A stretch of DNA of 64,000 bases from Erythrobacter sp. (GTDB lineage: Bacteria; Pseudomonadota; Alphaproteobacteria; Sphingomonadales; Sphingomonadaceae), in NCBI RefSeq assembly GCF_030066995.1, contig NZ_JASJAP010000006.1, positions 62,001-126,000 on the forward strand, given 5' to 3'. The translations under genes and the position numbers were made by a program. Numbering within the stretch: position 1 is the first letter of the stretch; each line of letters opens with the position of its first letter. The notes beneath the pieces are model-generated. The model saw only the letters and a list, made by a program, of their open reading frames with translations. It ran no database searches and was not told the DNA's origin. Below, one piece after another: positions 1-64,000 of the stretch.

Positions 1-806
1 AATACAAGCGCATCACCAATCGCTGGGAAGGCGTGCTAACGGGCAAGGCGCTCGAATACGGCGGATCACAAATGCGGCCGGAGGCCACGGGGTACGGCGC
101 GGTGTATTTCCTGCGCAATATGCTGGAGCATCGGGGTGAGGACATCGAAGGCAAAAGCGCAGTCATCTCAGGTTCGGGCAACGTCGCAACGCACGCGGCG
201 GAGAAGATCACGCAATTGGGCGGCAAGGTGATCACGCTCTCCGACAGCGACGGCTTTGTCCACGATCCCGATGGCATCGGTCAGGAAAAGATCGATTGGG
301 TCAAACATCTCAAGACCGTCAAGCGCGGCCGGATCAGCGAATATGTCGACGAGTTCAAGAGCGCGACCTATCATGAGGGCAAGCGTCCCTGGGGCGTTGA
401 AACCGATCTCGCCCTCCCCTGCGCCACGCAGAACGAGCTGAACGAAGACGAAGCCAAAAAGCTTGTCGAAAACGGCTGCGCGGCGGTATCGGAAGGCGCG
501 AATATGCCGACGACACTTGAGGGCGTGAAGGTCTTTCACGAAGCCAAGATCCTCTACGGCCCCGGCAAGGCTGCCAACGCGGGCGGTGTCGCGGTCTCGG
601 GTCTCGAAATGAGTCAGAACTCGGAACGCATCACCTGGGACGAGGAGCGCCTTGGCGACATGCTCACAAATCTGATGAGAGGGATCCACGAAAAATGCAC
701 CAGATACGGCGACACCGGTGACGGCTATGTCGACTATGTAAAAGGGGCAAACATCGCAGGGTTCAAGAAAGTCGCCGACGCGATGCTGGCGTTCGGGGTG
801 GTGTAA
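1..806 (+). CDS. gdhA: Glutamate dehydrogenase, NADP-type (C-terminal part; gene begins before the window)
   Basis: This is the distal part of a glutamate dehydrogenase, which interconverts glutamate with 2-oxoglutarate and ammonia using a nicotinamide cofactor in the cytoplasm. The reading frame is open from base 3 to the TAA at 804-806, so the start lies upstream of the window and the GTG at 33 is not a real start. Visible family motifs are GGSQMRPEATGYG, typical of bacterial NADP-dependent hexameric enzymes, and the dinucleotide-binding SGSGNVA followed by an acidic/serine stretch (LSDSDG). The C-terminal NAGGVAVSGLEMSQNS is also characteristic. Cofactor preference is inferred from family resemblance. 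No operon partner is visible; the next gene starts more than 60 bases downstream. Confidence 0.95.
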   Translation, partial: YKRITNRWEGVLTGKALEYGGSQMRPEATGYGAVYFLRNMLEHRGEDIEGKSAVISGSGNVATHAAEKITQLGGKVITLSDSDGFVHDPDGIGQEKIDWVKHLKTVKRGRISEYVDEFKSATYHEGKRPWGVETDLALPCATQNELNEDEAKKLVENGCAAVSEGANMPTTLEGVKVFHEAKILYGPGKAANAGGVAVSGLEMSQNSERITWDEERLGDMLTNLMRGIHEKCTRYGDTGDGYVDYVKGANIAGFKKVADAMLAFGVV

Positions 807-985
807 CGGGCGCGCTCGCATCCATGCTTGTGCCTTGCAAGACCGCGGCGCGGAGTTCCTCACCCGCTTGAGTGACCTTCGCGCGGCTGTGGGATGACCT
901 CGCACGCCGTTTGATCTCAACCGAAATCGTTCCTAGAGCCCGAGCCAGCGTCCCTGACATACGGGAAAATGGAGCCGCCCAGACC

Positions 986-2836
986 GTGCAATATCGCCCC
1001 GATATCGAAGGCTTGCGCGCGGTTGCCATTGTTCCGGTCCTGCTGTTTCACGCAGGCGTCGACGCGCTGCGGGGCGGTTATGTCGGCGTCGACATCTTCT
1101 TCGTCATATCGGGCTTCCTGATCACGCAAATCATCCTGAAAGAAATCGAGCAGGGCCAATTCTCGATCGTGCGGTTCTACCAGCGCCGCGTCGCGCGCAT
1201 CTTGCCGGCGCTTTATTTCATGCTCGCCATAGTGTCGCTTGCAGTCGGCGCTGTGCTTGGACTGCCGAGCGAGATCGCCAAGTTCTTCGATAGCCTAGCC
1301 GCCAGTGCAGCGTTCGGCTCGAATATCTATTTCTGGTCTGAAATCAACTATTTCGCCAGATCTGCAGACTCGCTTCCGCTGCTCCACACATGGTCCCTTG
1401 GTGTGGAAGAGCAATTCTACATTCTCTTTCCCCTCTTGCTCGTTCTTCTGCGCGGGCTGGATCGCAGGCGCCTCGCAATCGCGTTGTCCGGCATCGCGAT
1501 CACCTCGCTAGGGGTAGGCACCCTTGTCCATCAGTCTTACCCGGAGGCTGACTTTTACCTGCTGCCCTTTCGAGCCTGGGAACTCTTGATTGGCAGTCTG
1601 CTCGCTTTGGGCCTGGCGCCAAAGCTGGGCCATCGTCTTTCAACACTAGCGGCGATGGCCGGGTTTGGCCTGATCGGTGTGAGTGTCCTTTTTCTTGTCA
1701 GCTGGCTGCCATTCCCATCGCCACTCGCTCTGCTGCCCTGCCTTGGAACGGCGCTTCTCATTGCGTACGGGCCAGGCACTTTTGCAGCCCGGTTCCTGTC
1801 GCTTGCGCCGATGCGTTGGATCGGCCTCATCTCGTTTCCACTGTATCTTTGGCATTGGCCGATCATCGCGCTTTATCGCGAAGCCACCGGTCGGAGCCTC
1901 GATTATCGGGAGACTATCGCGCTCATCATTGCCTCGTTGGTCGCCGCCACCGTTTCATACGTTATTGTCGAAAAACCGGCGCGCAATCGTCTTCGAAGCA
2001 TCGCCCCGAGCACGGCAGTCGGGCTGGGAGCTGGAGTGACCGTCGCCGCTCTTGCCGTGGGCGTCACACTCTCGCAGCAGGCTGAGAGCATCTGGCCGGT
2101 TACCGATCGCGCCAAACAGATCGCGCGATACGTGGAATATACGAATTGGGTCGACGAGCCGGCACGGGACCGGGCACGCGTCTGTTTCATCAATGATCCA
2201 TCAGAGCAACTGGATGAGCAAGAGTGCCTTACCGCCGATCCTGGCCGTCGCAATGTGCTGATCTTCGGTGACAGTCACGCGCACATGCACAGCGCGGCCT
2301 TGCGCCAGCGTTTCCCGGAAATCAACTGGCTGCAGGCGACCCATTTCGGCTGCGCACCCCTTGTCGATGGCTGGTTGCATCCTGGCTGCAAGGCGACCCG
2401 CGAACGGGTTCTGAACACGCTTTTGCCATCGGGCAAAATCGATGGCGTGGTCATGGCCAGCCGCTGGCGAGCCGACGATGCCCAAAGGCTGCGCGAGACG
2501 ATTGATGCGATCCGGGACCGAGGCATCGATGTGACCGTCCTTGGCCCCGTGATCGAATATGACGGCAGCTTCCCCATCATCCTTGCACGCGCGGTCGCAA
2601 GCGAAAGCGAAAGCGCAGTTCACTCTTTCCGTGACCGGTCGACCGATGTGACAGAGCAACGCCTGATGCAAGCCTTGAGCGGCTCGGACGCGCGCTACCA
2701 TTCCGTCGCCCAGGCAATCTGCCCGGAGGGATCCTGCAAGCTCTACGCGCCGGACGGCGGCCCGATGATCTTTGATTATGGTCATTTGACGACATCGGGC
2801 TCAACCTACGCGCTCAGAGACCTCCCAAGGCCCTGA
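986..2836 (+). CDS. Acyltransferase 3 (OafA/YrhL type) with C-terminal SGNH domain
   Basis: This is an integral-membrane O-acyltransferase that probably transfers acyl (often acetyl) groups to surface polysaccharide or peptidoglycan. The N-terminal half starts with the family signature YRPDIEGLRAVAI and continues through about ten hydrophobic helices, including the loop LLHTWSLGVEEQFY. The C-terminal third is a periplasmic SGNH-hydrolase-like domain with GDSHAH (Asp429, Ser430) and a distal DYGHLTTSG block (Asp597, His600). This two-domain layout is that of OatA/OafA-like enzymes. I chose the GTG at 986 because it directly precedes the conserved family start; a longer frame from a GTG at 872 exists but adds unconserved sequence. 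The acceptor molecule is unknown, and no polysaccharide genes are nearby. Confidence 0.85.
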   Translation: MQYRPDIEGLRAVAIVPVLLFHAGVDALRGGYVGVDIFFVISGFLITQIILKEIEQGQFSIVRFYQRRVARILPALYFMLAIVSLAVGAVLGLPSEIAKFFDSLAASAAFGSNIYFWSEINYFARSADSLPLLHTWSLGVEEQFYILFPLLLVLLRGLDRRRLAIALSGIAITSLGVGTLVHQSYPEADFYLLPFRAWELLIGSLLALGLAPKLGHRLSTLAAMAGFGLIGVSVLFLVSWLPFPSPLALLPCLGTALLIAYGPGTFAARFLSLAPMRWIGLISFPLYLWHWPIIALYREATGRSLDYRETIALIIASLVAATVSYVIVEKPARNRLRSIAPSTAVGLGAGVTVAALAVGVTLSQQAESIWPVTDRAKQIARYVEYTNWVDEPARDRARVCFINDPSEQLDEQECLTADPGRRNVLIFGDSHAHMHSAALRQRFPEINWLQATHFGCAPLVDGWLHPGCKATRERVLNTLLPSGKIDGVVMASRWRADDAQRLRETIDAIRDRGIDVTVLGPVIEYDGSFPIILARAVASESESAVHSFRDRSTDVTEQRLMQALSGSDARYHSVAQAICPEGSCKLYAPDGGPMIFDYGHLTTSGSTYALRDLPRP

Positions 2837-2965
2837 TCTTCGACCGGGTAGACGGCGCCTGTGCTGCCAACATTCATCCTTCCTTGCCCAATAGGTCGGT
2901 GTTCTTGTCGTTGGCGAGAGCTGGTGACGAGTTTGCATTTGAGCGATGGGTCGGAACGCTGGTGG

Positions 2966-3643
2966 TCAGGTCTGGCTCCACATCCGCACGAGGTTCGACA
3001 TCGTCTTGTCAAGCGTGAGCAATTCGGCCGACCCCAGGTCCAGCTTCTGGCGCAGGCTGGTGCGAAGGTTCTCCATGTCAAACAGCAATTCGCGCTGCGT
3101 AGGGTCGGGAATGAGGCTCTCGATCCAGCCTACGCACACCACTCTCTCGCCCTTCGTTACCGGCTTCACTTCGTGGATCGAGGTCGAAGGGTAGAGCACA
3201 AGTTGCCCCCAATCGCCTTTCACAACCTGCGTCAGGCCCGCAGTGTGGATGACCAGTTCGCCGCCCTCGTAGTCAGCCGAATTGCTCAGGAACAGCGTGA
3301 AGGAGATGTCAGTGCGGATGCGGTTTGCGCCCTTGCCCATCAGCGAATTGTCGACATGCGGGCCGTAATGGCCACCGTCCGAAGTCTTGCTGATCAGCAG
3401 CGGAGAGATGCGACGCGGGCGAGCGGCGGCCTTCACGACGCGATTTTCCGAAATGAGCGGCCCGAGTTCGGCACGGATTGCGCGTCCCGCCTCGTCGTTG
3501 ACGATCGCTTGGAGGTTGCGCTTGACGCGCTTGGCGACCGCACCCGCTGTCTCGCGGCCATCGCGCCAGCGCAGCGCGGCAAGCCGGTCCTTGAGCGTGG
3601 CAATGCGCTCGTCTTCGGTAAAGGCGGCGATCTTGACAATCAT
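2966..3643 (-). CDS. Fe(II)/2-oxoglutarate-dependent PKHD-type hydroxylase, PiuC-like
   Basis: This predicted 225-residue cytoplasmic dioxygenase is of the PKHD/PiuC (YbiX) group. These often sit beside TonB-dependent iron-siderophore receptors, and the true substrate is poorly defined. The iron triad is visible as HVD (His96, Asp98) within GPHVDNS and His157 in STSIHEV. Arg167 in GERVV is placed to bind 2-oxoglutarate. The ATG at 3641-3643 gives the usual family length and start (MIVKIAAF); a longer frame from 3706 adds a Cys/Pro-rich leader that looks non-coding. Unusually for this family there is no TonB receptor next to it; it is convergent with the acyltransferase and precedes the efflux pump gene on the same strand. 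Confidence 0.9.
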   Translation of the reverse strand: MIVKIAAFTEDERIATLKDRLAALRWRDGRETAGAVAKRVKRNLQAIVNDEAGRAIRAELGPLISENRVVKAAARPRRISPLLISKTSDGGHYGPHVDNSLMGKGANRIRTDISFTLFLSNSADYEGGELVIHTAGLTQVVKGDWGQLVLYPSTSIHEVKPVTKGERVVCVGWIESLIPDPTQRELLFDMENLRTSLRQKLDLGSAELLTLDKTMSNLVRMWSQT

Positions 3644-3767
3644 TGCAGCTGGATTTCCTCGCCCGATGCGCGCGCCTGCACTTGCGGGCTCGCATGGACA
3701 TGACATAGGCGCGCGACGCGGGAGGAAGCAACGCCCTCACGGAACCATCACGACACTGGAGTGCGGC

Positions 3768-6700
3768 CTAATCCTCCTCGTCCAGTTCGCCGCGGTAGAG
3801 CTTCTTCAGCCACCGGCGTCCCCGGAAATGTGTGATCGCGAGCGCAGGGATGACCAACATCAAGAGCGCGGTGCCGATCAGCACGCCGAAACCGAGACTT
3901 GCGGCCATGGGGATCAGAAACTGAGCTTGCCGGCTGGTCTCAAACGTAATCGGCGCCACGCCCAGGAAGGTCGTCGTCGCGGTGAGCATGATCGGGCGGA
4001 ACCGCGATTTGGCCGCGTCCACAATCGCCTCGTCCTCGCTCATTCCCAACGTGATATTCTCGTTGAAGAAGTCGATCATCACGAGGCTGCCGTTGATGAT
4101 CACGCCAGCCAGCGCAACGAAACCGAACAAGGACAGAATACCAATCGAAAGCCCAAGCAAGACATGGGCGACAAGCGCTCCGATAAAGCCGAAGGGGATC
4201 GCGGCCATGATAACGAACGGCTGGGTATAGGATTTGAATGGGATGGCAAGCAGCGCGTAGATCGCGATCAGGGCGATCACGAAAGCCCCCCCCAGATCAC
4301 CAAAACTCTCTAACTGCTCTTCCTGCTCGCCGCCGAACTTGTATTGCAACGAGGGATAGTCGGCGAGGATCGGGGGCAGTATCTCCTCCTCAATGAACTG
4401 GGTCGCTTCCGTCCCGGTGATGGCGTCTTCATTGACATCGGCGCTCACACTGACGATGCGCCGCCCATCTTCGCGCCGGATGGTCGCGGGCGCCTCGGTA
4501 AAGTTCGCCTCCGCGATCGCGGACAGGGAGGTGAAGCCGCCGCCGGGAACGCGCACGCGCAACGCGTTAACGTCGGCGATCGAATCGCGCTCTGCTTCAG
4601 GCAGACGCACGTAGACGCGCACATCCTGTCGGCCACGCTGGACCCGCACAGCCTCCGCACCGAAGAACGCGGCGCGCACCTGATTGGCCAAATCCTGGAC
4701 GGTGAGACCAAGTGTGCGCGCGTCCGGCTTCAAGCGCAGCTCGATCTCTCGCAGGCCAGCGTCCTGATCGCTCTCAGTATCGAACGCGCCGTTGATCCGA
4801 CCGATACCTTCCATCACACGGACACGCGCGGCGTCCAGAACCGCTTGGTCCTTGTCTGACAGCTGAACGTTGATCGCAGCCCCAAAGCTGATGTCATCAG
4901 AGGAGATGGAAAGCGATCTGACTTCGACAAGCTCGCCGATTTCCTCGCGCCACGCCGCTTCGATCTCGGCCGCGTCGACTTCGACTTCGCGATCCGCTTT
5001 CAACGCGATCTGCACATCGGCCAGGTTGGCAGCCAAGGTGGTCGAGTTGCCAGCCGGGCCACCTCCGGATGCGCGCTGACCGACAGTGGAGTAGATCGCT
5101 TCGACAAAGTCCGGGATCACCCCCGCCTCGCGCTCTTCCTTGCGCGCATAGCGCGCAAGCACCCGGTCGCCGGCCGCCAGGACCTTCTCGGTCACTCTCT
5201 GTGTGCGCTCAATGGTCGATCCGGCTGGCATATCGATCGAGGCTGAGACGATTTCGCCCGGAATCTGCGGGAAGAAGCTGACCTTGATGATCCCCGCGGG
5301 TATCAGCGAGATCATGACGATCAAAAGGGCTGTAGCCGCTGCGAGCACGACCGCTGGCGCTTTCACCGAAAATTCGAGAGCCCTGTCGAGCGGTCCTTCG
5401 ACAAAGGCTTTGAAACGCTTGTCGACCGCCTGCTGCACCCTTTCGAAAAAGCGCGTGATCTGATTGCCCGCGTGCGCGCCCGCAGCCGGCAGGTGCGACA
5501 AATGGCTTGGCAGAACAAGCAGCGCCTCAACCAGCGAGAGGCCCAGCACCGAGACGACCACCAGAGGAATATCGGCCGTGATGTTACCGATCACCCCGCC
5601 GATCGCCAGCACCGGAAGTATGGAGGTCATGCTGGTCAGAACCGCGAAGATCACCGGCGTGCGCACCCGCTGCGCCCCTGCAATAGCAGCCCCCAGGCCA
5701 CTTCGACCACCTTCGCGCTCTGCGTAGATATTTTCGCCGACCACGACCGCGTCATCGACCACAAGGCCAAGCGCCAGGATAAAGCCGAACAGCGAGAACA
5801 TGTTGATACTCGACCCGATGATATCGAGGACGAAAATCGCGCCGGTAAAGGTGGCGCCAATCCCTACCGCGGTCCAAAACGCCAGCCTCAGATCCAAGAA
5901 CAGCGTAAGGGCCAGAAGAACGAGAAACAGGCCCTGAGCCGCGTTCTTGAGCAGCAGCTGGTAACGGTCGTTGAGGATTTCGGACTGATCGCTCCATACC
6001 GCAAATTCGACGCCGGGCGGGGGCGCGTAGCTCGTCGCCAACCTTTCTTTGACGGCCGCCGCGACATCGAGCACGCGTTCATCGGAGGTGCGGTAGATAT
6101 CGACAAAGGCGACTGGCTTGCCGTTGAAGCGCGCGATCAGGTCGCTGTTTTCAAATCCGTCCGTTACGGTTGCGATATCACCCAGCCGCAAAAGATCGCC
6201 TTCGCCGCTGCTGACCACGATGATGTTCTCAAAGTCCGACTGGTCGTAGTTCTGGCCAACCGTTCGCAGACGCACTTCTTCATTAGGCGTTTCGAGCGAT
6301 CCGGCGGACGCGTCCAGACTAGACTGCGTAACCACCTGCGCGATTTCCGGCAGCGACAGATCGAGCGCGCGCAGCGATCCTTGCGGAACATCGACAAAGA
6401 TCTGATAGTCCCTCACGGCGCTGGTCTCGACATAGGAGACCTCGGGCATGGCGGCGATCTCATCTTCGAGAGCAAAGGCCGTTTCCTTAAGCGACCGCTC
6501 CGAAACGTCGCCGAACAAAGCGATGCGCAGCACGACGGAGCGTGTCGTGAGTTCCCGGATATCGGGCTCGTCCGCTTCAGCGGGGAAAGTTTCGATCTGA
6601 TCGACCTCGGACTTTACCTCGTCGAGCGCGGCCGCAATGTCCGTTCCTTCCTCCATCTCGATGCTGACCGTGCCATTGCCCTCACGAGCTGTGGCGGTGA

Positions 6701-7037
6701 TCTTGTCTACGCCTTCGATGGCTTCGACCGCCTCTTCGATCCGCTGGACAACCGACTCTTCGAGTTCGGCGGGAGTGGCGCCAGGATAATTGACGCTGAC
6801 CTCAATCGTATCGAGGCTGCTTTCGGCAAAGACCTCCTGCACAATCTGCCCGAACGAGATTACACCGAGGACAAACATCGCGAGCAGCAGAAGATTGGCG
6901 GCCACCCCGTTGCGCGCCATGAAAGCGATCACACCCCGGCGGTCGCGCGCGCGATCGCCGGGGCGCGGACGCGGCGAAGATGCTGATGACGGTGGGGGTG
7001 GGACCGGTGCGCTGGCCGTGGCCGGATCCTCGCTCAT
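3768..7037 (-). CDS. RND efflux transporter, inner-membrane pump subunit (AcrB/MdtB-like)
   Basis: This 1089-residue proton-driven pump is the inner-membrane part of a tripartite efflux complex exporting unknown compounds across both membranes. It shows the RND layout: a first membrane helix near residues 40-60, a large periplasmic porter/docking loop, a central helix bundle, a second large loop and a final helix bundle. The proton-relay pair is present as Asp428-Asp429 in GLVVDDAVVVGEN. The position of the AcrB helix-10 lysine is occupied by Asn982 in GVIINGSLVMIDF, as I recall for a sub-branch of the family, so the relay network differs from AcrB. The start overlaps the stop of the adaptor gene by 4 bases (7034-7037), indicating translational coupling. 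The N-terminal 35 residues are Pro/Ser-rich and probably cytoplasmic. Drug specificity cannot be read from sequence. Confidence 0.95.
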   Translation of the reverse strand: MSEDPATASAPVPPPPSSASSPRPRPGDRARDRRGVIAFMARNGVAANLLLLAMFVLGVISFGQIVQEVFAESSLDTIEVSVNYPGATPAELEESVVQRIEEAVEAIEGVDKITATAREGNGTVSIEMEEGTDIAAALDEVKSEVDQIETFPAEADEPDIRELTTRSVVLRIALFGDVSERSLKETAFALEDEIAAMPEVSYVETSAVRDYQIFVDVPQGSLRALDLSLPEIAQVVTQSSLDASAGSLETPNEEVRLRTVGQNYDQSDFENIIVVSSGEGDLLRLGDIATVTDGFENSDLIARFNGKPVAFVDIYRTSDERVLDVAAAVKERLATSYAPPPGVEFAVWSDQSEILNDRYQLLLKNAAQGLFLVLLALTLFLDLRLAFWTAVGIGATFTGAIFVLDIIGSSINMFSLFGFILALGLVVDDAVVVGENIYAEREGGRSGLGAAIAGAQRVRTPVIFAVLTSMTSILPVLAIGGVIGNITADIPLVVVSVLGLSLVEALLVLPSHLSHLPAAGAHAGNQITRFFERVQQAVDKRFKAFVEGPLDRALEFSVKAPAVVLAAATALLIVMISLIPAGIIKVSFFPQIPGEIVSASIDMPAGSTIERTQRVTEKVLAAGDRVLARYARKEEREAGVIPDFVEAIYSTVGQRASGGGPAGNSTTLAANLADVQIALKADREVEVDAAEIEAAWREEIGELVEVRSLSISSDDISFGAAINVQLSDKDQAVLDAARVRVMEGIGRINGAFDTESDQDAGLREIELRLKPDARTLGLTVQDLANQVRAAFFGAEAVRVQRGRQDVRVYVRLPEAERDSIADVNALRVRVPGGGFTSLSAIAEANFTEAPATIRREDGRRIVSVSADVNEDAITGTEATQFIEEEILPPILADYPSLQYKFGGEQEEQLESFGDLGGAFVIALIAIYALLAIPFKSYTQPFVIMAAIPFGFIGALVAHVLLGLSIGILSLFGFVALAGVIINGSLVMIDFFNENITLGMSEDEAIVDAAKSRFRPIMLTATTTFLGVAPITFETSRQAQFLIPMAASLGFGVLIGTALLMLVIPALAITHFRGRRWLKKLYRGELDEED

Positions 7038-8353
7038 TCGGCTTCACTCACTGACACCGTCTCTTGCGCACTTTGAGGCTCGGCTCCCACGACACGCAGC
7101 GCCATGCCTTCAATGGGCGCGGCCAGGTTGCTCGTAATCAGCTTGCCGCCCTTTGAGAGCTCCGGCGATGTTATGTACGCGATGCGGTCGCTGCGCTGAA
7201 TGACGCGCACTTCAAGGACGACTAGCTTGCCATCGCGCACCACCCAAATCTCGTTGCCCGGTCGCACCGCATCGCTTGGCACTGTTGCGTAGCTGTTGAG
7301 GCTCGCGCCTGTGATCGTGACGTCCACAAACGCACCCAGCAGAAGAGGCGGGGCACGGCCGGCTGCCTCCTCATCCAGGATACGCCCGCTGGTAAGGGGC
7401 GCGGGCACTCGCACGAAGACCTCGATATTGCGGGTCGCGCTGTCGAGGATTGCGTTGGCCCGGTCGACATAGGCGTCCCATCGATAGCGGGTCCCGCCAT
7501 AGGTTGTGGTGACTTCGGCTGGAACGCGTCCTCCCGTACCGGTGAGCAAACCGGGAATGAGCGCGGCTTCATCGGCGGTCAGCGAAACACGAACCTCATA
7601 AGCGTCGGTTGCAACCAGTGAGCCGAGCTGCTCACCTGGCTGGACCAGCTGACCCACGGCGGCGTTCTCCTCACGCACGAGCCCGCCAAAGGGAGCTTTT
7701 ACACTCGTTCGAGCCAACTGTAGCTTGGCGTCGGAAAGGTTCGCTTCGGCGCGATCAAGGGCAGCCTTGGTGCTTTGCAATTGCGGCTCACGCGTGGCCA
7801 GTCCACGCGAGCCGGCGCTTATCCCGGATGTGGGCGCGTCGGTCTGAGTCTGCGCGGCGACGTCCTCCATGCCGCGCGGTGGCAGGATGACCGTCTCGCT
7901 CAAACCACCCGCAGCCGCCGCCTGCGCCCTTGCGGCAAAGCGCTCAAGCTCTTCGCGCGCGATCTCGACTTCCTCTTCCGCCTCCAACACCGCGACGTTT
8001 TGCGCCTCGACATCGGCTTCGGCGGCGCGCACCTGGTTTACAAAGTCGCTCTGCTCGATCCGAAAGAGCGGCGCGCCCTTCGCTAAGACTCCGCCCTCGC
8101 GAAACGAGGGGTTCACATAGGTGAGCCGACCCGAAACCTGCGCCGCGATCACAACTTCGTCTCGCGCTTGCACCGTGCCCTGTCCCAAAACGGGGATCGT
8201 CCCGGATGTCTCCTTCAAGGCCACCGCCTCCACCAGCGGGACCTCTTCGATGCGCTCTTGCTCGATCGGCTCGGGGCGCAACATTATCAAGACAGCAGCG
8301 ATCAGCGTGCCGCCGATCAGAAACGCGAGCGAATAGAGCAGCTGGCGGCTCAT
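7034..8353 (-). CDS. RND efflux periplasmic adaptor subunit (HlyD/MFP family)
   Basis: This 439-residue membrane-fusion protein links the inner-membrane pump to the outer-membrane factor. One N-terminal transmembrane helix (about residues 7-25, LAFLIGGTLIAAVLIML) anchors it. Residues around 60-115 form the first lipoyl half (VIAAQVSGRL), and 115-225 are an Ala/Glu-rich alpha-hairpin with coiled-coil character. The second lipoyl half (VKAPFGGLVREENAAVGQLV) follows, then beta-barrel and membrane-proximal regions. The gene is the middle one of three, overlapping both neighbours by 4 bases, so the subunits should be made in a coordinated ratio. Confidence 0.93.
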   Translation of the reverse strand: MSRQLLYSLAFLIGGTLIAAVLIMLRPEPIEQERIEEVPLVEAVALKETSGTIPVLGQGTVQARDEVVIAAQVSGRLTYVNPSFREGGVLAKGAPLFRIEQSDFVNQVRAAEADVEAQNVAVLEAEEEVEIAREELERFAARAQAAAAGGLSETVILPPRGMEDVAAQTQTDAPTSGISAGSRGLATREPQLQSTKAALDRAEANLSDAKLQLARTSVKAPFGGLVREENAAVGQLVQPGEQLGSLVATDAYEVRVSLTADEAALIPGLLTGTGGRVPAEVTTTYGGTRYRWDAYVDRANAILDSATRNIEVFVRVPAPLTSGRILDEEAAGRAPPLLLGAFVDVTITGASLNSYATVPSDAVRPGNEIWVVRDGKLVVLEVRVIQRSDRIAYITSPELSKGGKLITSNLAAPIEGMALRVVGAEPQSAQETVSVSEAE

Positions 8354-9921
8354 GAGGCTTCCCCATTATCGAGTGTTGTCTTGTCGCTGCGCTGCATATC
8401 GACGGATCGCGCATCACCCGGTGCCCCCCCAGGGCTCCAGTCTCCGCCAAGAGCGCGGTGCAGCCCGAGGCGCGCCAGCGCGGTCGCGCGAGCAGCCGTC
8501 GATAGGTTGGTCTCCACCCCATAAACGGTTCGCAACGCGTCCAGGTAGGCAAGATAGTCGCCGGTTCCGGCGGCGAACCGGCGGCTTTGCAGGTCCAGCG
8601 ACCCGCGCGATTCCGCGAGCTGTTCAGACACGAGTGCATACCGGTCGCGCTGCTGCTCGTAATCCGCCAGCGCACTCTCCACCTCACCGAACGCGGTGAT
8701 GACGCTGCGAGCGTAGGCCGCGGCCTGTTGGTCATAGGTCGCCCGCGCCGAAGCGATATTTGCCGTGATACGCCCGCCATCGAACAGGGGCGCAGTGAAC
8801 GCCGCAAGGAGCGAAGAGGTCCAGTTGGTGGCGAAATCGAAAGCGCCAGCCGGATCAGCGCCTTGAGTGCCGAGCGTGGCGGTGAAACTCAAGGCGGGGA
8901 AACGTTCCGCTCGGCGCGCACCGATACGCAGCCGCGCCGCTTCCAACCGCTCGTACTCCGCCGCGACATCCGGGCGCTGCGCCAGAATCGCGATCGGTAG
9001 ACCGCTGGGCACCGACTCAAAGACGAGTCGCGGTCGGAGAGGCTGGCTTAGCGCCTCGTCCAGTTCGGCGGGGTAGGCGCCCAGCAACAGGGCGAGGCGC
9101 GATCGGGTGGCGACGAGAGTGGATCGCAATTGCGGCAGCGAGCTCTCCGTCGAGCGAAGATCCTGCCGGATCTGGTAGAGTTCAAGGCTGTCGACAAGGC
9201 CTCTTTCAAAGCGTTCATCGGTGCGATTGGCGCGGTCGCGCAGAACTTCGACGGTTCTTTCCGTCAGCGCGATTTGCCGCGCCGTATCGACATAGTCGAA
9301 GTAGGCCGAAATCGTCTCAGCAGCCGTACTAAGCTGGACCGTCTTGAGGTCGCGCTCGCTGGCGATCGCATCTTGGCGCGCGGCGCGAAAGTCATCGCGC
9401 GCGCGGCCAAACAGATCGAGCTCATACGAAGCGGTGGCGCCAAGCGTATACGCTTCGTTGTCGATCCGATCCGATCCGCCCCCGCCAAGATCGCCAAAGG
9501 CAAGTCCGGCAAGCGGCGAACTCGTCTCGGACGCATCTCCGGCAAGCGAGGTCTGCGGAACCAGAGCCGCGCGCGAGACGCGCGCCTGCGCCCTCGCCTG
9601 ACGTAAGCGTGCGGCGGATTCCGCAATATCGAGATTGCTGGCAAGCGCCTTTTCGACCAAGTCATCCAAAACCGGGTCCTCAAAAGCGCGCCACCAGTTT
9701 TCGGGCGTGTATTCACCGGTTTCGGCAAGCTCGGCCTGAGCGAAGCTTTCGGGCATCTGTTCAACGCGCGCGGGCGTTCGCGCATCGGGTGCCATCGAAA
9801 TGCACCCTGCGAGCGCGCACGCGCTCAAAAGCGCGCTGGCGCAGGCCGCAAAGCGACGAACGATCGGAAGCCTCGGGGATGGCAGTCTAGGCGCGAGTGT
9901 CACGATAACAGCGCAACGCAC
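8350..9921 (-). CDS. RND efflux outer-membrane factor, NodT/TolC-type lipoprotein
   Basis: This is the outer-membrane channel of the tripartite efflux system and the first gene of the operon. The N-terminus carries a lipoprotein signal ending in the lipobox SACALAGC, so the mature protein should be lipid-anchored. The rest shows the two repeated OEP domains rich in Ala/Arg/Gln helices (for example SAARLRQARAQARVSRAALVPQ), typical of NodT-family proteins. The start is uncertain: the frame is open to a TTG at 10011. In-frame GTG codons at 9919-9921 and 9901-9903 lie closer to the signal peptide; I chose 9921 because an AGGA lies upstream, although it is farther away than ideal. The stop overlaps the adaptor start by 4 bases. 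Confidence 0.88.
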   Translation of the reverse strand: MRCAVIVTLAPRLPSPRLPIVRRFAACASALLSACALAGCISMAPDARTPARVEQMPESFAQAELAETGEYTPENWWRAFEDPVLDDLVEKALASNLDIAESAARLRQARAQARVSRAALVPQTSLAGDASETSSPLAGLAFGDLGGGGSDRIDNEAYTLGATASYELDLFGRARDDFRAARQDAIASERDLKTVQLSTAAETISAYFDYVDTARQIALTERTVEVLRDRANRTDERFERGLVDSLELYQIRQDLRSTESSLPQLRSTLVATRSRLALLLGAYPAELDEALSQPLRPRLVFESVPSGLPIAILAQRPDVAAEYERLEAARLRIGARRAERFPALSFTATLGTQGADPAGAFDFATNWTSSLLAAFTAPLFDGGRITANIASARATYDQQAAAYARSVITAFGEVESALADYEQQRDRYALVSEQLAESRGSLDLQSRRFAAGTGDYLAYLDALRTVYGVETNLSTAARATALARLGLHRALGGDWSPGGAPGDARSVDMQRSDKTTLDNGEAS

Positions 9922-10053
9922 TAAGGCTGCGTAATATCCTGACAAGTGAAAGTTCGTAACCGAACGTCGCGATGACGTGACGCTGCGCACGAAGCCGCAC
10001 GAGACGCACAATCAGAGATTTGGCAAGAGGCCTTTTGCAGGGGCTCAATCAAC

Positions 10054-10088
10054 AAAGAGGCTCGCCCGACCCCTCGGCGAGCCTCTTT
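10054..10088 (-). terminator. Hairpin terminator after dabA
   Basis: A perfect 13-bp inverted repeat (AAAGAGGCTCGCC / GGCGAGCCTCTTT) with a 9-base loop lies 10 bases past the dabA stop. Read on the minus strand, the stem ends in a short T run. It separates the dabBA unit from the efflux operon, which is transcribed in the same direction. Confidence 0.7.
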
Positions 10089-10098
10089 GACGAAGGGG

Positions 10099-12483
10099 TT
10101 AGGCGGCGATCGAGGTGCTTGTCACTTCGTCAGCAAAGCTAAGTCCGGGGCGGTACCGCGCGTCGACACGGCCGTCCTTGAGCGTGAACAGATGCAGCCA
10201 GCCGTTATCGAACAGCTCACGCATGCCGGGGTGGCGTTCCAGCACATCAAGGATCGCTTCGCGCGGTGCCTCGATCATCACCGACAGACGCAGCGGTTCG
10301 TGGGCGAGTTCCTCTCCATCGTGCACACCTTGCCACGGCAGGCCCGGACGCAGTCGTCCGCTGTTGCCTTCGATAACGCCAATGCCGCCCACAACGTTGT
10401 GGATCAGCTTGTTGCCACCGCCAAAGATGTCGGGCGCGACCGAAGAGCCATAATATTGAAGCGAAATCCAGCTCGCCACGACGACCGGAGCGGTCAGGAC
10501 TAGCTCGAGAACGCTGAAGTCCTCATCGCTTTGCCAATCGTAGGAATTGAGGAAGGCGCGGCCGCCCAAATCCTTGCCCGCGGTCGCCGCGCGCGGGGCG
10601 GCTATGAAGGCGCCGCAGCCCGCCAAACCCCACTCCGGCCGTGTTTCGGCCCAGTTTCTTGCACGCGCGTGGAGGTTCTGCCATTTGGCACCCGGCAGGC
10701 GCGGAGCGCGCTCGGCGCGAGCGATCCAAGCCGCCTCTGAAAGCCAGCCGCGCACGAGGCCAAGATCGTGCGGAACATCCGTCACATCCTTGTCGTAGAG
10801 CGTCACCGCGTCCGTCGTCGTATCGTGCAGCCCGGCGATGAAAACCGTATCCTCGGGCACGTGCAGCCCGCGCTCGGCCAGGCCCGTACGGGTCTCGGGA
10901 TCGTTGAGCATGCCTGCCAGCACCCGTGTCGACACATCGCCCGCGTAGCCACCGCAAGCGCCGCAGTGATAGGCGCTTTCATGCGGGTTGTTGGTCACAT
11001 TGCCGCCGTGCCCAAGCAGCAGAACCACCTTTGCGAAATTGGTCGTCAGACCCATCGCGCCGAGAACGGTGGCTGCGGTGTCGACTTTCATCTTGGCGGA
11101 AAGACCGCCGACCACTTCGGGCATGGGCTCGGGCTTCGTCGGACCCTTGGCGAGACCCAACGCATCCTTCACCAGCTTGACCGCGTAAAGCGGCCCCATC
11201 GATTCGACAAAGGCAAAGGACGAGACCGCCGCCTGCTTGAACCGACCAAAGGCGCGCGCCGTGCGAGCCTTGATGCGGGTGCTTTCATCGACCTTCGGAT
11301 CGCCCTCGCTGGTTGTTTCAAGACCCGGATTCAGCAGGACAGGGAGCCGATTCTGGATCAGGTCCGAACCGTGCGGGCGGTGCGCCAGAGGCATGCCGAA
11401 GAAACCCGCAAATCCGATCGTCTCGACCCCGCTGTCGACGCTTTCGAGGGCGCGACGGAAGACTTCCGAGCGCACATCGATGCAGAAAGCGGCTTGAACG
11501 TGAGGACGCCCGGACACCTTGTCGGAACCATCAAGAGCGGCAATCAGGCGCCGCTGGTGTGCGCGGTCGGCGGAGTCCTGTAGGATCGCGAGCGTCACCT
11601 GATCCTGTGTGGCTTCGACCGGCGCAGCGTGGCCCGCCAGCGCGTCTGTCCACTCAGACTTCACTTCAGGAAACGCCTCCAGCAATGCCTCCTCCCAGAT
11701 CAGGCGTATGGCGAGCAAATCGGCGAGCGTGCGGTCGACATCCTCCTTTAGTTCCGCCTGCCACAGCATCCAGCGCGCGTGCTGAGCCCAGCCACCAAGG
11801 CTCATATAGAGGCGGTGGAACGCGGTCTCGGCTGCATCCGCTTGGATCCCAAGCTTGTCGGCGGCAAAAAGGATCGCGCGCTCAGTCGTGTCCGGCGCCG
11901 CGGCGACATGCGCGCAGAACCCGCCAAGGCCCGCAATTTCAGGGGTCAGATCGTGGCTCGCCCAGGCGCGCCAGGCGGCGAACGCCTCGGCACCGGGCGT
12001 GGGTGACCACAGAGCCTGACCGCGATCAAAGTGGCCCGATGCCCATTGCCCAAAGGTTTTTTCGATCACCGAGGGCCAGTCGGTGCCGCTTGTGCGCGCA
12101 GCGAGATCGGCGATGGTCGGCAGAGCGGGAGCGGCCGCAACATCCCCCAACGAAGAAGCCGCCAGTTTGAGCGCCGCGACACTCGAATGCTTGAGCGAAG
12201 AGGTGTTCGCCTCCAGCGCCGCCTCAAGATCTTCGTCGAGAATGAACCCCTCGCGAATGGCCTTGGCATAGGCTGAGCCCGTCTGCGTGATCCGCGTGCC
12301 CGCGACGCGCGACAGCCGCGCCGATGCGGTCGCGAGATCCTCACTCGTTTGCCCCAGGAAAGGGTTGACCGCGACCGTCGCATCAAGCGGGAATGCGGGC
12401 GGGATCGCACGCGCGGCGGCCTCGGCGGCGGTAAGCACTTCGGAAAGCCGAGCGGGGGTAATCTGCGAGGGATTGAGGAACAT
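10099..12483 (-). CDS. dabA: Inorganic carbon transporter subunit DabA (DUF2309)
   Basis: DabA is the carbonic-anhydrase-like cytoplasmic partner of DabB. Together they are known from Halothiobacillus and other bacteria to accumulate bicarbonate in an energy-coupled way. Four residues match the described zinc/active-site set: Cys334 and Asp336 in FCIDVRSE, His492 in LLGHGG and Cys507 in AYHCGACGG. The His-Cys spacing of 15 equals that of the characterised enzyme as I recall it. The ATG at 12481-12483 has a well-placed GGAG; an ATG at 12499-12501, just 4 bases past the dabB stop, is an alternative giving 6 more residues. The longer open frame running into dabB is an artefact. With the start used here the protein has 794 residues, a normal family length. 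Confidence 0.92.
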   Translation of the reverse strand: MFLNPSQITPARLSEVLTAAEAAARAIPPAFPLDATVAVNPFLGQTSEDLATASARLSRVAGTRITQTGSAYAKAIREGFILDEDLEAALEANTSSLKHSSVAALKLAASSLGDVAAAPALPTIADLAARTSGTDWPSVIEKTFGQWASGHFDRGQALWSPTPGAEAFAAWRAWASHDLTPEIAGLGGFCAHVAAAPDTTERAILFAADKLGIQADAAETAFHRLYMSLGGWAQHARWMLWQAELKEDVDRTLADLLAIRLIWEEALLEAFPEVKSEWTDALAGHAAPVEATQDQVTLAILQDSADRAHQRRLIAALDGSDKVSGRPHVQAAFCIDVRSEVFRRALESVDSGVETIGFAGFFGMPLAHRPHGSDLIQNRLPVLLNPGLETTSEGDPKVDESTRIKARTARAFGRFKQAAVSSFAFVESMGPLYAVKLVKDALGLAKGPTKPEPMPEVVGGLSAKMKVDTAATVLGAMGLTTNFAKVVLLLGHGGNVTNNPHESAYHCGACGGYAGDVSTRVLAGMLNDPETRTGLAERGLHVPEDTVFIAGLHDTTTDAVTLYDKDVTDVPHDLGLVRGWLSEAAWIARAERAPRLPGAKWQNLHARARNWAETRPEWGLAGCGAFIAAPRAATAGKDLGGRAFLNSYDWQSDEDFSVLELVLTAPVVVASWISLQYYGSSVAPDIFGGGNKLIHNVVGGIGVIEGNSGRLRPGLPWQGVHDGEELAHEPLRLSVMIEAPREAILDVLERHPGMRELFDNGWLHLFTLKDGRVDARYRPGLSFADEVTSTSIAA

Positions 12484-12505
12484 CGTTGTATCTCCGGCCA
12501 TCAGC

Positions 12506-14077
12506 TCATTGGGGTTTGCTCTTGGTCGCCGCGAAGCCGCCAATGGCGCGGTCGAGCAGAGCATTGAGATAGAGGCCGTTGGCCAGATGCACGCGCAGCC
12601 CTGCAGTCGAGGGGTGGTGCGCCCAAAGCGGGAAGAGCGCCTGCGCAAAGGCAACGAGGCCGAACGACACTACCGCCAAAACGATCAGAGCCCATTCCAG
12701 CGGGCCGGGCGTCGGCGCGGCGGGAAGGATCGGTCCCCAAACCGCCTGTGCAAGCACCTGGAAGGTGAAATAGGCGACCGCCGCGATGATCGACGAACCG
12801 ACAAGCCGCTGCGTCAGCTCGCGCGGGGCAAGGTCAGCCAGGCCCTGCGCGACCATGTAGGCAACACCGAAGATCAGGATCGCACCCAGAGCCAAGGCCT
12901 GCGGACTCTTTGGCCCAAAGGCGAAGATGAAAAGGCCTGCAATCAACGCGTAGAGCAGCATGGCGAGACCGAACGAATTCAGCACCGCTTTCACGCTAGG
13001 CGCGGCGACTGGTCCCGGGCGGCGCACTTTGGCAACGTCCTCGATCGCTCCGCCAGAGGAAAGGAAAGCGTGCGCCTTGTAAAGCGAGTGCGCGACGATG
13101 TGCAGCAGAGCGAGCGTCCACAGACCAAGGCCACACTGGAGCAGCATGAAGCCCATTTGCGAAACGGTGGACCAGGCTAGCGCGGTCTTGACGGCACTCT
13201 GGGTCAGCATGACGGCCGCGCCGAACAGCGCGGTAAAGCCGCCAATCATCACAAGCGCGGCCATCGCGCCCGAGCTTTGCTGAACCAGTCCGGCGTTGGC
13301 GATCAACAGAACGCCTCCCGAATTGATGATACCCGCGTGAAGGAGGGCGGAAACAGGCGTGGGCGCTTCCATCACTTCGGTGAGCCAGCCGTGCAACGGG
13401 AAGGCGGCGGTTTTGAGCGCCGCAGCGACGACAAGGAATACAACAGCGGCGTTGCCAACAAGGCCAAGACCCTGCGCCCAAGCCGCATCCGCCAGCGCAG
13501 ACAGTTCCAGCGTTCCAAACGCGGCGAACAGCATCGCCGTTGCCAGGATCAAAAACGCATCCCCCGCGTGCCACACGATCGCAAACTTCGTGGCAGCGCG
13601 CTGAGCCTCCGGGCGATCGGGATAAAACAGCAGAAGCCGCTTCAAGGTGAGCCCCACCGCCAGCGTCGCTATCACAAGGGTCGCAAGGCTTCCGGCCTGC
13701 GCAAAGACAAGCACCGAGGCGAGCGTTGTCAGCATCAAGGCGTGAAAGGCGCCCTCGCGGCTTTCGCCATCGAGATAAGTGCGGCTGTAGCGCATCACGA
13801 TCCAGCCGATAAAGCCCACCAGCAGCGCCATGGTTGCGCTGACCAGATCGGCGCGCAGGGCAATCAGAACGGGGCCTTCAAACGCGGCAACGCCCACGGC
13901 CCTGGCGGCCACGACCTGCACCAGACCGCCCGTTGTCAGAGCAAGCGAGAAAAGCGCCGCGAGCTCGGCAAGACGCGGTGTCAGGCCCGGTCGACGGCCC
14001 GGTCGCGACGCGGCAAACGCGGCCACGAGCAGCAGGACGATAGGCGCAAAGAACGACAAGGACGGCGCTGTAAGCAT
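12506..14077 (-). CDS. dabB: Proton-translocating subunit DabB (NuoL/ND5-like) of the DAB inorganic-carbon system
   Basis: This 523-residue polytopic membrane protein of the complex I antiporter-like family has about 14 hydrophobic helices. It includes the conserved LHGWLTEVMEAPTPVSALLH region and Lys/His residues typical of proton-conducting subunits. Immediately followed by dabA, it should use the proton gradient to drive DabA-dependent CO2 hydration, giving net bicarbonate uptake. No other complex I genes are present, which argues against a Nuo or Mrp role. CGGAG lies upstream of the ATG. It is divergent from a LysR regulator, which probably controls it. Confidence 0.9.
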   Translation of the reverse strand: MLTAPSLSFFAPIVLLLVAAFAASRPGRRPGLTPRLAELAALFSLALTTGGLVQVVAARAVGVAAFEGPVLIALRADLVSATMALLVGFIGWIVMRYSRTYLDGESREGAFHALMLTTLASVLVFAQAGSLATLVIATLAVGLTLKRLLLFYPDRPEAQRAATKFAIVWHAGDAFLILATAMLFAAFGTLELSALADAAWAQGLGLVGNAAVVFLVVAAALKTAAFPLHGWLTEVMEAPTPVSALLHAGIINSGGVLLIANAGLVQQSSGAMAALVMIGGFTALFGAAVMLTQSAVKTALAWSTVSQMGFMLLQCGLGLWTLALLHIVAHSLYKAHAFLSSGGAIEDVAKVRRPGPVAAPSVKAVLNSFGLAMLLYALIAGLFIFAFGPKSPQALALGAILIFGVAYMVAQGLADLAPRELTQRLVGSSIIAAVAYFTFQVLAQAVWGPILPAAPTPGPLEWALIVLAVVSFGLVAFAQALFPLWAHHPSTAGLRVHLANGLYLNALLDRAIGGFAATKSKPQ

Positions 14078-14188
14078 AGAGTGAGGCTCCGAAGGGGATC
14101 GAGCTGGATTTGGTCAAAGGCGTGTAGCGGCAAGCTTGCATTAAAAAAAATTCAATATTTCTCGCGAAACGTTCGCTATGATAGAACA
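14078..14188. promoter_or_regulatory. Divergent promoter region between dabB and the LysR gene
   Basis: The 111-base gap contains a markedly AT-rich stretch (about 14140-14160) in an otherwise GC-rich region. A perfect inverted repeat, GCGAA-ACG-TTCGC, sits at 14164-14176, ending 12 bases before the LysR ATG. This placement suits autoregulation and divergent control of dabBA by the LysR protein. The assignment is inference; no clear -35/-10 pair was identified. Confidence 0.5.
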
Positions 14189-15079
14189 ATGGCTGTTCTA
14201 AACCTGCACCACCTCCGCCTTTTTCGCGCCGTTGCGCGCGAGGGCACGCTCACCGGCGCGGCGCGCGCGCTCAACCTTTCTCAAAGCGCCGTCTCCACCC
14301 AGATCAAGGCGCTGGAAGCCGCCCTCGGTCACGATCTGTTCGAACGGCGCGGACGCAGCCTGGAGATCACCGAAGCCGGCCGCATCGCGCTCGACCACGC
14401 CGACGACATCTTTCGTACCGCCGATCACCTAACCGCCACGCTCTCCAGCGCCGAAGGGCAGCGCCGGGTCTTGCGGATCGGCGCGCTTGCGACGCTTTCG
14501 CGCAACTTCCAGATGCGGTTTCTGGAGCCTATTCTGGGCCGCGACGATGTTGAGGTGGTGCTTCGCTCAGGGTCTCAGGACAGCCTTCTGCGCGCGCTTG
14601 AGGGGCTCAGCCTTGATGCTGTGCTCACCAACCTCAGCCCCGCACGCGACGCGGGCAGCCCGTATCTGGTGACCCGAATAGACGAGCAACCGGTCAGTCT
14701 GGTTGGCTCGCCCGAACGGGCGCAGAGCTTGCGCAGCGGTGCCTCGATTGCGGAAGTCATCCGCGCGCACCCGCTCATCCTCCCAACCCCGGAAACATCG
14801 CTAAGGGCCGGTTTTGATGCGTTGATCGAGAGGCTCGCCCTTGATCGTCAGGGGATTGTCACACGCATCGCAGCGGAAGCGGATGACATGGCGATGCTGC
14901 GCCTTTTGGCCCGCGCGGATGTCGGAGTGGCAGTCATCCCGCCGATTGTCGTGCGCGACGAACTGGAGGCGGGCACCCTCGTGGAGATGCACCGACTGGA
15001 GGACTTGAGCGAGATATTCTGGGCGGTGACGATCCGCCGCCGCTTCCCCAATCCGCTGCTAACCGAGGTGCTTAACTAG
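14189..15079 (+). CDS. LysR-family transcriptional regulator, NhaR-like
   Basis: This 296-residue regulator has an N-terminal winged helix-turn-helix (about residues 3-62; LNLSQSAVSTQIKALE) and a LysR substrate-binding domain (about 90-290). The segment GRSLEITEAGRIALDHADDIF-like resembles NhaR more than CbbR. LysR genes of this type are found next to dabAB in other bacteria, so the likely target is the divergent dabBA operon, responding to low inorganic carbon or to ionic or pH stress. The ATG at 14189 begins the conserved domain (MAVLNLHHLRLF); the upstream extension of this frame runs antisense through dabB and is not coding. Confidence 0.9.
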   Translation: MAVLNLHHLRLFRAVAREGTLTGAARALNLSQSAVSTQIKALEAALGHDLFERRGRSLEITEAGRIALDHADDIFRTADHLTATLSSAEGQRRVLRIGALATLSRNFQMRFLEPILGRDDVEVVLRSGSQDSLLRALEGLSLDAVLTNLSPARDAGSPYLVTRIDEQPVSLVGSPERAQSLRSGASIAEVIRAHPLILPTPETSLRAGFDALIERLALDRQGIVTRIAAEADDMAMLRLLARADVGVAVIPPIVVRDELEAGTLVEMHRLEDLSEIFWAVTIRRRFPNPLLTEVLN

Positions 15080-15097
15080 CCGAGGCCATCTCGCAGT

Positions 15098-15718
15098 TCA
15101 GCCCCCGATCGACGCGATCGCCTCAGACAAGCTTACCACATCGCCGTATTTTGCGTTCATGTCGAACAGGTTGGCGCGGTGCGGGTCCTCCTGACGATCA
15201 CCCACCGCCTCTTCGATGATAATCGGGATGAACCCGTGGCTGCAGCAATCGACACAGGTCGCGCGGACACAGCCGCTTGTGGTCAATCCGGTGATGAGCA
15301 GGCTGTCGTGCCCCGCCGCGGTCAGCGTTGAGGCCAGCGACGTTCCGAAAAAGGCGCTGGGATACTGCTTGGAAAGGACAAGCTCGTCCTCGCCCGGCTC
15401 CAGACCCCGCGCCCATTCGCCATACCGATGCCCCTTCGCAAAACCCGCCAGCGGCGCGACTTTCTGGGCAAAACGTCCGCCGTCCCAAAGCGAGGGGTGG
15501 TACACGACTTGGGTGTAGATGACCGGCACACTCGCTCTCCTCGCCGCCTCACGCAAAATGAGCGCAGCAGCGAGCGCGTCGTCAACATCGGCGTAAAGCG
15601 GGCTCTCCGGCTCAAAATATGCGGCGACAAAGTCGATCAGGATCAGCGCCGGTCTGGCGCCGAACCCGATCCGGCCTTCATACACACCCGAATAGCTCGC
15701 TTGAAGATCATCGCTCAT
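15098..15718 (-). CDS. Isochorismatase-family cysteine hydrolase (N-carbamoylsarcosine amidase-like)
   Basis: This is a 206-residue cytoplasmic amidase of the isochorismatase fold. The catalytic triad is visible as Asp29 (LILIDF), Lys117 (LSKQYPSAF) and Cys150 (TTSGCVRATC). A cis-peptide-containing TTSGC motif is typical of amidohydrolases such as N-carbamoylsarcosine amidase, ureidoacrylate amidase and maleamate amidase, rather than of true isochorismatase. It lies 26 bases downstream of the TonB receptor gene on the same strand, so the two are probably co-transcribed. A hydantoinase pair nearby makes a carbamoyl or amide substrate plausible. The ATG at 15716-15718 is preferred over an upstream start that adds ten unconserved residues. 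Confidence 0.88.
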   Translation of the reverse strand: MSDDLQASYSGVYEGRIGFGARPALILIDFVAAYFEPESPLYADVDDALAAALILREAARRASVPVIYTQVVYHPSLWDGGRFAQKVAPLAGFAKGHRYGEWARGLEPGEDELVLSKQYPSAFFGTSLASTLTAAGHDSLLITGLTTSGCVRATCVDCCSHGFIPIIIEEAVGDRQEDPHRANLFDMNAKYGDVVSLSEAIASIGG

Positions 15719-15744
15719 GACGACGCCTTTAGCGCACGATGGCC

Positions 15745-18270
15745 TCAAAAGTTATAGGCGACTTCCACTCCAAAGCGCCGGAGACCTCCGGGCGAAATGA
15801 ACGAACCGCCAAACTCGATGGCGGGGATGACCTCATTCACATATTCCTCATTGGTGAGGTTCTCGGCAAAGGCAATGATTGTGATGCTATCGTCGATCTC
15901 GACACCGACGCGGACATCCAGGACACCGAAGGCCTCGCGCTCGGTGACCGTGTAGTCCGCATCGCCCACTTCAGCCGGAAGCGCCAGAGCCGAACCCGGC
16001 AGGAGCCCGCTGAAAAGCGTGGGAGAGGTGTCGTCCTGTACGGTGTGGAACCAGGTCGGCCCGGTGATGCGGTAGTCGGCGCGCGCGACGAAATCGAGAG
16101 TATCGGTCACCGGCACGTCGAACTGGCTTCCTACATTGATCGTGTAATCGGCAGTGTAAGGGGATTCGTTGCCCACTGTGACCGGGCGCGAGGCGTTCTC
16201 CTTGATCTCGCTTTCGGTGACATTGCCCGAGGCGAACAGCGTCCACCCATCGATCGGCTCCGCCACGATATTGAGTTCAGCCCCATAGATTTCGACCTCG
16301 TCGATGTTGGAGACCACCCGCAGCAATCCGAAATCGCCGACAAAGAACTCGAAGAACTGCATGTCATCGACATCGGTGTAGTATCCCGCCAGGTCGAAGG
16401 TTACCGCGCCGCCAAGCAAAGCGCCCTTGAGGCCCGCTTCGAAAGCCGACGACGTTTCTTTGCGGAACTGGTCTTCGATCAAGACGTCGGTGCCGATGAA
16501 CTGGTTGAAGCTTTGATCGACAATGGCGGCCGAGCCTTGGTTGTTGAAGCCGCCGGCTTTGAACCCAATGCCCCAGTTGGCGTAGAGATTGACCGTGTCT
16601 GTCAGCTCGTAGCGCAGCGAAATCTTGGGCTGAAACTGGCGGAATGTCTCCGACTGATCCGGGATCGGTCCGAAGGCAAGGCCAGGGTTGATCGGCGCGC
16701 CCGTAATCGGATCCGCCACATCCGGTACAAGGCTGGAAACGCTGCGATCCTCGATGTCGTAGCGGCCCGCCAGGCTGACGGTGAAGCGATCGCTCACATC
16801 CCAATCCACCGATGCAAACGCGGCGTAGACATCGGTCGAGAAGTCATCGTTGAACAGCTGCGATGTGGGGTTGAATGAACCCGGCGGATTGTAAAGCTCG
16901 CGGCTGACGCCCTCGCCCAGATCCGCGCCGATGCTGACCCCGACCTGGCGATCGATGTGAAGATAATACGCGCCCACCTGCCACTCGATTGGACCGCCTG
17001 TGTTCGACGCCAGGCGGACTTCCGCACTGAAATCGGTTTGATTGCGGATTTGCAGCTGGGTGCCATCGCAGGTCGTCGGGCTATAGGCGCCAAAGGTCGA
17101 TCCGGTGACCGGATCAAAGATGAAAGGCACGGGAGTCTCGCCGATAAAGGTCGGCGGATTGGTGGGAAAACCCGTCAGCTCAGCGGTCGAGGCGAAACAA
17201 GCGTTTGAGGCTGCGACCGAGTCCTCCGTCGCGCCTGGAAAGGTGAAGCGCGCAAAATCGGCCGACGTTCCGTCCGCGATCAAGAGCTGATCGACGTCGC
17301 TGTAGAGGCCCCAGGCGGTCAGCGTGACCGTTTCAAACTCGTGCCGAACCAGAGCGGAAAACTCGAAGGTCTCCTGCTCGTTGATCGGGCGAATGTTCGA
17401 ATAGTAATCGAATTGATGCTCGTTCACGTCTCCGAAGAAGGCGGGGTCTGTCCCCGCGAAGGCCGGCAGTTGAAACGTCGTGTTGAAGTTGATCGAGGCG
17501 GCCAGGAGGTCTTCGTAGCGCGCCTTGACGTCAAGCTCGGTGTTCGGCCCCAGCTCAGCAACAACCCGGCCATCGACCGACCAGATCTCCTGATCATCGA
17601 CCACATTGTCATCGAGGAAGCGATTGAAGAAGAAACCATCGGTACCGAAATAGTTGGCTGAAAGCACGAAACCCACACTCTCACTGAGCGGCGCGGCGAC
17701 ATATCCGTTGACCTGATAGGTGTTATCTTCAGCCGCCGAAGTGAGCAGACGGCCTTCAACCTCATCGCCCGGCTTTGCGGTTTGGATCACGATGGCGCCC
17801 GCCGCGGCGTTACGGCCGTAGAGCGCGCCCTGCGGCCCTTTCAGAACCTCGATCTGGCGCAGGGTGCCCTGCCGCTGGTTGAGCTGAGCCGTGTTGGTCT
17901 TCAAGATACCGTCGACCACCAGCGCGACCGAGCTCTCCGCGTCGCGCGCGCCATTGATCCCACGGATATTGATCTGGGTGTCGCCCGCTTCGGCTGTTCC
18001 CGTCACGATGGTGACGCCGGGGGTGAGCTGAACGAAGTCGTCCGCGCGCTCAATCCCGGCGGCGCGCAACGTATCCTGGGTGAACACGGTGATCGCGGCG
18101 GGCACTTCGGCGAGCGTTTCGGACTGCCGCCGTGCGGTCACTATGATTGTGTTGTCCTCACCCTCTTCGGTGGCGGCTTCGCCGTTGGTCTGGGCAGCGG
18201 CAGGCTGCGCGCTCGCCAGCGCCCCCAGAGCGACGCTGGAGACAAAAATGGATTTGGCGGATCGTGTCAT
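15745..18270 (-). CDS. TonB-dependent outer-membrane receptor
   Basis: This 841-residue outer-membrane receptor imports a specific ligand using TonB energy. It has a Sec signal peptide (about residues 1-23, ending AQPAAAQ) and a TonB-box-like NTIIVTARR. The plug domain (LTPGVTIVTG, INIRGINGARD) is followed by a long beta-barrel ending in the aromatic C-terminus VAYNF. The barrel resembles the large Sphingomonadales receptor families used for carbohydrates, aromatics or other organics rather than classic siderophore receptors, so the ligand is unknown. GAGGAA precedes the ATG at 18268-18270. The downstream amidase and the shared palindrome upstream tie it to the catabolic genes at 18.7-25.8 kb. 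Confidence 0.93.
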   Translation of the reverse strand: MTRSAKSIFVSSVALGALASAQPAAAQTNGEAATEEGEDNTIIVTARRQSETLAEVPAAITVFTQDTLRAAGIERADDFVQLTPGVTIVTGTAEAGDTQINIRGINGARDAESSVALVVDGILKTNTAQLNQRQGTLRQIEVLKGPQGALYGRNAAAGAIVIQTAKPGDEVEGRLLTSAAEDNTYQVNGYVAAPLSESVGFVLSANYFGTDGFFFNRFLDDNVVDDQEIWSVDGRVVAELGPNTELDVKARYEDLLAASINFNTTFQLPAFAGTDPAFFGDVNEHQFDYYSNIRPINEQETFEFSALVRHEFETVTLTAWGLYSDVDQLLIADGTSADFARFTFPGATEDSVAASNACFASTAELTGFPTNPPTFIGETPVPFIFDPVTGSTFGAYSPTTCDGTQLQIRNQTDFSAEVRLASNTGGPIEWQVGAYYLHIDRQVGVSIGADLGEGVSRELYNPPGSFNPTSQLFNDDFSTDVYAAFASVDWDVSDRFTVSLAGRYDIEDRSVSSLVPDVADPITGAPINPGLAFGPIPDQSETFRQFQPKISLRYELTDTVNLYANWGIGFKAGGFNNQGSAAIVDQSFNQFIGTDVLIEDQFRKETSSAFEAGLKGALLGGAVTFDLAGYYTDVDDMQFFEFFVGDFGLLRVVSNIDEVEIYGAELNIVAEPIDGWTLFASGNVTESEIKENASRPVTVGNESPYTADYTINVGSQFDVPVTDTLDFVARADYRITGPTWFHTVQDDTSPTLFSGLLPGSALALPAEVGDADYTVTEREAFGVLDVRVGVEIDDSITIIAFAENLTNEEYVNEVIPAIEFGGSFISPGGLRRFGVEVAYNF

Positions 18271-18692
18271 CAGGGATTCCTCAAAAGTCCATCCGACTGG
18301 CCCCCGCGTCTTACGCACGGCGTGTTTCCCACTCGGCGGGGATGGTGCGCCCTGGACCACCGATCCACGGCGCGCGGTTCTGAATCGAATGCGCCAGCCT
18401 CGCGGGTGTGGTCAGTCTCTCAAAGCGCGCGCTGGATCCCTGTCAGCCACGGCCCCTCGAGTGTTGACACAAGCCGGTCGCACTCACGTGGTGTCGTGCA
18501 CTTATTGTATACAATTTGCCCGCGTCAAGAAAAATTGATAGGCCGCACACAAGTGTAGGCGCGGGGACGTGAATTGAGGTTTTTGGGTCACGTTTTGAAC
18601 GCTTCGGAGACGCGCGCAGGGCCGGGTCAGGGGCGCTGTGTCGCTTTCTGGTGCGTTTCTGTACCCTTTGAGTGCCCTTCGGATTTGCCCGC
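18271..18692. other. Long divergent intergenic region (TonB receptor / GntR regulator)
   Basis: No gene is apparent in these 422 bases. They hold the palindrome ATTGTATACAAT at 18504-18515. Read toward the receptor gene, a TTGACG (-35-like, complement of 18523-18528) lies just before the palindrome, so the palindrome would fall in the spacer to any -10 element, giving a leader of about 230 bases. A TTGACA at 18464-18469 on the plus strand has no convincing -10. Confidence 0.55.
18504..18515. promoter_or_regulatory. Candidate GntR/FCD operator, copy 1
   Basis: ATTGTATACAAT is a perfect 12-bp palindrome. With the bases after it, the 14-base string TTGTATACAATTTG is repeated exactly at 20768-20781. 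Palindromes of the TTGTATACAA type are typical FadR/FCD-subfamily GntR operators, and such a regulator is encoded 178 bases away. Confidence 0.7.
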
Positions 18693-19370
18693 ATGAGCAC
18701 GGCGTCGGACACCGCCTATGAAAAGATCCGTCAGCATTTGCTCGAAGGAAGGGTTCGGCCCGGCGATCGCCTGACCGAAGAACAGCTTTCCGCAATTGCC
18801 GGTGTAAGCCGCACGCCGGTGCGCGAGGCGGTTTCCCGGCTGGAGCGCGAGCTGCTGCTGATGCGCACGCAATCCAATCGCATTGTCGTGCCCGATTGGG
18901 GCGAGGACGAGATCGATGAGTTGTTCACCCTGCGCCAGATGCTCGAAAGCCACGCCGCCGAGCGCGCCGCGACGAGGGTCAGCGCTCAGGACATCGACGA
19001 ACTTGCGCGGATCAATTCCGAACTGCACGAGGCGGTCGCGCTTGATCCTCCGGACGTGGCGCGCTTCCTCGATGCCAATCGCCTGTTTCACGAGGCGGTG
19101 ACCGAGGCGGCGCATTCGCCGCGCCTGGGGCGGATCCTGGCAACGCTGGTGGAGCAGCCCGTTGTCCTGCACACGGCGCGCGAATACTCGATTGAGGATC
19201 TGAGGCAATCCTCGCGCGATCACGACGAACTCATCGCCGCCTTTCGGGCGCGTGACCCGCACTGGGCGCGCGCGATCATGGGCAGCCATTTGCGCCGGGC
19301 GTTTCACGTCTTCGCCGACGCGATGGGCGAGCAGCGCTCAAGCGCGGAAGGAGCCTGCGCAGCAGAGTAA
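18693..19370 (+). CDS. GntR-family transcriptional regulator, FCD (FadR C-terminal) subfamily
   Basis: This is a 225-residue ligand-responsive regulator. The N-terminal winged helix (about residues 5-68) includes LTEEQLSAIAGVSRTPVREAVSRL. The all-helical FCD domain (about 75-210) carries the metal- or ligand-binding set Asp127, His133, His177 and His199. Such proteins usually repress catabolic operons and release on binding an organic acid. The ATG at 18693 begins the conserved domain; seven residues of an upstream extension are not needed. It sits between the receptor/amidase pair and the CoA-transferase/lyase genes, and both flanking promoter regions carry the same palindrome, so it is the likely local regulator. 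Confidence 0.92.
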   Translation: MSTASDTAYEKIRQHLLEGRVRPGDRLTEEQLSAIAGVSRTPVREAVSRLERELLLMRTQSNRIVVPDWGEDEIDELFTLRQMLESHAAERAATRVSAQDIDELARINSELHEAVALDPPDVARFLDANRLFHEAVTEAAHSPRLGRILATLVEQPVVLHTAREYSIEDLRQSSRDHDELIAAFRARDPHWARAIMGSHLRRAFHVFADAMGEQRSSAEGACAAE

Positions 19371-19391
19371 GCGCAGCGGAGTAGGCGCGGC

Positions 19392-20585
19392 TTAGATGAT
19401 GCCGCGCGCTTCAAGGTCGGCCATGGTCTGGCTGTCCATGCCCAGAAGCTCGCCATAGATCGCCTCGTTGTGCTCACCCAGGTCAGGGCCGACCCATTCG
19501 ACATGGCCCGGTGTTGCGGAGAGTTTGGGCGCCACGTTCTGCATCTTGAAGTTCTCATAACGCGGATGCTCGCGCTCGATGATCGCCTCACGCGCCGCGA
19601 AATGCGGGTCCTGGAGCATTTCGGGAGCGCGGTAGATATTGCCCGCCGGAACCCCGTGTTCCTCACACTTGGCAAGCACTTCAGCGCTCGTGTGCTGCTG
19701 GGTCCACGCACCGATCAGCTCATCAAGCTCGCCCTGGCGCTCCCCGCGCGCAACATGGCTGTTGTAGCGCGGATCATCGCCCAGCTCTGGCCTGCCCATC
19801 ATCGCCGACATGCGCTTCCACACGCTGTCCTGATTGCCCGCGACCAGCACGCTGCCATCCTTGGTCGGATAGACGTTGGACGGTGCGATCTTTGGCAGGA
19901 TCGATCCGGTCCGCTCGCGGATATGACCGGTGACGGTGTATTCCGGCACGGTCGATTCCATCATCGCCAGCACGGCTTCGTAGATGGCCGAATCGACGAC
20001 CTGGCCCTCGCCTGTCTTGTGGCGATGATTGAGCGCCATCAGGGCACCGAGGCACGCATAGGTCGCCGCAAGCGAGTCCCCAATCGAGAGGCCCGCGCGG
20101 CTTGGCGGGCGATCCGGTTCGCCGGAAATATAGCGCATGCCGCCCATCGCCTCGCCAATCCCGCCATAGCCCGCGCGGCTCGAATACGGACCGCTTTGAC
20201 CATAACCCGAAACCCGGATCATGATCAGCCCGGCGTTGATCGCGTGCAACTCTTCCCAGCCCAGATTCCAGCGCTCCAGCGTGCCGGGGCGAAAGTTCTC
20301 AAGCAGAAAGTCGGCCTTCTCAACCAGTTGCTTGACGATCGCCTGACCCTCTTTTTCGCGGAGGTTAAGCGTGATCGATTTCTTGTTGCGCGCCACGACC
20401 GAAAACCACAGCGGCACGCCCTGCCCCCAGTTTCGCATCGCATCGCCCACCTTTGGCGGCTCGATCTTGATCACCTCAGCGCCGTGATCGGCCATCAACT
20501 GACCGCAAAACGGCCCCGCGATGAGCTGCCCCATCTCGATCAGACGCAGTCCTGAAAGCGCGCCAGTTGCGCCATCTTGTCCCAT
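19392..20585 (-). CDS. Family III CoA-transferase (CaiB/BaiF)
   Basis: This 397-residue CoA-transferase moves CoA between carboxylic acids via an aspartyl-CoA intermediate. The catalytic Asp170 is seen in GLSIGDSLAATY, and the N-terminal GLRLIEMGQLIAGPF and GAEVIKIEPP blocks are typical. The family includes formyl-CoA, succinyl-CoA:citramalate and succinyl-CoA:glutarate/3-hydroxy-3-methylglutarate transferases. It is divergent from an HMG-CoA-lyase-like gene. A simple reading is that this enzyme activates the acid that the lyase then cleaves. It is convergent with the GntR gene, with 21 bases between them. The donor and acceptor are inferred, not shown. Confidence 0.93.
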   Translation of the reverse strand: MGQDGATGALSGLRLIEMGQLIAGPFCGQLMADHGAEVIKIEPPKVGDAMRNWGQGVPLWFSVVARNKKSITLNLREKEGQAIVKQLVEKADFLLENFRPGTLERWNLGWEELHAINAGLIMIRVSGYGQSGPYSSRAGYGGIGEAMGGMRYISGEPDRPPSRAGLSIGDSLAATYACLGALMALNHRHKTGEGQVVDSAIYEAVLAMMESTVPEYTVTGHIRERTGSILPKIAPSNVYPTKDGSVLVAGNQDSVWKRMSAMMGRPELGDDPRYNSHVARGERQGELDELIGAWTQQHTSAEVLAKCEEHGVPAGNIYRAPEMLQDPHFAAREAIIEREHPRYENFKMQNVAPKLSATPGHVEWVGPDLGEHNEAIYGELLGMDSQTMADLEARGII

Positions 20586-20767
20586 GCAATGCTCCCTTTT
20601 GCCCCCGCCTGGGAGCCCGATTTACCTGCGAATCACTCGCAGCTAGAGAAGGCACTGAAAGGCACCTAACCCGTGCAGAGCGTCTTCTCGACCGACACAG
20701 CGACCCGCTAACGTTGCAGCGGGCGCCCATGGCGACTGGACTGCGCCTATAGGCAGCAGATTTGCTT

Positions 20768-20781
20768 TTGTATACAATTTG
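20768..20781. promoter_or_regulatory. Candidate GntR/FCD operator, copy 2
   Basis: TTGTATACAATTTG contains the perfect 10-bp palindrome TTGTATACAA and is identical over 14 bases to the copy at 18505-18518. It lies in the 239-base divergent gap between the CoA-transferase and lyase genes, 57 bases before the lyase ATG. It falls between a TTTGCT and a TATGGG that could be weak -35 and -10 elements. Confidence 0.7.
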
Positions 20782-20824
20782 CGTATGGGATGCGGGTCTG
20801 GGGAGCAGGACAAGAGCCCGATTC

Positions 20825-21733
20825 ATGGTAGCGCAAAGCATCGAACTGGTTGAGGTGGGGCCGCGCGACGGGCTCCAGAACGAACCCGACATCGTCTCCA
20901 CCTCCGACAAGCTCGCGCTGGTTGAGCGGATGATCGAATACGGCGCGCGCCGCCTGGAGGTGGCGAGCTTCGTGCACCCTGAACGTGTGCCGCAAATGGC
21001 GGACGCCGAGGCGGTCATCGCTGGCCTGCCAGACCGCGAACACATCACCTATATCGGGCTTGCCCTCAACAAGCGCGGCGTGCTGCGCGGGCTCGCGACG
21101 CGCGAAGGGGGAAAGCGAGGCATCGACCAAATTGGCTGCGTGATCGTGGCGAGCGACACGTTCGGCCAGAAGAATCAGGGTCAGACCATTGCGCAAGGGA
21201 TCGCTCAGAACCGCGAGATGATCCGCCTCTGCAAAGCCGAGGGATTGTCCGCACAAATCACGATCTCCGCCGCTTTCGGCTGCCCCTTCGAAGGTGAGGT
21301 CAAACCCGAAACCGTTCTCTCCATCGCTGAAGATCTGGCCGCCGAAGGCCCGATTGAAATCGCGCTTGCCGATACGATTGGCGTCGGTGTCCCCGCACAA
21401 ATGACCGATCTGTTTGGCCAGCTTGGCGAGTTGCTGGCGGGCGAGATCCCGATGCGCTGCCATTTTCACAACACGCGCGGCACCGGCATAGCAAACGCCT
21501 GGGCCGCCTATCAGGCGGGCGTGGGGGTGTTCGACGCCTCGCTCGGCGGGCTTGGGGGCTGCCCCTTTGCACCCCGGGCCACCGGCAACATTGCAACCGA
21601 AGACCTCGTCTACCTGATGGACGCATCCAGGATCGAAAGCGGTGTGAACCTTGAAGAAGTTATCGCGACCAATCGCTGGTTCGCATCCATTCTCGATCGC
21701 GAATTGCCTTCGCTCGTAGCCCGCGCGGCGTGA
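20825..21733 (+). CDS. Hydroxymethylglutaryl-CoA lyase-like (HMGL family)
   Basis: This is a 302-residue TIM-barrel lyase that cleaves 3-hydroxy-3-methylglutaryl-CoA or a related 3-hydroxyacyl-CoA to acetyl-CoA plus a keto product. Key residues are Arg14-Asp15 in GPRDGLQNE, the metal-binding His213 and His215 in CHFHNTRG, and the catalytic Cys246 in GGLGGCPFAPRATGN. The family is also used for citramalyl-CoA-type substrates, so the exact acyl group is open. I use the ATG at 20825 because it begins the conserved sequence and lies outside the palindrome. Translation from an ATG-like start at 20762 would place the operator inside the gene. It leads the hyuA-hyuB genes. Confidence 0.92.
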   Translation: MVAQSIELVEVGPRDGLQNEPDIVSTSDKLALVERMIEYGARRLEVASFVHPERVPQMADAEAVIAGLPDREHITYIGLALNKRGVLRGLATREGGKRGIDQIGCVIVASDTFGQKNQGQTIAQGIAQNREMIRLCKAEGLSAQITISAAFGCPFEGEVKPETVLSIAEDLAAEGPIEIALADTIGVGVPAQMTDLFGQLGELLAGEIPMRCHFHNTRGTGIANAWAAYQAGVGVFDASLGGLGGCPFAPRATGNIATEDLVYLMDASRIESGVNLEEVIATNRWFASILDRELPSLVARAA

Positions 21734-21773
21734 GTTCGGGCGCAAACCTAAAGACCCATCTCAGGGAGAGCGC

Positions 21774-23822
21774 ATGACCTACAGATTGGGTGTCGATGTT
21801 GGCGGCACGTTTACCGACCTGCTCTTGTTCGATGAAAGCAACGGCGCTTTCTGGCGCCACAAGACGCCGTCCACCCCTCACGACAGTTCCGAGGGCATCC
21901 TCAACGGAGTGAAGGCGATCACCGCCGAAGCGGGAGTGTCGGCCAAGGACATTGCCTATTTCCTCCACGGGACCACGGTCGCGACCAACGCCGTGCTGGA
22001 AGGCAAGGGCGCGAAGGTCGGACTTATCGTGACCGAGGGGTATCGCGACATCATGCAGATAGCGCGCAGCTTTGTGCCCGGGGGCCTGGCTGCGTGGATC
22101 GTGTGGCCCAAGCCCCAGCCCCTCGCCGCGCTCCAAAACACGATCGATGTGCCCGAACGCATGGACGCTAATGGCAAGGAGGTACGGCGACTGGACGAGA
22201 ACGCGGTGCGCGCAGCGCTACGCAAGCTGAAAGGTCAGGGCATAGAGGCGCTGACCGTCAGCCTGATCAACGCCTATGTCAACGGCGCGCACGAAACGCG
22301 GATCGGCGAGATCGCCGCCGAGGAAATACCCGGCATCCCGGTGTCGCTCAGTCACGAAGTGCTGCCGGAAATGCAGGAATACGAACGCACACTTTCGACT
22401 GTTGCCAACGCGGCGGTGCGCCCCGTGGTGAGTAAGTACGTCTCGAACCTGCGCGATAAGCTTGAAGACGAAGGCCTCGAAGGCAAGCTTTCGCTGCTGC
22501 GATCGGATGGCGGCCTGATGAGCAGCCAGAAGGCCGAAGAGCACCCGGTCAACATCCTGATGTCGGGCCCCGCTGGCGGGGTGACGGGCGCGCTGTGGGT
22601 GGCAAAGAACGCCGGGCTCAAGAATATTCTCACGCTCGACGTGGGCGGCACCTCGACCGACGTTGCGCTGATCGAGGGGCTAGAGCCGCGCCGCCAGCGC
22701 ACCACCGAGGTCGGCCATCTTTCGGTGCGCGCGTCGGCGCTCGATGTGAAAACCGTGGGCGCGGGCGGCGGTTCGATCGCGCATGTGCCCGAGCTCACCG
22801 GCGCGCTGCGTGTCGGGCCGGAAAGCGCGGGCGCGGTACCCGGCCCGGTCGCGTATGGCAAAGGCGGCGAGCTGCCGACCGTAACGGATGCGAACGTGGT
22901 GCTGGGCTATCTGCCCGAAGACCTGCTGGGCGGCAGCTTCCAGCTTGATCGCGAAGGCGCCAAGAAAGCGGTGCAGATCATCGCCGACGCGCTCGGGGTC
23001 AGCCTGATGGAAGCGGCGCGCGGCATCATCGATATCGTCAACGAGAACATGTTCGGCGCGCTGCGCATGATCAGCGTACAGCAGGGCTACGACCCGCGCG
23101 AATTTGCGGTGATGGGCTTCGGCGGCGCGGGACCGCTGCACGTCAACGCAGTTGCCAAGCTGATGGGCAGCTGGCCCGCCGTCTCGCCTGTCTCGCCCGG
23201 AGTGCTGTGCGCGCTGGGCGACGCGACGACGCGCATGCGCACCGAAACCGCGCGGAGCTTTTCCAGGCTTGCCAGGGATACGAGCGTTGCCGATCTCGTC
23301 ACGGTCCTGCGCGAAATGGCCGAACAGACACGCGGCGAATTGCTCGCCGACGGGGTGGCCGATGCGGACATCACCGCCGAGTTCGAAGTCGACATTCGCT
23401 ACGCCGGCCAGGCTTTCGAAGTGCCGCTCACCATTGATGAGGCGGTGCTCGAAGCCGACGGGATCGAAGGCATCCTTGCGCGCTTCGACGAGGAGCACCG
23501 CCGCCTTTTCACCTTCAACATGGACACCCCGCACGAGATCGTGAACCTGCGCGCGGTGGCTCTTGGAAAAGCGCCCGCGCTGCCCGCCGCTGAGCTCCCC
23601 AAAGGCAATGGCGATCCGATCGGAGCCAAGATCCGCGACCACACGCTCTGGATGGACGGCGAGGAGCGCGCGGCGGTGATCTATGACAGGTCCAGGCTCA
23701 AGCAGGGCGATCGCATTCCAGGCCCCGCGATCGTGACCGAGATGGATTCCACCACCCTGATCGAAACCGGCTGCGTCGCGACCGTCGACGCTTCGGGAAA
23801 CATTCTGATCGAACTGCAGTGA
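21774..23822 (+). CDS. Hydantoinase/oxoprolinase subunit A (ATP-dependent)
   Basis: This 682-residue subunit is of the N-methylhydantoinase/5-oxoprolinase/acetone carboxylase superfamily. The N-terminal GVDVGGTFTD phosphate-binding motif belongs to its actin-like ATPase fold. Further blocks are [27 protein letters not shown] and GAGGGSIAHV. The family uses ATP to phosphorylate a lactam, hydantoin or ketone carbonyl before hydrolysis or carboxylation. It lies 40 bases after the lyase gene, with AGGGAGAG before the ATG, and is followed by its partner subunit. The small third subunit of acetone/acetophenone carboxylases is absent, which favours an amidohydrolase role. Confidence 0.92.
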   Translation: MTYRLGVDVGGTFTDLLLFDESNGAFWRHKTPSTPHDSSEGILNGVKAITAEAGVSAKDIAYFLHGTTVATNAVLEGKGAKVGLIVTEGYRDIMQIARSFVPGGLAAWIVWPKPQPLAALQNTIDVPERMDANGKEVRRLDENAVRAALRKLKGQGIEALTVSLINAYVNGAHETRIGEIAAEEIPGIPVSLSHEVLPEMQEYERTLSTVANAAVRPVVSKYVSNLRDKLEDEGLEGKLSLLRSDGGLMSSQKAEEHPVNILMSGPAGGVTGALWVAKNAGLKNILTLDVGGTSTDVALIEGLEPRRQRTTEVGHLSVRASALDVKTVGAGGGSIAHVPELTGALRVGPESAGAVPGPVAYGKGGELPTVTDANVVLGYLPEDLLGGSFQLDREGAKKAVQIIADALGVSLMEAARGIIDIVNENMFGALRMISVQQGYDPREFAVMGFGGAGPLHVNAVAKLMGSWPAVSPVSPGVLCALGDATTRMRTETARSFSRLARDTSVADLVTVLREMAEQTRGELLADGVADADITAEFEVDIRYAGQAFEVPLTIDEAVLEADGIEGILARFDEEHRRLFTFNMDTPHEIVNLRAVALGKAPALPAAELPKGNGDPIGAKIRDHTLWMDGEERAAVIYDRSRLKQGDRIPGPAIVTEMDSTTLIETGCVATVDASGNILIELQ

Positions 23823-23836
23823 ATTTGGATTTTCAT

Positions 23837-23923
23837 ACCGCTCCCCCGCGAAGGCGGGGGCCCAGAGCAACAAGTACCGGTGTCCGGAAAGCTCTGGATC
23901 CCCGCCTTCGCGGGGAAGCGGCA
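23837..23923. repeat. REP-like palindrome pair, copy 1 (between hyuA and hyuB)
   Basis: Two facing arms form an imperfect inverted repeat about 25 bases long, at roughly 23840-23868 and 23891-23920. Each arm is itself a small hairpin (CCCCGCGAAGGCGGGG in the first; its complement in the second). The layout matches the pair at 25857-25931, although the stem bases differ. The pair could stabilise or attenuate the hyuAB message. Confidence 0.8.
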
Positions 23924-23946
23924 AAATCCAGCTTGGAGACAAACTA

Positions 23947-25833
23947 ATGCCCGCGCAAATCATCGAAACCAACGCCACGCCCTTTGCGAAGATCGATATC
24001 GATCCGGTGACGCTCGATATCATCGAAAACGCCCTGCGCAACGCGCGCATCGAGATGGACGCAACGCTCGTGCGCACCGCCATGTCGCCTGGCATCCGCG
24101 AACAGGGCGACGCCTTCCCGATGATCGCCGACCCCTCCGGCAAGATGATCGTCGGCCAGTTCGGCAGCTTCATCGATGGCTTCCTCAAAGGCTTTGACGG
24201 CACGCTCGAAGACGGGGACATGATCTTCCTCTCCGATCCCTATTCGTGCGAGGGCGCGGTCAGCCATTCGAACGACTGGTTGGTGTTGCTGCCAGTGTTC
24301 AAGGACGCTCGCCTCATCGCCTACACCGCGATGTTCGGGCACCAGTCCGATATCGGCGGCAGCGTGCCAGGCTCGATGCCGATCAACGCGTCTTCGATCT
24401 TTGAAGAGGGCGTGCGCATCCCGCCGGTCAAGATCTGGAAGAGAGGCGAGTATAACGAGGATCTGATGCGCCTCGTCATGCACCAGACACGCAAACCCGA
24501 TTGGTGTCAGGCCGATCTCAACGCGATCATCGCCAGTTGCCGCGTCGCGGCCAAGCGCATCGTCGAAATGGCCGATCGGTTTGGCGACGATGTCTATGTC
24601 TCCGCGACGCAAGAGCTGCTCGCGCGCAACCACCGGGCTATGAAAGCGCTGATCGCGATGGCGGTCGCGGAAGAGCCGGTGAGCTTCACCGATTACATCT
24701 GCGATGATGGCAAGGGCTTTGGCCCCTACAAGATCACCTGCACCATGCACCGCGAAGGCGACAAGGTGATCCTCGATTTCGAAGGCACCGACCCGCAATC
24801 CGCCGCTTCGATCAACTTTTTCCTCAACGAAAACATGTTCAAGATGTTTTTCGGCATCTACATGATCATGGTCTTCGACCCGCAGATCCTGTTCAACGAC
24901 GGGTTCTACGATCTCATCGACGTGCGCATTCCCGAAGGTTCGCTGTTGAAGCCGCAATTCCCGGCGGCCCTGTCAGGGCGCACGCACGCGCTGGGACGGA
25001 TTTTCGATATTCTGGGAGGGCTTCTGGGTCAGAAGACCCCGGAATTCCTGAACGCGGCCGGATTCTCCTCCTCGCCCCACCTGTTCTATTCGGGCTGGGA
25101 CAACCGCTCCGGACACGAAGGCGAATGGTTCCAGCTTTTCCAGATCGGCTTTGGCGGTATCCCCGGACGGCCTCTGGGCGATGGCCCGGATGGCCACTCG
25201 CTGTGGCCGGGTTTTACCAACGTGCCCAACGAATTCCTTGAGCGCTATTTCCCGATGCGGATCGAGCGCTATTCGACCGAGCCCGACAGCGGCGGCGCTG
25301 GCCTGCATCGCGGCGGCAACGGCATCCACATGACCTACCGCTTCCTCGCCGATGGCAAGATCGCCATTCACGATGATCGCTGGTTCGTCCCGCCCTGGGG
25401 GGTCAATGGCGGCCTTCCGGGCGCGCGCGCCAAAAAACTGCTCGAACGCGCCGATGGCTCGACCACGGTGGTCGGCAACAAGGTGGAAGATGTCGAGATC
25501 AAGGCGGGCGACCGGCTGCACTTCATCACCTGGGGAGGCGGCGGCTGGGGCGACCCACTGGAGCGCGATCCCGAAACCGTCGGCCTCGAGATCCGGCAAG
25601 GTCTCGTCACCCCCGGCGGCGCGCGCGATTATGGCGTGGTGGCCGATGAGGACGGCGTGATCGACGCCGACGAAACCGAAGCGCTGCGCGCCGAGCTTCG
25701 CGCGAGCCGGGGCGAGCTGCCGCTATTCGACTACGGCCCGCCGATCGAGACGCTGCGCGAAACCTGCACGCATGAGACCGGCCTACCGGCTCCTAAAGCG
25801 CCGCAATGGGGTCCGAAAACGGCGGCGGCTTAA
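23947..25833 (+). CDS. Hydantoinase/oxoprolinase subunit B (ATP-dependent)
   Basis: This 628-residue partner of the preceding subunit has the family signatures DPVTLDIIENAL near the N-terminus, the DPYSCEGAVSHSNDW metal-region block, and the C-terminal glycine-rich FITWGGGGWGDP. In characterised relatives this subunit carries the hydrolytic or carboxylating site. Together A and B should open a lactam or hydantoin-type ring, or act on a related carbonyl substrate, with ATP. The gene is separated from hyuA by 124 bases containing a REP pair, longer than expected for a tight operon. A second pair follows its stop. Substrate unknown. Confidence 0.92.
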   Translation: MPAQIIETNATPFAKIDIDPVTLDIIENALRNARIEMDATLVRTAMSPGIREQGDAFPMIADPSGKMIVGQFGSFIDGFLKGFDGTLEDGDMIFLSDPYSCEGAVSHSNDWLVLLPVFKDARLIAYTAMFGHQSDIGGSVPGSMPINASSIFEEGVRIPPVKIWKRGEYNEDLMRLVMHQTRKPDWCQADLNAIIASCRVAAKRIVEMADRFGDDVYVSATQELLARNHRAMKALIAMAVAEEPVSFTDYICDDGKGFGPYKITCTMHREGDKVILDFEGTDPQSAASINFFLNENMFKMFFGIYMIMVFDPQILFNDGFYDLIDVRIPEGSLLKPQFPAALSGRTHALGRIFDILGGLLGQKTPEFLNAAGFSSSPHLFYSGWDNRSGHEGEWFQLFQIGFGGIPGRPLGDGPDGHSLWPGFTNVPNEFLERYFPMRIERYSTEPDSGGAGLHRGGNGIHMTYRFLADGKIAIHDDRWFVPPWGVNGGLPGARAKKLLERADGSTTVVGNKVEDVEIKAGDRLHFITWGGGGWGDPLERDPETVGLEIRQGLVTPGGARDYGVVADEDGVIDADETEALRAELRASRGELPLFDYGPPIETLRETCTHETGLPAPKAPQWGPKTAAA

Positions 25834-25856
25834 TGGGATAAGCTCTGGCTCTTTGT

Positions 25857-25931
25857 GCGCTCCTGCGAAAGCAGGAGCCCAGTGCAACCGAGCGCCACCC
25901 TCTCTGGACTCCTGCTTTCGCAGGAGCGCGC
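25857..25931. repeat. REP-like palindrome pair, copy 2 (after hyuB)
   Basis: The arms at about 25859-25882 and 25904-25929 face each other as an inverted repeat. Each contains a mini-hairpin (GCTCCTGCGAAAGCAGGAGC and its counterpart). Compared with copy 1, the stem bases changed on both sides, CCCCGC/GCGGGG becoming TCCTGC/GCAGGA. Pairing is preserved while the flanking CCCAG and CTCTGGA are kept. It lies in the convergent gap between hyuB and the M14 peptidase and may also act as a two-way terminator. Confidence 0.8.
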
Positions 25932-25951
25932 AGACATCGTGACGTCTTCGC

Positions 25952-28579
25952 CTACCGGACCCGCGAAGGCGCAATCAGCACGGCGTTAGCGATCATCAGG
26001 TCAAGCCCGTCGAGGTAGCCACGGGTCGAGGGATCGTGGGCGAAGGCGATGGTCATCCCCTCGCCCGTCGGCTGCGCCATCAGGTAGGGTTTGAAAGCCA
26101 TCTGGCGCTGGTTCTCCGACCAGACATAACCGCTCGCAATCAGGTCATCGGCGCTCGCAAAGCGTACCGCATTGAGGCCGTTCGCGCGGCTCAAAGGAGT
26201 ATAGACCGATGAACCATCGGCGTTGACTACACCGCCGTCATCATAGCCCGCCGAGAGGAACGAATTGGTGTCCGCCACCACGTTCAGCAACGCGCCCGGC
26301 AACGAATCGGGCAGTGCGTTTTCGTCCTCGATGGCTTCGCGGTAGCTCTCCTCGTCCTCAATCTCGCTGGCCTTGGCGAGCGATCCGCCATTCTCGCCTT
26401 CTGGATCGGAGAGATCGCTGCCAATCGCCGCTTCGCGGGTGACAGACAGCATCGGGTTGTCGCCGCGCGTAAAGGCGTCAAGGCTGCGCCCAACCGCGAC
26501 CAACACGCCGCCGCGCTCCACGAAGCTGCGCAGATTGCTCATGCCGCTGGATCCCATGACGCCCGCTGGCGAGCCTTCGGGGATGAGGATGACGTCGTAG
26601 TCGGCGAAGTCGGTGCGGCCAAAGCGGTTGGTGCGGATCGGCGTCACCGGCAGGCCAAAGCGCTGCTCGAGGATGAAGCGCAGAGCGCCCGCGCTGAGTT
26701 GCGAGACGCCTTCGTCCCAGGCGATCGCAACCTTGGGAAGCGTCAACGTCGTAAAGCTGCCCGATCCCCAATTGGGACCATCCTCGACCCAGCTTGAGGC
26801 CAGTCGCACGGTTTCCCCGCCCACTTGGCTTGAAAGTGCTTCGATCTTTGCAAGCGCGCCATCCCCGTTGGCCTTCGCACCGAAGACCACGGTGCCGCGC
26901 GGGAAGGTGCGCCCGTCGGAGGTGAATTCCTCATCGGTCAAGCGGCCCACCATCCCTTCGCGGATCGCGAGGGTGACAAGGCGCGCCTGCCCGCTGTCGG
27001 TCCACGGAACCGCGACAGCAAAGTCGCCCGAACCGCCGGTGATCGCCGGGACCGGCGCGTCCTCAGAGACCGGTGCACCACCGGGCATGGAGCCGCACAC
27101 ATCCACATTAACCCCGGACATAAGGCCAACCGACCACGCGGTGACATCGTAGAGCTCGTGCCCCAGATCCTCCTGGCGCCGCTCTTCCTGCTCGGCGATG
27201 AACTCGCGCGGCAACTCGGTGTTGCGATCCAGCAGAGCGCGCACCAGACGCGCCGCTCCCTGCGCCTGTGGAACCGCGAGGTAGCCGCGCGGATAGGATC
27301 GCCCGCACACGCTCACCGGCCCCTCGCGGCGCACTACATTAATGCCCTGCCCGACCAGTCGGCGGGCCAGGGCTTCAGCGTTCCAGCGTCGCTTGGCAAG
27401 GTCAATAACATAAGCTCCGCTTCCGGCTGCGCCCGAGGCGTTGGCGCGCCGATACTCAGCGTAATTGGAGAGGAACTGGTCAGCGTTCTGCGCCACCGCG
27501 TCGGCAGTCGAGAAGCTGGCGATAAAATGGTTGCGCGTGGCTTCAGCGTAGGTGAGCAAACTGCCATCGCTGCGCTCGAACACGAGCCCGCGCGGCGAAC
27601 CTTGCTCAAAGGTCATTCCGATCGCCCCCTGGTGTGTGTTCCAGGTGTCGCCGTAGCCGGGGTAGAACAGGTCGAATACTTCGCGGGTGAAATAGGGCTC
27701 GCCCATCTGATCGAAATAAGCCGCGTTGTTGCGCCCGATCACTTCGTAGCCCTGGCGCTGTGATTGCGTGATGTTGGGGCTTATTGGTTCGGCGGCCGGA
27801 TTGAAGAAATAGGTGCTATCGCCGCCCATTTCGTGGACGTCGGCGACCACCACCGGGCGCCAGGACAGCATCGCCTTCACCTTGGCTCTTGTTTCGGGCT
27901 GAGTGAGCGCGAACCAGTCGCGGTTCATATCGAACATGTAGTGGTTGACGCGGCCTGAGGGCCAACCCTCATCGTGCTCGGCTGCCTGACGGTCGCTGCG
28001 CGGCTCAATCCCCACATTCGAGCGGAAGTTGTAGATGAAGCGGTCACGCCCGTCGGGATTCTGCACCGGATCGATGATGACAAGCGTTTCTTCCATCATC
28101 TTGGCGACGCGCGGATCGTTCTTAGCGGCGAGCAGGTGGTAGGCCATCATCATCGCCGCATCGGTGCAGGAAACCTCGTTACCGTGCACGGAGTAGGCCA
28201 GCCAAGTGACCGGCAGCGCCGATCCGTTGCCGGTCTCGCCCGCAGCGATGGTCGCAAGGTCCGACTGGATCGCGTCAAGACGCGCAATGTTCTGCGGTGC
28301 AGACAGAATGACGTAATTGAGTGGGCGTCCTTGCCAGGTCTCGCCGTAATTCACGATCTTCATGCGGTCCGGCGCGGCCTTGGCCAGAGCCTCAAGATAG
28401 TTCAGCGCCTCGGCGGAGGTGGACATGCGCGTGCCTGGCGCGTGGCCCAGTGTGTCGGTGACGGTCGGGATCGCCGGATCGAACTCGCCCGGCAGGAAGC
28501 TTTGGGCCTGAGCCGCGCCCATCGTGGCCATAAGCGCCGCGAATCCCGCTAGCGCTCTTGCGAAAAACCCTCGCCTCAT
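25952..28579 (-). CDS. Exported M14-family zinc carboxypeptidase
   Basis: This is an 875-residue secreted or periplasmic metallocarboxypeptidase. A Sec signal peptide covers about residues 1-26 (cleavage after GAAQAQ). The M14 domain follows, with zinc ligands His132 and Glu135 in VHGNEVSC and His249 in ADVHEMGGD, and the substrate-binding PVQNPDGRDRF block. The long C-terminal half has a region reminiscent of a glutamine-amidotransferase-like fold (DVILIPEGSPAGVMG), seen in large bacterial M14 proteins. The ATG at 28577-28579 has GGGAAAGG upstream; the frame extends only to a TTG two codons earlier. It ends the long leftward gene series from 39.2 kb. Confidence 0.92.
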   Translation of the reverse strand: MRRGFFARALAGFAALMATMGAAQAQSFLPGEFDPAIPTVTDTLGHAPGTRMSTSAEALNYLEALAKAAPDRMKIVNYGETWQGRPLNYVILSAPQNIARLDAIQSDLATIAAGETGNGSALPVTWLAYSVHGNEVSCTDAAMMMAYHLLAAKNDPRVAKMMEETLVIIDPVQNPDGRDRFIYNFRSNVGIEPRSDRQAAEHDEGWPSGRVNHYMFDMNRDWFALTQPETRAKVKAMLSWRPVVVADVHEMGGDSTYFFNPAAEPISPNITQSQRQGYEVIGRNNAAYFDQMGEPYFTREVFDLFYPGYGDTWNTHQGAIGMTFEQGSPRGLVFERSDGSLLTYAEATRNHFIASFSTADAVAQNADQFLSNYAEYRRANASGAAGSGAYVIDLAKRRWNAEALARRLVGQGINVVRREGPVSVCGRSYPRGYLAVPQAQGAARLVRALLDRNTELPREFIAEQEERRQEDLGHELYDVTAWSVGLMSGVNVDVCGSMPGGAPVSEDAPVPAITGGSGDFAVAVPWTDSGQARLVTLAIREGMVGRLTDEEFTSDGRTFPRGTVVFGAKANGDGALAKIEALSSQVGGETVRLASSWVEDGPNWGSGSFTTLTLPKVAIAWDEGVSQLSAGALRFILEQRFGLPVTPIRTNRFGRTDFADYDVILIPEGSPAGVMGSSGMSNLRSFVERGGVLVAVGRSLDAFTRGDNPMLSVTREAAIGSDLSDPEGENGGSLAKASEIEDEESYREAIEDENALPDSLPGALLNVVADTNSFLSAGYDDGGVVNADGSSVYTPLSRANGLNAVRFASADDLIASGYVWSENQRQMAFKPYLMAQPTGEGMTIAFAHDPSTRGYLDGLDLMIANAVLIAPSRVR

Positions 28580-28655
28580 CGACAAACCTTTCCCTGAGAA
28601 TTCGATGTTTGCTTTGACGCCAACGGGCGCGCCCCGTCAAGCGTCTTGATCATAC

Positions 28656-29873
28656 CTATTGCAGCGCGCGTAATACCAGGCGCGCTCCCAGACCCGCTGC
28701 GATGAGCACGACGATGACCCCCGCGCTGTTGGCGAGCAAGCCGTTCACGTACACGCCCAGCCGCGCGCGCTGGTTCATCGCGTAAAGGAGAAAGCCCGGA
28801 AGGATGGGCAAGAGCAGCCCGTTGGCAAATTGCGCGGCGAGGATAACCTGAACAGGCTTTGTACCTGTCAGCGCCAGACCGGCACCGATAGCCAGCACGC
28901 TGAGCGCGATCAGGCGAAAGCTGAGCGAGGCCTGCCCGCCGCCCAGCCGCAAGATCTCGGTCATAGCAAACGCCGTCGCGAGCGGGGCCGTGATCGCGCT
29001 GCTCAGGCCCGCAGCGAGCAGGCCGACGCCCAGCAAGAGCCTCGAATAGCCGCCGAAAAGCGGGTCGAATTGCCGCGCCATATCGCCCGCGCTCTCGACC
29101 GCTATGTTCGCTGCAAAAAGGCTGGCGGCCGCCGTCGATGCGATGAGGATGGCGATCAGCCCGCCCACGCCGATCGAGAGGCCGGTGTCGAGGCGCGCGG
29201 CGGCCAGAGCGCTTGCGCTGCCTCCTTTGCGGGCCACGGCGGAGGCGTGCAGGAAAAGGTTGTAGGGCACTATCGTGGTGCCGATGAGCGCAATAACGGT
29301 CAGCAGCGAGCCATCGGGAATGGCGGGGGTAACAAGCCCTCGTAAAAGCGCCGCGAGGTCGGGCCGGACAATCGCGAAGGTCGCCGCAAACGCCAGCGTC
29401 ATGATCGCCACCAGACCCAGCAGAGCGCGCTCGATCACGGCGTAGCGGCCCGTTGCCAGTAGACCGGCGGCGAGAAGCGCGATGGCGAGAACGGCCAGGA
29501 GGAAAGTGCCCTCCTCATCGCCATCCCCCGCCATCGCCGCAAGGCCCAGCGCCGCGCCCGAGAGATTGCCCGCCTCATAGGCTGCGTTGCCCGCATACAG
29601 CGCCACACTCACCAGCGCGATCAACGGCCAGCGCGCCATCGAACCCTCGAAGATATCGGCCAGATTGGCGCCCAGCCCTTGCCGCGTGATCAGGCCCAGC
29701 CGCGCCGACATTTCCTGCAGGATGATCGTTGCGAGCGTGGCGAACAGCAGAGCCCACAGCAGCGCATAGCCGTAGTTCGCCCCCGCCAGAGTGCAGGCGG
29801 TGACCGTTCCCGGCCCGATGAAGGCTGCGGTCACCAGAGCCCCGGGGCCGATCTGTCGCAACCGGGCGATCAC
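28656..29873 (-). CDS. NRAMP-fold membrane transporter lacking the usual metal ligands
   Basis: This 405-residue protein has about eleven hydrophobic helices of the NRAMP (SLC11) family. In classical members the metal is held by Asp and Asn of DPGN in helix 1 and Met of MPH in helix 6. Here helix 1 reads GPGT (residues 20-23) and helix 6 reads IVPYNLFLHAS (about residue 203). All three side-chain ligands are therefore replaced by Gly, Thr and Val. Transition-metal transport is thus doubtful; another cation or a non-metal substrate is possible. The start is a GTG overlapping the oxoprolinase stop by 4 bases (29870-29873), so it is translationally coupled to gamma-glutamyl metabolism genes. Confidence 0.88.
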   Translation of the reverse strand: MIARLRQIGPGALVTAAFIGPGTVTACTLAGANYGYALLWALLFATLATIILQEMSARLGLITRQGLGANLADIFEGSMARWPLIALVSVALYAGNAAYEAGNLSGAALGLAAMAGDGDEEGTFLLAVLAIALLAAGLLATGRYAVIERALLGLVAIMTLAFAATFAIVRPDLAALLRGLVTPAIPDGSLLTVIALIGTTIVPYNLFLHASAVARKGGSASALAAARLDTGLSIGVGGLIAILIASTAAASLFAANIAVESAGDMARQFDPLFGGYSRLLLGVGLLAAGLSSAITAPLATAFAMTEILRLGGGQASLSFRLIALSVLAIGAGLALTGTKPVQVILAAQFANGLLLPILPGFLLYAMNQRARLGVYVNGLLANSAGVIVVLIAAGLGARLVLRALQ

Positions 29874-32800
29874 GAGCCGCGCTTGCTTGCGGGACCGTAC
29901 CCACCGCCCGTTGGCGTGCGAATGATGACGGCGTCACCCGGTCCGACCGACGCTTCGCCGCATCCGCCCAAATCCTCCTCGCCACCACCGGCACGCACCA
30001 GGGTGTTCCGCCCCAGCCGCCCCGCTTCGCCGCCTTTAAGGCCGGGCGCGGGCACGCGGCGGCGGTCCGAAAGGATCGAGCATTCCATCTTGTCAAGAAA
30101 CCGGATCCGGCGGGTCACGCCGTCGCCCGCGCACCACTGCCCGCGCCCGCCCGATCCGCGATCGATGGCGAAGGCCTCCAGGACCACGAGAAAGCGCGCT
30201 TCGAGCACTTCGGGATCGGTCATCCGCGTGTTGGTCATATGCGTGTGCACGCCTGCCGCTCCGTCAAAACCGGAGCCCGCTGGCGCGCCCGAGCAGATCG
30301 TCTCGTAATACTGCACACGCGCGTTGCCAAAGGTGAGGTTGTTCATGGTTCCTTGAGCGGTGCCCAAACGGCCAAACGCGGCAAACAGAGCGTCAGTCAC
30401 CGCCTGGCTGGTCTCGACATTGCCGGCGACGACGGCGGCGGGAAAGCGCGGATTGAGCATGGAGCCCTTCGGCATGACGATCTCGATCGGGCGCAGGCAG
30501 CCTGCGTTGAGAGGAATCTCATCGGCAACGAGGCAGCGGATCACATAGAGCACCGCTGCGCGCGTGACCGCTGCGGGCGCGTTGAAGGCGCTTTCCTGCT
30601 GCGCGCTGGTGCCGGTAAAGTCGATACAGGCGGTGCGCGAGGAGCGGTCGACCCGCACCGCCACCTCGATCCGCGCGCCGGAATCGACCTCCAACGTGAA
30701 GGCCCCATCCTCAAGAGCCCCAAGCGACCGGCGCACGGCTTCGGCGGCGTTGTCCTGAATATGGCCCATATAGGCCTGCACCACTTCGAGCCCGTAATCC
30801 GCCACGAGCTTGCGCAATTCATTCGCTCCCGCAGCGTTGGCCGCCACCTGCGCCATCAGGTCGGCCACGTTTTGCCCGACATTGCGTGCTGGATAGGGTC
30901 CGGCGCTCAGCGCAGCCTCGATAGCTTGCGTCTGGAATTCGCCCGCTTCCACCAGCTTGATATTGTCCAGAAGCACGCCCTCTTCGTGGATCGAGCGGCC
31001 GCGCGGGCTCATCGAGCCGGGCGAAAGGCCGCCCACATCCTCATGGTGCGCTCGGCTGGCGACGAAGAAGAGGATGGCGCGGCCCTCGGCGTCGAAGACG
31101 GGCGAGACCACGGTGATATCGGGCAGGTGTGAGCCGCCCGCATGGGGGTTGTTCTGCACAAACGCGTCGCCCGGATGGATGCTTTGCCCACTGGCCAGCA
31201 CCGACCTCACGGTTTCGTCCATGGAACCCAGATGCACCGGCACGTGCGGCGCGTTGGCGACGAGGTTTCCTCTGGCATCGAAAATCGCGCAGGAGAAATC
31301 GAGCCGCTCTTTGACATTCACCGATTGCGCGGTGTTGCGCAGGACAATGCCCATCTGCTCAGCGATCGACATGTAGCGGTTGTTGAACAGCTCAAGCGCA
31401 ACCGGATCGGCGACGCTGGGATCAGCAAAGCCGGTCTTTCCAGAGCCCTCAGCGCTCAGGACAAGATGGCCGAGCGTGTTGATTGTCCCGCCCCAGCCCG
31501 GTTCGATGACGATTGTCCCGGTGGGCTCGGTCACGATGGCGGGCCCTGCTATCTGGTGGCCAGGGCCAAGATCGTCAATCGCGAAGACCGGCGCCTCGCG
31601 CCATTCCCCTCTGGAGTAGAACCGGGTGCGAGCCGTCGGGCGCGGCGCGGTTTCGACGAGGGGCGCGAGCTCTTCGCCTGCCTTGGCTCCTCCGGCGCTG
31701 ACTTCGACGACAAGCGTGTCGAGCGCGATCTCCTTTTCGCGCGCGATGAACCCATATTGCCGCGCGTGCGCTTCCTCGAAATCGGCGATCATCGTCGCGG
31801 CGTTGGCAAGCCCGACCGTGAGCACGGTGTCGGTCCCGCGATAGCGCAGCAGCGCCGTGGCGCTTGTTCGCGTTGCGGCGGGATCGGCCCCCTGTTCGAC
31901 GAGCTCGGCGCGGCACGCCTCTTCCAGCGCAGTGACGTGAGCGATGAGCACGGGCTCAAGCGTGTCTTCAAGCGGCTGGTCGATCACCTTTTGCCGCTCG
32001 ACGCTCACATCCGCGAGGCCCATGCCGTAGGCAGAGAGCACGCCTGCAAAAGGATGGATAAGCACCCGGGCGATCCCCAGACGCTCGGCCACCAGGCACG
32101 CATGCTGCCCACCCGCACCGCCAAAGCAATTGAGCGCATACCCCGAGACGTCATAGCCGCGCGCGAGGCTGACTTGCTTGATCGCCTGAGCCATGCGCTC
32201 GACCGCGATCTCGAGAAAGCCCTCGGCAACCTCTTCAACACTGCGCCCGTCGCCAATGGCCTCGGCGAGGCGCTGAAAGCCCGCTCGCGAGGCTTCAACA
32301 TCGAGGGGCTGATCCTGTTCGGGGCCGAAAATTGCGGGAAAAAAGCGCGCGTCGAGTTTGCCGAGCGCGGCGTTGATATCGGTGACAGCCAGTGCGCCGC
32401 CGCGCCGATAGCAGGCAGGGCCAGGGTCCGCGCCCGCGCTCTCGGGCCCCACCCTTAGCCTTCCGCCCTCATAGCGCAGCAGCGATCCGCCGCCGGCAGC
32501 CACCGTGTGGATCGCCAGCATCGGCACGCGCATGGCGGCACCCGCCACTTCGGTCTCGTAAGCCTTTTCAAGTTGGCCAGCGTAGTGCGACACATCGGTC
32601 GAGGTGCCGCCCATGTCGAACCCGATCACTTTGTCAAAGCCCGCCGCCTTGGCCGTCGCGACACTGCCGATAATCCCGCCCGCCGGTCCTGACAGGATTG
32701 CATCGCGCCCGCGGAAGCAGCTGGCGGCGGTCAGCCCGCCGGAGCTCTGCATGAAGAGCAGGCGGACCGCCTCGCCTTCGCATTCCAGTCCATTTTCAAC

Positions 32801-33472
32801 CTGATCGATATAGCGCTTCAACACCGGCGTCAGATAGGCGTCGACGACCGTGGTCTGCCCGCGCGGCACGATCTTGCTCAGCGGCGAAACCTCATGGCTG
32901 GTGGAGACCTGAGTGTAGCCGATCTCGCGCGCCAGTTCGGCAACAGCGCGTTCGTTCGCAGGGTGTTTGAACGCGTGCATCAGGACGATCGCAAGCGCGC
33001 GGTAGCCCTTATCGAACCCCTCCAGAAGTCGCGCCCGCGCGTCGTCGAGATCAAGCGGACGATCCACCGTCCCATCGGCCAAAACGCGCTCATCGATCTC
33101 GATGACATCGCCATAGAGCGCAGCGGGTTTTTGGATGTCGAGCGCGAAGGTTTCAGGCCGCGCCTGATGGCCGATTTCGATCGCGTCGGCGAGCCCTTGC
33201 GTGATGGCGAGCAGTGTCGGCTCGCCCGCGCGTTCGAGCAGGGCGTTGGTGGCAACCGTCGTACCCATTTTCACCGCGTCGAGGGCACCTGCGGGAATGG
33301 GCTCGTCTTGCGAAAGCCCGAGCAACTGGCGGACGCCGTAGACGGCGGCATCCTCGTAACTTTCCGGATTGTGCGAGAGGTATTTGCGGGTCTCAACAGC
33401 GCCCGTTGGACCGCGCGCGACGATATCAGTGAACGTGCCTCCGCGATCGATCCAGAATTGCCAGCCTGCCAT
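29870..33472 (-). CDS. 5-oxoprolinase, fused HyuA-HyuB type
   Basis: This 1200-residue enzyme hydrolyses 5-oxoproline to glutamate using ATP. The N-terminal HyuA-like half starts with [13 protein letters not shown] and contains [13 protein letters not shown]. The C-terminal HyuB-like half begins near residue 690 ([20 protein letters not shown]) and ends with a Gly-rich segment. This fusion and length match the eukaryotic-type OPLAH. It follows a gamma-glutamyltransferase gene by 47 bases, which strengthens the functional call because GGT and oxoprolinase act in the same gamma-glutamyl pathway. It is distinct from the two-gene hyuAB set at 21.8-25.8 kb. Confidence 0.92.
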
Positions 33473-33519
33473 TATCGAGCCGAGTGCCCACCCCGACGCG
33501 GCGGGTCAAGCGCGGGGGC

Positions 33520-35337
33520 TCAGAAGCCGCTTGCCTGACCGTCCTTGCGCATCTCGGTCGCCCCGGTGAGCACACCCGTGTCCGGATCGCGCGCGATCGC
33601 CTGATAGCCCCCGAACATGATACCGTTCGAGACCACACGCACGTTATGCCCCATCGCCTCTAGTTTGGCGATCGTCTGCGGCGGTATGCCCGGCTCGACA
33701 TTGAGCGTGCCCAGATTGCCGTCCGGCAGCGGCCCGGTTAGCGTGTCGGTCGGCTGGCGTCCGCCGGTGTGGTTCAACCGCGCCGCGTCGCCCGCTTCCT
33801 GCACGTTCATGCCATAATCGGCGATGTTGATCAGCACCTGCACATGGCCCTGCGGCTGCATTCCCCCACCCATCAGGCCGAGCGTCATAAAGGGCTTGCC
33901 GTCCTTCTTCACAAAAGCGGGAATGATCGTGTGGAAAGGACGTTTCGCTGGACCGTAGGCGTTGGGGTGGTCGGGATCGAGGCTGAAGAGCTCGCCGCGA
34001 TCCTGGAACATGAAGCCCAGCCCATCGGGCACCATCCCGCCGCCCATGCCGCGATAGTTCGACTGAATCAGGCTCACCATCAGCCCATCGCCATCGACCA
34101 CAGTGAGGTAGGTCGTATCCCCCTCGCCTTCGAGCTTGGGTGCGACTTCGACCCGGCCGGGTTCAAAGACGGGCGTAGCCTTGTCCGGATCGATCAGGGC
34201 AAAGCGCTTCTCGCCGTAGTCTTCGGTGAGCAATTCCATCGGAAAGGCCGCAAACTCGGGGTCCGCGTAGAACCGCGCGACATCGGCGTAAGCAAGGCGC
34301 TTGGCTTCGGTGATATAGTGGAGGACTTCCGGGCTGCCGCGTTCCCACTGCCTCAGATCGACGTTCTTCAGGATGTTGACCATTTGAAGCGCCGCGAAGC
34401 CCTGCCCGTTGGGCGGCAGTTCGCACAGCTCGAACCCATCGCGATAGGCCGCGCAAGCCGGTTCAACCCACTCGCTTGCATGCTTGGCAAAGTCATCCAG
34501 CGTAAAGGCAGAGCCGTTACGCCGTAGGTAGTCGACCATGATGCGAGCGGTCTCGCCCTCGTAGAATTCATCGCGCCCGTTGGCACCGATCCGCTCCAGC
34601 GTGTTGCCGAGATCGGGGTTGGTGAAGATCTCCCCGGCCTTGGGCGCCCGGCCGTCCTTGAAATAGGTGGCGCGCGCGTTGTCGAACTCGAATTGCGTCG
34701 TCTCCAGCCGCCTCGTGTAGCTGCGCAATCCGCCCGCCATATACATCGCAATCACTGGGGCAACGGGGTGGCCTGCGCGCGCGTAGGACACGGTTGGCGC
34801 GAGGATTTCGCTCATGGGCTTTGAGCCGAAACGCTCATGCATGGCGAACCACGCATCGACTGTACCCGGAATGGTGATCGGCAACACACCGACGGACGGG
34901 ATACTGTCGCGGCCAGCCAGCTTTTCCATCATCTGGCTGTAGGACTGGCCCGCCGGGCTGCGCCCCGACCCGTTGAGGCCATAGAGCTGGTCGGTCTTGG
35001 GATCGTAGATGATCGCGAAAAGATCGCCGCCAATACCGTTGCCGGTCGGCTCCATCAGACCAAGCGCCGCGTTGGCCGCAATCGCGGCGTCGACCGCGTT
35101 GCCGCCGTCCTTCAGGATATCGAGCGCGATTTGCGTGGCCAGCGGATGCGCGGTCGCAGCCATACCGTTCTGCGCGATCACCGGGCTGCGCGACCAGTTT
35201 GCCCCGACCGGACGCCCGCCCCCGCCGATCTGCTCTTCGAGAGGCCTTGCTTCGCCGGCATCCTGCGCCACCAGCGGGGAAACGGTGAGAGCAAGAGCGG
35301 CGGCGAACGCGCTGAGCGAAAGGCGCATGGGGCGCAT
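33520..35337 (-). CDS. ggt: Gamma-glutamyltransferase
   Basis: This is a 605-residue periplasmic Ntn-hydrolase of the GGT family (T3). It removes the gamma-glutamyl group of glutathione and related peptides. A Sec signal peptide (about residues 1-24) precedes GGNAVDAAIAANAALGLMEPTGNGIGGD. Autocatalytic processing is expected before Thr408 in GEGDTTYLTVVDGDG, aligned with TTHYSVVD of the E. coli enzyme. The C-terminal GGGMQPQGHVQVL block is present. CGGAG precedes the ATG. It lies 30 bases after the PepSY gene and 47 before the oxoprolinase gene. Confidence 0.95.
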   Translation of the reverse strand: MRPMRLSLSAFAAALALTVSPLVAQDAGEARPLEEQIGGGGRPVGANWSRSPVIAQNGMAATAHPLATQIALDILKDGGNAVDAAIAANAALGLMEPTGNGIGGDLFAIIYDPKTDQLYGLNGSGRSPAGQSYSQMMEKLAGRDSIPSVGVLPITIPGTVDAWFAMHERFGSKPMSEILAPTVSYARAGHPVAPVIAMYMAGGLRSYTRRLETTQFEFDNARATYFKDGRAPKAGEIFTNPDLGNTLERIGANGRDEFYEGETARIMVDYLRRNGSAFTLDDFAKHASEWVEPACAAYRDGFELCELPPNGQGFAALQMVNILKNVDLRQWERGSPEVLHYITEAKRLAYADVARFYADPEFAAFPMELLTEDYGEKRFALIDPDKATPVFEPGRVEVAPKLEGEGDTTYLTVVDGDGLMVSLIQSNYRGMGGGMVPDGLGFMFQDRGELFSLDPDHPNAYGPAKRPFHTIIPAFVKKDGKPFMTLGLMGGGMQPQGHVQVLINIADYGMNVQEAGDAARLNHTGGRQPTDTLTGPLPDGNLGTLNVEPGIPPQTIAKLEAMGHNVRVVSNGIMFGGYQAIARDPDTGVLTGATEMRKDGQASGF

Positions 35338-35367
35338 AGGGTGTCTCCGGTAATGTCCTTGTGGTGA

Positions 35368-35895
35368 CTATACGTTTGTGGCGGGGCGCGGTTTCTTCTT
35401 CTTGCGCATCCGAGGAAGCAGGAAGAGGTAAATGCCGGTTCCCCACATCACCACCAGCAGGATGCCGGTGGGAAGGAACAGATAGAGCTTCACCTCATCC
35501 GAAAAGAACGAGCCATCGTGAATGCTCTCGATCAGGTCCGAGCGGCGATAGGCAACCTTCAGGACCTCGGCGGTCTTCGTGTCGACCTGGACCTCCCAGC
35601 CTGAATTGGCGCGCAGCTTGGCCATGCCCTTGTCCACGCGCAGATCGATGCGGTCGATATCGGACCATTCAGCGATACCCGCTTCGGGGTGCTGACGCGC
35701 CGCAGCCAGCATCGCTTCGAACGAGGCCTCCGGCAGCTGCGCTTCCACCTGTCCGCGCTCCGTGCCCGGCTGAATCCACTCGATCTCTTTCTTGAGCATC
35801 AGAAAGCCGCCGGCGACAAAGATGACGCCGGCGGGCAGGAAAATGGCCAATGACAGCCAGTAATGGACCTGGCGCCAGAATTTCTTCCAGTTCAT
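35368..35895 (-). CDS. Small PepSY-type membrane protein
   Basis: This 175-residue protein has a membrane helix at about residues 10-33 (WLSLAIFLPAGVIFVAGGFLML) and a periplasmic PepSY-like segment (about 40-125; EVQVDTKTAEVLKVAYRRS). A second helix is at about 137-160, followed by a basic cytoplasmic tail (RMRKKKKPRP). PepSY proteins often bind or restrain secreted peptidases or take part in iron or haem reduction. With GGT and the BNR protein beside it, a periplasmic peptide or protein partner is likely, but no function is proven. Its start overlaps the BNR gene stop by 4 bases. Confidence 0.8.
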   Translation of the reverse strand: MNWKKFWRQVHYWLSLAIFLPAGVIFVAGGFLMLKKEIEWIQPGTERGQVEAQLPEASFEAMLAAARQHPEAGIAEWSDIDRIDLRVDKGMAKLRANSGWEVQVDTKTAEVLKVAYRRSDLIESIHDGSFFSDEVKLYLFLPTGILLVVMWGTGIYLFLLPRMRKKKKPRPATNV

Positions 35896-38800
35896 TGCGC
35901 CTCTGGTAGCACGCCGCCCGGAACATAGGGAGCACCGATCGCGATCAGCTCGGCTTCGAAGGCCGGAATCGTCTGCTGCGTCAGTGTCGCGAGACGGCTC
36001 TTCGCCACTTCGAAATCCGCCCGGGCGTAACCGAACTGTTCGCGTGCGGTTTGGGTCGGACCATAGGTGGAACCGTACAGGCCATACAGGACACGGCCCA
36101 ATCGACTGCGCACGGTCGGCTGCGTGCGCTCGTTGATCGCGTTGCGCGCCGGGTTGCCGTTAACCAGTTCGTCAAGCGCGTTCAGTTCGCCGCGGATCGT
36201 GTCGAGACGGTCGTCCAGCGTAGCGGGATCGCCGCCCGGAGCGCTGCGCGTCGCGATCGCGAGAAGCTGCACTTTCTCCTCCGCTTCGCGAAGCTTGTAG
36301 CCCAGCGCCGTGACCGCACGGTCGAATTTTGTCACCTGCGCCTGGAACTCCATCGCATCGGGTTGCGGCGGAAGCGCGCCTTGCTCGCGCAGCGGTTCAA
36401 CCGTGAACGGCTGCGGCGCAACCAGCTGCGTGGTCACACCGCGCACACGGCTGGTCAGATCGACCGTGTACGCGCCGGGCGCCGCGAGGAAGCCGGACGC
36501 GAAGCGACGGTTATCGCCGCTCGACTTGCGCGCCACGTCGGTCACCGGATAGCGCAGATCCCAGTTAACCCGGTGGAAGCCTTTCTTGGCCGGCCCCTTG
36601 AGGCGGCGCACGACATTGCCATCGGCGTCGCGCACGGTCAGCCAGATCGTGGGTTTCTCCTCTTGAAGCTCCTGCGTCAGCGAGGCGAAGCTGGGGAACG
36701 GATTGTCGCCGCCCTCTTTCGCAACCGGCTTTTCGCGTTCCTGACGCTGCTCCTTCAAAGAGGGGATGCTGTCGGCGAGGTAGTAGGTGAAGTTGGCGCC
36801 AAAGGGAGGATTGGGCGCGCGGAAATATCCATCGCCCTGGCTCCCACCCGGCGAGAACGCCAGCGGGTGCTGCTCGAGATACCACAGCGCGTCGCGCCCC
36901 GGAAACAGCATCGCCTCCTGGCGCAGGCTCGCCTCGCTCACGGCCCGAAGCGGCGAAATGTCGTCGACGATGTAGAAGCCTCGCCCAAAGCTTGCGGCAA
37001 CCAGATCATCCTCGCGCCGCTGGATGGTGACATCGCGGAACGAGATGGTGGGTGCTTTGCCGGTCAGCTTCACCCACTTGGTGCCCGCGTCTACCGTGAA
37101 GAACAGGCCGAATTCGGTCGCGAGGAAGAACAGGTTCGGCGCCTCATGATCCTGCACGATGCGCCAGACAAGGTGCCGTTCGGGCAGATCGCCGGTCATG
37201 CTGGTCCAGCTCTGGCCCCGGTTCGTGCTCTTGAGAAGGTAGGGTTTGTAATCGCCATATTTGTGATTATCGAGCGCGACATAGACCGTATTCACATCAT
37301 GGATGTCCGCACGGATATCGTTGACAAAGGCGGTTGTCGGAACGCCGGGTAGCGAGCCCACTTCGATCCGCCGCCAGTTCGCGCCCCCATCCTGCGTCAC
37401 CTGAATGAGGCCATCGTCGGTGCCGACATAGAGCAAGTTCTCGTCAAACGGCGATTCGCCGATCGAGGTGATCGTGTTGTACTGGCTCATGGCGAGCAGA
37501 TCCCAGCCTGCATCCCAGCTCCACTGGCGGCCCTGCACGGGCAGGCGCAGTCGGTTTTCGTTGCGTGAAAGATCGCCGGAAATGGCGCGCCAGGTGTCGC
37601 CGCGATCGTCCGAACGCCACAGCTTTTGCGAGGCGAAATAGATGCGCTTGGGATCGTGTTGGCTGACCCAGATCGGCGAATCCCAATTCCAGCGCGGAAT
37701 ATCATCGCCCGGTACCGGCTGCGGCTGGATCGGCACGAATTCGCCGGTGATCCGGTCAATTCGAGCCAGGTTCCCCTGCTGCGACTGGGCGTACATGATG
37801 TTGGGGTTGCCAGGCTCGGTCGCCGACTGGTGCCCATCGCCGCCCAGCGTCACGAACCAATCGTCATTGCGGATGCCGTGGCGGTTGTCGGTGCGCGAGG
37901 GGCCGCCTTGCGAGTTGTTGTCCTGCGTGCCGCCATACACGTTGTAGAACGGCTCGGCGTCGTCGACCGCCACCTTGTAGAACTGGGTGATCGGCAGATT
38001 ATCGATGAAGCGCCAGGTCTTGGTGTGATCGTAGCTTTCGTAAATGCCGCCGTCAGAACCGAACAGGATATATTCGGGATCATCGGGTCGGAAGGCGATC
38101 GCGTGATCATCGACATGCTTGGTGGAGTTGTTGAGGCTCGACCAGGTCTTGCCGCCATCGTTGGAAATTTTCGAGGTGTTCGAGACCAGATAGATGCGGT
38201 CGAAATAGTGCGGGCTCGCGTAGAGCTCTTGATAATAGTGCGGGCCAGTGCCCTGCCCCGTTTCATCCGACATCTTGGCCCAGCTCGCGCCGCGGTTCTC
38301 CGAGCGCCACACGCCGCCTTCGCGCCGATCAAGCTCCAGCGCGGCGTAGACGACATCCGGGTTCATCGGCGAAATCGCGAGACCCGTCTTGCCCATATTG
38401 CCTTTGGGAAGGCCGGTTTTGAGTTGTTCCCAGGTCTCCCCGCCATCCTCGGTCTTATAGAGGCGGCTTTCGGGACCACCGCCAATATAGGCCGCGACCG
38501 TGCGGTGATGCTGCCACAGGGCCGCGTAAAGGCGATCCGGATTGCGCGGGTCGATGATGAGGTCGGTCGCGCCGGTGTACGGTCCCTTGGCGAGCACGTT
38601 TTCCCACGTCTCCCCGCCATCGGTCGTCTTGAACACACCGCGTTCCCCGCCCGGCGCCCATAGCGGGCCCTGGCTCGCGACCCAGATCGTGTCGGGATCT
38701 TCAGGGTGGACGATGATCTTCGAGATGTGTTCGGACTGTTTCAGACCGATATTTGTCCAGGTCTTGCCGCCATCGTTCGAGCGATAGACGCCGTCGCCAT

Positions 38801-39185
38801 AGCCAATGTGCCGTCCGCCATTGTTCTCGCCCGTCCCGACATAGACGCGGGCCGGATCGCTGGGGTCAAGCGCCACCGTACCGATCGAATAGGCACCCTG
38901 CCCTTCGAAAAGCGAGGTCCAAGTGGTGCCAGCGTTCTCGGTCTTCCACACACCGCCCGAGGCGACACCGACATACCAGGTCGCCGGGTCGTCCTGCACC
39001 ACGGCGATGTCGGCGATGCGCCCCGACATGAACGCAGGCCCGATATTGCGCAGTTCGAAGGCTTTGAATGTGCCGCTCGAAAGCGCGGGTTTGTCCTTCT
39101 CCTTATCCTCGTCGTCTTGTGCAATTGCCGCGTTGCCAAGGCCCAAAGCCACAGCGCAGCCGACCAGGATTTTGAGAATTTGCAT
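35892..39185 (-). CDS. Exported BNR/Asp-box beta-propeller protein (sortilin/VPS10-like)
   Basis: This is a 1097-residue exported protein. A signal peptide (about residues 1-23, ending GNAAIAQ) follows the ATG at 39183-39185, which has GAGGGG upstream; the 20-residue extension before it is discarded. The first two thirds contain about eleven Asp-box motifs of the type VYRSNDGGKTWT, VFKTTDGGETW and LYKTEDGGETW. They indicate one or two large beta-propellers as in sortilin-like and glycosyl-hydrolase-like proteins. The rest holds an acidic/basic linker, a beta-sandwich-like segment (VWLTVRD-type) and a helical C-terminus. No catalytic sialidase arginine triad could be picked out, so an enzyme name is not justified. 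It is co-transcribed with the PepSY gene. Confidence 0.88.
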   Translation of the reverse strand: MQILKILVGCAVALGLGNAAIAQDDEDKEKDKPALSSGTFKAFELRNIGPAFMSGRIADIAVVQDDPATWYVGVASGGVWKTENAGTTWTSLFEGQGAYSIGTVALDPSDPARVYVGTGENNGGRHIGYGDGVYRSNDGGKTWTNIGLKQSEHISKIIVHPEDPDTIWVASQGPLWAPGGERGVFKTTDGGETWENVLAKGPYTGATDLIIDPRNPDRLYAALWQHHRTVAAYIGGGPESRLYKTEDGGETWEQLKTGLPKGNMGKTGLAISPMNPDVVYAALELDRREGGVWRSENRGASWAKMSDETGQGTGPHYYQELYASPHYFDRIYLVSNTSKISNDGGKTWSSLNNSTKHVDDHAIAFRPDDPEYILFGSDGGIYESYDHTKTWRFIDNLPITQFYKVAVDDAEPFYNVYGGTQDNNSQGGPSRTDNRHGIRNDDWFVTLGGDGHQSATEPGNPNIMYAQSQQGNLARIDRITGEFVPIQPQPVPGDDIPRWNWDSPIWVSQHDPKRIYFASQKLWRSDDRGDTWRAISGDLSRNENRLRLPVQGRQWSWDAGWDLLAMSQYNTITSIGESPFDENLLYVGTDDGLIQVTQDGGANWRRIEVGSLPGVPTTAFVNDIRADIHDVNTVYVALDNHKYGDYKPYLLKSTNRGQSWTSMTGDLPERHLVWRIVQDHEAPNLFFLATEFGLFFTVDAGTKWVKLTGKAPTISFRDVTIQRREDDLVAASFGRGFYIVDDISPLRAVSEASLRQEAMLFPGRDALWYLEQHPLAFSPGGSQGDGYFRAPNPPFGANFTYYLADSIPSLKEQRQEREKPVAKEGGDNPFPSFASLTQELQEEKPTIWLTVRDADGNVVRRLKGPAKKGFHRVNWDLRYPVTDVARKSSGDNRRFASGFLAAPGAYTVDLTSRVRGVTTQLVAPQPFTVEPLREQGALPPQPDAMEFQAQVTKFDRAVTALGYKLREAEEKVQLLAIATRSAPGGDPATLDDRLDTIRGELNALDELVNGNPARNAINERTQPTVRSRLGRVLYGLYGSTYGPTQTAREQFGYARADFEVAKSRLATLTQQTIPAFEAELIAIGAPYVPGGVLPEAQ

Positions 39186-39309
39186 GTTTGCCCCTCGTTT
39201 AGCGTCCCGAATGATCGCAAGGTATTCCAAGCTCTTGCCGTTCACGCCAGCGTAGCACTCGGCGTTGGTCGATCAAGTTGTGTCGTTGGTCGACTTGCAC
39301 GAACTCTTC

Positions 39310-40470
39310 TCACCCGCCATCCCGCAAGTCCAGAGCCAGCCCGCGTTTTGTAGTAAGGTAGGTCGCAAAGCTCGCGAGCCAGTGGCCGCCTGAGTAATGC
39401 TCGTCCGAGACGGCCGCGATGCCGGTTTCCTTGTGTCTCTCAGCCGCCGCGAGCAAGGCGGGCACGCGCGGATCGTCAGCGGCAAGCGCACCAGCGATCC
39501 CTTCCAAGGCCCAGGCGCGCGAAAGATTGACGCCATCGAGATGAACCAGCTTGCCGTCCGAGGCGTCACGCACCACACCTGGCTCCAACCAGTCCGCGCC
39601 CCCATCAAGCGGAATTTGCGGCAGGAAACGGGCGAGCCAAGCCGAATAATGGGCACCGAAAAGGACGCGCCGCATCAGGTCCGCTTCCATCAGGCAGGGC
39701 GAGAGGAAATCCTCGCCGGAGGGTTCATAAGCGAGCGGGCAATCCACATCGTCCCTGTGGAAAGCCAGCGTTTTCTCGACCAGAGCCCGCTCCAGTTCCG
39801 CGTTGCCTACACCGCGTGCGTAGTCGAGCATCAGACCAAACGCGAAGGCGGTCTGATTGTGCGTCCCAAGCCTGATCGGATAGGCAAGCTTGGGGAGCCA
39901 ATCCATCACCTCGGCGACAATCGCGCTCTCCAGCGGGCGCAGCGTTTCGCGCGATTCAGCAAGCTGAGGATCATCGCTCTCCTCAAGCTCAAGCACAAGC
40001 TGGAGGTACCAGGCGATGCCATAGGGCCGCTCGAACGACCGGCGGCCTTCGGTCGTGTAATAGGCAAGCTCGACAGCGAGGTTCTCCTCGGTAAAGCTCT
40101 TTGCAAGCTTGGCGCGGATCTCGTCTTCGTAGACGCTTCCCGGCCGCGTGGTCAGGATGCGCGTCAAGAGCCAGTGGCCGTGGACTGACGAATGCCAGTC
40201 GAAGCACCCGTAGAAGGCGGGCGTCAACTCGCTGGGCGCGGCGACATCCTCGGCCGAATTCAGGACATGGCTGATCTTGTTGGGATATTCGCGGTGAACG
40301 CAATCGAGCGCGAGGACTGCAAAACGGTCTTCGGTGGTGACGGGCTCGGCGCGGTCGGTCATAGGTTCCTCGGTCGCCGGGCCCAGGCCCGCCGGGTCAG
40401 GTGAACAGGCTGAAGCAAGCCCAAATATCGCCACCGTCGCCGTCAACGCGGCCAAGGCACCAGATTTCAT
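39310..40470 (-). CDS. DUF2891-family lipoprotein
   Basis: This 386-residue protein of the DUF2891 family has a lipoprotein signal with the lipobox LASAC (Cys22). The conserved hallmark FYGCFDWHSSVHGHW is followed by Tyr/Trp/His-rich helical repeats (GTHNQTAFAFGLMLDYA, GAHYSAWLARF, HLDGVNLSRAWALEGIA, HYSGGHWLASFATYL). That pattern suggests an alpha/alpha-barrel like those of some glycan-active enzymes, but no activity is established. The ATG at 40468-40470 has GAGAGA upstream. It is divergent from the ABC transporter genes, with a 225-base gap in which no clear promoter was seen. Confidence 0.88.
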   Translation of the reverse strand: MKSGALAALTATVAIFGLASACSPDPAGLGPATEEPMTDRAEPVTTEDRFAVLALDCVHREYPNKISHVLNSAEDVAAPSELTPAFYGCFDWHSSVHGHWLLTRILTTRPGSVYEDEIRAKLAKSFTEENLAVELAYYTTEGRRSFERPYGIAWYLQLVLELEESDDPQLAESRETLRPLESAIVAEVMDWLPKLAYPIRLGTHNQTAFAFGLMLDYARGVGNAELERALVEKTLAFHRDDVDCPLAYEPSGEDFLSPCLMEADLMRRVLFGAHYSAWLARFLPQIPLDGGADWLEPGVVRDASDGKLVHLDGVNLSRAWALEGIAGALAADDPRVPALLAAAERHKETGIAAVSDEHYSGGHWLASFATYLTTKRGLALDLRDGG

Positions 40471-40695
40471 CAAGATCTCTCTCGTAGTTCAACGCGCGCG
40501 GCAGTTAGGGGCACACAGCGCGGTGAGGCAAGCGCAAAGCGGCCTCACTTCGCCGCACCCCGTTCGGCCGCACTCTGGTCGATTGCCCCTTCGTCGACAC
40601 CAAACGCGCGTCGGTAGAAGCCGCAAGTTGACGCGCTTTACAACCGCAACACGCCTTCATAGCATCCAAGCCGCCTAATCAGGGACTTATCACGC

Positions 40696-41607
40696 ATGCT
40701 CGAATTGAAGAATGTCAGCCACGTCTACTCGAACGGCGTGCGCGCGCTGGACGATGTTACGCTTTCGATCCCCAAAGGGATGTTCGGCCTTCTAGGCCCC
40801 AACGGCGCGGGCAAATCGACGCTGATGCGCACGGTCGCCACGCTGCAATCGCCAACCTCGGGCGCGATCACCTTTGATGGTATCGACATTCTTGCCGACC
40901 CCGAAGCGCTTCGAAAACGCCTTGGCTACCTGCCACAGGATTTCGGCGTCTACCCGCGCGTTTCAGCCTACGACATGCTGGACCACATGGCCGTGCTCAA
41001 GGGCATCAGCGGCAAGCGCGCGCGCAAGGACACGGTCGAGACCCTGCTCAATCAGGTGAATCTTTGGGATGTGCGCAAGAAGGCGATTGCGGGCTTCTCA
41101 GGTGGGATGCGCCAGCGCTTCGGCATCGCGCAGGCGCTGATCGGCAATCCCGATCTTATCATCGTGGATGAACCGACCGCCGGCCTCGACCCCGAAGAAC
41201 GCAACCGCTTTCTCAACCTGCTGGCCGAAATCGGCGAGAACGTTGTCGTCATCCTCTCGACACATATCGTTGAAGATGTCGCCGACCTTTGCCCACGCAT
41301 GGCGGTGCTGGTGAAAGGTTCGATCAAGCTCGAAGGCGCGCCTATCGATCTGATCGAACGCGCGCGCGGCACAATCTGGGCCAAGACCATCGAACGCGGC
41401 GAACTGGAGGACTACACGGCGCGGTACGAGGTCATTTCGACCCGCCTGTTCGCCGGACGAACGATCATCCATATCCTGTCCGAAACCGATCCGGCCGATG
41501 GGTTCGAGAGCGTCGATGGCGGTTTGGAGGACGTTTACTTCTCCACACTCGCCGCCAGCCGCCGCGCCCAGCCCGCACCCCCGCCCGCGGCCGCGCACGC
41601 CGCCTGA
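40696..41607 (+). CDS. ABC transporter ATP-binding protein
   Basis: This is a 303-residue ABC ATPase. The Walker A motif GPNGAGKST lies at residues 34-42, the signature FSGGMRQR near 133-140, and Walker B with D-loop in LIIVDEPTAGLDP. A switch His is in LSTHIVEDV. The C-terminal 90 residues are a non-conserved accessory region ending in an Ala/Pro-rich tail. It precedes by 21 bases a permease fused to an M1 peptidase, so it should energise that permease; the transported substrate is unknown. Confidence 0.93.
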   Translation: MLELKNVSHVYSNGVRALDDVTLSIPKGMFGLLGPNGAGKSTLMRTVATLQSPTSGAITFDGIDILADPEALRKRLGYLPQDFGVYPRVSAYDMLDHMAVLKGISGKRARKDTVETLLNQVNLWDVRKKAIAGFSGGMRQRFGIAQALIGNPDLIIVDEPTAGLDPEERNRFLNLLAEIGENVVVILSTHIVEDVADLCPRMAVLVKGSIKLEGAPIDLIERARGTIWAKTIERGELEDYTARYEVISTRLFAGRTIIHILSETDPADGFESVDGGLEDVYFSTLAASRRAQPAPPPAAAHAA

Positions 41608-41628
41608 CGCAACGAGGAAACAGGGAAC

Positions 41629-44600
41629 ATGTTCGGATCGATCGCGCTGTTTGAGCTGCGTTACCAACTGCGCAACCCGGTGTTCTGGGTTGCCATCGTT
41701 ATCTTCTTCCTCATGACGTTTGGCGCGACCGCGAGCGACGCCGTCCAGATCGGTAGCGGCGGCAATGTAAACGTCAACAGCCCTTCGGCGATCCTGCAAA
41801 CGCAGCTGATCCTGGCTCTGTTCTACATGTTTGTGACCACCGCCTTCGTCGCCAATGTCGTGGTGCGCGACGATGAGAGCGGGTTCGGCCCGATGGTTCG
41901 GTCGACGCAAGTCACGAAATTTGCCTATCTCATCGGTCGCTTTACCGGGGCGATGCTGGCTGCGCTGATCGCGTTCATGGTGGTGCCGCTGGCGATCTTC
42001 ATCGGGTCGCTCATGCCGTGGATCGACCCCGAGACGATTGGGCCCAACCAATTCTCTTTCTACGCGCGAACCTACCTGCAATTCGCGGCGCCGACGATCA
42101 TCCTGTTGTGCGCCGTGTTCTTTGCCGTGGCGACACTCACCCGCTCGATGATCTATTCCTACGTCGCCGTCGTGGCGTTTCTTGTGCTCTACGTGGCGCT
42201 GAACGTCGTCGTCGGTTCGGAGCCGGATTACCGCGACACCGCCGCGTTGATCGATCCGCTTGGCCTTGGCGCAGTCGGGAACGCGACCCGTTACTGGACA
42301 GCCGCCGAATCCAATTCACAGCTTCCCGCGTTTGCCGGCCCCATCCTGATGAACCGCCTTGGCGTTCTGGTAGTCGCCGCGCTGGCGCTGGCGCTGGCCT
42401 ATTGGCGCTTCAGTTTTGCCGAAAAAGGCGTTTCCGCGCGCAAGGCCAAGAAGTTGGCGAGGAAGGCGGCAAAGCTCGCCCGCACCAAGCCCGCCACGGT
42501 CGCCACCCTGCCAGAAACGCGGCCGGAGCGCGCGGGCTTTGCGCGTCTTGTAAAGACCACGCGCTTTGAGATGAGCCAAGTGTTTCGCAGCCCGGCTTTC
42601 TTCGTCCTCATGGCGATGGGGCTGTTCAACTCGATCGCCTCGCTCGCCTTTGGCAACGAGATCTACGGCACCGCTCCGGTCCCGGCGACCTTTGCCTTGA
42701 TTCCGATCCTCGCGGGCACCTTCGGGATCATCCCGATCATCATCGCAATCTACTATTCGGGCGAGTTGGTCTGGCGCGATCGAGACCGCAAGTTTCACGA
42801 GGTCATCGACAGCACTTCGCTGCCCGGCTGGGCCTATATGGTGCCAAAGACGATTGCCGTGACGCTGGTCCTGTTGTCGACCTTGCTCATCTCGGTCGCC
42901 GCCGCAGTGGCGATCCAGGCGCTGAACGGCTACTTCAATTTTGAGGTGGACAAGTATTGGTGGTGGTATGTCCTGCCGTTTACGGTCGACCTGCTCCTGA
43001 TCGCGATCCTGGCCGTCTTCGTCCAAGCGCTGAGCCCCAACAAATATGTCGGGTGGGGGATTATGGTCATCTACCTTGTGGCCACCCTTACGCTTGCGGG
43101 CTTTGGTTACGATCACCCGCTTCTGCTTTATGGCAGCTCCGGTCCATCTGCGCTCTCCGACATGAACGCCGATGCGGTTGGCGGGGCGGTGAACTGGTGG
43201 CTGCGGCTGTACTGGGGCGGGGTTGCGCTGCTGATGGCGGTGCTGGCGCACCTTTTGTGGCGCCGCGGGACCGAGACGCGACTGCTGCCGCGCCTCAAGC
43301 GCCTGCCCACCCGCCTCGTCTCACCCGCCGGCGGGCTTGCTCTTGCGGGCGTTCTGGTCAGCGCTGGCACGGGCGTCTTCCTGTACGATCAGATGAACGT
43401 CCAGAACACCTATCGCACCAGCGATGAGAACGAACAGCGTCTGGCGGATTACGAGAAGGAATATCTCCAATACGCCTCGCTCAAGCAGCCGTCGGTCACC
43501 GATGTGACCTACAAGGTGGACCTTTATCCCGGCGAGAGACGGCTGGAAGCGAGCGGCACGTACCAGATGGTCAACGACACCGGTGCGCCGGTCGAGACCC
43601 TGCATGTGCGCCTGTTCGACAATGCGACCGAACTGCTCGAGGCCGATGTGCCCGGCGCGACGCTCGAGACCAACGATGAGCGTTTTCAGCACCGCATCTA
43701 CCGCTTTGACACGCCTCTGGCGCCCGACGAAACCGCGTCGCTCAGCTTCAAGAGCCGGCGCTGGCACAAGGCGCTGGGCGCAGGCGGATACGGCACGCGT
43801 CTGGTTGAGAACGGCACCTTCCTCAACAATTCCGAGTTTGGCGTGCAATTGGGTATGGACCGGCAAGGCCTGCTGACCGACCGCGCGACGCGGCGCGAAT
43901 ACGGGCTCGATCCCGAACTGCGGCTGCCCAAACTTGAGGACGAGAGCGCGCGCGAGCGCAATTATGTCGGCAATGTCGACTGGGTGAACTCGGATATCAC
44001 GGTCACGACCAGCGCGGATCAGGTTCCGGTCGCGCCCGGCACCCGCGTTTCGGACCGCATCGAGGGGGATCGCCGGATTGCGCGTTTCAAGTCCACGAAC
44101 CCGATCCTTGCGTTCTTCTCGATCCAGTCGGCGCGCTACGAAGTTGCCAAGCGCGACTGGGACGGGGTCGAACTACAGGTCTATTACGATCCCAAGCACC
44201 CCTATAACGTCGAACGCATGCTCGATGCGATGCAGGCCTCGCTTGGCTATTACCGCGAGAATTTCGGACCCTACCAGTTCGATCACGCGCGCATCATCGA
44301 GTTTCCCGGATACGCCAGCTTTGCGCAGGCCTTTGCCGGGACGATGCCGTGGTCCGAGCGGCTGGGCTTTCTCGCCAATCTCGCCGATCCGGAAGACATC
44401 GACTATGTCACCTATATCGCCGCGCACGAATTCGGGCACCAGTACTGGGCGCATCAACTGATCAGCGCCGACCAGCAGGGCGGAACCATGCTGGTCGAAA
44501 GCCTCGCGCAGTATTCCGCGCTGATGGTGATGAAAGAGCTCTACGGCGAAGACCAGATGCGCCGCTTCCTCAAGTTCGAGCTCGACAATTACCTGAGTTC

Positions 44601-45213
44601 GCGCGGGAGCGAAGCGATCGAGGAACTGCCGCTCGAACGCGTCGAGAACCAGGGCTACATTCACTACCGCAAGGGCTCGGTGGTGATGTACCTGCTTCAG
44701 GATCGCCTGGGCGAAGACCGCGTCAACGAAATGCTCGCCGATCTGCTCGACCAGTATCGCTTCAAGGGCCAGCCTTACGCGGGCGCGACCGATCTGGTCG
44801 ATGGGTTTTACAGCCTCGCCCGCAACGACACCGAGCGCGATCTGGTTCGCGATCTCTTGCAGCGCATCACGGTCTACGATCTCATCGCGGAGGAAGCCGT
44901 GGTGACCGAGCTTGATGATGGCCGCTTCGAAACAACGATCTCGATTGCCGCGGCGAAATACTACGCCGATGGTGAGGGTGTGGAGACCGAAGCGGACCTC
45001 GCCGACGAGATCGAAATCGGCCTGTTCACCGATCGCCCGGGCAGCGAAGCTTTCGCCAAGGAGAACGTCCTCCTTCTTGAGCGACGCCAGGTGGCCTCGG
45101 GCGAACAGGAAATCACCATCGTCACCGACACGCGGCCAAGCTGGGTCGGGGTCGATCCCTACAACAAGTATGTGGATCGCAACTCCGATGACAATCTGGT
45201 CGCGGTTAGCTAA
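41629..45213 (+). CDS. ABC permease fused to an M1-family aminopeptidase domain
   Basis: This 1194-residue membrane protein carries about a dozen hydrophobic helices in its first 600 residues (ABC-2-like permease). An M1 metallopeptidase region occupies about residues 620-1190. The zinc motif HEFGH is at 933-937, followed by Glu957 in MLVESLAQY. The spacing is one residue longer than in classical M1 enzymes, as I recall for this fusion family. The peptidase domain is probably periplasmic, linking peptide cleavage with transport or with export control. GAGG and AGGGA elements lie upstream of the ATG. With the upstream ATPase it forms a two-gene operon. Confidence 0.9.
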   Translation: MFGSIALFELRYQLRNPVFWVAIVIFFLMTFGATASDAVQIGSGGNVNVNSPSAILQTQLILALFYMFVTTAFVANVVVRDDESGFGPMVRSTQVTKFAYLIGRFTGAMLAALIAFMVVPLAIFIGSLMPWIDPETIGPNQFSFYARTYLQFAAPTIILLCAVFFAVATLTRSMIYSYVAVVAFLVLYVALNVVVGSEPDYRDTAALIDPLGLGAVGNATRYWTAAESNSQLPAFAGPILMNRLGVLVVAALALALAYWRFSFAEKGVSARKAKKLARKAAKLARTKPATVATLPETRPERAGFARLVKTTRFEMSQVFRSPAFFVLMAMGLFNSIASLAFGNEIYGTAPVPATFALIPILAGTFGIIPIIIAIYYSGELVWRDRDRKFHEVIDSTSLPGWAYMVPKTIAVTLVLLSTLLISVAAAVAIQALNGYFNFEVDKYWWWYVLPFTVDLLLIAILAVFVQALSPNKYVGWGIMVIYLVATLTLAGFGYDHPLLLYGSSGPSALSDMNADAVGGAVNWWLRLYWGGVALLMAVLAHLLWRRGTETRLLPRLKRLPTRLVSPAGGLALAGVLVSAGTGVFLYDQMNVQNTYRTSDENEQRLADYEKEYLQYASLKQPSVTDVTYKVDLYPGERRLEASGTYQMVNDTGAPVETLHVRLFDNATELLEADVPGATLETNDERFQHRIYRFDTPLAPDETASLSFKSRRWHKALGAGGYGTRLVENGTFLNNSEFGVQLGMDRQGLLTDRATRREYGLDPELRLPKLEDESARERNYVGNVDWVNSDITVTTSADQVPVAPGTRVSDRIEGDRRIARFKSTNPILAFFSIQSARYEVAKRDWDGVELQVYYDPKHPYNVERMLDAMQASLGYYRENFGPYQFDHARIIEFPGYASFAQAFAGTMPWSERLGFLANLADPEDIDYVTYIAAHEFGHQYWAHQLISADQQGGTMLVESLAQYSALMVMKELYGEDQMRRFLKFELDNYLSSRGSEAIEELPLERVENQGYIHYRKGSVVMYLLQDRLGEDRVNEMLADLLDQYRFKGQPYAGATDLVDGFYSLARNDTERDLVRDLLQRITVYDLIAEEAVVTELDDGRFETTISIAAAKYYADGEGVETEADLADEIEIGLFTDRPGSEAFAKENVLLLERRQVASGEQEITIVTDTRPSWVGVDPYNKYVDRNSDDNLVAVS

Positions 45214-45223
45214 CCGTTGAAAC

Positions 45224-45252
45224 GCGCCGGAGGATCGGCATTGCTCCGGCGC
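45224..45252. terminator. Hairpin between convergent genes
   Basis: A 9-bp perfect stem (GCGCCGGAG / CTCCGGCGC) with an 11-base loop sits in the 58-base gap between the convergent permease-peptidase and NHL genes. It lacks a T run, so it is only a possible two-way terminator. Confidence 0.45.
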
Positions 45253-45271
45253 CAACGCCTAAGTCATGCGC

Positions 45272-46543
45272 TCAGTCTTCGAGGCCCTGAAAGACGAACT
45301 TCTGCACCCGGCGGCCGGTGTTGACCTCGCTCGCGTAGACATTGCCCTGGCTGTCGACATCGAGGCTGTGCAGCCAGATGAACTGCCCGGCGTAACGCCC
45401 GTTCTTGCCCATCCAGCCGATCGCCTCATGCGTTTCGCGCAGCAGGATCCAGATGCGCCCGTTCATCATGTCAGCGACGTAGACATATGCGCCATCCGGG
45501 CTGAAGCCGACATCGGTAACGGTGCGCGTCCCGCCCGTTTCGGGCGCGATAGGCACGTTCTGGAGAAATTCGACGCCCTCTTCGCTTTCGCGGAAGACCT
45601 GCAGGCGATTGTTACGACGGTCGCAGACATAAACGGTGCTCTCCGGCCCGCGCACAACGCAATGGACAATGTCTCCGAAAGACCGGCTTTCCGGCTGCGC
45701 GCCGCCATCGGAATTGCTGGAGGCCTGGCTGGGATCGAACACGATATCGCGCGCCGCATCTTCCGCGTTCGCGCCATAGGCACCCCACAAGCGGCGGTAT
45801 TCAAGGTTCTCGCCGTAGAATTCGACAATCCGCCGGTTGGTGTAGCCATCGGCCACCAGCACAGTCTTGCCATCGTAAGAGGCGTCAGCCGGGTTGCCGA
45901 GATACTCCTTGGAGTAATTGCCATCGGTCACCTGCCGCTTGCCAATCTGGCGGATGTATTCGCCATCGGCGGTGAAGTTCAGGATCGCGTGATCGCCCGG
46001 CCCGTTGCCGCCGAACCAAAGCGTCATATCCTCATCGACAAACAGGCCATGAATATTGCGCGGCCATTGCTCATCGCCCGTCTCCACCGCGCGCCGCCCG
46101 CTTCCCTCCAGCGTGCTTTCCCCGGGCGCAAGCTCTGACCCGCCCCAGCCGCGCAGGTAATCGCCTTCGGCGCTGAACTGAATGATATGAGGCGGCGCGT
46201 TGCAGCACGCTTTGGTGATCGGCGGATCGGCGTCACGGCCCGTGTCGCTGAAGCCGAGCGCGTTGGGACGGTTGGCGATCCAGACATTGTCGTCCTTGTC
46301 GATCGCAAGGCCCGAGACTTGCCCAAGGATCAGGTTCTCCGGCAAAAGCGGCCAGGCGGCGTCGACCTTGAAGGTGGGGACCGGGTGATCGAAGCTGATG
46401 CGACCGCTAGTCACCTCCACCAGCGTGGCCTGCGCGGTGTCTTCCTCGTGCGCTTCGACCCTTTGGGCGGAGAACACCGAAGCGGCGAACAGCGCCACTC
46501 CTGCACAGGCTGTGGCTCCAAGCAGCTTGAGGCGCATCGTCAT
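45272..46543 (-). CDS. Exported NHL/6-bladed beta-propeller protein
   Basis: This is a 423-residue exported protein. A signal peptide (about residues 1-31) precedes NHL-type repeats such as GQVSGLAIDKDDNVWIANR, RNIHGLFVDEDMTLWFGG, GKTVLVADGYTNRRIVEFY and HSLDVDSQGNVYASEVNTGRRVQKF. Similar propellers occur in peptidylglycine-amidating lyases and in periplasmic ligand-binding proteins, so no enzyme activity is assigned. A CC pair in ITKACCNAPPH is notable. A second ATG two codons in (46535-46537) is also acceptable given the AGGA position. It lies 17 bases after the aminotransferase gene, as last gene of a three-gene unit. Confidence 0.85.
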   Translation of the reverse strand: MTMRLKLLGATACAGVALFAASVFSAQRVEAHEEDTAQATLVEVTSGRISFDHPVPTFKVDAAWPLLPENLILGQVSGLAIDKDDNVWIANRPNALGFSDTGRDADPPITKACCNAPPHIIQFSAEGDYLRGWGGSELAPGESTLEGSGRRAVETGDEQWPRNIHGLFVDEDMTLWFGGNGPGDHAILNFTADGEYIRQIGKRQVTDGNYSKEYLGNPADASYDGKTVLVADGYTNRRIVEFYGENLEYRRLWGAYGANAEDAARDIVFDPSQASSNSDGGAQPESRSFGDIVHCVVRGPESTVYVCDRRNNRLQVFRESEEGVEFLQNVPIAPETGGTRTVTDVGFSPDGAYVYVADMMNGRIWILLRETHEAIGWMGKNGRYAGQFIWLHSLDVDSQGNVYASEVNTGRRVQKFVFQGLED

Positions 46544-46560
46544 TCCTCTCTCTTGCGGTT

Positions 46561-47712
46561 TTATGCGTTGAGTGAGCTAATAACCTCCGGCAGCGCTTTC
46601 GCATAGCGTTCTACATCCGCGAGCTTGCCGGTGCTGACACGCGAGTATTGCGTCCACTTGCCGTAAGCGCCGCGAATGGAAATTCCGCGTTCTTTCATTG
46701 CGGCCTGCACCGCATCGGCGTCGGGCACTTCGACATAGACGAAATTGGTCTGCGAGGGCAGCGCGGTTAGGCCAGCGGTCTTGACCGCGTCCATGATCAT
46801 CTTGCGACCCTCCAACACCATGGCGCGCGATTGGTCGAGGAAGGCGAGATCGTTGTAGCAGCCGATCGCCGCCGCGACACCGCCAAGGTTTCCGCCAAAA
46901 CTCATCATATGGCTGCGAATGCGCTCGGCGTTCTGTTCCGAAGTGATCGCGTAGCCGACGCGCAAGCCCGCCATGCCATAGATCTTCGAGAATGTGCGGC
47001 ACACGATCAAGTCCGCGCCTCCGCGCACCATGTCGATCATGGTGTTGTCGTCGGGCGCGTCGGTCAGTTCGTTGTAGGCCTCGTCCACGAGAAGGGTCGC
47101 CTTGGGCGACACTTTCGCCGCAAAGGCGCGCAAGTCGGACGCGGGGATGAGCACGCCGGTAGGGTTGTTGGGATTGCAAATCTGGATCAGCGAGACTTCC
47201 TCGGTAAGCCCCGCTTCAAGTCCGGCCAGATCCACGTTCATGTCGCTCGATAGCGGCACGCGTATCGATGTGACGCCCTGACGCTCCCCGTATTTGACCG
47301 TGGTGTCCCAGAAGAGGTCCGGGCACAGGATCGCGCCGTCTCGGCCCCAGGCCAGCGAAATCGCGCACAGGATCTCGGTCGAGCCGCTGCCAACGACCAC
47401 CTGTTCGATCGGCACCTCGTGGCGCTCGGCGATCATGGCGTGCAGGCGTTTGAGCGCACGATCCGTGTAGTAGCAACCCATCCTCGCGTTTTCGGTGATC
47501 GCCTTGATAGCCGAGGGCGCGGGGCCATAAGGGTTTTCGTTGCGGCTGAGGAGCGCCTGTCCGTTCATCGGGCCGAAGTCGGCCTGAACCGCGCCTTCGC
47601 CCATGGCGGCGCTGGCCCCCAGGGGCATTGCACCAAGTCCGGTGGCGAGGCCCGCGCCCGTCCCTGCGCCTTTCAGGAAATTGCGTCGATCGGTCGGCAT
47701 GGCCTTACTCAT
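46561..47712 (-). CDS. Tat-exported class I/II aminotransferase (HisC-like)
   Basis: This 383-residue PLP-dependent fold-type I protein resembles histidinol-phosphate aminotransferase. PLP-binding features are CNPNNPTG (residues 179-186), Asp210 and Tyr213 in LLVDEAYNE, and Lys243 in TFSKIYGMAGLRVGY. Its N-terminus is a twin-arginine signal (DRRNFLKGAG followed by an Ala/Gly-rich hydrophobic stretch to about residue 36). This predicts export of the folded, cofactor-loaded enzyme to the periplasm. A true HisC would be cytoplasmic, so a histidine-biosynthesis role is unlikely. AAGGAG lies 9 bases before the ATG. It is 18 bases after the TauE-type gene. Confidence 0.9.
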   Translation of the reverse strand: MSKAMPTDRRNFLKGAGTGAGLATGLGAMPLGASAAMGEGAVQADFGPMNGQALLSRNENPYGPAPSAIKAITENARMGCYYTDRALKRLHAMIAERHEVPIEQVVVGSGSTEILCAISLAWGRDGAILCPDLFWDTTVKYGERQGVTSIRVPLSSDMNVDLAGLEAGLTEEVSLIQICNPNNPTGVLIPASDLRAFAAKVSPKATLLVDEAYNELTDAPDDNTMIDMVRGGADLIVCRTFSKIYGMAGLRVGYAITSEQNAERIRSHMMSFGGNLGGVAAAIGCYNDLAFLDQSRAMVLEGRKMIMDAVKTAGLTALPSQTNFVYVEVPDADAVQAAMKERGISIRGAYGKWTQYSRVSTGKLADVERYAKALPEVISSLNA

Positions 47713-47730
47713 TTTCTGGCGCTCCTTGGT

Positions 47731-48555
47731 CTAGCTCCAACTTTTGGCGATCATCGTGGCCCCCACGGTGATCAGATACCCGCCAAAGACCCGGCGAAGG
47801 ATTTCTGGCGGCAGTTTGTGCGCGGCGGCCACGCCCAGCGGGGCGAAGACAACCGAGGTAAGGATGATCGCTGCGGCAGCGGGAACATTGACGTACCCCA
47901 CCGAGCCCCAGGGCAGACCCGGTTCGTCGAAGCCGATAAGCATAAAGCCGAATGTGGCGGGTATCGCGATGATTGCGCCCATGCCCGACGCCGTTCCGAT
48001 TGCGCGGTGGATGGGCGCCCCGCACACCGTCATCGTCAGCGTCGTGATCGTGCCTCCGCCGATACCCAACAGCGCGGAAAACGCGCCAAGCCCGCCCGCC
48101 ATTCCGGCTCGCGGAAACCCGGTTGGCATACCGGCAAAGACCGGCTCACCCAAACGCGCAGGCAGCAGGAAGTAGACTGCGAAGCCGATGACGCCAACGC
48201 CGAAAATCAGCGCGAGCTGCGCGCCCGATACCCAGTTCGCTATGATCGTGCCCAGCGCTGTGCCCAGCACCACCCACAGCGCCCAGCTCCTGAGAACCTC
48301 GAAATCGACCGAGTCGCGCCTGGCGTGGCTTTGGGTTGCGCGGATGGAGGTGAAGATGATCGTCGCCAGCGATGTGCCGACCGCAATGTGCGCGCTTTCG
48401 TCGGTGCCCAGCCCCAGAATCGGGAACAGGATGACAAGCGCAGGGACGACTACGAAGCCTCCGCCGATGCCGAAAAGCCCGCCCGCAAAGCCAGCGGCGG
48501 CGCCCGCGGCAAGCAGCAGCGGAACGGCGAAGGTGAGGTAGGAGAGATCGCTCAC
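47731..48555 (-). CDS. TauE/SafE-family membrane exporter
   Basis: This 274-residue protein has about eight transmembrane helices and the family repeats GLFGIGGGFVVVPAL near the N-terminus and LGIGGGTITTLTM in the second half. TauE/SafE proteins are linked to export of sulfite, sulfoacetate and other small organic anions. As the first gene before the exported aminotransferase and the NHL protein, it may move the product or substrate of that enzyme. The actual anion is unknown. It is divergent from the transglutaminase operon across a 144-base gap. Confidence 0.88.
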   Translation of the reverse strand: MSDLSYLTFAVPLLLAAGAAAGFAGGLFGIGGGFVVVPALVILFPILGLGTDESAHIAVGTSLATIIFTSIRATQSHARRDSVDFEVLRSWALWVVLGTALGTIIANWVSGAQLALIFGVGVIGFAVYFLLPARLGEPVFAGMPTGFPRAGMAGGLGAFSALLGIGGGTITTLTMTVCGAPIHRAIGTASGMGAIIAIPATFGFMLIGFDEPGLPWGSVGYVNVPAAAAIILTSVVFAPLGVAAAHKLPPEILRRVFGGYLITVGATMIAKSWS

Positions 48556-48699
48556 TTGGTAATAATAGACGCGAATGGGGATTCGCCAAGCGCTTTGTTG
48601 CAGTGCGGCATTGCTGCGCGTCTACGCACCGCCCCGGCGCGACAGCGATCTGCATTTTCGCGTTGCAATAGTGCGCGCGCGGCCCTCTAACGTCTCGCC

Positions 48700-51600
48700 A
48701 TGATACGCGCGGCCCTTAACCATCTTACGCATTACCGCTATTCGCGGCCTATCGAGCTTGGCCCGCAGGTGATCCGTCTGCGACCAGCGATGCACACGCG
48801 CACCGCGGTGCCCAATTATTCTCTCAAGATCGAGCCGGAAAACCACTTCATCAATTGGCAGCAGGATCCGCACGGCAATTGGCTGGCGCGGATCGTGTTT
48901 CCCGGGAAGGTGCGCGAGTTCAGGATCGAGGTCGATCTGCTGGCCGAGATGACGGTCATCAACCCGTTCGACTTCTTTGTCGCCGATTACGCCGAGACCT
49001 ATCCGTTTCGCTATGATGAGCAGGTCGAAAAGGATCTCGTGGCCTATTTCGACACCGAGCCGCAGGGGCCGCTGTTCGAGGCGCTTGTTGACCGTTTCAA
49101 GTCCCACCAAGGGCGCACGATCGACTTTCTTGTCGAGGTCAACCGCGCGGTCAACGCGCGCGTCGATTACGTCATCCGCATGGAGCAGGGCACGCAAGGC
49201 CCGGAACAGACGCTGGAAGCGGGACGTGGATCGTGCCGGGACAGCGCGTGGCTGCTCGTCCAGCTGTTGCGTCGCCTCGGTTTCGCGGCGCGCTTTGTTT
49301 CGGGCTACTCGATCCAGCTCGTCGCCGATGTCGAGCCGGTCGAAGGCCCCAAGGGCGTGAGCGAGGACGTTGTCGACCTGCACGCCTGGGCCGAGGCCTA
49401 TGTGCCGGGCGCGGGCTGGGTGGCCATGGACGCAACCTCTGGCATGTTTGCTGGCGAGGGGCATATCCCGCTCGCGGCCACCCCGCACTACCGCTCCGCT
49501 GCACCGATTGAGGGTATGGCTGAACCTGCGGAGGTGGATTTCAGCTTCTCCATGTCGGTCGACCGCGTGAAAGAGGCGGTGCGGATTACCAAGCCCTTCA
49601 CGGATGAACGCTGGCGCGCGCTGCTTGAGCTGGGAGGCCGGGTTGATGCGGACCTCGACGCACAGGACGTGCGCCTCACAATGGGCGGCGAGCCCACTTT
49701 TGTGGCCGAAGACGGCGGCGAGGCGCCCGAATGGAACGGCGAGGCGGTCGGACCGACGAAAGCGCGCTACGCTGACAAGCTGATCCGGAAGCTCAAGGCG
49801 ATCTACGCGCCCGGAGGCCTGATCCACCACGGCCAAGGCAAATGGTACCCGGGCGAAAGCCTGCCGCGCTGGGGGTTTTCCCTGTATTGGCGCAAGGATG
49901 GCAAGCCCTTGTGGAGAAACCCCGAACTCATCGCGTCGGATCCGGATGAGGGCGCAGACGAGACAGTCTCACCCGAGGACGCGGACGCTTTCCTCAAGAC
50001 CACGGCTCGCGCGCTCGGTGTGGAGGATGACTTCGTCCACCCGGTTTATGAGGATCCGGAAAAATGGATCGAACGCGAAGGCGAGTTGCCGGTCAATGTC
50101 AGCCCGCTCGATCCCAAGCTTGAAGACCCCGAAGAGCGCCAGCGGATCGTCGAGACATTCAGCCGCGGCCTGACGACCCCGGTTGGCTTTGTCCTGCCGA
50201 TCCAGCGCCAGCAGACCGCTCAAGTCCAGCAGGCCAAGCAGGCGCGCGAACCGGGGCGCTGGAAGAGCGAGCAATGGCGGCTGCGACGCGGCGCGCTGTT
50301 TGCCGTTCCGGGCGATTCCGCGCTTGGCTATCGCCTGCCGCTCGGTTCTCTGCCGCATGTCCCGCAGAGCGACTACCCCTACATCCACCCGCGCGTGGAG
50401 ACCGATCCGGGCGCGCCGCTTGCCGATTACCGCGAGCAACGCGAGGAACGCGGCAAGGCCACGCGCGAGGCCCTGTCGCCTGCGGATCGACGCCCCGAAC
50501 AGGCGCACCAGAGGGTCGATGACACAGGCGGCGCGGCCCGCCAGGACATCGTCGAGCAGGAAATCATCGAAGGCGCGGTGCGCACCGCCCTGACCGTGGA
50601 GCCCAAGGGCACATACCTTTCGGTCTTTCTGCCCCCGGTCGAGGCCATGGAGGATTTTCTCGAGCTGATCGCCGAGGTGGAAGCTACCGCCGAAGCGCTG
50701 GGCACCCCGGTGCGGGTCGAGGGCTACCTGCCTCCGCCCGATCCGCGTATCAACGTGCTCAAGATCACCCCCGATCCCGGCGTGGTCGAAGTCAATATCC
50801 ACCCGACAGCGAGCTTCGACGAATTGGTAGATGTAACGACGCGGCTTTACGATGCCGCGCGCGAATGCGGCCTGACAGCCGACAAATTCATGGTCGATGG
50901 CCGATCGGTCGGCACAGGCGGCGGCAATCACCTTGTCCTTGGCGGGGCAAGCTTTACCGAAAGCGCCTTCATCCGCCGGCCCGACCTGCTCAAGAGCTTC
51001 GTGCTTTATTGGCAACGCCACCCCTCGCTCAGCTACCTGTTCTCGGGCCTCTTCATCGGCCCCACTAGCCAGGCGCCGCGCATCGACGAAGCGCGCCACG
51101 ACAGCCTTTATGAGCTGGAAGTCGCGCTGGGACAGGTGCCGGGTCCGGGCGAGGACAAGCCCTTCCCCTGGGTGGTCGATCTGCTGTTTCGCAACATGCT
51201 GGTGGATGTGACGGGCAACACACACCGCACCGAGATCTGCATCGACAAACTCTACTCGCCCGATGGTCCGACCGGACGCCTCGGCCTGGTCGAGTTCCGC
51301 GGCTTCGAAATGCCGCCCGACGCAAAGATGAGCGTTGCCGCGCAGCTCCTTCTGCGCGCGTTGACCGCCTGGTTCTGGCGCGAGCCGCAGGACGGCGATC
51401 TGGTGCGCTGGGGCACGAGCCTGCACGACAGGTTCCTGCTGCCGCATTTCTGCTGGAGCGACTTCCTCGAGGTGCTCGCCGACCTCAGGCGCGCCGGCTA
51501 CGATTTCGACCCCAGCTGGTTCGAAGCCCAGCGCCAGTTCCGCTTTCCCGTCCACGGCAGCATGCACGCGGGCGGCGTCGAACTGGAGATTGCGCACGCG

Positions 51601-52095
51601 CTCGAGCCGTGGAACGTGCTGGGCGAGACCGGCGCGGTGGGCGGAACGGTGCGCTATGTCGACAGTTCGACCGAGCGTTTGCAGGTGCGCGCCAAGGGGC
51701 TGACGCCCGGTCGCCATGTGATCGGATGCAACGGGCGGCGCGTGCCAATGACACCGACGGGCAAACCTGGCGAAGCGGTCGGCGGCGTGCGCTACAAGGC
51801 GTGGGCTCCCGCTTCGTGTCTGCACCCACTCCTGAAAGCCGACCCGCCGCTCACCTTCGACGTCTACGACACCTGGAACGATCGCTCGCTGGGCGGCTGC
51901 GTCTACCATGTCGCGCATCCGGGCGGGCGCTCCTTCGAGGATGTACCGATCAACAATTTCGAAGCGGAATCGCGCCGCAAGGCCCGGTTTCAGGACCACG
52001 GCCACTCGCCGGGCTGTGTCACCATTCCGAGCCTGGAGGATCGCGGCGAGTTCCCGCTGACGCTCGATTTGCGCCGTCCGGTCCGTCCGGTGTAA
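48700..52095 (+). CDS. Transglutaminase-like / DUF2126 fusion protein
   Basis: This is a 1131-residue cytoplasmic protein. Residues 1-90 are a transglutaminase N-terminal beta domain. Residues 150-260 are a transglutaminase-like cysteine peptidase domain with the triad Cys179 (GRGSCRDSA), His228 (DLHAWAE) and Asp244 (AMDATSG). From about residue 320 to the end runs DUF2126, with [20 protein letters not shown] and [14 protein letters not shown] motifs. Comparative genomics has linked this family to ATP-grasp and alpha-E proteins in predicted peptide-ligase systems. It is the first of three tightly packed genes, 10 bases before the ATP-grasp gene. The biochemical product is unknown. Confidence 0.92.
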
Positions 52096-52105
52096 TCCGC
52101 GCCCC

Positions 52106-54619
52106 ATGATCGATCAGGGCCCGTCACCCCTCCCCTCAAGCACCGACACGGACCTGTTCGGGCCCGACCCGGAAACCGATCCGCTCGCCTATTACCGACC
52201 GCAAGCGCCAACGGCGGATTTCTACAGCCAGTCTGCGGGCGATATTCGCAAGGCCTGGCACGATCTCGCGCGCGGCTTTGCCAGGCAGTGCAACGGGCAG
52301 ATCGACGTCTTGCAGGACTATCTGGACCGCCACGTCGAGGATCTGGGCCTGGCTTTCCGCATCCGGGGCGACGAGCACGAGCGCCCCTGGCCATTGGGAC
52401 CGATGCCGATCCTGATCGCTGCGGACGAGTGGGAAACGGTGACAACGGGGCTCATCCAGCGCGCCGATCTGCTCGAAAAGGTCATCGCCGATCTGTACAC
52501 GCAGCAATCGCTGATCAACGATGGCCACCTGCCCGCCGCCGTCGTTTCGGGTAGCGCGGATTTCGCCCGCCGCATGGTCGGAGCGCGTGGCGATGGCGGG
52601 CCGTTCCTGCACACCTACGCGGTCGATCTAGCGCGCGGCCCCAGCGGGGAATGGCGCGTGCTCGCCGACCGGGTGCGCTTCCCGATTGGGATCGGCTACG
52701 CGATCCAGAATCGCCAAGCTCTGGCGCGCGCGACCGGCGGTCTGCTTGCCTCCATCGGAACACGCTCGCACAGCGGCTTCTTCGACGCGCTCCGGCGCGG
52801 GATTGGCGCAAGCTGTCAGCGTGACGATCCGCGCGTGGCCTTGCTCACCCCCGGTCGCTTCAACCAATCCTATCCCGAACAGGCCATCCTCGCGAGGCAG
52901 CTGGGCTTTTCGCTGGTCGAGGGCCGCGACCTGACCGTGCGCGAGGGGAGGCTGTTCGCGCGGACCATTGCCGGGCTGAAACGTATCGACGCGCTGTGGC
53001 GCTGGATCACCACGCGCGATCTTGACCCGATGAACTTTGACGCGCGCTCGCAGATTGGCGTGCCCAACCTACTGGCGGCGGCCAGAAACGGTCTGGTGCT
53101 CACCAACTGGCCGGGGGTTGGCGTGGTCGAGAGCCGCGCCATGCCCGCTTTTCTGCCCAAGCTTTCGCGCGTTCTGATGGACGAACCGCTGGCTCTGCCC
53201 AATGCGGCAACCTGGTGGTGCGGGGGCGAGACCGAGCGCGCCTTCGTGCTCGCCAATCTCAATGATCTTGTGATCAGTTCCGCGTTTCGGCGCGGAGTTG
53301 TCGGCCTTGAAGATGGACACACACGGCCCGGTGCCAGCTTTTCACCGGAAGAACGCGACGCGCTTGAACGCGGTCTAACCTTGCGACCGATGGATTACAC
53401 CGCGCAGGAGGTGGTAGAACTTTCAACCACGCCCGCGCTCACCGGCGGGCACTTTGAGGCGCGCGGATTTACCCTGCGCGCTTATCTCACGCGCGAAGAG
53501 GACGGGAAATGGGTCGTGCTACAGGGCGGCTTCGGGCGCGTGCTCGAACGTGGAGACCTGCGCACCAGCCTGATGGGTCTTGGGGACATCTCCACCGATG
53601 TCTGCATCATCGATGCCAAGCGCCCCGCTCCGCCCGAAACGGTGCTGACACCGCGCAAGCATGAAATCCGCCGCGAACAGGGTCTCCTCCCCTCGCAAGC
53701 GGCGGACAATCTGTTCTGGCTCGGTCGCTACGGTGAGCGCGCGCACCAAACCGCGCGAATTGTGCGGGTGCTGGTCGATCAGATCGCGCTGTCGGGGGAC
53801 GCGGGCGTGGAATCGACCACGGCAACGCGGCTGAGCAAGCTTCTCGCCAATCTCGGCGCGAGCAGAGCGTTGGACGGCAAGATATCGTTCATCGATGTAT
53901 GCGCCGATGCCTTGGGCTCTGCGCGTCTGACCGGATCTGTCCTGAAGCTCATTGAGCGAGAACAGCGCATCGCCCAGATCTTGCGCGACCGGCTGAGCCG
54001 CGACAGCTGGCGCGCGGTGCAGCGCGCTATGCCCGACTTCGTTGCGGGAGACATTGAATCGATCGCGCTCGCCTGCGACCGACTGGTCGAACGGCACGCG
54101 ACCTTGTCCTGGCTGCTGTCGGACGGGATGAGCCGGGGGCCGGAATGGCAATTCCTCAATCTGGGCATGAGCATCGAGCGCGCTTCGATTATCCTGCAGG
54201 CCGCGCAGGCGGTCATCCCGGGAAGCGCCAGCGCCGACGATTTGAGCGCCCTGCTCGATTTGATCGATTGCCAGTCGCTCTATCGCAGCCGCTATCTCAG
54301 CATGCCCTATATCGCGCGCGTGTACGATATGGCACTCCTTGAGCCCGCGCAGCCGCGTGGCCTTGCCTTTCAGGCGGCCAAGATCGAGCGCCGGCTCGCT
54401 GCGATCCCCACCTTGCGCACGGACGGGATGCCGGAAAGGCCACTGCGCGCCGCACGCCAGATGCGCGCCCGGATCGATGGGCTGGAGGCCGCCGAGATCG
54501 GGCCGATGACAATCCAGGGCCTGCGCGAGGATCTTGCCAATCTTTCCGAGGCGATCAGCGAGCGCTATTTCCTGCAAGCTGACGATACGGATCAAACGCG
54601 CACAAGGCGGCTGTTCTGA
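52106..54619 (+). CDS. Circularly permuted ATP-grasp protein fused to an alpha-E domain
   Basis: This is an 837-residue protein. About residues 60-490 form a circularly permuted ATP-grasp domain (old DUF404/407), including FRIRGDEHERPWPLGPMP, GRFNQSYPEQAILARQLG and LTNWPGVGVVESRAM. Residues from about 530 onward form the helical alpha-E domain (SQAADNLFWLGRYGERAHQTARI and a second helical half). These fusions are predicted to ligate an amino or carboxyl group at the expense of ATP, making a small peptide tag or metabolite. It overlaps the following transglutaminase gene by one base. Confidence 0.92.
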   Translation: MIDQGPSPLPSSTDTDLFGPDPETDPLAYYRPQAPTADFYSQSAGDIRKAWHDLARGFARQCNGQIDVLQDYLDRHVEDLGLAFRIRGDEHERPWPLGPMPILIAADEWETVTTGLIQRADLLEKVIADLYTQQSLINDGHLPAAVVSGSADFARRMVGARGDGGPFLHTYAVDLARGPSGEWRVLADRVRFPIGIGYAIQNRQALARATGGLLASIGTRSHSGFFDALRRGIGASCQRDDPRVALLTPGRFNQSYPEQAILARQLGFSLVEGRDLTVREGRLFARTIAGLKRIDALWRWITTRDLDPMNFDARSQIGVPNLLAAARNGLVLTNWPGVGVVESRAMPAFLPKLSRVLMDEPLALPNAATWWCGGETERAFVLANLNDLVISSAFRRGVVGLEDGHTRPGASFSPEERDALERGLTLRPMDYTAQEVVELSTTPALTGGHFEARGFTLRAYLTREEDGKWVVLQGGFGRVLERGDLRTSLMGLGDISTDVCIIDAKRPAPPETVLTPRKHEIRREQGLLPSQAADNLFWLGRYGERAHQTARIVRVLVDQIALSGDAGVESTTATRLSKLLANLGASRALDGKISFIDVCADALGSARLTGSVLKLIEREQRIAQILRDRLSRDSWRAVQRAMPDFVAGDIESIALACDRLVERHATLSWLLSDGMSRGPEWQFLNLGMSIERASIILQAAQAVIPGSASADDLSALLDLIDCQSLYRSRYLSMPYIARVYDMALLEPAQPRGLAFQAAKIERRLAAIPTLRTDGMPERPLRAARQMRARIDGLEAAEIGPMTIQGLREDLANLSEAISERYFLQADDTDQTRTRRLF

Positions 54620-55491
54620 TGCGTTATGCGGTGCGCCATGTGAGCGAGCTTGCCTACGCCTCGCCGGTTTCCCGAGCCCGGTTCAATCTGCGGCTTAGCC
54701 CGCGTCTGCGGCGCGGACAGACGCTCGAAAGCGAGAGCCTGCGCCTGACGCCTGCGCCCGCGACGCGCGAAATTCAGCGTGGTCCCTACTGGGTGACCAC
54801 CACGCAGGTGCGCTTCGAAGCGCCCTTGAAGACGCTGGAAGTGACGAGCGAATTCACGATCGAGCTGGCGCCTTCTCCCTTGCCTCAATCCGGATCGTCC
54901 CTGGCTCAGCTCCGGGCCCAAGTCTTGGCCGCAGCCGATCTTTCCGATCTCGCGCCCGTGCCCTATCTGTTCGCCTCGCGCATCGCCACAATGGATCCGG
55001 CCATCACGGCGTGGGCCGCGCCGTATCTGGCCTGCGAGACCGAGATCATCGCGGCGGCCACTTCGTTGATGAACGCGCTCTACACAGAGTTCACTTATTC
55101 TCCGGGCAAAACCAGCAGCAGCACTCCACCCGAATTGGCTTTCAAGGCCCGGCACGGCGTGTGTCAGGACTTTACTCATGTGATGATAATGGCGCTGCGC
55201 GCGCATGGCGTGCCCGCGGCCTATGTGAGCGGCTATCTGCTAACGCGCCCGCCACCGGGCAAGGCGAAGCTGGTGGGCGCGGACGCGATGCACGCCTGGG
55301 TCGATGTGTGGTGCGGGCGTGACCTTGGCTGGGTCGGGTTCGACCCGACCAATAACCGCCTGGTCGGTGAAGACCATATCGCGATTGCGATGGGCCGGGA
55401 CTACGCGGACATCTCGCCGATTGACGGCACTTTCATCGGCGGAGCGCCGCAGACGATGAAAAGCGCGGTCGACGTCGAGCGTATCGCTTAA
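54619..55491 (+). CDS. Transglutaminase-like cysteine peptidase
   Basis: This is a 290-residue stand-alone protein with an N-terminal beta domain (about residues 1-85). The transglutaminase-like core has the triad Cys182 (HGVCQDFTH), His225 (AMHAWVD) and Asp242 (GFDPTNN). It is the third gene of the ATP-grasp/alpha-E operon, and the start ATG overlaps the preceding TGA. It could hydrolyse or transfer the amide bond made by the ATP-grasp partner. It has no signal peptide, so it acts in the cytoplasm. No Anbu-type proteasome-like peptidase gene, common in related loci, is nearby. Confidence 0.93.
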   Translation: MRYAVRHVSELAYASPVSRARFNLRLSPRLRRGQTLESESLRLTPAPATREIQRGPYWVTTTQVRFEAPLKTLEVTSEFTIELAPSPLPQSGSSLAQLRAQVLAAADLSDLAPVPYLFASRIATMDPAITAWAAPYLACETEIIAAATSLMNALYTEFTYSPGKTSSSTPPELAFKARHGVCQDFTHVMIMALRAHGVPAAYVSGYLLTRPPPGKAKLVGADAMHAWVDVWCGRDLGWVGFDPTNNRLVGEDHIAIAMGRDYADISPIDGTFIGGAPQTMKSAVDVERIA

Positions 55492-55882
55492 GGTTCGCCT
55501 CGCTCGGCGATGGTAATCTCGGACCCGGGAAACCCCCGATCCCATCCAAGCTTTGGACCGGGCCAACCTTGCGGTGATTGGCCTTGGCTTGTCTGAGCGC
55601 GACTCGCTTGACCATACATCCCCCTTTGTCGGGCACAGCGCGCGCCAAAGGGTAAGACCATTCGCATCGCTCTCGCGCCTATGGACCACGGGCCTATCAC
55701 CGTGTAGCGCCTTAGTCACAGCGAACAGGGAACACACCGCGTGACAGGCCATTCGCGCGGTATGACCGCTCTTTTTGCCGCAGCGAGCTTGACCAGACGA
55801 CAAAACAAGGCTGTCGCGGACACCTGTTCTTGGGGACACGCGAGACGAGCGCGCTGTCTGCTCGACCTGACTGCACCGGTTT
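55492..55882. other. 391-base gap with no recognised gene
   Basis: I see no convincing coding frame, tRNA or known small RNA here. The longest frames are short, lack a ribosome site and do not resemble known proteins. Two small dyads are present, GGCCAA...TTGGCC near 55560-55583 and CACGG...CCGTG near 55685-55702. They could belong to the end of the transglutaminase operon or to the tamA leader. Confidence 0.5.
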
Positions 55883-58180
55883 ATGCTTCCTGATCACCTT
55901 TTCTTGCCGGCCAAACGGCTCGCGACCGCGCTCGCAATACTGGTGAGCGTGTCCTCCCCCGCCATTGCGCAGGAGACCAACGACCCAGCGCAGCCGACCG
56001 AGACATCACAAGAAGCTCCTTCGCAAGCGGAAGAGGAGGCTTTGGCCACCGACACAGAGGCGGTCTTAAGCGACGAAGAGTTTGAGCGTATGATCCCGGA
56101 CCTCGCGCCGGAGGACCCCGAAATGGACCGCGAACTCGAAACGCTCGAAGACTTCGAGCAGCGCTTCGCGAGCGAAACACCGGGCGCGCCTGATGCCCCA
56201 ACCGACAAGCCTGGCCCGCTTCTTCCAGAGCTGGCGGGCGGCCAAGACGGGGCAGACGGGCAAAGCGCATCTTTCGACGACCCGGAGTTTGGCAAACCCC
56301 TGCCACCGTTTGATGAGGCGATGCTCGATGCGCTCGAGTTCGCAGCGCAATCCGAAGAACCCGAAGCGCAGCGCGGGGAGCTCAAATATGAATGGCGCCT
56401 CACTGGGATCGAAGAGGTGGACGCCATTACCTCGGTCGACCTGCGGGATCGCTTTCGCGGACAGTCGGCGCTCGCAAAAGGTGATGGAAAAGCCGCCAAC
56501 ATCGCGATGCTCAACGCGCGTTTGGAGGACGACCAAGAACTCCTGCTGCGCCTCCTGCGGGCCGAAGGTTGGTATCAAACCGAGGTTACGGGCCGTATCG
56601 AAGGAGAAGGCGAAGCCAATGAACGCAAGGCGATCGCTTTCATCGAGGTGTCCGTTGGACCCCGGTTTACCTTCGCCTCAATCGCCATCGATGCCGACGC
56701 GACGATACCCCCCGACCTGATCGCCAACGCGGTCACACTGGACGTGGGCGATCCAATTGTCGCAAGACGCGTTCTCGCCAATGAAGCGGTGATTGCGACG
56801 GTCTTGCCGGAAAACGGCTATCCCTTTGCCAAGATCGGTCAGCGCGAAATTATCCTCAACGCCGAAAGCGGCACCGGATCTTATCGGCTTCCCGTGACGA
56901 CGGGACCGCGTGCCCGGTTCGGAAGTTTCGCGGTCGAGGGTGACGCCGTGTTCGAAGAAGAGAAACTCGGCATCATCGCCCGATTCGAGCGCGGCGACCT
57001 TTTTGATGAGAGCTATCTTGACGACCTGCGCCGAGCCTTGGCCGCCACCGCCTTGCTCAGTTCGTTCAGCGTTGAGGCCAAGCCGACCGGCGAGGAAGCT
57101 GGCGACGGGATTCAGTATGTAACAATCCTGGTCGATCAGACCAAAGGCCCGCCCCGGACCATAGCTGCCACAGCCGGTTACGGGACCGGTCAGGGCGCCC
57201 GGGTGGAGGGAAGTTGGACCCACCGCAATCTCTTCCCCACGCAAGGCGCTCTTACCGCTTCAGTCCTGGCGGGCACCCGCGAACAGGGCGGGAGCGTGGT
57301 CTACCGGCGCTCCAATGCCGGGCGGCGCGACCGGACGTTCGAATTCGGCGTATCGGGCCTTCGATCGGATTTCGACGCGTTCGAAGCGATCACCGGGCGA
57401 ATTGGCGCGCAGTACTCCTATGTTTCGACACCGATATGGCAAAAACGGGTGACCTACGCATTCGGGGCGGAGGTGTTGGCAAGCGTAGAGGACGCTTTCG
57501 ATGTCGAAGCGGGCGAGTTCGTCGACCAGACCTACGCGATCGCCGCGCTGAATGGACAGGTGGGCTTTGACACGACCGATACTTTGCTCAATCCCACGCG
57601 TGGATTTCGCCTTGAAGCGTTGGTCCAACCCGAAGGATCGATCGATGGCGGGTTCACTCCGTATGTAAGGGCGATATTCGATGCGTCGGCCTATTATCCG
57701 GCGAGCGACGGCTTGGTTATCGCCGGGCGCGCTCGGATCGGCACCATCCAGGGGGCTGATCGCGTCGATATCGCGCCTTCACGCCGACTATACGCGGGCG
57801 GCGGGGGCTCGGTGCGCGGATTTGGTTTTCAGAAACTGGGGCCCAGGGTTGAGACCCCGAACCCCAACTTCGATCCCGACGATCCGGACGAAACCGACAA
57901 TCCTTTTATCCTGACGCCTATTGGCGGCCGCAGCGTGATCGAAGCGGCCGCTGAAGCGCGCTACCGGTTTGGGGACTATGGAATCGCCGCGTTTGTCGAC
58001 GCCGGACAGGTTTATGGCGACACGGCACCGCAGTTTTCCGACATCCGCTTCGGGGCCGGTCTGGGCGGCTTGGTCTACACAAGTTTCGGGCCGGTGCGCG
58101 TTGACGTCGCGACGCCTATCGATCGCCGTCCCGGGGAAAGCCTTATCAACGTCTACGTCTCGATCGGGCAGGCCTTCTGA
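55883..58180 (+). CDS. tamA: TamA-like outer-membrane assembly protein (Omp85 family)
   Basis: This 765-residue outer-membrane protein, with TamB, forms the translocation and assembly module. A signal peptide (about residues 1-29, ending PAIAQ) is followed by a long acidic Glu/Asp/Pro-rich segment (about 30-165) not present in E. coli TamA. POTRA-like domains cover about 170-410 (YRLPVTTGPRARFGSFAVEG). A 16-strand barrel contains the Omp85 signature GGGGSVRGFGFQ near residue 640. The C-terminus VYVSIGQAF ends in Phe as outer-membrane barrels do. No clear Shine-Dalgarno precedes the ATG. It overlaps tamB by one base. Confidence 0.92.
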   Translation: MLPDHLFLPAKRLATALAILVSVSSPAIAQETNDPAQPTETSQEAPSQAEEEALATDTEAVLSDEEFERMIPDLAPEDPEMDRELETLEDFEQRFASETPGAPDAPTDKPGPLLPELAGGQDGADGQSASFDDPEFGKPLPPFDEAMLDALEFAAQSEEPEAQRGELKYEWRLTGIEEVDAITSVDLRDRFRGQSALAKGDGKAANIAMLNARLEDDQELLLRLLRAEGWYQTEVTGRIEGEGEANERKAIAFIEVSVGPRFTFASIAIDADATIPPDLIANAVTLDVGDPIVARRVLANEAVIATVLPENGYPFAKIGQREIILNAESGTGSYRLPVTTGPRARFGSFAVEGDAVFEEEKLGIIARFERGDLFDESYLDDLRRALAATALLSSFSVEAKPTGEEAGDGIQYVTILVDQTKGPPRTIAATAGYGTGQGARVEGSWTHRNLFPTQGALTASVLAGTREQGGSVVYRRSNAGRRDRTFEFGVSGLRSDFDAFEAITGRIGAQYSYVSTPIWQKRVTYAFGAEVLASVEDAFDVEAGEFVDQTYAIAALNGQVGFDTTDTLLNPTRGFRLEALVQPEGSIDGGFTPYVRAIFDASAYYPASDGLVIAGRARIGTIQGADRVDIAPSRRLYAGGGGSVRGFGFQKLGPRVETPNPNFDPDDPDETDNPFILTPIGGRSVIEAAAEARYRFGDYGIAAFVDAGQVYGDTAPQFSDIRFGAGLGGLVYTSFGPVRVDVATPIDRRPGESLINVYVSIGQAF

Positions 58181-61100
58181 TGGATGCCGACGATACTCTC
58201 GATGGTCTGGACAACACGGACGAGGGATCGCGCGCCAGCGCCGGGATCTCCTGGAAGCGGCGCGTGGTTACAGGTGCAATCGGTGCTCTTGGCTTCGCGC
58301 TGGCGCTTGCTTGTCTTGCGTTTCTCGCTCTCAACACAAGTCCGGGCCGCGACTTTGTCAAACGCCAGATCGAAGCGCTTGAATTCGAGAACGGACTGGG
58401 GATCGGCATCGGCGCCATAGATGGCTCGCTCTTCGGCGATATGACAATCCGCGATCTGACGCTTTCCGATCCGCAGGGGGTCTTCGCCAGCGCGCCCGAA
58501 GTGCGCGTCTCGTGGCATCCGTTCGCCTACCTTTGGGGCCGGATCGACGTCGATGCAGTGAGAGCGCCAGTAGCGATGTGGGAGCGCTTCCCAGAGCTGC
58601 GCGACACCGGACCAAGCGATGCGCCGCTTCTCCCCGATCTGGATATCGACCTCGATGAAATTGCCATCGAACGGCTTGAAATCGGCCCTTCGATTGCCGG
58701 TAGCGCTCGCCATGCCAGCGTCTTCAGCGAGGTCCATATCGCTGATCGGCGCGCGCAGGTTGCTCTGGACGCGACCAGTGTCGCAAGCGGCGACGAGGCG
58801 CCATCGGGCGATGTTGTTCGTTTGGTCATGGATGCCGTGCCCGACGCCAACCGCCTCGGCCTTGATCTTGAAATCGACGCGCCCGCTGACGGCGTCATAG
58901 CCGCCATCGCCAACCTTCCAGATCGGCTTACCGCACGGCTCCAGGGAGAGGGCGACTGGGCGCAGTGGGACGGTCGCCTCGAAGCCGAGCTTTCGCAGCG
59001 CACGATCATCGCAGCGCAATTGACCGCCCGCGACGGGACTTTCGCTTTCAGTGGTGATGCGAATGCGGCGGCCCTCGCACCCGAAGCGCTCGCCAAAGCT
59101 CTGGCTGGCTCCACTTCCTTCACGATCAAGGCCGCAGTGAGCGATGGCCCGACCAGGATAGACGCGCAGCTCTCATCACCGCAATTTGCGCTCGATGCGG
59201 CAGGAGACGTCGCGTTGGCGCAGGGCAAGGTGAGCGGCGTGGTCGCCGAACTTTCCCTGCCCGACATCTCGGTTCTCGGCTCAAGTCTAGAGGGAGCGGA
59301 TCTGGAAGCGCGCGCCAGGCTGGATGGCGACATTTCCCGGCCCGACATCGCCTTCGATGTCAGCGCCGCGCGGATCATGACCAACGCAATTGGGCTGGAT
59401 GGTTTTGCGATCAAGGGCGCGACGAGGCTCGATCCAACGGACATGACGCTTCCTGTTTCCGCTCAGGCCGAGCGGGTGGTGGGCCTTGATCAGGCGACGG
59501 GCGGTCCGGTCACGAACGTGGCGCTCACCGGCGATATTCTGATCGCATGGCCGCGACTGGTGTCGGACAATCTTCGATTGCGCTCCCCGCGGCTCGACGC
59601 TGGCCTCACCTTTGTCGCCGATGCGGCGAAAGGGCGTTATGGCGGTTCTATCGACGGGCGCATCGGCGATTACCGCGTCGAGAGCGTTGGCCTGTTCGAC
59701 GCCGCCAGTGAAGCCGCGATCGAGGGGAGCTTCAACGACGGTCTGGCGCTCGAAGGAACGCTGCAGGCGCGATCGACGCAAGTGACGAACGCGGGTGTGG
59801 ATGCGCTTCTAGGGGGCGAAGCGCTGGCCTCGTCCAAGATCGCTTATGACCGGGATGGAACCGCGCGCTTCTTCGATCTGCGATTGGAGGCGCCCAAGCT
59901 CAGCGTCGATGAGGGAGAGGGCCGCTACAGCGCGAGCGGCGCGATTGCGGTGACGGCGTCAGGCGCTTCATCGGAGTACGGTCCGTTGGGCCTGCAGGTC
60001 ACTGGTACGCTCGATAGACCCGTCGCCGTGATCGAGGCGCCAAACCCGGACCTCGGCGTCGGCCTGGCCAAAGTCGTGGCCCGCGTGGAAGGCAATGGAG
60101 GACGGTATCGGATCGATGCGAATGCGGATAGCGATTACGGCCCGGTTGCCACGCTGATGACTGCGGATTTTTCCGGCGAGACGCTCGTTCTCGATATCGA
60201 TCGCAGCGAAGTGGGCGGGATCGGCCTGACCGGTCGCTTGCGGCAGGACAAGGCTGGGCTGTTCGCCGGTGACCTCGCCGCGACGGGGAAAGGGTTCTCC
60301 GGGTTCGTCCGGCTTTCAAGCGCAGCGAAAGCGCAGCTTGCCCGCGTGAACCTGCGCGCTCGGGACCTTGCTCTGCCCGGGGCCGCCGGTTTGCGAGTGC
60401 GGCGCGGCCTCATTGACGCCAACGTGACTTTTTCGCAGCGGGTCAGGGTGTCAGGCGACGTACAACTGGCCGGGGCGCAAGTCTTCAGCGCATCGGTCGA
60501 CAAGTTCCGCGCGCAGGTGAACCTTGAGGACGGCGCTGGGTCGGCCAAAATGGTGGCGGTGGGAGCGGGCCGCTTGCCTTACCGGATCGCGGCGAATGTC
60601 GAGCTGGCGCCCGATTTGTGGCGCGCGGCGATTGCGGGAAAGGCGCGCGGCGTCGAGTTTGCGACCGCTACCCCGGCGCGGATCGTCCCGGGGAAGGACG
60701 ACTACAAGCTGCTGCCGACGACGATCGAATTCGACCAAGGCCGCGTGCAGCTCTCCGGACGCTACGGGTCCAGCGTTGAGCTCAAGAGCGAGCTGGAAGA
60801 ACTCGAACTTGCGATCGTCAATCGGTTCGTTCCAGGCCTTGGCGTATCGGGGCGTGCGACGGGGAGCCTCGACTTTGCTCAAGCAAATGAGACCGCTTTC
60901 CCCACCGCAAACGCGCGCCTGAGGATTGATGGCTTCTCCCGTTCGACCGCGCTGACAGTCAGCCAGCCCGTCGATGTCAACTTTGTTGCGCAAGTGCGCG
61001 AGCAAGGCGGCGCTGCGCGCGCGGTCGTCCGGCAGCAAGGGACGGTCATCGGGCGTCTCAACGCGAGCCTGGCGCCCCCTCTGGCGCAAGGCGACAGTTG

Positions 61101-62430
61101 GCTTGAGCGGCTAGCCGAGGCTCCGTTGGGCGGGGGCCTGCGCTACACTGGACCGGCGGAGACCGTCTTTTCTCTGGCCGGGCTTGCCAATCATCGGCTG
61201 ACCGGCGCGATTGGCGTGGCTGCCGATTTCTCCGGGCGTCTCTTGCAACCGGAACTGACGGGAATTGTTCGCGCAAACCGCATGAGTTACGAAAACACCC
61301 GCTACGGCACGCAACTGACCGATATCGAACTTGCCGCGCGCTTTACCGGCGATGAGTTTGTGCTCGAGACCTTCGAGGCGGCGGCCGGCAAGGGAACGCT
61401 CTCGGCTGCGGGCACGGCCAGCCTGGCCGCTGAGGCTGGCTTTCCGATGGACGTGACCGTCACTTTCGACCGGGCCCAGCTCGCCAGCAGAGACAGTTTT
61501 GACGCGGCCGCCACAGGGGAAGTCTCCCTGGTCAAACGCCCTGGCGAGAGGGCGCTCGTATCGGGGACGCTGAAACTGCCCGAAACACGCTATGTCCTGA
61601 AATACGCAGCCGCCGAGGAAGTGCCTCAACTCAGCGGAGTTCGGTTCGACACACAGATCGCAGAGGCTTCGGTCGCCCGGGCTGAAACACGCCAAACTCG
61701 CGAACCGGGCCTTCGCGATGTCCGACTTGATCTCAGGATCGTCGCGTCGGATCGCTTGTTTGTGAGCGGTGTGGGGCTCCAGAGCGAATGGAGCGCGGAT
61801 CTGCGCTTGACCGGGACGAGCGCGGATCCAAGGCTCACGGGAGAGATAGAACTGGCACGCGGCACTCTCGATTTTGCTGGACGCACCTTCGATCTTGAAA
61901 CGGGCAATATCCGCTTCACGGACGACAGCACTCTGGAGCCCAATGTCGACCTTTCGGCAACCGAGACCATCGAGGATGTCGCGGTGACCGTCAATGTCTC
62001 GGGCCGCGCCTATTCACCCGATTTCAACTTTTCAAGCTCGCCGGCTTTGCCCCAGGAAGAGATACTCTCGCGCATCCTCTTCGGCAGCTCGGTAGCCAAT
62101 CTGTCCGCGCTCGAGGCGGTCCAGCTGGCGCAGTCGCTCAACGCCTTGAGCGGATCGGGGGGAGGCCTCAACCCGCTGGGTTCTTTGCGCTCGGCGACAG
62201 GGATCGATCGGTTACGGCTTCTTGGTTCGGACGAACAGGCTGGCCGAGAGACTGCGCTGGCGGCGGGCCAGTACATTGCCGATGACATCTATGTCGAAGT
62301 CATCACGGACGCGCGCGGGTTTACGGCAACCCAGCTTGAGCTCAGCCTGACGCCCGCCTTGTCCGTTCTGAGCCAGGCGGGCGGTCAGGGCGGGACCAAT
62401 GTCAGCGTGCGATATCGCAAGGATTACTGA
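58180..62430 (+). CDS. tamB: TamB-like inner-membrane-anchored assembly protein (DUF490)
   Basis: This 1416-residue envelope-spanning protein is anchored by one N-terminal helix (about residues 28-50, GALGFALALACLAFLAL). A very long beta-rich periplasmic region of repeated amphipathic strands follows, of the AsmA-like lipid-bridge type. The conserved C-terminal DUF490 domain (about the last 350 residues; GTLDFAGRTFDLETGNIRF, LPQEEILSRILFGSS) contacts TamA. The family is implicated in outer-membrane protein assembly and phospholipid transport. The gene overlaps tamA upstream and a small gene downstream by one base each, so all three are translationally coupled. Confidence 0.93.
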   Translation: MDADDTLDGLDNTDEGSRASAGISWKRRVVTGAIGALGFALALACLAFLALNTSPGRDFVKRQIEALEFENGLGIGIGAIDGSLFGDMTIRDLTLSDPQGVFASAPEVRVSWHPFAYLWGRIDVDAVRAPVAMWERFPELRDTGPSDAPLLPDLDIDLDEIAIERLEIGPSIAGSARHASVFSEVHIADRRAQVALDATSVASGDEAPSGDVVRLVMDAVPDANRLGLDLEIDAPADGVIAAIANLPDRLTARLQGEGDWAQWDGRLEAELSQRTIIAAQLTARDGTFAFSGDANAAALAPEALAKALAGSTSFTIKAAVSDGPTRIDAQLSSPQFALDAAGDVALAQGKVSGVVAELSLPDISVLGSSLEGADLEARARLDGDISRPDIAFDVSAARIMTNAIGLDGFAIKGATRLDPTDMTLPVSAQAERVVGLDQATGGPVTNVALTGDILIAWPRLVSDNLRLRSPRLDAGLTFVADAAKGRYGGSIDGRIGDYRVESVGLFDAASEAAIEGSFNDGLALEGTLQARSTQVTNAGVDALLGGEALASSKIAYDRDGTARFFDLRLEAPKLSVDEGEGRYSASGAIAVTASGASSEYGPLGLQVTGTLDRPVAVIEAPNPDLGVGLAKVVARVEGNGGRYRIDANADSDYGPVATLMTADFSGETLVLDIDRSEVGGIGLTGRLRQDKAGLFAGDLAATGKGFSGFVRLSSAAKAQLARVNLRARDLALPGAAGLRVRRGLIDANVTFSQRVRVSGDVQLAGAQVFSASVDKFRAQVNLEDGAGSAKMVAVGAGRLPYRIAANVELAPDLWRAAIAGKARGVEFATATPARIVPGKDDYKLLPTTIEFDQGRVQLSGRYGSSVELKSELEELELAIVNRFVPGLGVSGRATGSLDFAQANETAFPTANARLRIDGFSRSTALTVSQPVDVNFVAQVREQGGAARAVVRQQGTVIGRLNASLAPPLAQGDSWLERLAEAPLGGGLRYTGPAETVFSLAGLANHRLTGAIGVAADFSGRLLQPELTGIVRANRMSYENTRYGTQLTDIELAARFTGDEFVLETFEAAAGKGTLSAAGTASLAAEAGFPMDVTVTFDRAQLASRDSFDAAATGEVSLVKRPGERALVSGTLKLPETRYVLKYAAAEEVPQLSGVRFDTQIAEASVARAETRQTREPGLRDVRLDLRIVASDRLFVSGVGLQSEWSADLRLTGTSADPRLTGEIELARGTLDFAGRTFDLETGNIRFTDDSTLEPNVDLSATETIEDVAVTVNVSGRAYSPDFNFSSSPALPQEEILSRILFGSSVANLSALEAVQLAQSLNALSGSGGGLNPLGSLRSATGIDRLRLLGSDEQAGRETALAAGQYIADDIYVEVITDARGFTATQLELSLTPALSVLSQAGGQGGTNVSVRYRKDY

Positions 62431-62741
62431 TGCGGACCGCCTTGATCCTGGGAACTCTTATTGTGCTCGCCCTTGTCCTTTACGCGCGCTACGGCGACGG
62501 CGCTGATGAGGATTTCGACACCAAATTCGACCGCACCAGCGAGCGCTTGGATGCGATGTCCGAGCGTCTCGAAGCTGACCTGGAGAAGGCTGGAGCCGAC
62601 AGTGGCCCAGCAAGAGGCCCAGCAGACGGCCCGGCAGACGGCTCAGCTAGCGGCCCGGAAAACGCCCCGGAAAGCGGCCCGGCAAGCGATCGAGCGAACG
62701 AACCGAGCCCCTCAGTCCTGGACCGCCAGGAGGCTGGATAG
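62430..62741 (+). CDS. Small membrane-anchored protein with Gly-Pro-rich tail
   Basis: This is a 103-residue open frame starting exactly at the tamB stop (TGATG). It has one N-terminal helix (about residues 3-20, LILGTLIVLALVLYARY) and a charged, coiled-coil-prone stretch (about 25-55, TSERLDAMSERLEADLEK). The low-complexity tail has repeated Gly-Pro-Ala-Asp units (GPARGPADGPADG and similar). The start overlap and the sensible membrane segment support it as a real gene. I recognise no family. Its last 30 bases overlap the end of the convergent protease gene. Confidence 0.6.
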   Translation: MRTALILGTLIVLALVLYARYGDGADEDFDTKFDRTSERLDAMSERLEADLEKAGADSGPARGPADGPADGSASGPENAPESGPASDRANEPSPSVLDRQEAG

Positions 62742-64000
62742 GTCCATCCAGTTTTCCTCCCCTATCGGATCGCCAGGCGGAGTTCTGACGACCCGCGACA
62801 GGGAACGCGCCATCTGTTCGCGCTGCTCAGCATCAAGCAGCCGGCGTGAAAGGCTCAGCGCCCACGCCCGCTCTGGGGCGGTCGATCCGCGTGTCGCGAG
62901 CGCGTTGCCGATCTCGGTAAGCCTCTGGTCAAGAACGGCGGCGACTTCCGGGCTGGCGTCCGGTCGAAGCGACACTTGAGCCATCGTTACGATCGTGCGG
63001 TACGCTATGCGCCGTGCCAGAGGGGTTCCAGTCTCCGCCATCACCCGGTCAGCCAACGCATCCACCAGTTCCTCGACCCCCAACGCTTCTGGATCCGCCT
63101 GATGCTGCAAAGCGAGCCGCGAGAGCCGGCGCGGGGCGATCAGGCTTTGCACGGACAATTGCGTGGCAACGTCGGCGGCGACGAAGGGGTCGAAGACCGG
63201 GCCGCCAGCGGTAGCGAATATCTCCGTATCGTACTGGCGATCGCTGGTGCCGTTCTGCGCGGCTGAGAGCAGGGGCAGAAGGTCTTGCGGCACCCGCAAG
63301 GCCTCGAGCGTCAACGTTGCCAGTATCGCTTCCAAAGCCGCGCGCTGACGCGGCGGCGAAACCGCTTTCGCCGCTTCACGCCCACCGCCCTTGATGGCGT
63401 ATTTGAAATCAAGCCCGCCGATCTGCTTGGAGGCCGCGACCACCTGATAGCGGTGCAGGAGCCAGAGCGGCACGAACCGGCGGCGAAGATTTGCCACGGG
63501 TTCGCCGGGGCTCAGCGCGTCGAGCCCAAAGCGCGATAGCGCGGCGGCGCGAACATCCATCAATCGGTTGAGCTCAGCGACAGGATCCGCGCCATCGTCC
63601 CAGAGTCCACCCCAGGCGTAAGCCGTATCGGGCGCGCGGGCGTTGTCGTCCTTTACGTAGCGGAAGCGCTCAGCCAATTCCGCCGTCTCTTGCGCTCCGG
63701 CGTCGCCGTACAGCCAGCGCACGGTCGCGATATCCCACGATCCTATCCCCTTGGCATAGGCATCGGACAGGTCGGGCCGTCCGTTCACGAGGCCAATGCG
63801 CGGCGAGGGATAATCCATCACCGAGGCGCGCCCTTGCGTGCTGGCGGCGAAGTTGTGCGAGAAGCCAAGCGTGTGCCCAACCTCATGCGCGCCCAGTTGG
63901 CGCAGGCGATCGAGCGCGACTTCCACCGGATCGTTCGCGCCGCCACTGCCAAGCTTGTCCGCGCCCACTAACGCCTGAAAGATCTGGATGTCCTGGCGCG
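62712..64000 (-). CDS. Zinc-dependent metalloprotease, metzincin type (C-terminal part; start beyond the window)
   Basis: The frame is open to the window edge at 64000 and ends at a TGA at 62712-62714. The codons upstream of the GTG at 63966-63968 continue a plausible protein, so that GTG is not the start. The extended zinc motif HEVGHTLGFSHNF (HExxHxxGxxH) and the following VMDYP Met-turn-like segment mark a metzincin, probably the large exported DUF5117/DUF4953 group of Bacteroidetes and Sphingomonadales. The visible C-terminal 400 residues include the AKGIGSWDIATVRWLYGD block that typically follows the active site. It is convergent with the tamAB genes. Localisation cannot be judged without the N-terminus. 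Confidence 0.88.
   Translation of the reverse strand, partial: RQDIQIFQALVGADKLGSGGANDPVEVALDRLRQLGAHEVGHTLGFSHNFAASTQGRASVMDYPSPRIGLVNGRPDLSDAYAKGIGSWDIATVRWLYGDAGAQETAELAERFRYVKDDNARAPDTAYAWGGLWDDGADPVAELNRLMDVRAAALSRFGLDALSPGEPVANLRRRFVPLWLLHRYQVVAASKQIGGLDFKYAIKGGGREAAKAVSPPRQRAALEAILATLTLEALRVPQDLLPLLSAAQNGTSDRQYDTEIFATAGGPVFDPFVAADVATQLSVQSLIAPRRLSRLALQHQADPEALGVEELVDALADRVMAETGTPLARRIAYRTIVTMAQVSLRPDASPEVAAVLDQRLTEIGNALATRGSTAPERAWALSLSRRLLDAEQREQMARSLSRVVRTPPGDPIGEENWMDLSSLLAVQD

Follow-up and report, generated by a model that had tools for sequence, protein, structure and literature searches.

Predicted operators of a FadR/FCD-type GntR regulator in a putative uptake and ring-opening gene cluster of Erythrobacter and related Sphingomonadales

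Introduction

Regulators of the FadR subfamily of GntR proteins recognize, according to PMC4494728, A/T-rich palindromes built from TKGT and ACMA boxes, whose GT and AC are separated by 2 or 3 nt. A 2-nt center is given there for some groups of the subfamily (MdcY, PrpR, UxuR, HypR, HpxS and GntR), and double sites are described as regulating their own operons separately. The locus analyzed in this study resembles the 2-nt-center regulons of PMC4494728 in combining a GntR HTH with an FCD domain, in a TKGT-N2-ACMA palindrome and in having separate divergent-intergenic sites near each operon. Its target genes differ from those of these regulons, and the likeness does not imply membership of the same orthologous group.

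On the side of the enzymes, the locus can be compared with pathways for hydantoin and N-methylhydantoin. As in those pathways, there is a HyuA/HyuB pair, the amidase is nearest to N-carbamoylsarcosine amidohydrolase and, in many relatives, a gene of the racemase family PF01177 heads the receptor operon. In contrast, the present regulon includes a CoA-transferase and an HMG-CoA-lyase-like enzyme, neither of which is to our knowledge needed in hydantoin or N-methylhydantoin pathways; and unlike hydantoin pathways with a racemase, the genome analyzed here gave no racemase match elsewhere, in a search run without positive control. In the open PMC literature, we found no paper that links the motif to such a gene cluster, and none of the open PMC papers with the 10-mer in their text deals with a GntR operator, as judged from titles and the starts of abstracts.

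Organization of the locus

The window, i.e., the whole stretch of 64,000 nucleotides analyzed, contains between positions 15098 and 25833 the genes for an amidase (minus strand), a receptor (minus), a GntR/FCD regulator (plus), a CoA-transferase (minus), a lyase (plus), hyuA (plus) and hyuB (plus). The features are:

15098..15724, minus strand: isochorismatase-fold amidase, after the receptor (PF00857; best solved relative N-carbamoylsarcosine amidohydrolase, 26st, E 2.4e-49)
15745..18273, minus strand: TonB-dependent receptor, adjoining operator A (PF07715, PF00593)
18505..18518, no strand assigned: predicted operator A, TTGTATACAA followed by TTTG, palindrome at 18505-18514, exact match
18523..18529, minus strand: CTTGACG, -35-like block of the putative receptor-operon promoter, at least 41 of 43 sequences identical per position, fixed spacing
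18693..19370, plus strand: GntR-family regulator of FadR/FCD type, 225 aa (PF00392 and PF07729 above gathering scores)
19392..20585, minus strand: class III (CaiB/BaiF) CoA-transferase (PF02515)
20747..20751, plus strand: CTATA, which may be the -10 element of the lyase-operon promoter; its first base lies 21 nt before operator B
20768..20781, no strand assigned: predicted operator B, TTGTATACAA followed by TTTG, palindrome at 20768-20777, exact match
20825..21733, plus strand: HMG-CoA-lyase-like enzyme, first gene behind operator B (PF00682; NF004283 hydroxymethylglutaryl-CoA lyase above cut-off)
21774..23822, plus strand: HyuA, hydantoinase/oxoprolinase A (PF05378, PF01968, PF19278)
23947..25833, plus strand: HyuB, hydantoinase/oxoprolinase B (PF02538)

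An earlier note on this DNA had described a sequence, TTGTATACAATTTG, as identical over 14 bases at 18505-18518 and 20768-20781, as lying both times in a divergent intergenic region and as having a palindromic core of the kind bound by FCD-type GntR proteins, and in each of these respects its description was accurate. Both copies are exact, and a third exact copy was not found in the window. A and B agree over 15 bases (TTGTATACAATTTGC), or at 18 of 19 when the upstream CTT is included in a reading by eye. Site A lies in the 419-base gap between the receptor and GntR genes, and its palindrome is separated from the start codons of receptor and GntR by 231 and 178 nt, respectively; site B occupies the 239-base gap between the CoA-transferase and lyase genes, where the corresponding distances of the palindrome are 47 nt to the lyase and 182 nt to the CoA-transferase start codon. 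The core TTGT-AT-ACAA matches the published consensus at both sites. The two genes enclosed by the sites, encoding GntR and the CoA-transferase, are mutually convergent.

Membership of the regulator in the FadR/FCD family follows from its domain scores (PF00392, 64.3 bits with a cut-off of 27; PF07729, 88.3 bits with a cut-off of 24.3). In an alignment of 72 regulator sequences, consisting of the window's own, those of 42 named loci and those of 29 further loci, the HTH residues S39, R40, T41 and R44 and the FCD histidines H133, H177 and H199 are present in all 72. N129, four positions before the first FCD histidine, is Asn in every homolog with a letter there; we take this position to be the place of the metal-binding Asp in the FCD Asp-His3 set. 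The best NCBIfam model is PhnR, the GntR regulator of phosphonate utilization (TIGR03338), and McbR of E. coli is the second-best solved relative. An identity as PhnR was rejected, with 99.5 bits against a cut-off of 271.5 and no phosphonate families among the scanned cluster proteins. MdcY, the malonate regulator, binds a sequence close to ATTGTATACAAT; this identity was likewise set aside, as no malonate decarboxylase genes were found among the ten neighboring proteins scanned.

Among the enzymes, the CoA-transferase has succinate--glutarate CoA-transferase as its nearest NCBIfam model, below the cut-off, and an unnamed CaiB/BaiF protein and formyl-CoA transferase as nearest solved structures. 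The lyase has HMG-CoA lyase as its nearest relative and reaches 286.2 bits against the curated subfamily NF004283 (cut-off 246), a match that does not by itself fix the substrate. HyuA is most closely related to an N-methylhydantoinase entry and to 5-oxoprolinase; an identity of HyuA/HyuB as caprolactamase CapAB was discarded, both scores (547.8 of 1000 and 225 of 1000 bits) being below the curated equivalog cut-offs. A LysR gene at 14177-15076 adjoins the amidase gene.

Conservation of the sites in orthologous loci

Named genomes scanned with the regulator yielded 52 loci, of which 42 were kept, from Erythrobacter, Altererythrobacter, Porphyrobacter, Parasphingorhabdus and other Sphingomonadales. 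The ten that were dropped (L095-L104) are remote (24-35% identity) and have no cluster gene at the cut-offs used; L098 among them has one exact copy of the palindrome. Comparison of orthologous loci had been proposed in the earlier note, and the palindrome is indeed kept there, exact at 82 of 84 positions, with some more remote relatives lacking it. The 720,554 bases of the 42 loci contain 82 exact copies, against an expectation of 0.16 from base composition or 0.08 from a dinucleotide model. An exact copy stands upstream of the regulator in 40 of the 42 loci and upstream of the lyase or hyuA in all 42; in L076 the site precedes hyuA, and tblastn found no lyase gene behind it. Both exceptions are single-base variants, TTGTGTACAA in L056 and TTGCATACAA in L077. 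When all perfect 10-base palindromes were compared, TTGTATACAA had two copies in 40 of the 42 loci, whereas the runner-up had at least two copies in 6.

Since these counts start from the motif itself, upstream alignments blind to the motif were added. Over the 300 nt ahead of the regulator, each of the positions 18503-18514 is the same in at least 42 of 43 sequences (42 loci and the window), and each position of the CGTCAAG block (18523-18529) in at least 41. The remaining positions conserved at 90% (18430-18463) coincide approximately with the start of the racemase-family gene in relatives; at these positions the window frequently departs from the other sequences. Within the 130 nt preceding the lyase, full conservation across 42 sequences (41 loci and the window) is confined to one block, TTGTATACAA, and the lyase start, as extrapolated from tblastn, follows the first base of B by 24-74 nt across the aligned sequences. 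In three genomes of genus g4 the site before the regulator is missing, and the sole remaining one is that between lyase and CoA-transferase.

The 42 loci show two gene layouts. In the window-like layout the CoA-transferase gene is divergent from the lyase gene; in the Porphyrobacter-like layout, to which locus L063 of Erythrobacter sanguineus DSM 11032 belongs, lyase, hyuA, hyuB, CoA-transferase and amidase follow each other on the strand of the regulator. The sites stay with the regulator and the lyase operon in both. The proposal of the earlier note that these genes form one local regulon is thereby supported, as its suggested members remain together despite the changed gene order. According to gene clustering, a gene of the Asp/Glu/hydantoin racemase family (PF01177) is located between operator A and the receptor in 33 of 43 sequences, and one or two SnoaL-like genes in 32 of 43; both kinds are absent from this interval in the window, L055 and L056. 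The greedy clustering missed some lyase and hyuA genes (e.g., in L065 and L068), and the site and gene counts rest on tblastn.

Distribution in the own genome and in the family

A genome-wide search for unrelated copies, also put forward in the earlier note, returned TTGTATACAA at two places only, A and B, in 3,304,791 bases on 9 contigs; a reversed control pattern of the palindrome occurred at 0 places. With up to 3 mismatches, the 14-mer gave 42 matches in both orientations versus 21 for its reversed control. Those without mismatch are A and B only, none has one mismatch, three places have two (one of them being site A on the opposite strand) and the remainder have three.

Across 199 genomes of the family, the own genome included, 64 exact copies of the palindrome were found, 46 of them at cluster genes. 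No more than 2.1 kb separates 44 of the 64 from a regulator or hyuA match; one copy is flanked by lyase and CoA-transferase on a fragment of a contig (L114), and another (L118) is followed after 447 nt by a lyase-like gene (54% identical) and stands next to the same CGTCAAG block as at A. Three copies precede receptor genes at a distance from the regulator. Two of these belong to two species of genus g31, with receptors that are 90% identical mutually and 30% identical to that of the window; the third is in G140 (L119), about 105 nt before a receptor that is 63% identical to that of the window. The other 15 have no demonstrated link to the cluster. Outside copies were considered as further targets and rejected for four that fall inside open frames of 142-927 aa (G023, G090, G178, G036), whose products seem unrelated from reading their translations. 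No cluster gene was found in the 7 kb covered at the copy in L111, nor at the ten copies L117 and L120-L128, save a remote GntR homolog (L121, 33%) and a remote receptor (L123, 23-26%). The reversed control is commoner than the motif in the 199 genomes (about 136 by hand sum, versus 64), so it is the location of the motif and not its number that is remarkable.

Presence of the site also follows that of the regulator. Of 35 hyuA genes with a regulator match within 10 kb, 29 have an exact copy no more than 5.5 kb away. Of 18 other hyuA copies, two have an exact copy, both in genomes with the regulator on another contig (G097, G173). Where the genome gave no regulator match at E 1e-20, 0 of 7 hyuA copies have an exact copy, among the limited number of candidates scored per genome, in which "no match" does not prove absence. 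Six of the 35 loci with regulator and hyuA have no exact copy, and four of these carry variants with a GTATAC core (L035, L037, L052, L129). In L130 and L131, whose regulators are 49 and 46% identical, GTATAC is absent from the 8.6 and 9.5 kb examined, and in these stretches tblastn found neither a lyase nor a receptor closely related to that of the window; the two loci are a real exception to the pairing of site and regulator. The full regulator list served for this co-occurrence with hyuA, and a shortened one (46 genomes with a close regulator homolog) for the proximity of copies; 10 of these 46 genomes have no exact copy anywhere, and 14 genomes outside the shortened list have one copy each, one being the L118 site.

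Promoter elements at the two sites

On the receptor strand, CTTGACG, 8 bases and TTGTATACAATA follow each other in this order in the 43 sequences except for single positions; the block thus keeps a fixed spacing of 8 nt to the palindrome of operator A. At operator B, the offset of CTATA is kept in the Erythrobacter-type group (9 sequences, one position not being identical in all) and in 17 of 17 Parasphingorhabdus-type sequences, and CTATA is not seen in the consensus of 16 Porphyrobacter-type sequences. A sigma-70 scan gave 2 matches in total versus 0.6 in shuffled sequences; it found no promoter at A and a single 9-of-12 match overlapping B, whose second hexamer is the TACAAT of the operator itself.

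This arrangement suggests that CTTGACG is a -35 box and that palindrome A overlaps the -10 region, which would mean repression by occlusion. Counted from CTTGACG, a -10 hexamer in or behind the palindrome would not stand at a clearly usual distance, so occlusion at A is a reading that we infer. If CTATA is the -10 box, operator B would cover the transcription start; with either choice of -10 element (CTATA or TACAAT), B would overlap the promoter. Operator positions like those at A and B usually mean repression.

Discussion

In this study, we propose that A and B are very probably operators for the FadR/FCD-type GntR protein whose gene lies between the two. The proposed link between regulator and sites rests on their co-conservation and co-occurrence. 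Without ligand, probably a pathway acid or intermediate, a GntR dimer would bind TTGTATACAA at both places. At A it would cover the promoter of the operon of the receptor (and amidase), and its place upstream of its own gene suggests autoregulation. The dimer at B would lie over the beginning of the lyase-hyuA-hyuB operon, and the CoA-transferase gene, which is divergent, may be under its control as well. Binding of the ligand would free the dimer and turn on uptake and catabolism together. The genes for the receptor, the amidase, the regulator and the ring-opening enzyme are thus probably switched together.

The palindrome could instead be bound by another regulator, e.g., the LysR protein of 14177-15076 or an unlinked factor, with the GntR gene as a mere neighbor, which we regard as quite improbable. 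Such a reading could draw on the LysR gene beside the amidase in the window and on the two loci where a GntR homolog beside hyuAB goes without the motif core, yet no LysR homolog was detected at the 42 named loci (E 1e-15, 38% identity), whereas the GntR gene, being the query, is present in 42 of 42. Moreover, none of the 7 hyuA copies from genomes lacking a GntR match among the candidates scored has a site nearby, and the form of the motif is that of FadR-subfamily GntR proteins. Hardly any credence is given to the idea that the shared sequence is simply a promoter element, TATACAAT, used twice as a -10 box: TATACA and TACAAT are -10-like and the scan match employs the TACAAT of operator B, but a -10 box needs no left TTG arm, and all ten bases are kept at 82 of the 84 positions. 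A housekeeping box would also recur throughout the genome, while the palindrome occurs at only two places in 3.30 Mb.

Operators of this GntR protein might serve activation, or repression at one promoter and activation at the other. We consider this unlikely; as a sub-case of the binding claim, its likelihood and that of the main reading are not mutually exclusive. The 178 nt between operator A and the regulator's own gene would fit an activator, as would the variation of the distance from site to start codon between genes and clades. The position of A 8 nt downstream of the -35-like block on the receptor strand speaks against it, and so do the few tens of bases between A and the racemase start in relatives (L053, L089) and the 24-74 nt between the first base of B and the tblastn-extrapolated lyase start. 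Taken from such positions, the evidence suggests repression rather than activation.

The regulon of the GntR protein probably serves the uptake and opening of a nitrogen-containing ring. HyuAB would open the ring in an ATP-dependent step, the amidase would remove an amide or carbamoyl group, and the CoA-transferase would transfer CoA before the lyase cleaves a C-C bond; ring opening, deamidation, CoA transfer and cleavage in this order are a reasonable guess for the route. More tentatively, we suggest an undescribed substrate-inducible pathway in Erythrobacteraceae and other Sphingomonadales, in which a compound with a nitrogen-containing ring (a hydantoin, cyclic imide or lactam) would be imported by the TonB-dependent receptor, opened by HyuAB with ATP, processed by the amidase, activated as an acid by the CoA-transferase and cut by the lyase to central metabolites, all under one dedicated GntR switch.

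In summary, this is a new regulon of a well-known kind, as found in many other bacteria, and its regulatory mechanism is ordinary. What had been a guess from one sequence becomes a well-supported regulon with a defined predicted operator. The regulon fixes which genes work together, including a receptor and an amidase that are otherwise hard to annotate, and the predicted operator gives a handle on the substrate, as the inducer would be revealed by a reporter placed after either promoter.

Operator Context in the Orthologous Loci

Between operator A, the palindrome in the receptor/GntR gap (18505-18514), and the TonB receptor, many of the relatives (L053-L094) carry a racemase-family gene (PF01177) together with SnoaL-like genes. 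These genes are absent from that interval in the window, L055 and L056, and the racemase found no match in the window's own genome.

In the region preceding the lyase gene, alignment of 17 Parasphingorhabdus-type loci (L075, L077-L092) revealed CTATACAAAGC, invariant 21 nt before operator B, the palindrome in the CoA-transferase/lyase gap (20768-20777). CTATACAAAGC includes the operator's seven rightmost bases and is a candidate -10 box, a candidate secondary half-site, or both.

Neighboring Genes in the Window

Additional genes near the regulon
10099-14077, reverse strand: DabA (PF10070, 805 bits) and an overlapping proton-antiporter-type membrane gene
14177-15076, forward strand: LysR regulator, divergent from the preceding pair
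29873-33472, reverse strand: second HyuA-HyuB gene, fused (1200 aa), with hydantoinase/oxoprolinase A and B domains in a single chain

DabA and its antiporter-type partner probably constitute a DAB inorganic-carbon accumulation pair. The fused HyuA-HyuB gene lies 4 kb from the regulon, and an exact-match search of the window found no exact operator near it.

Copies Away from the Cluster or the Regulator

Two species of genus g42 have CTTGTATACAAATGAT in common (L124 at 3047, L125 at 3032), away from any cluster gene; there it may be an operator sharing the core and serving a different FCD-type regulator. In a Ktedonobacteria contig (L098), an exact TTGTATACAA at 8067 stands beside a remote GntR homologue (31%), its first base 89 nt before the homologue match (8156-8746).

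G140 and two genomes of genus g31 each carry an exact operator upstream of a TonB receptor situated apart from the regulator, and in G140 the motif was not found at the regulator locus itself (L131).

Exact operators upstream of TonB receptors located apart from the regulator
L106, at 4480
L110, at 3250
L119, at 3065

At these three loci it looks as if the receptor had been relocated together with its operator.
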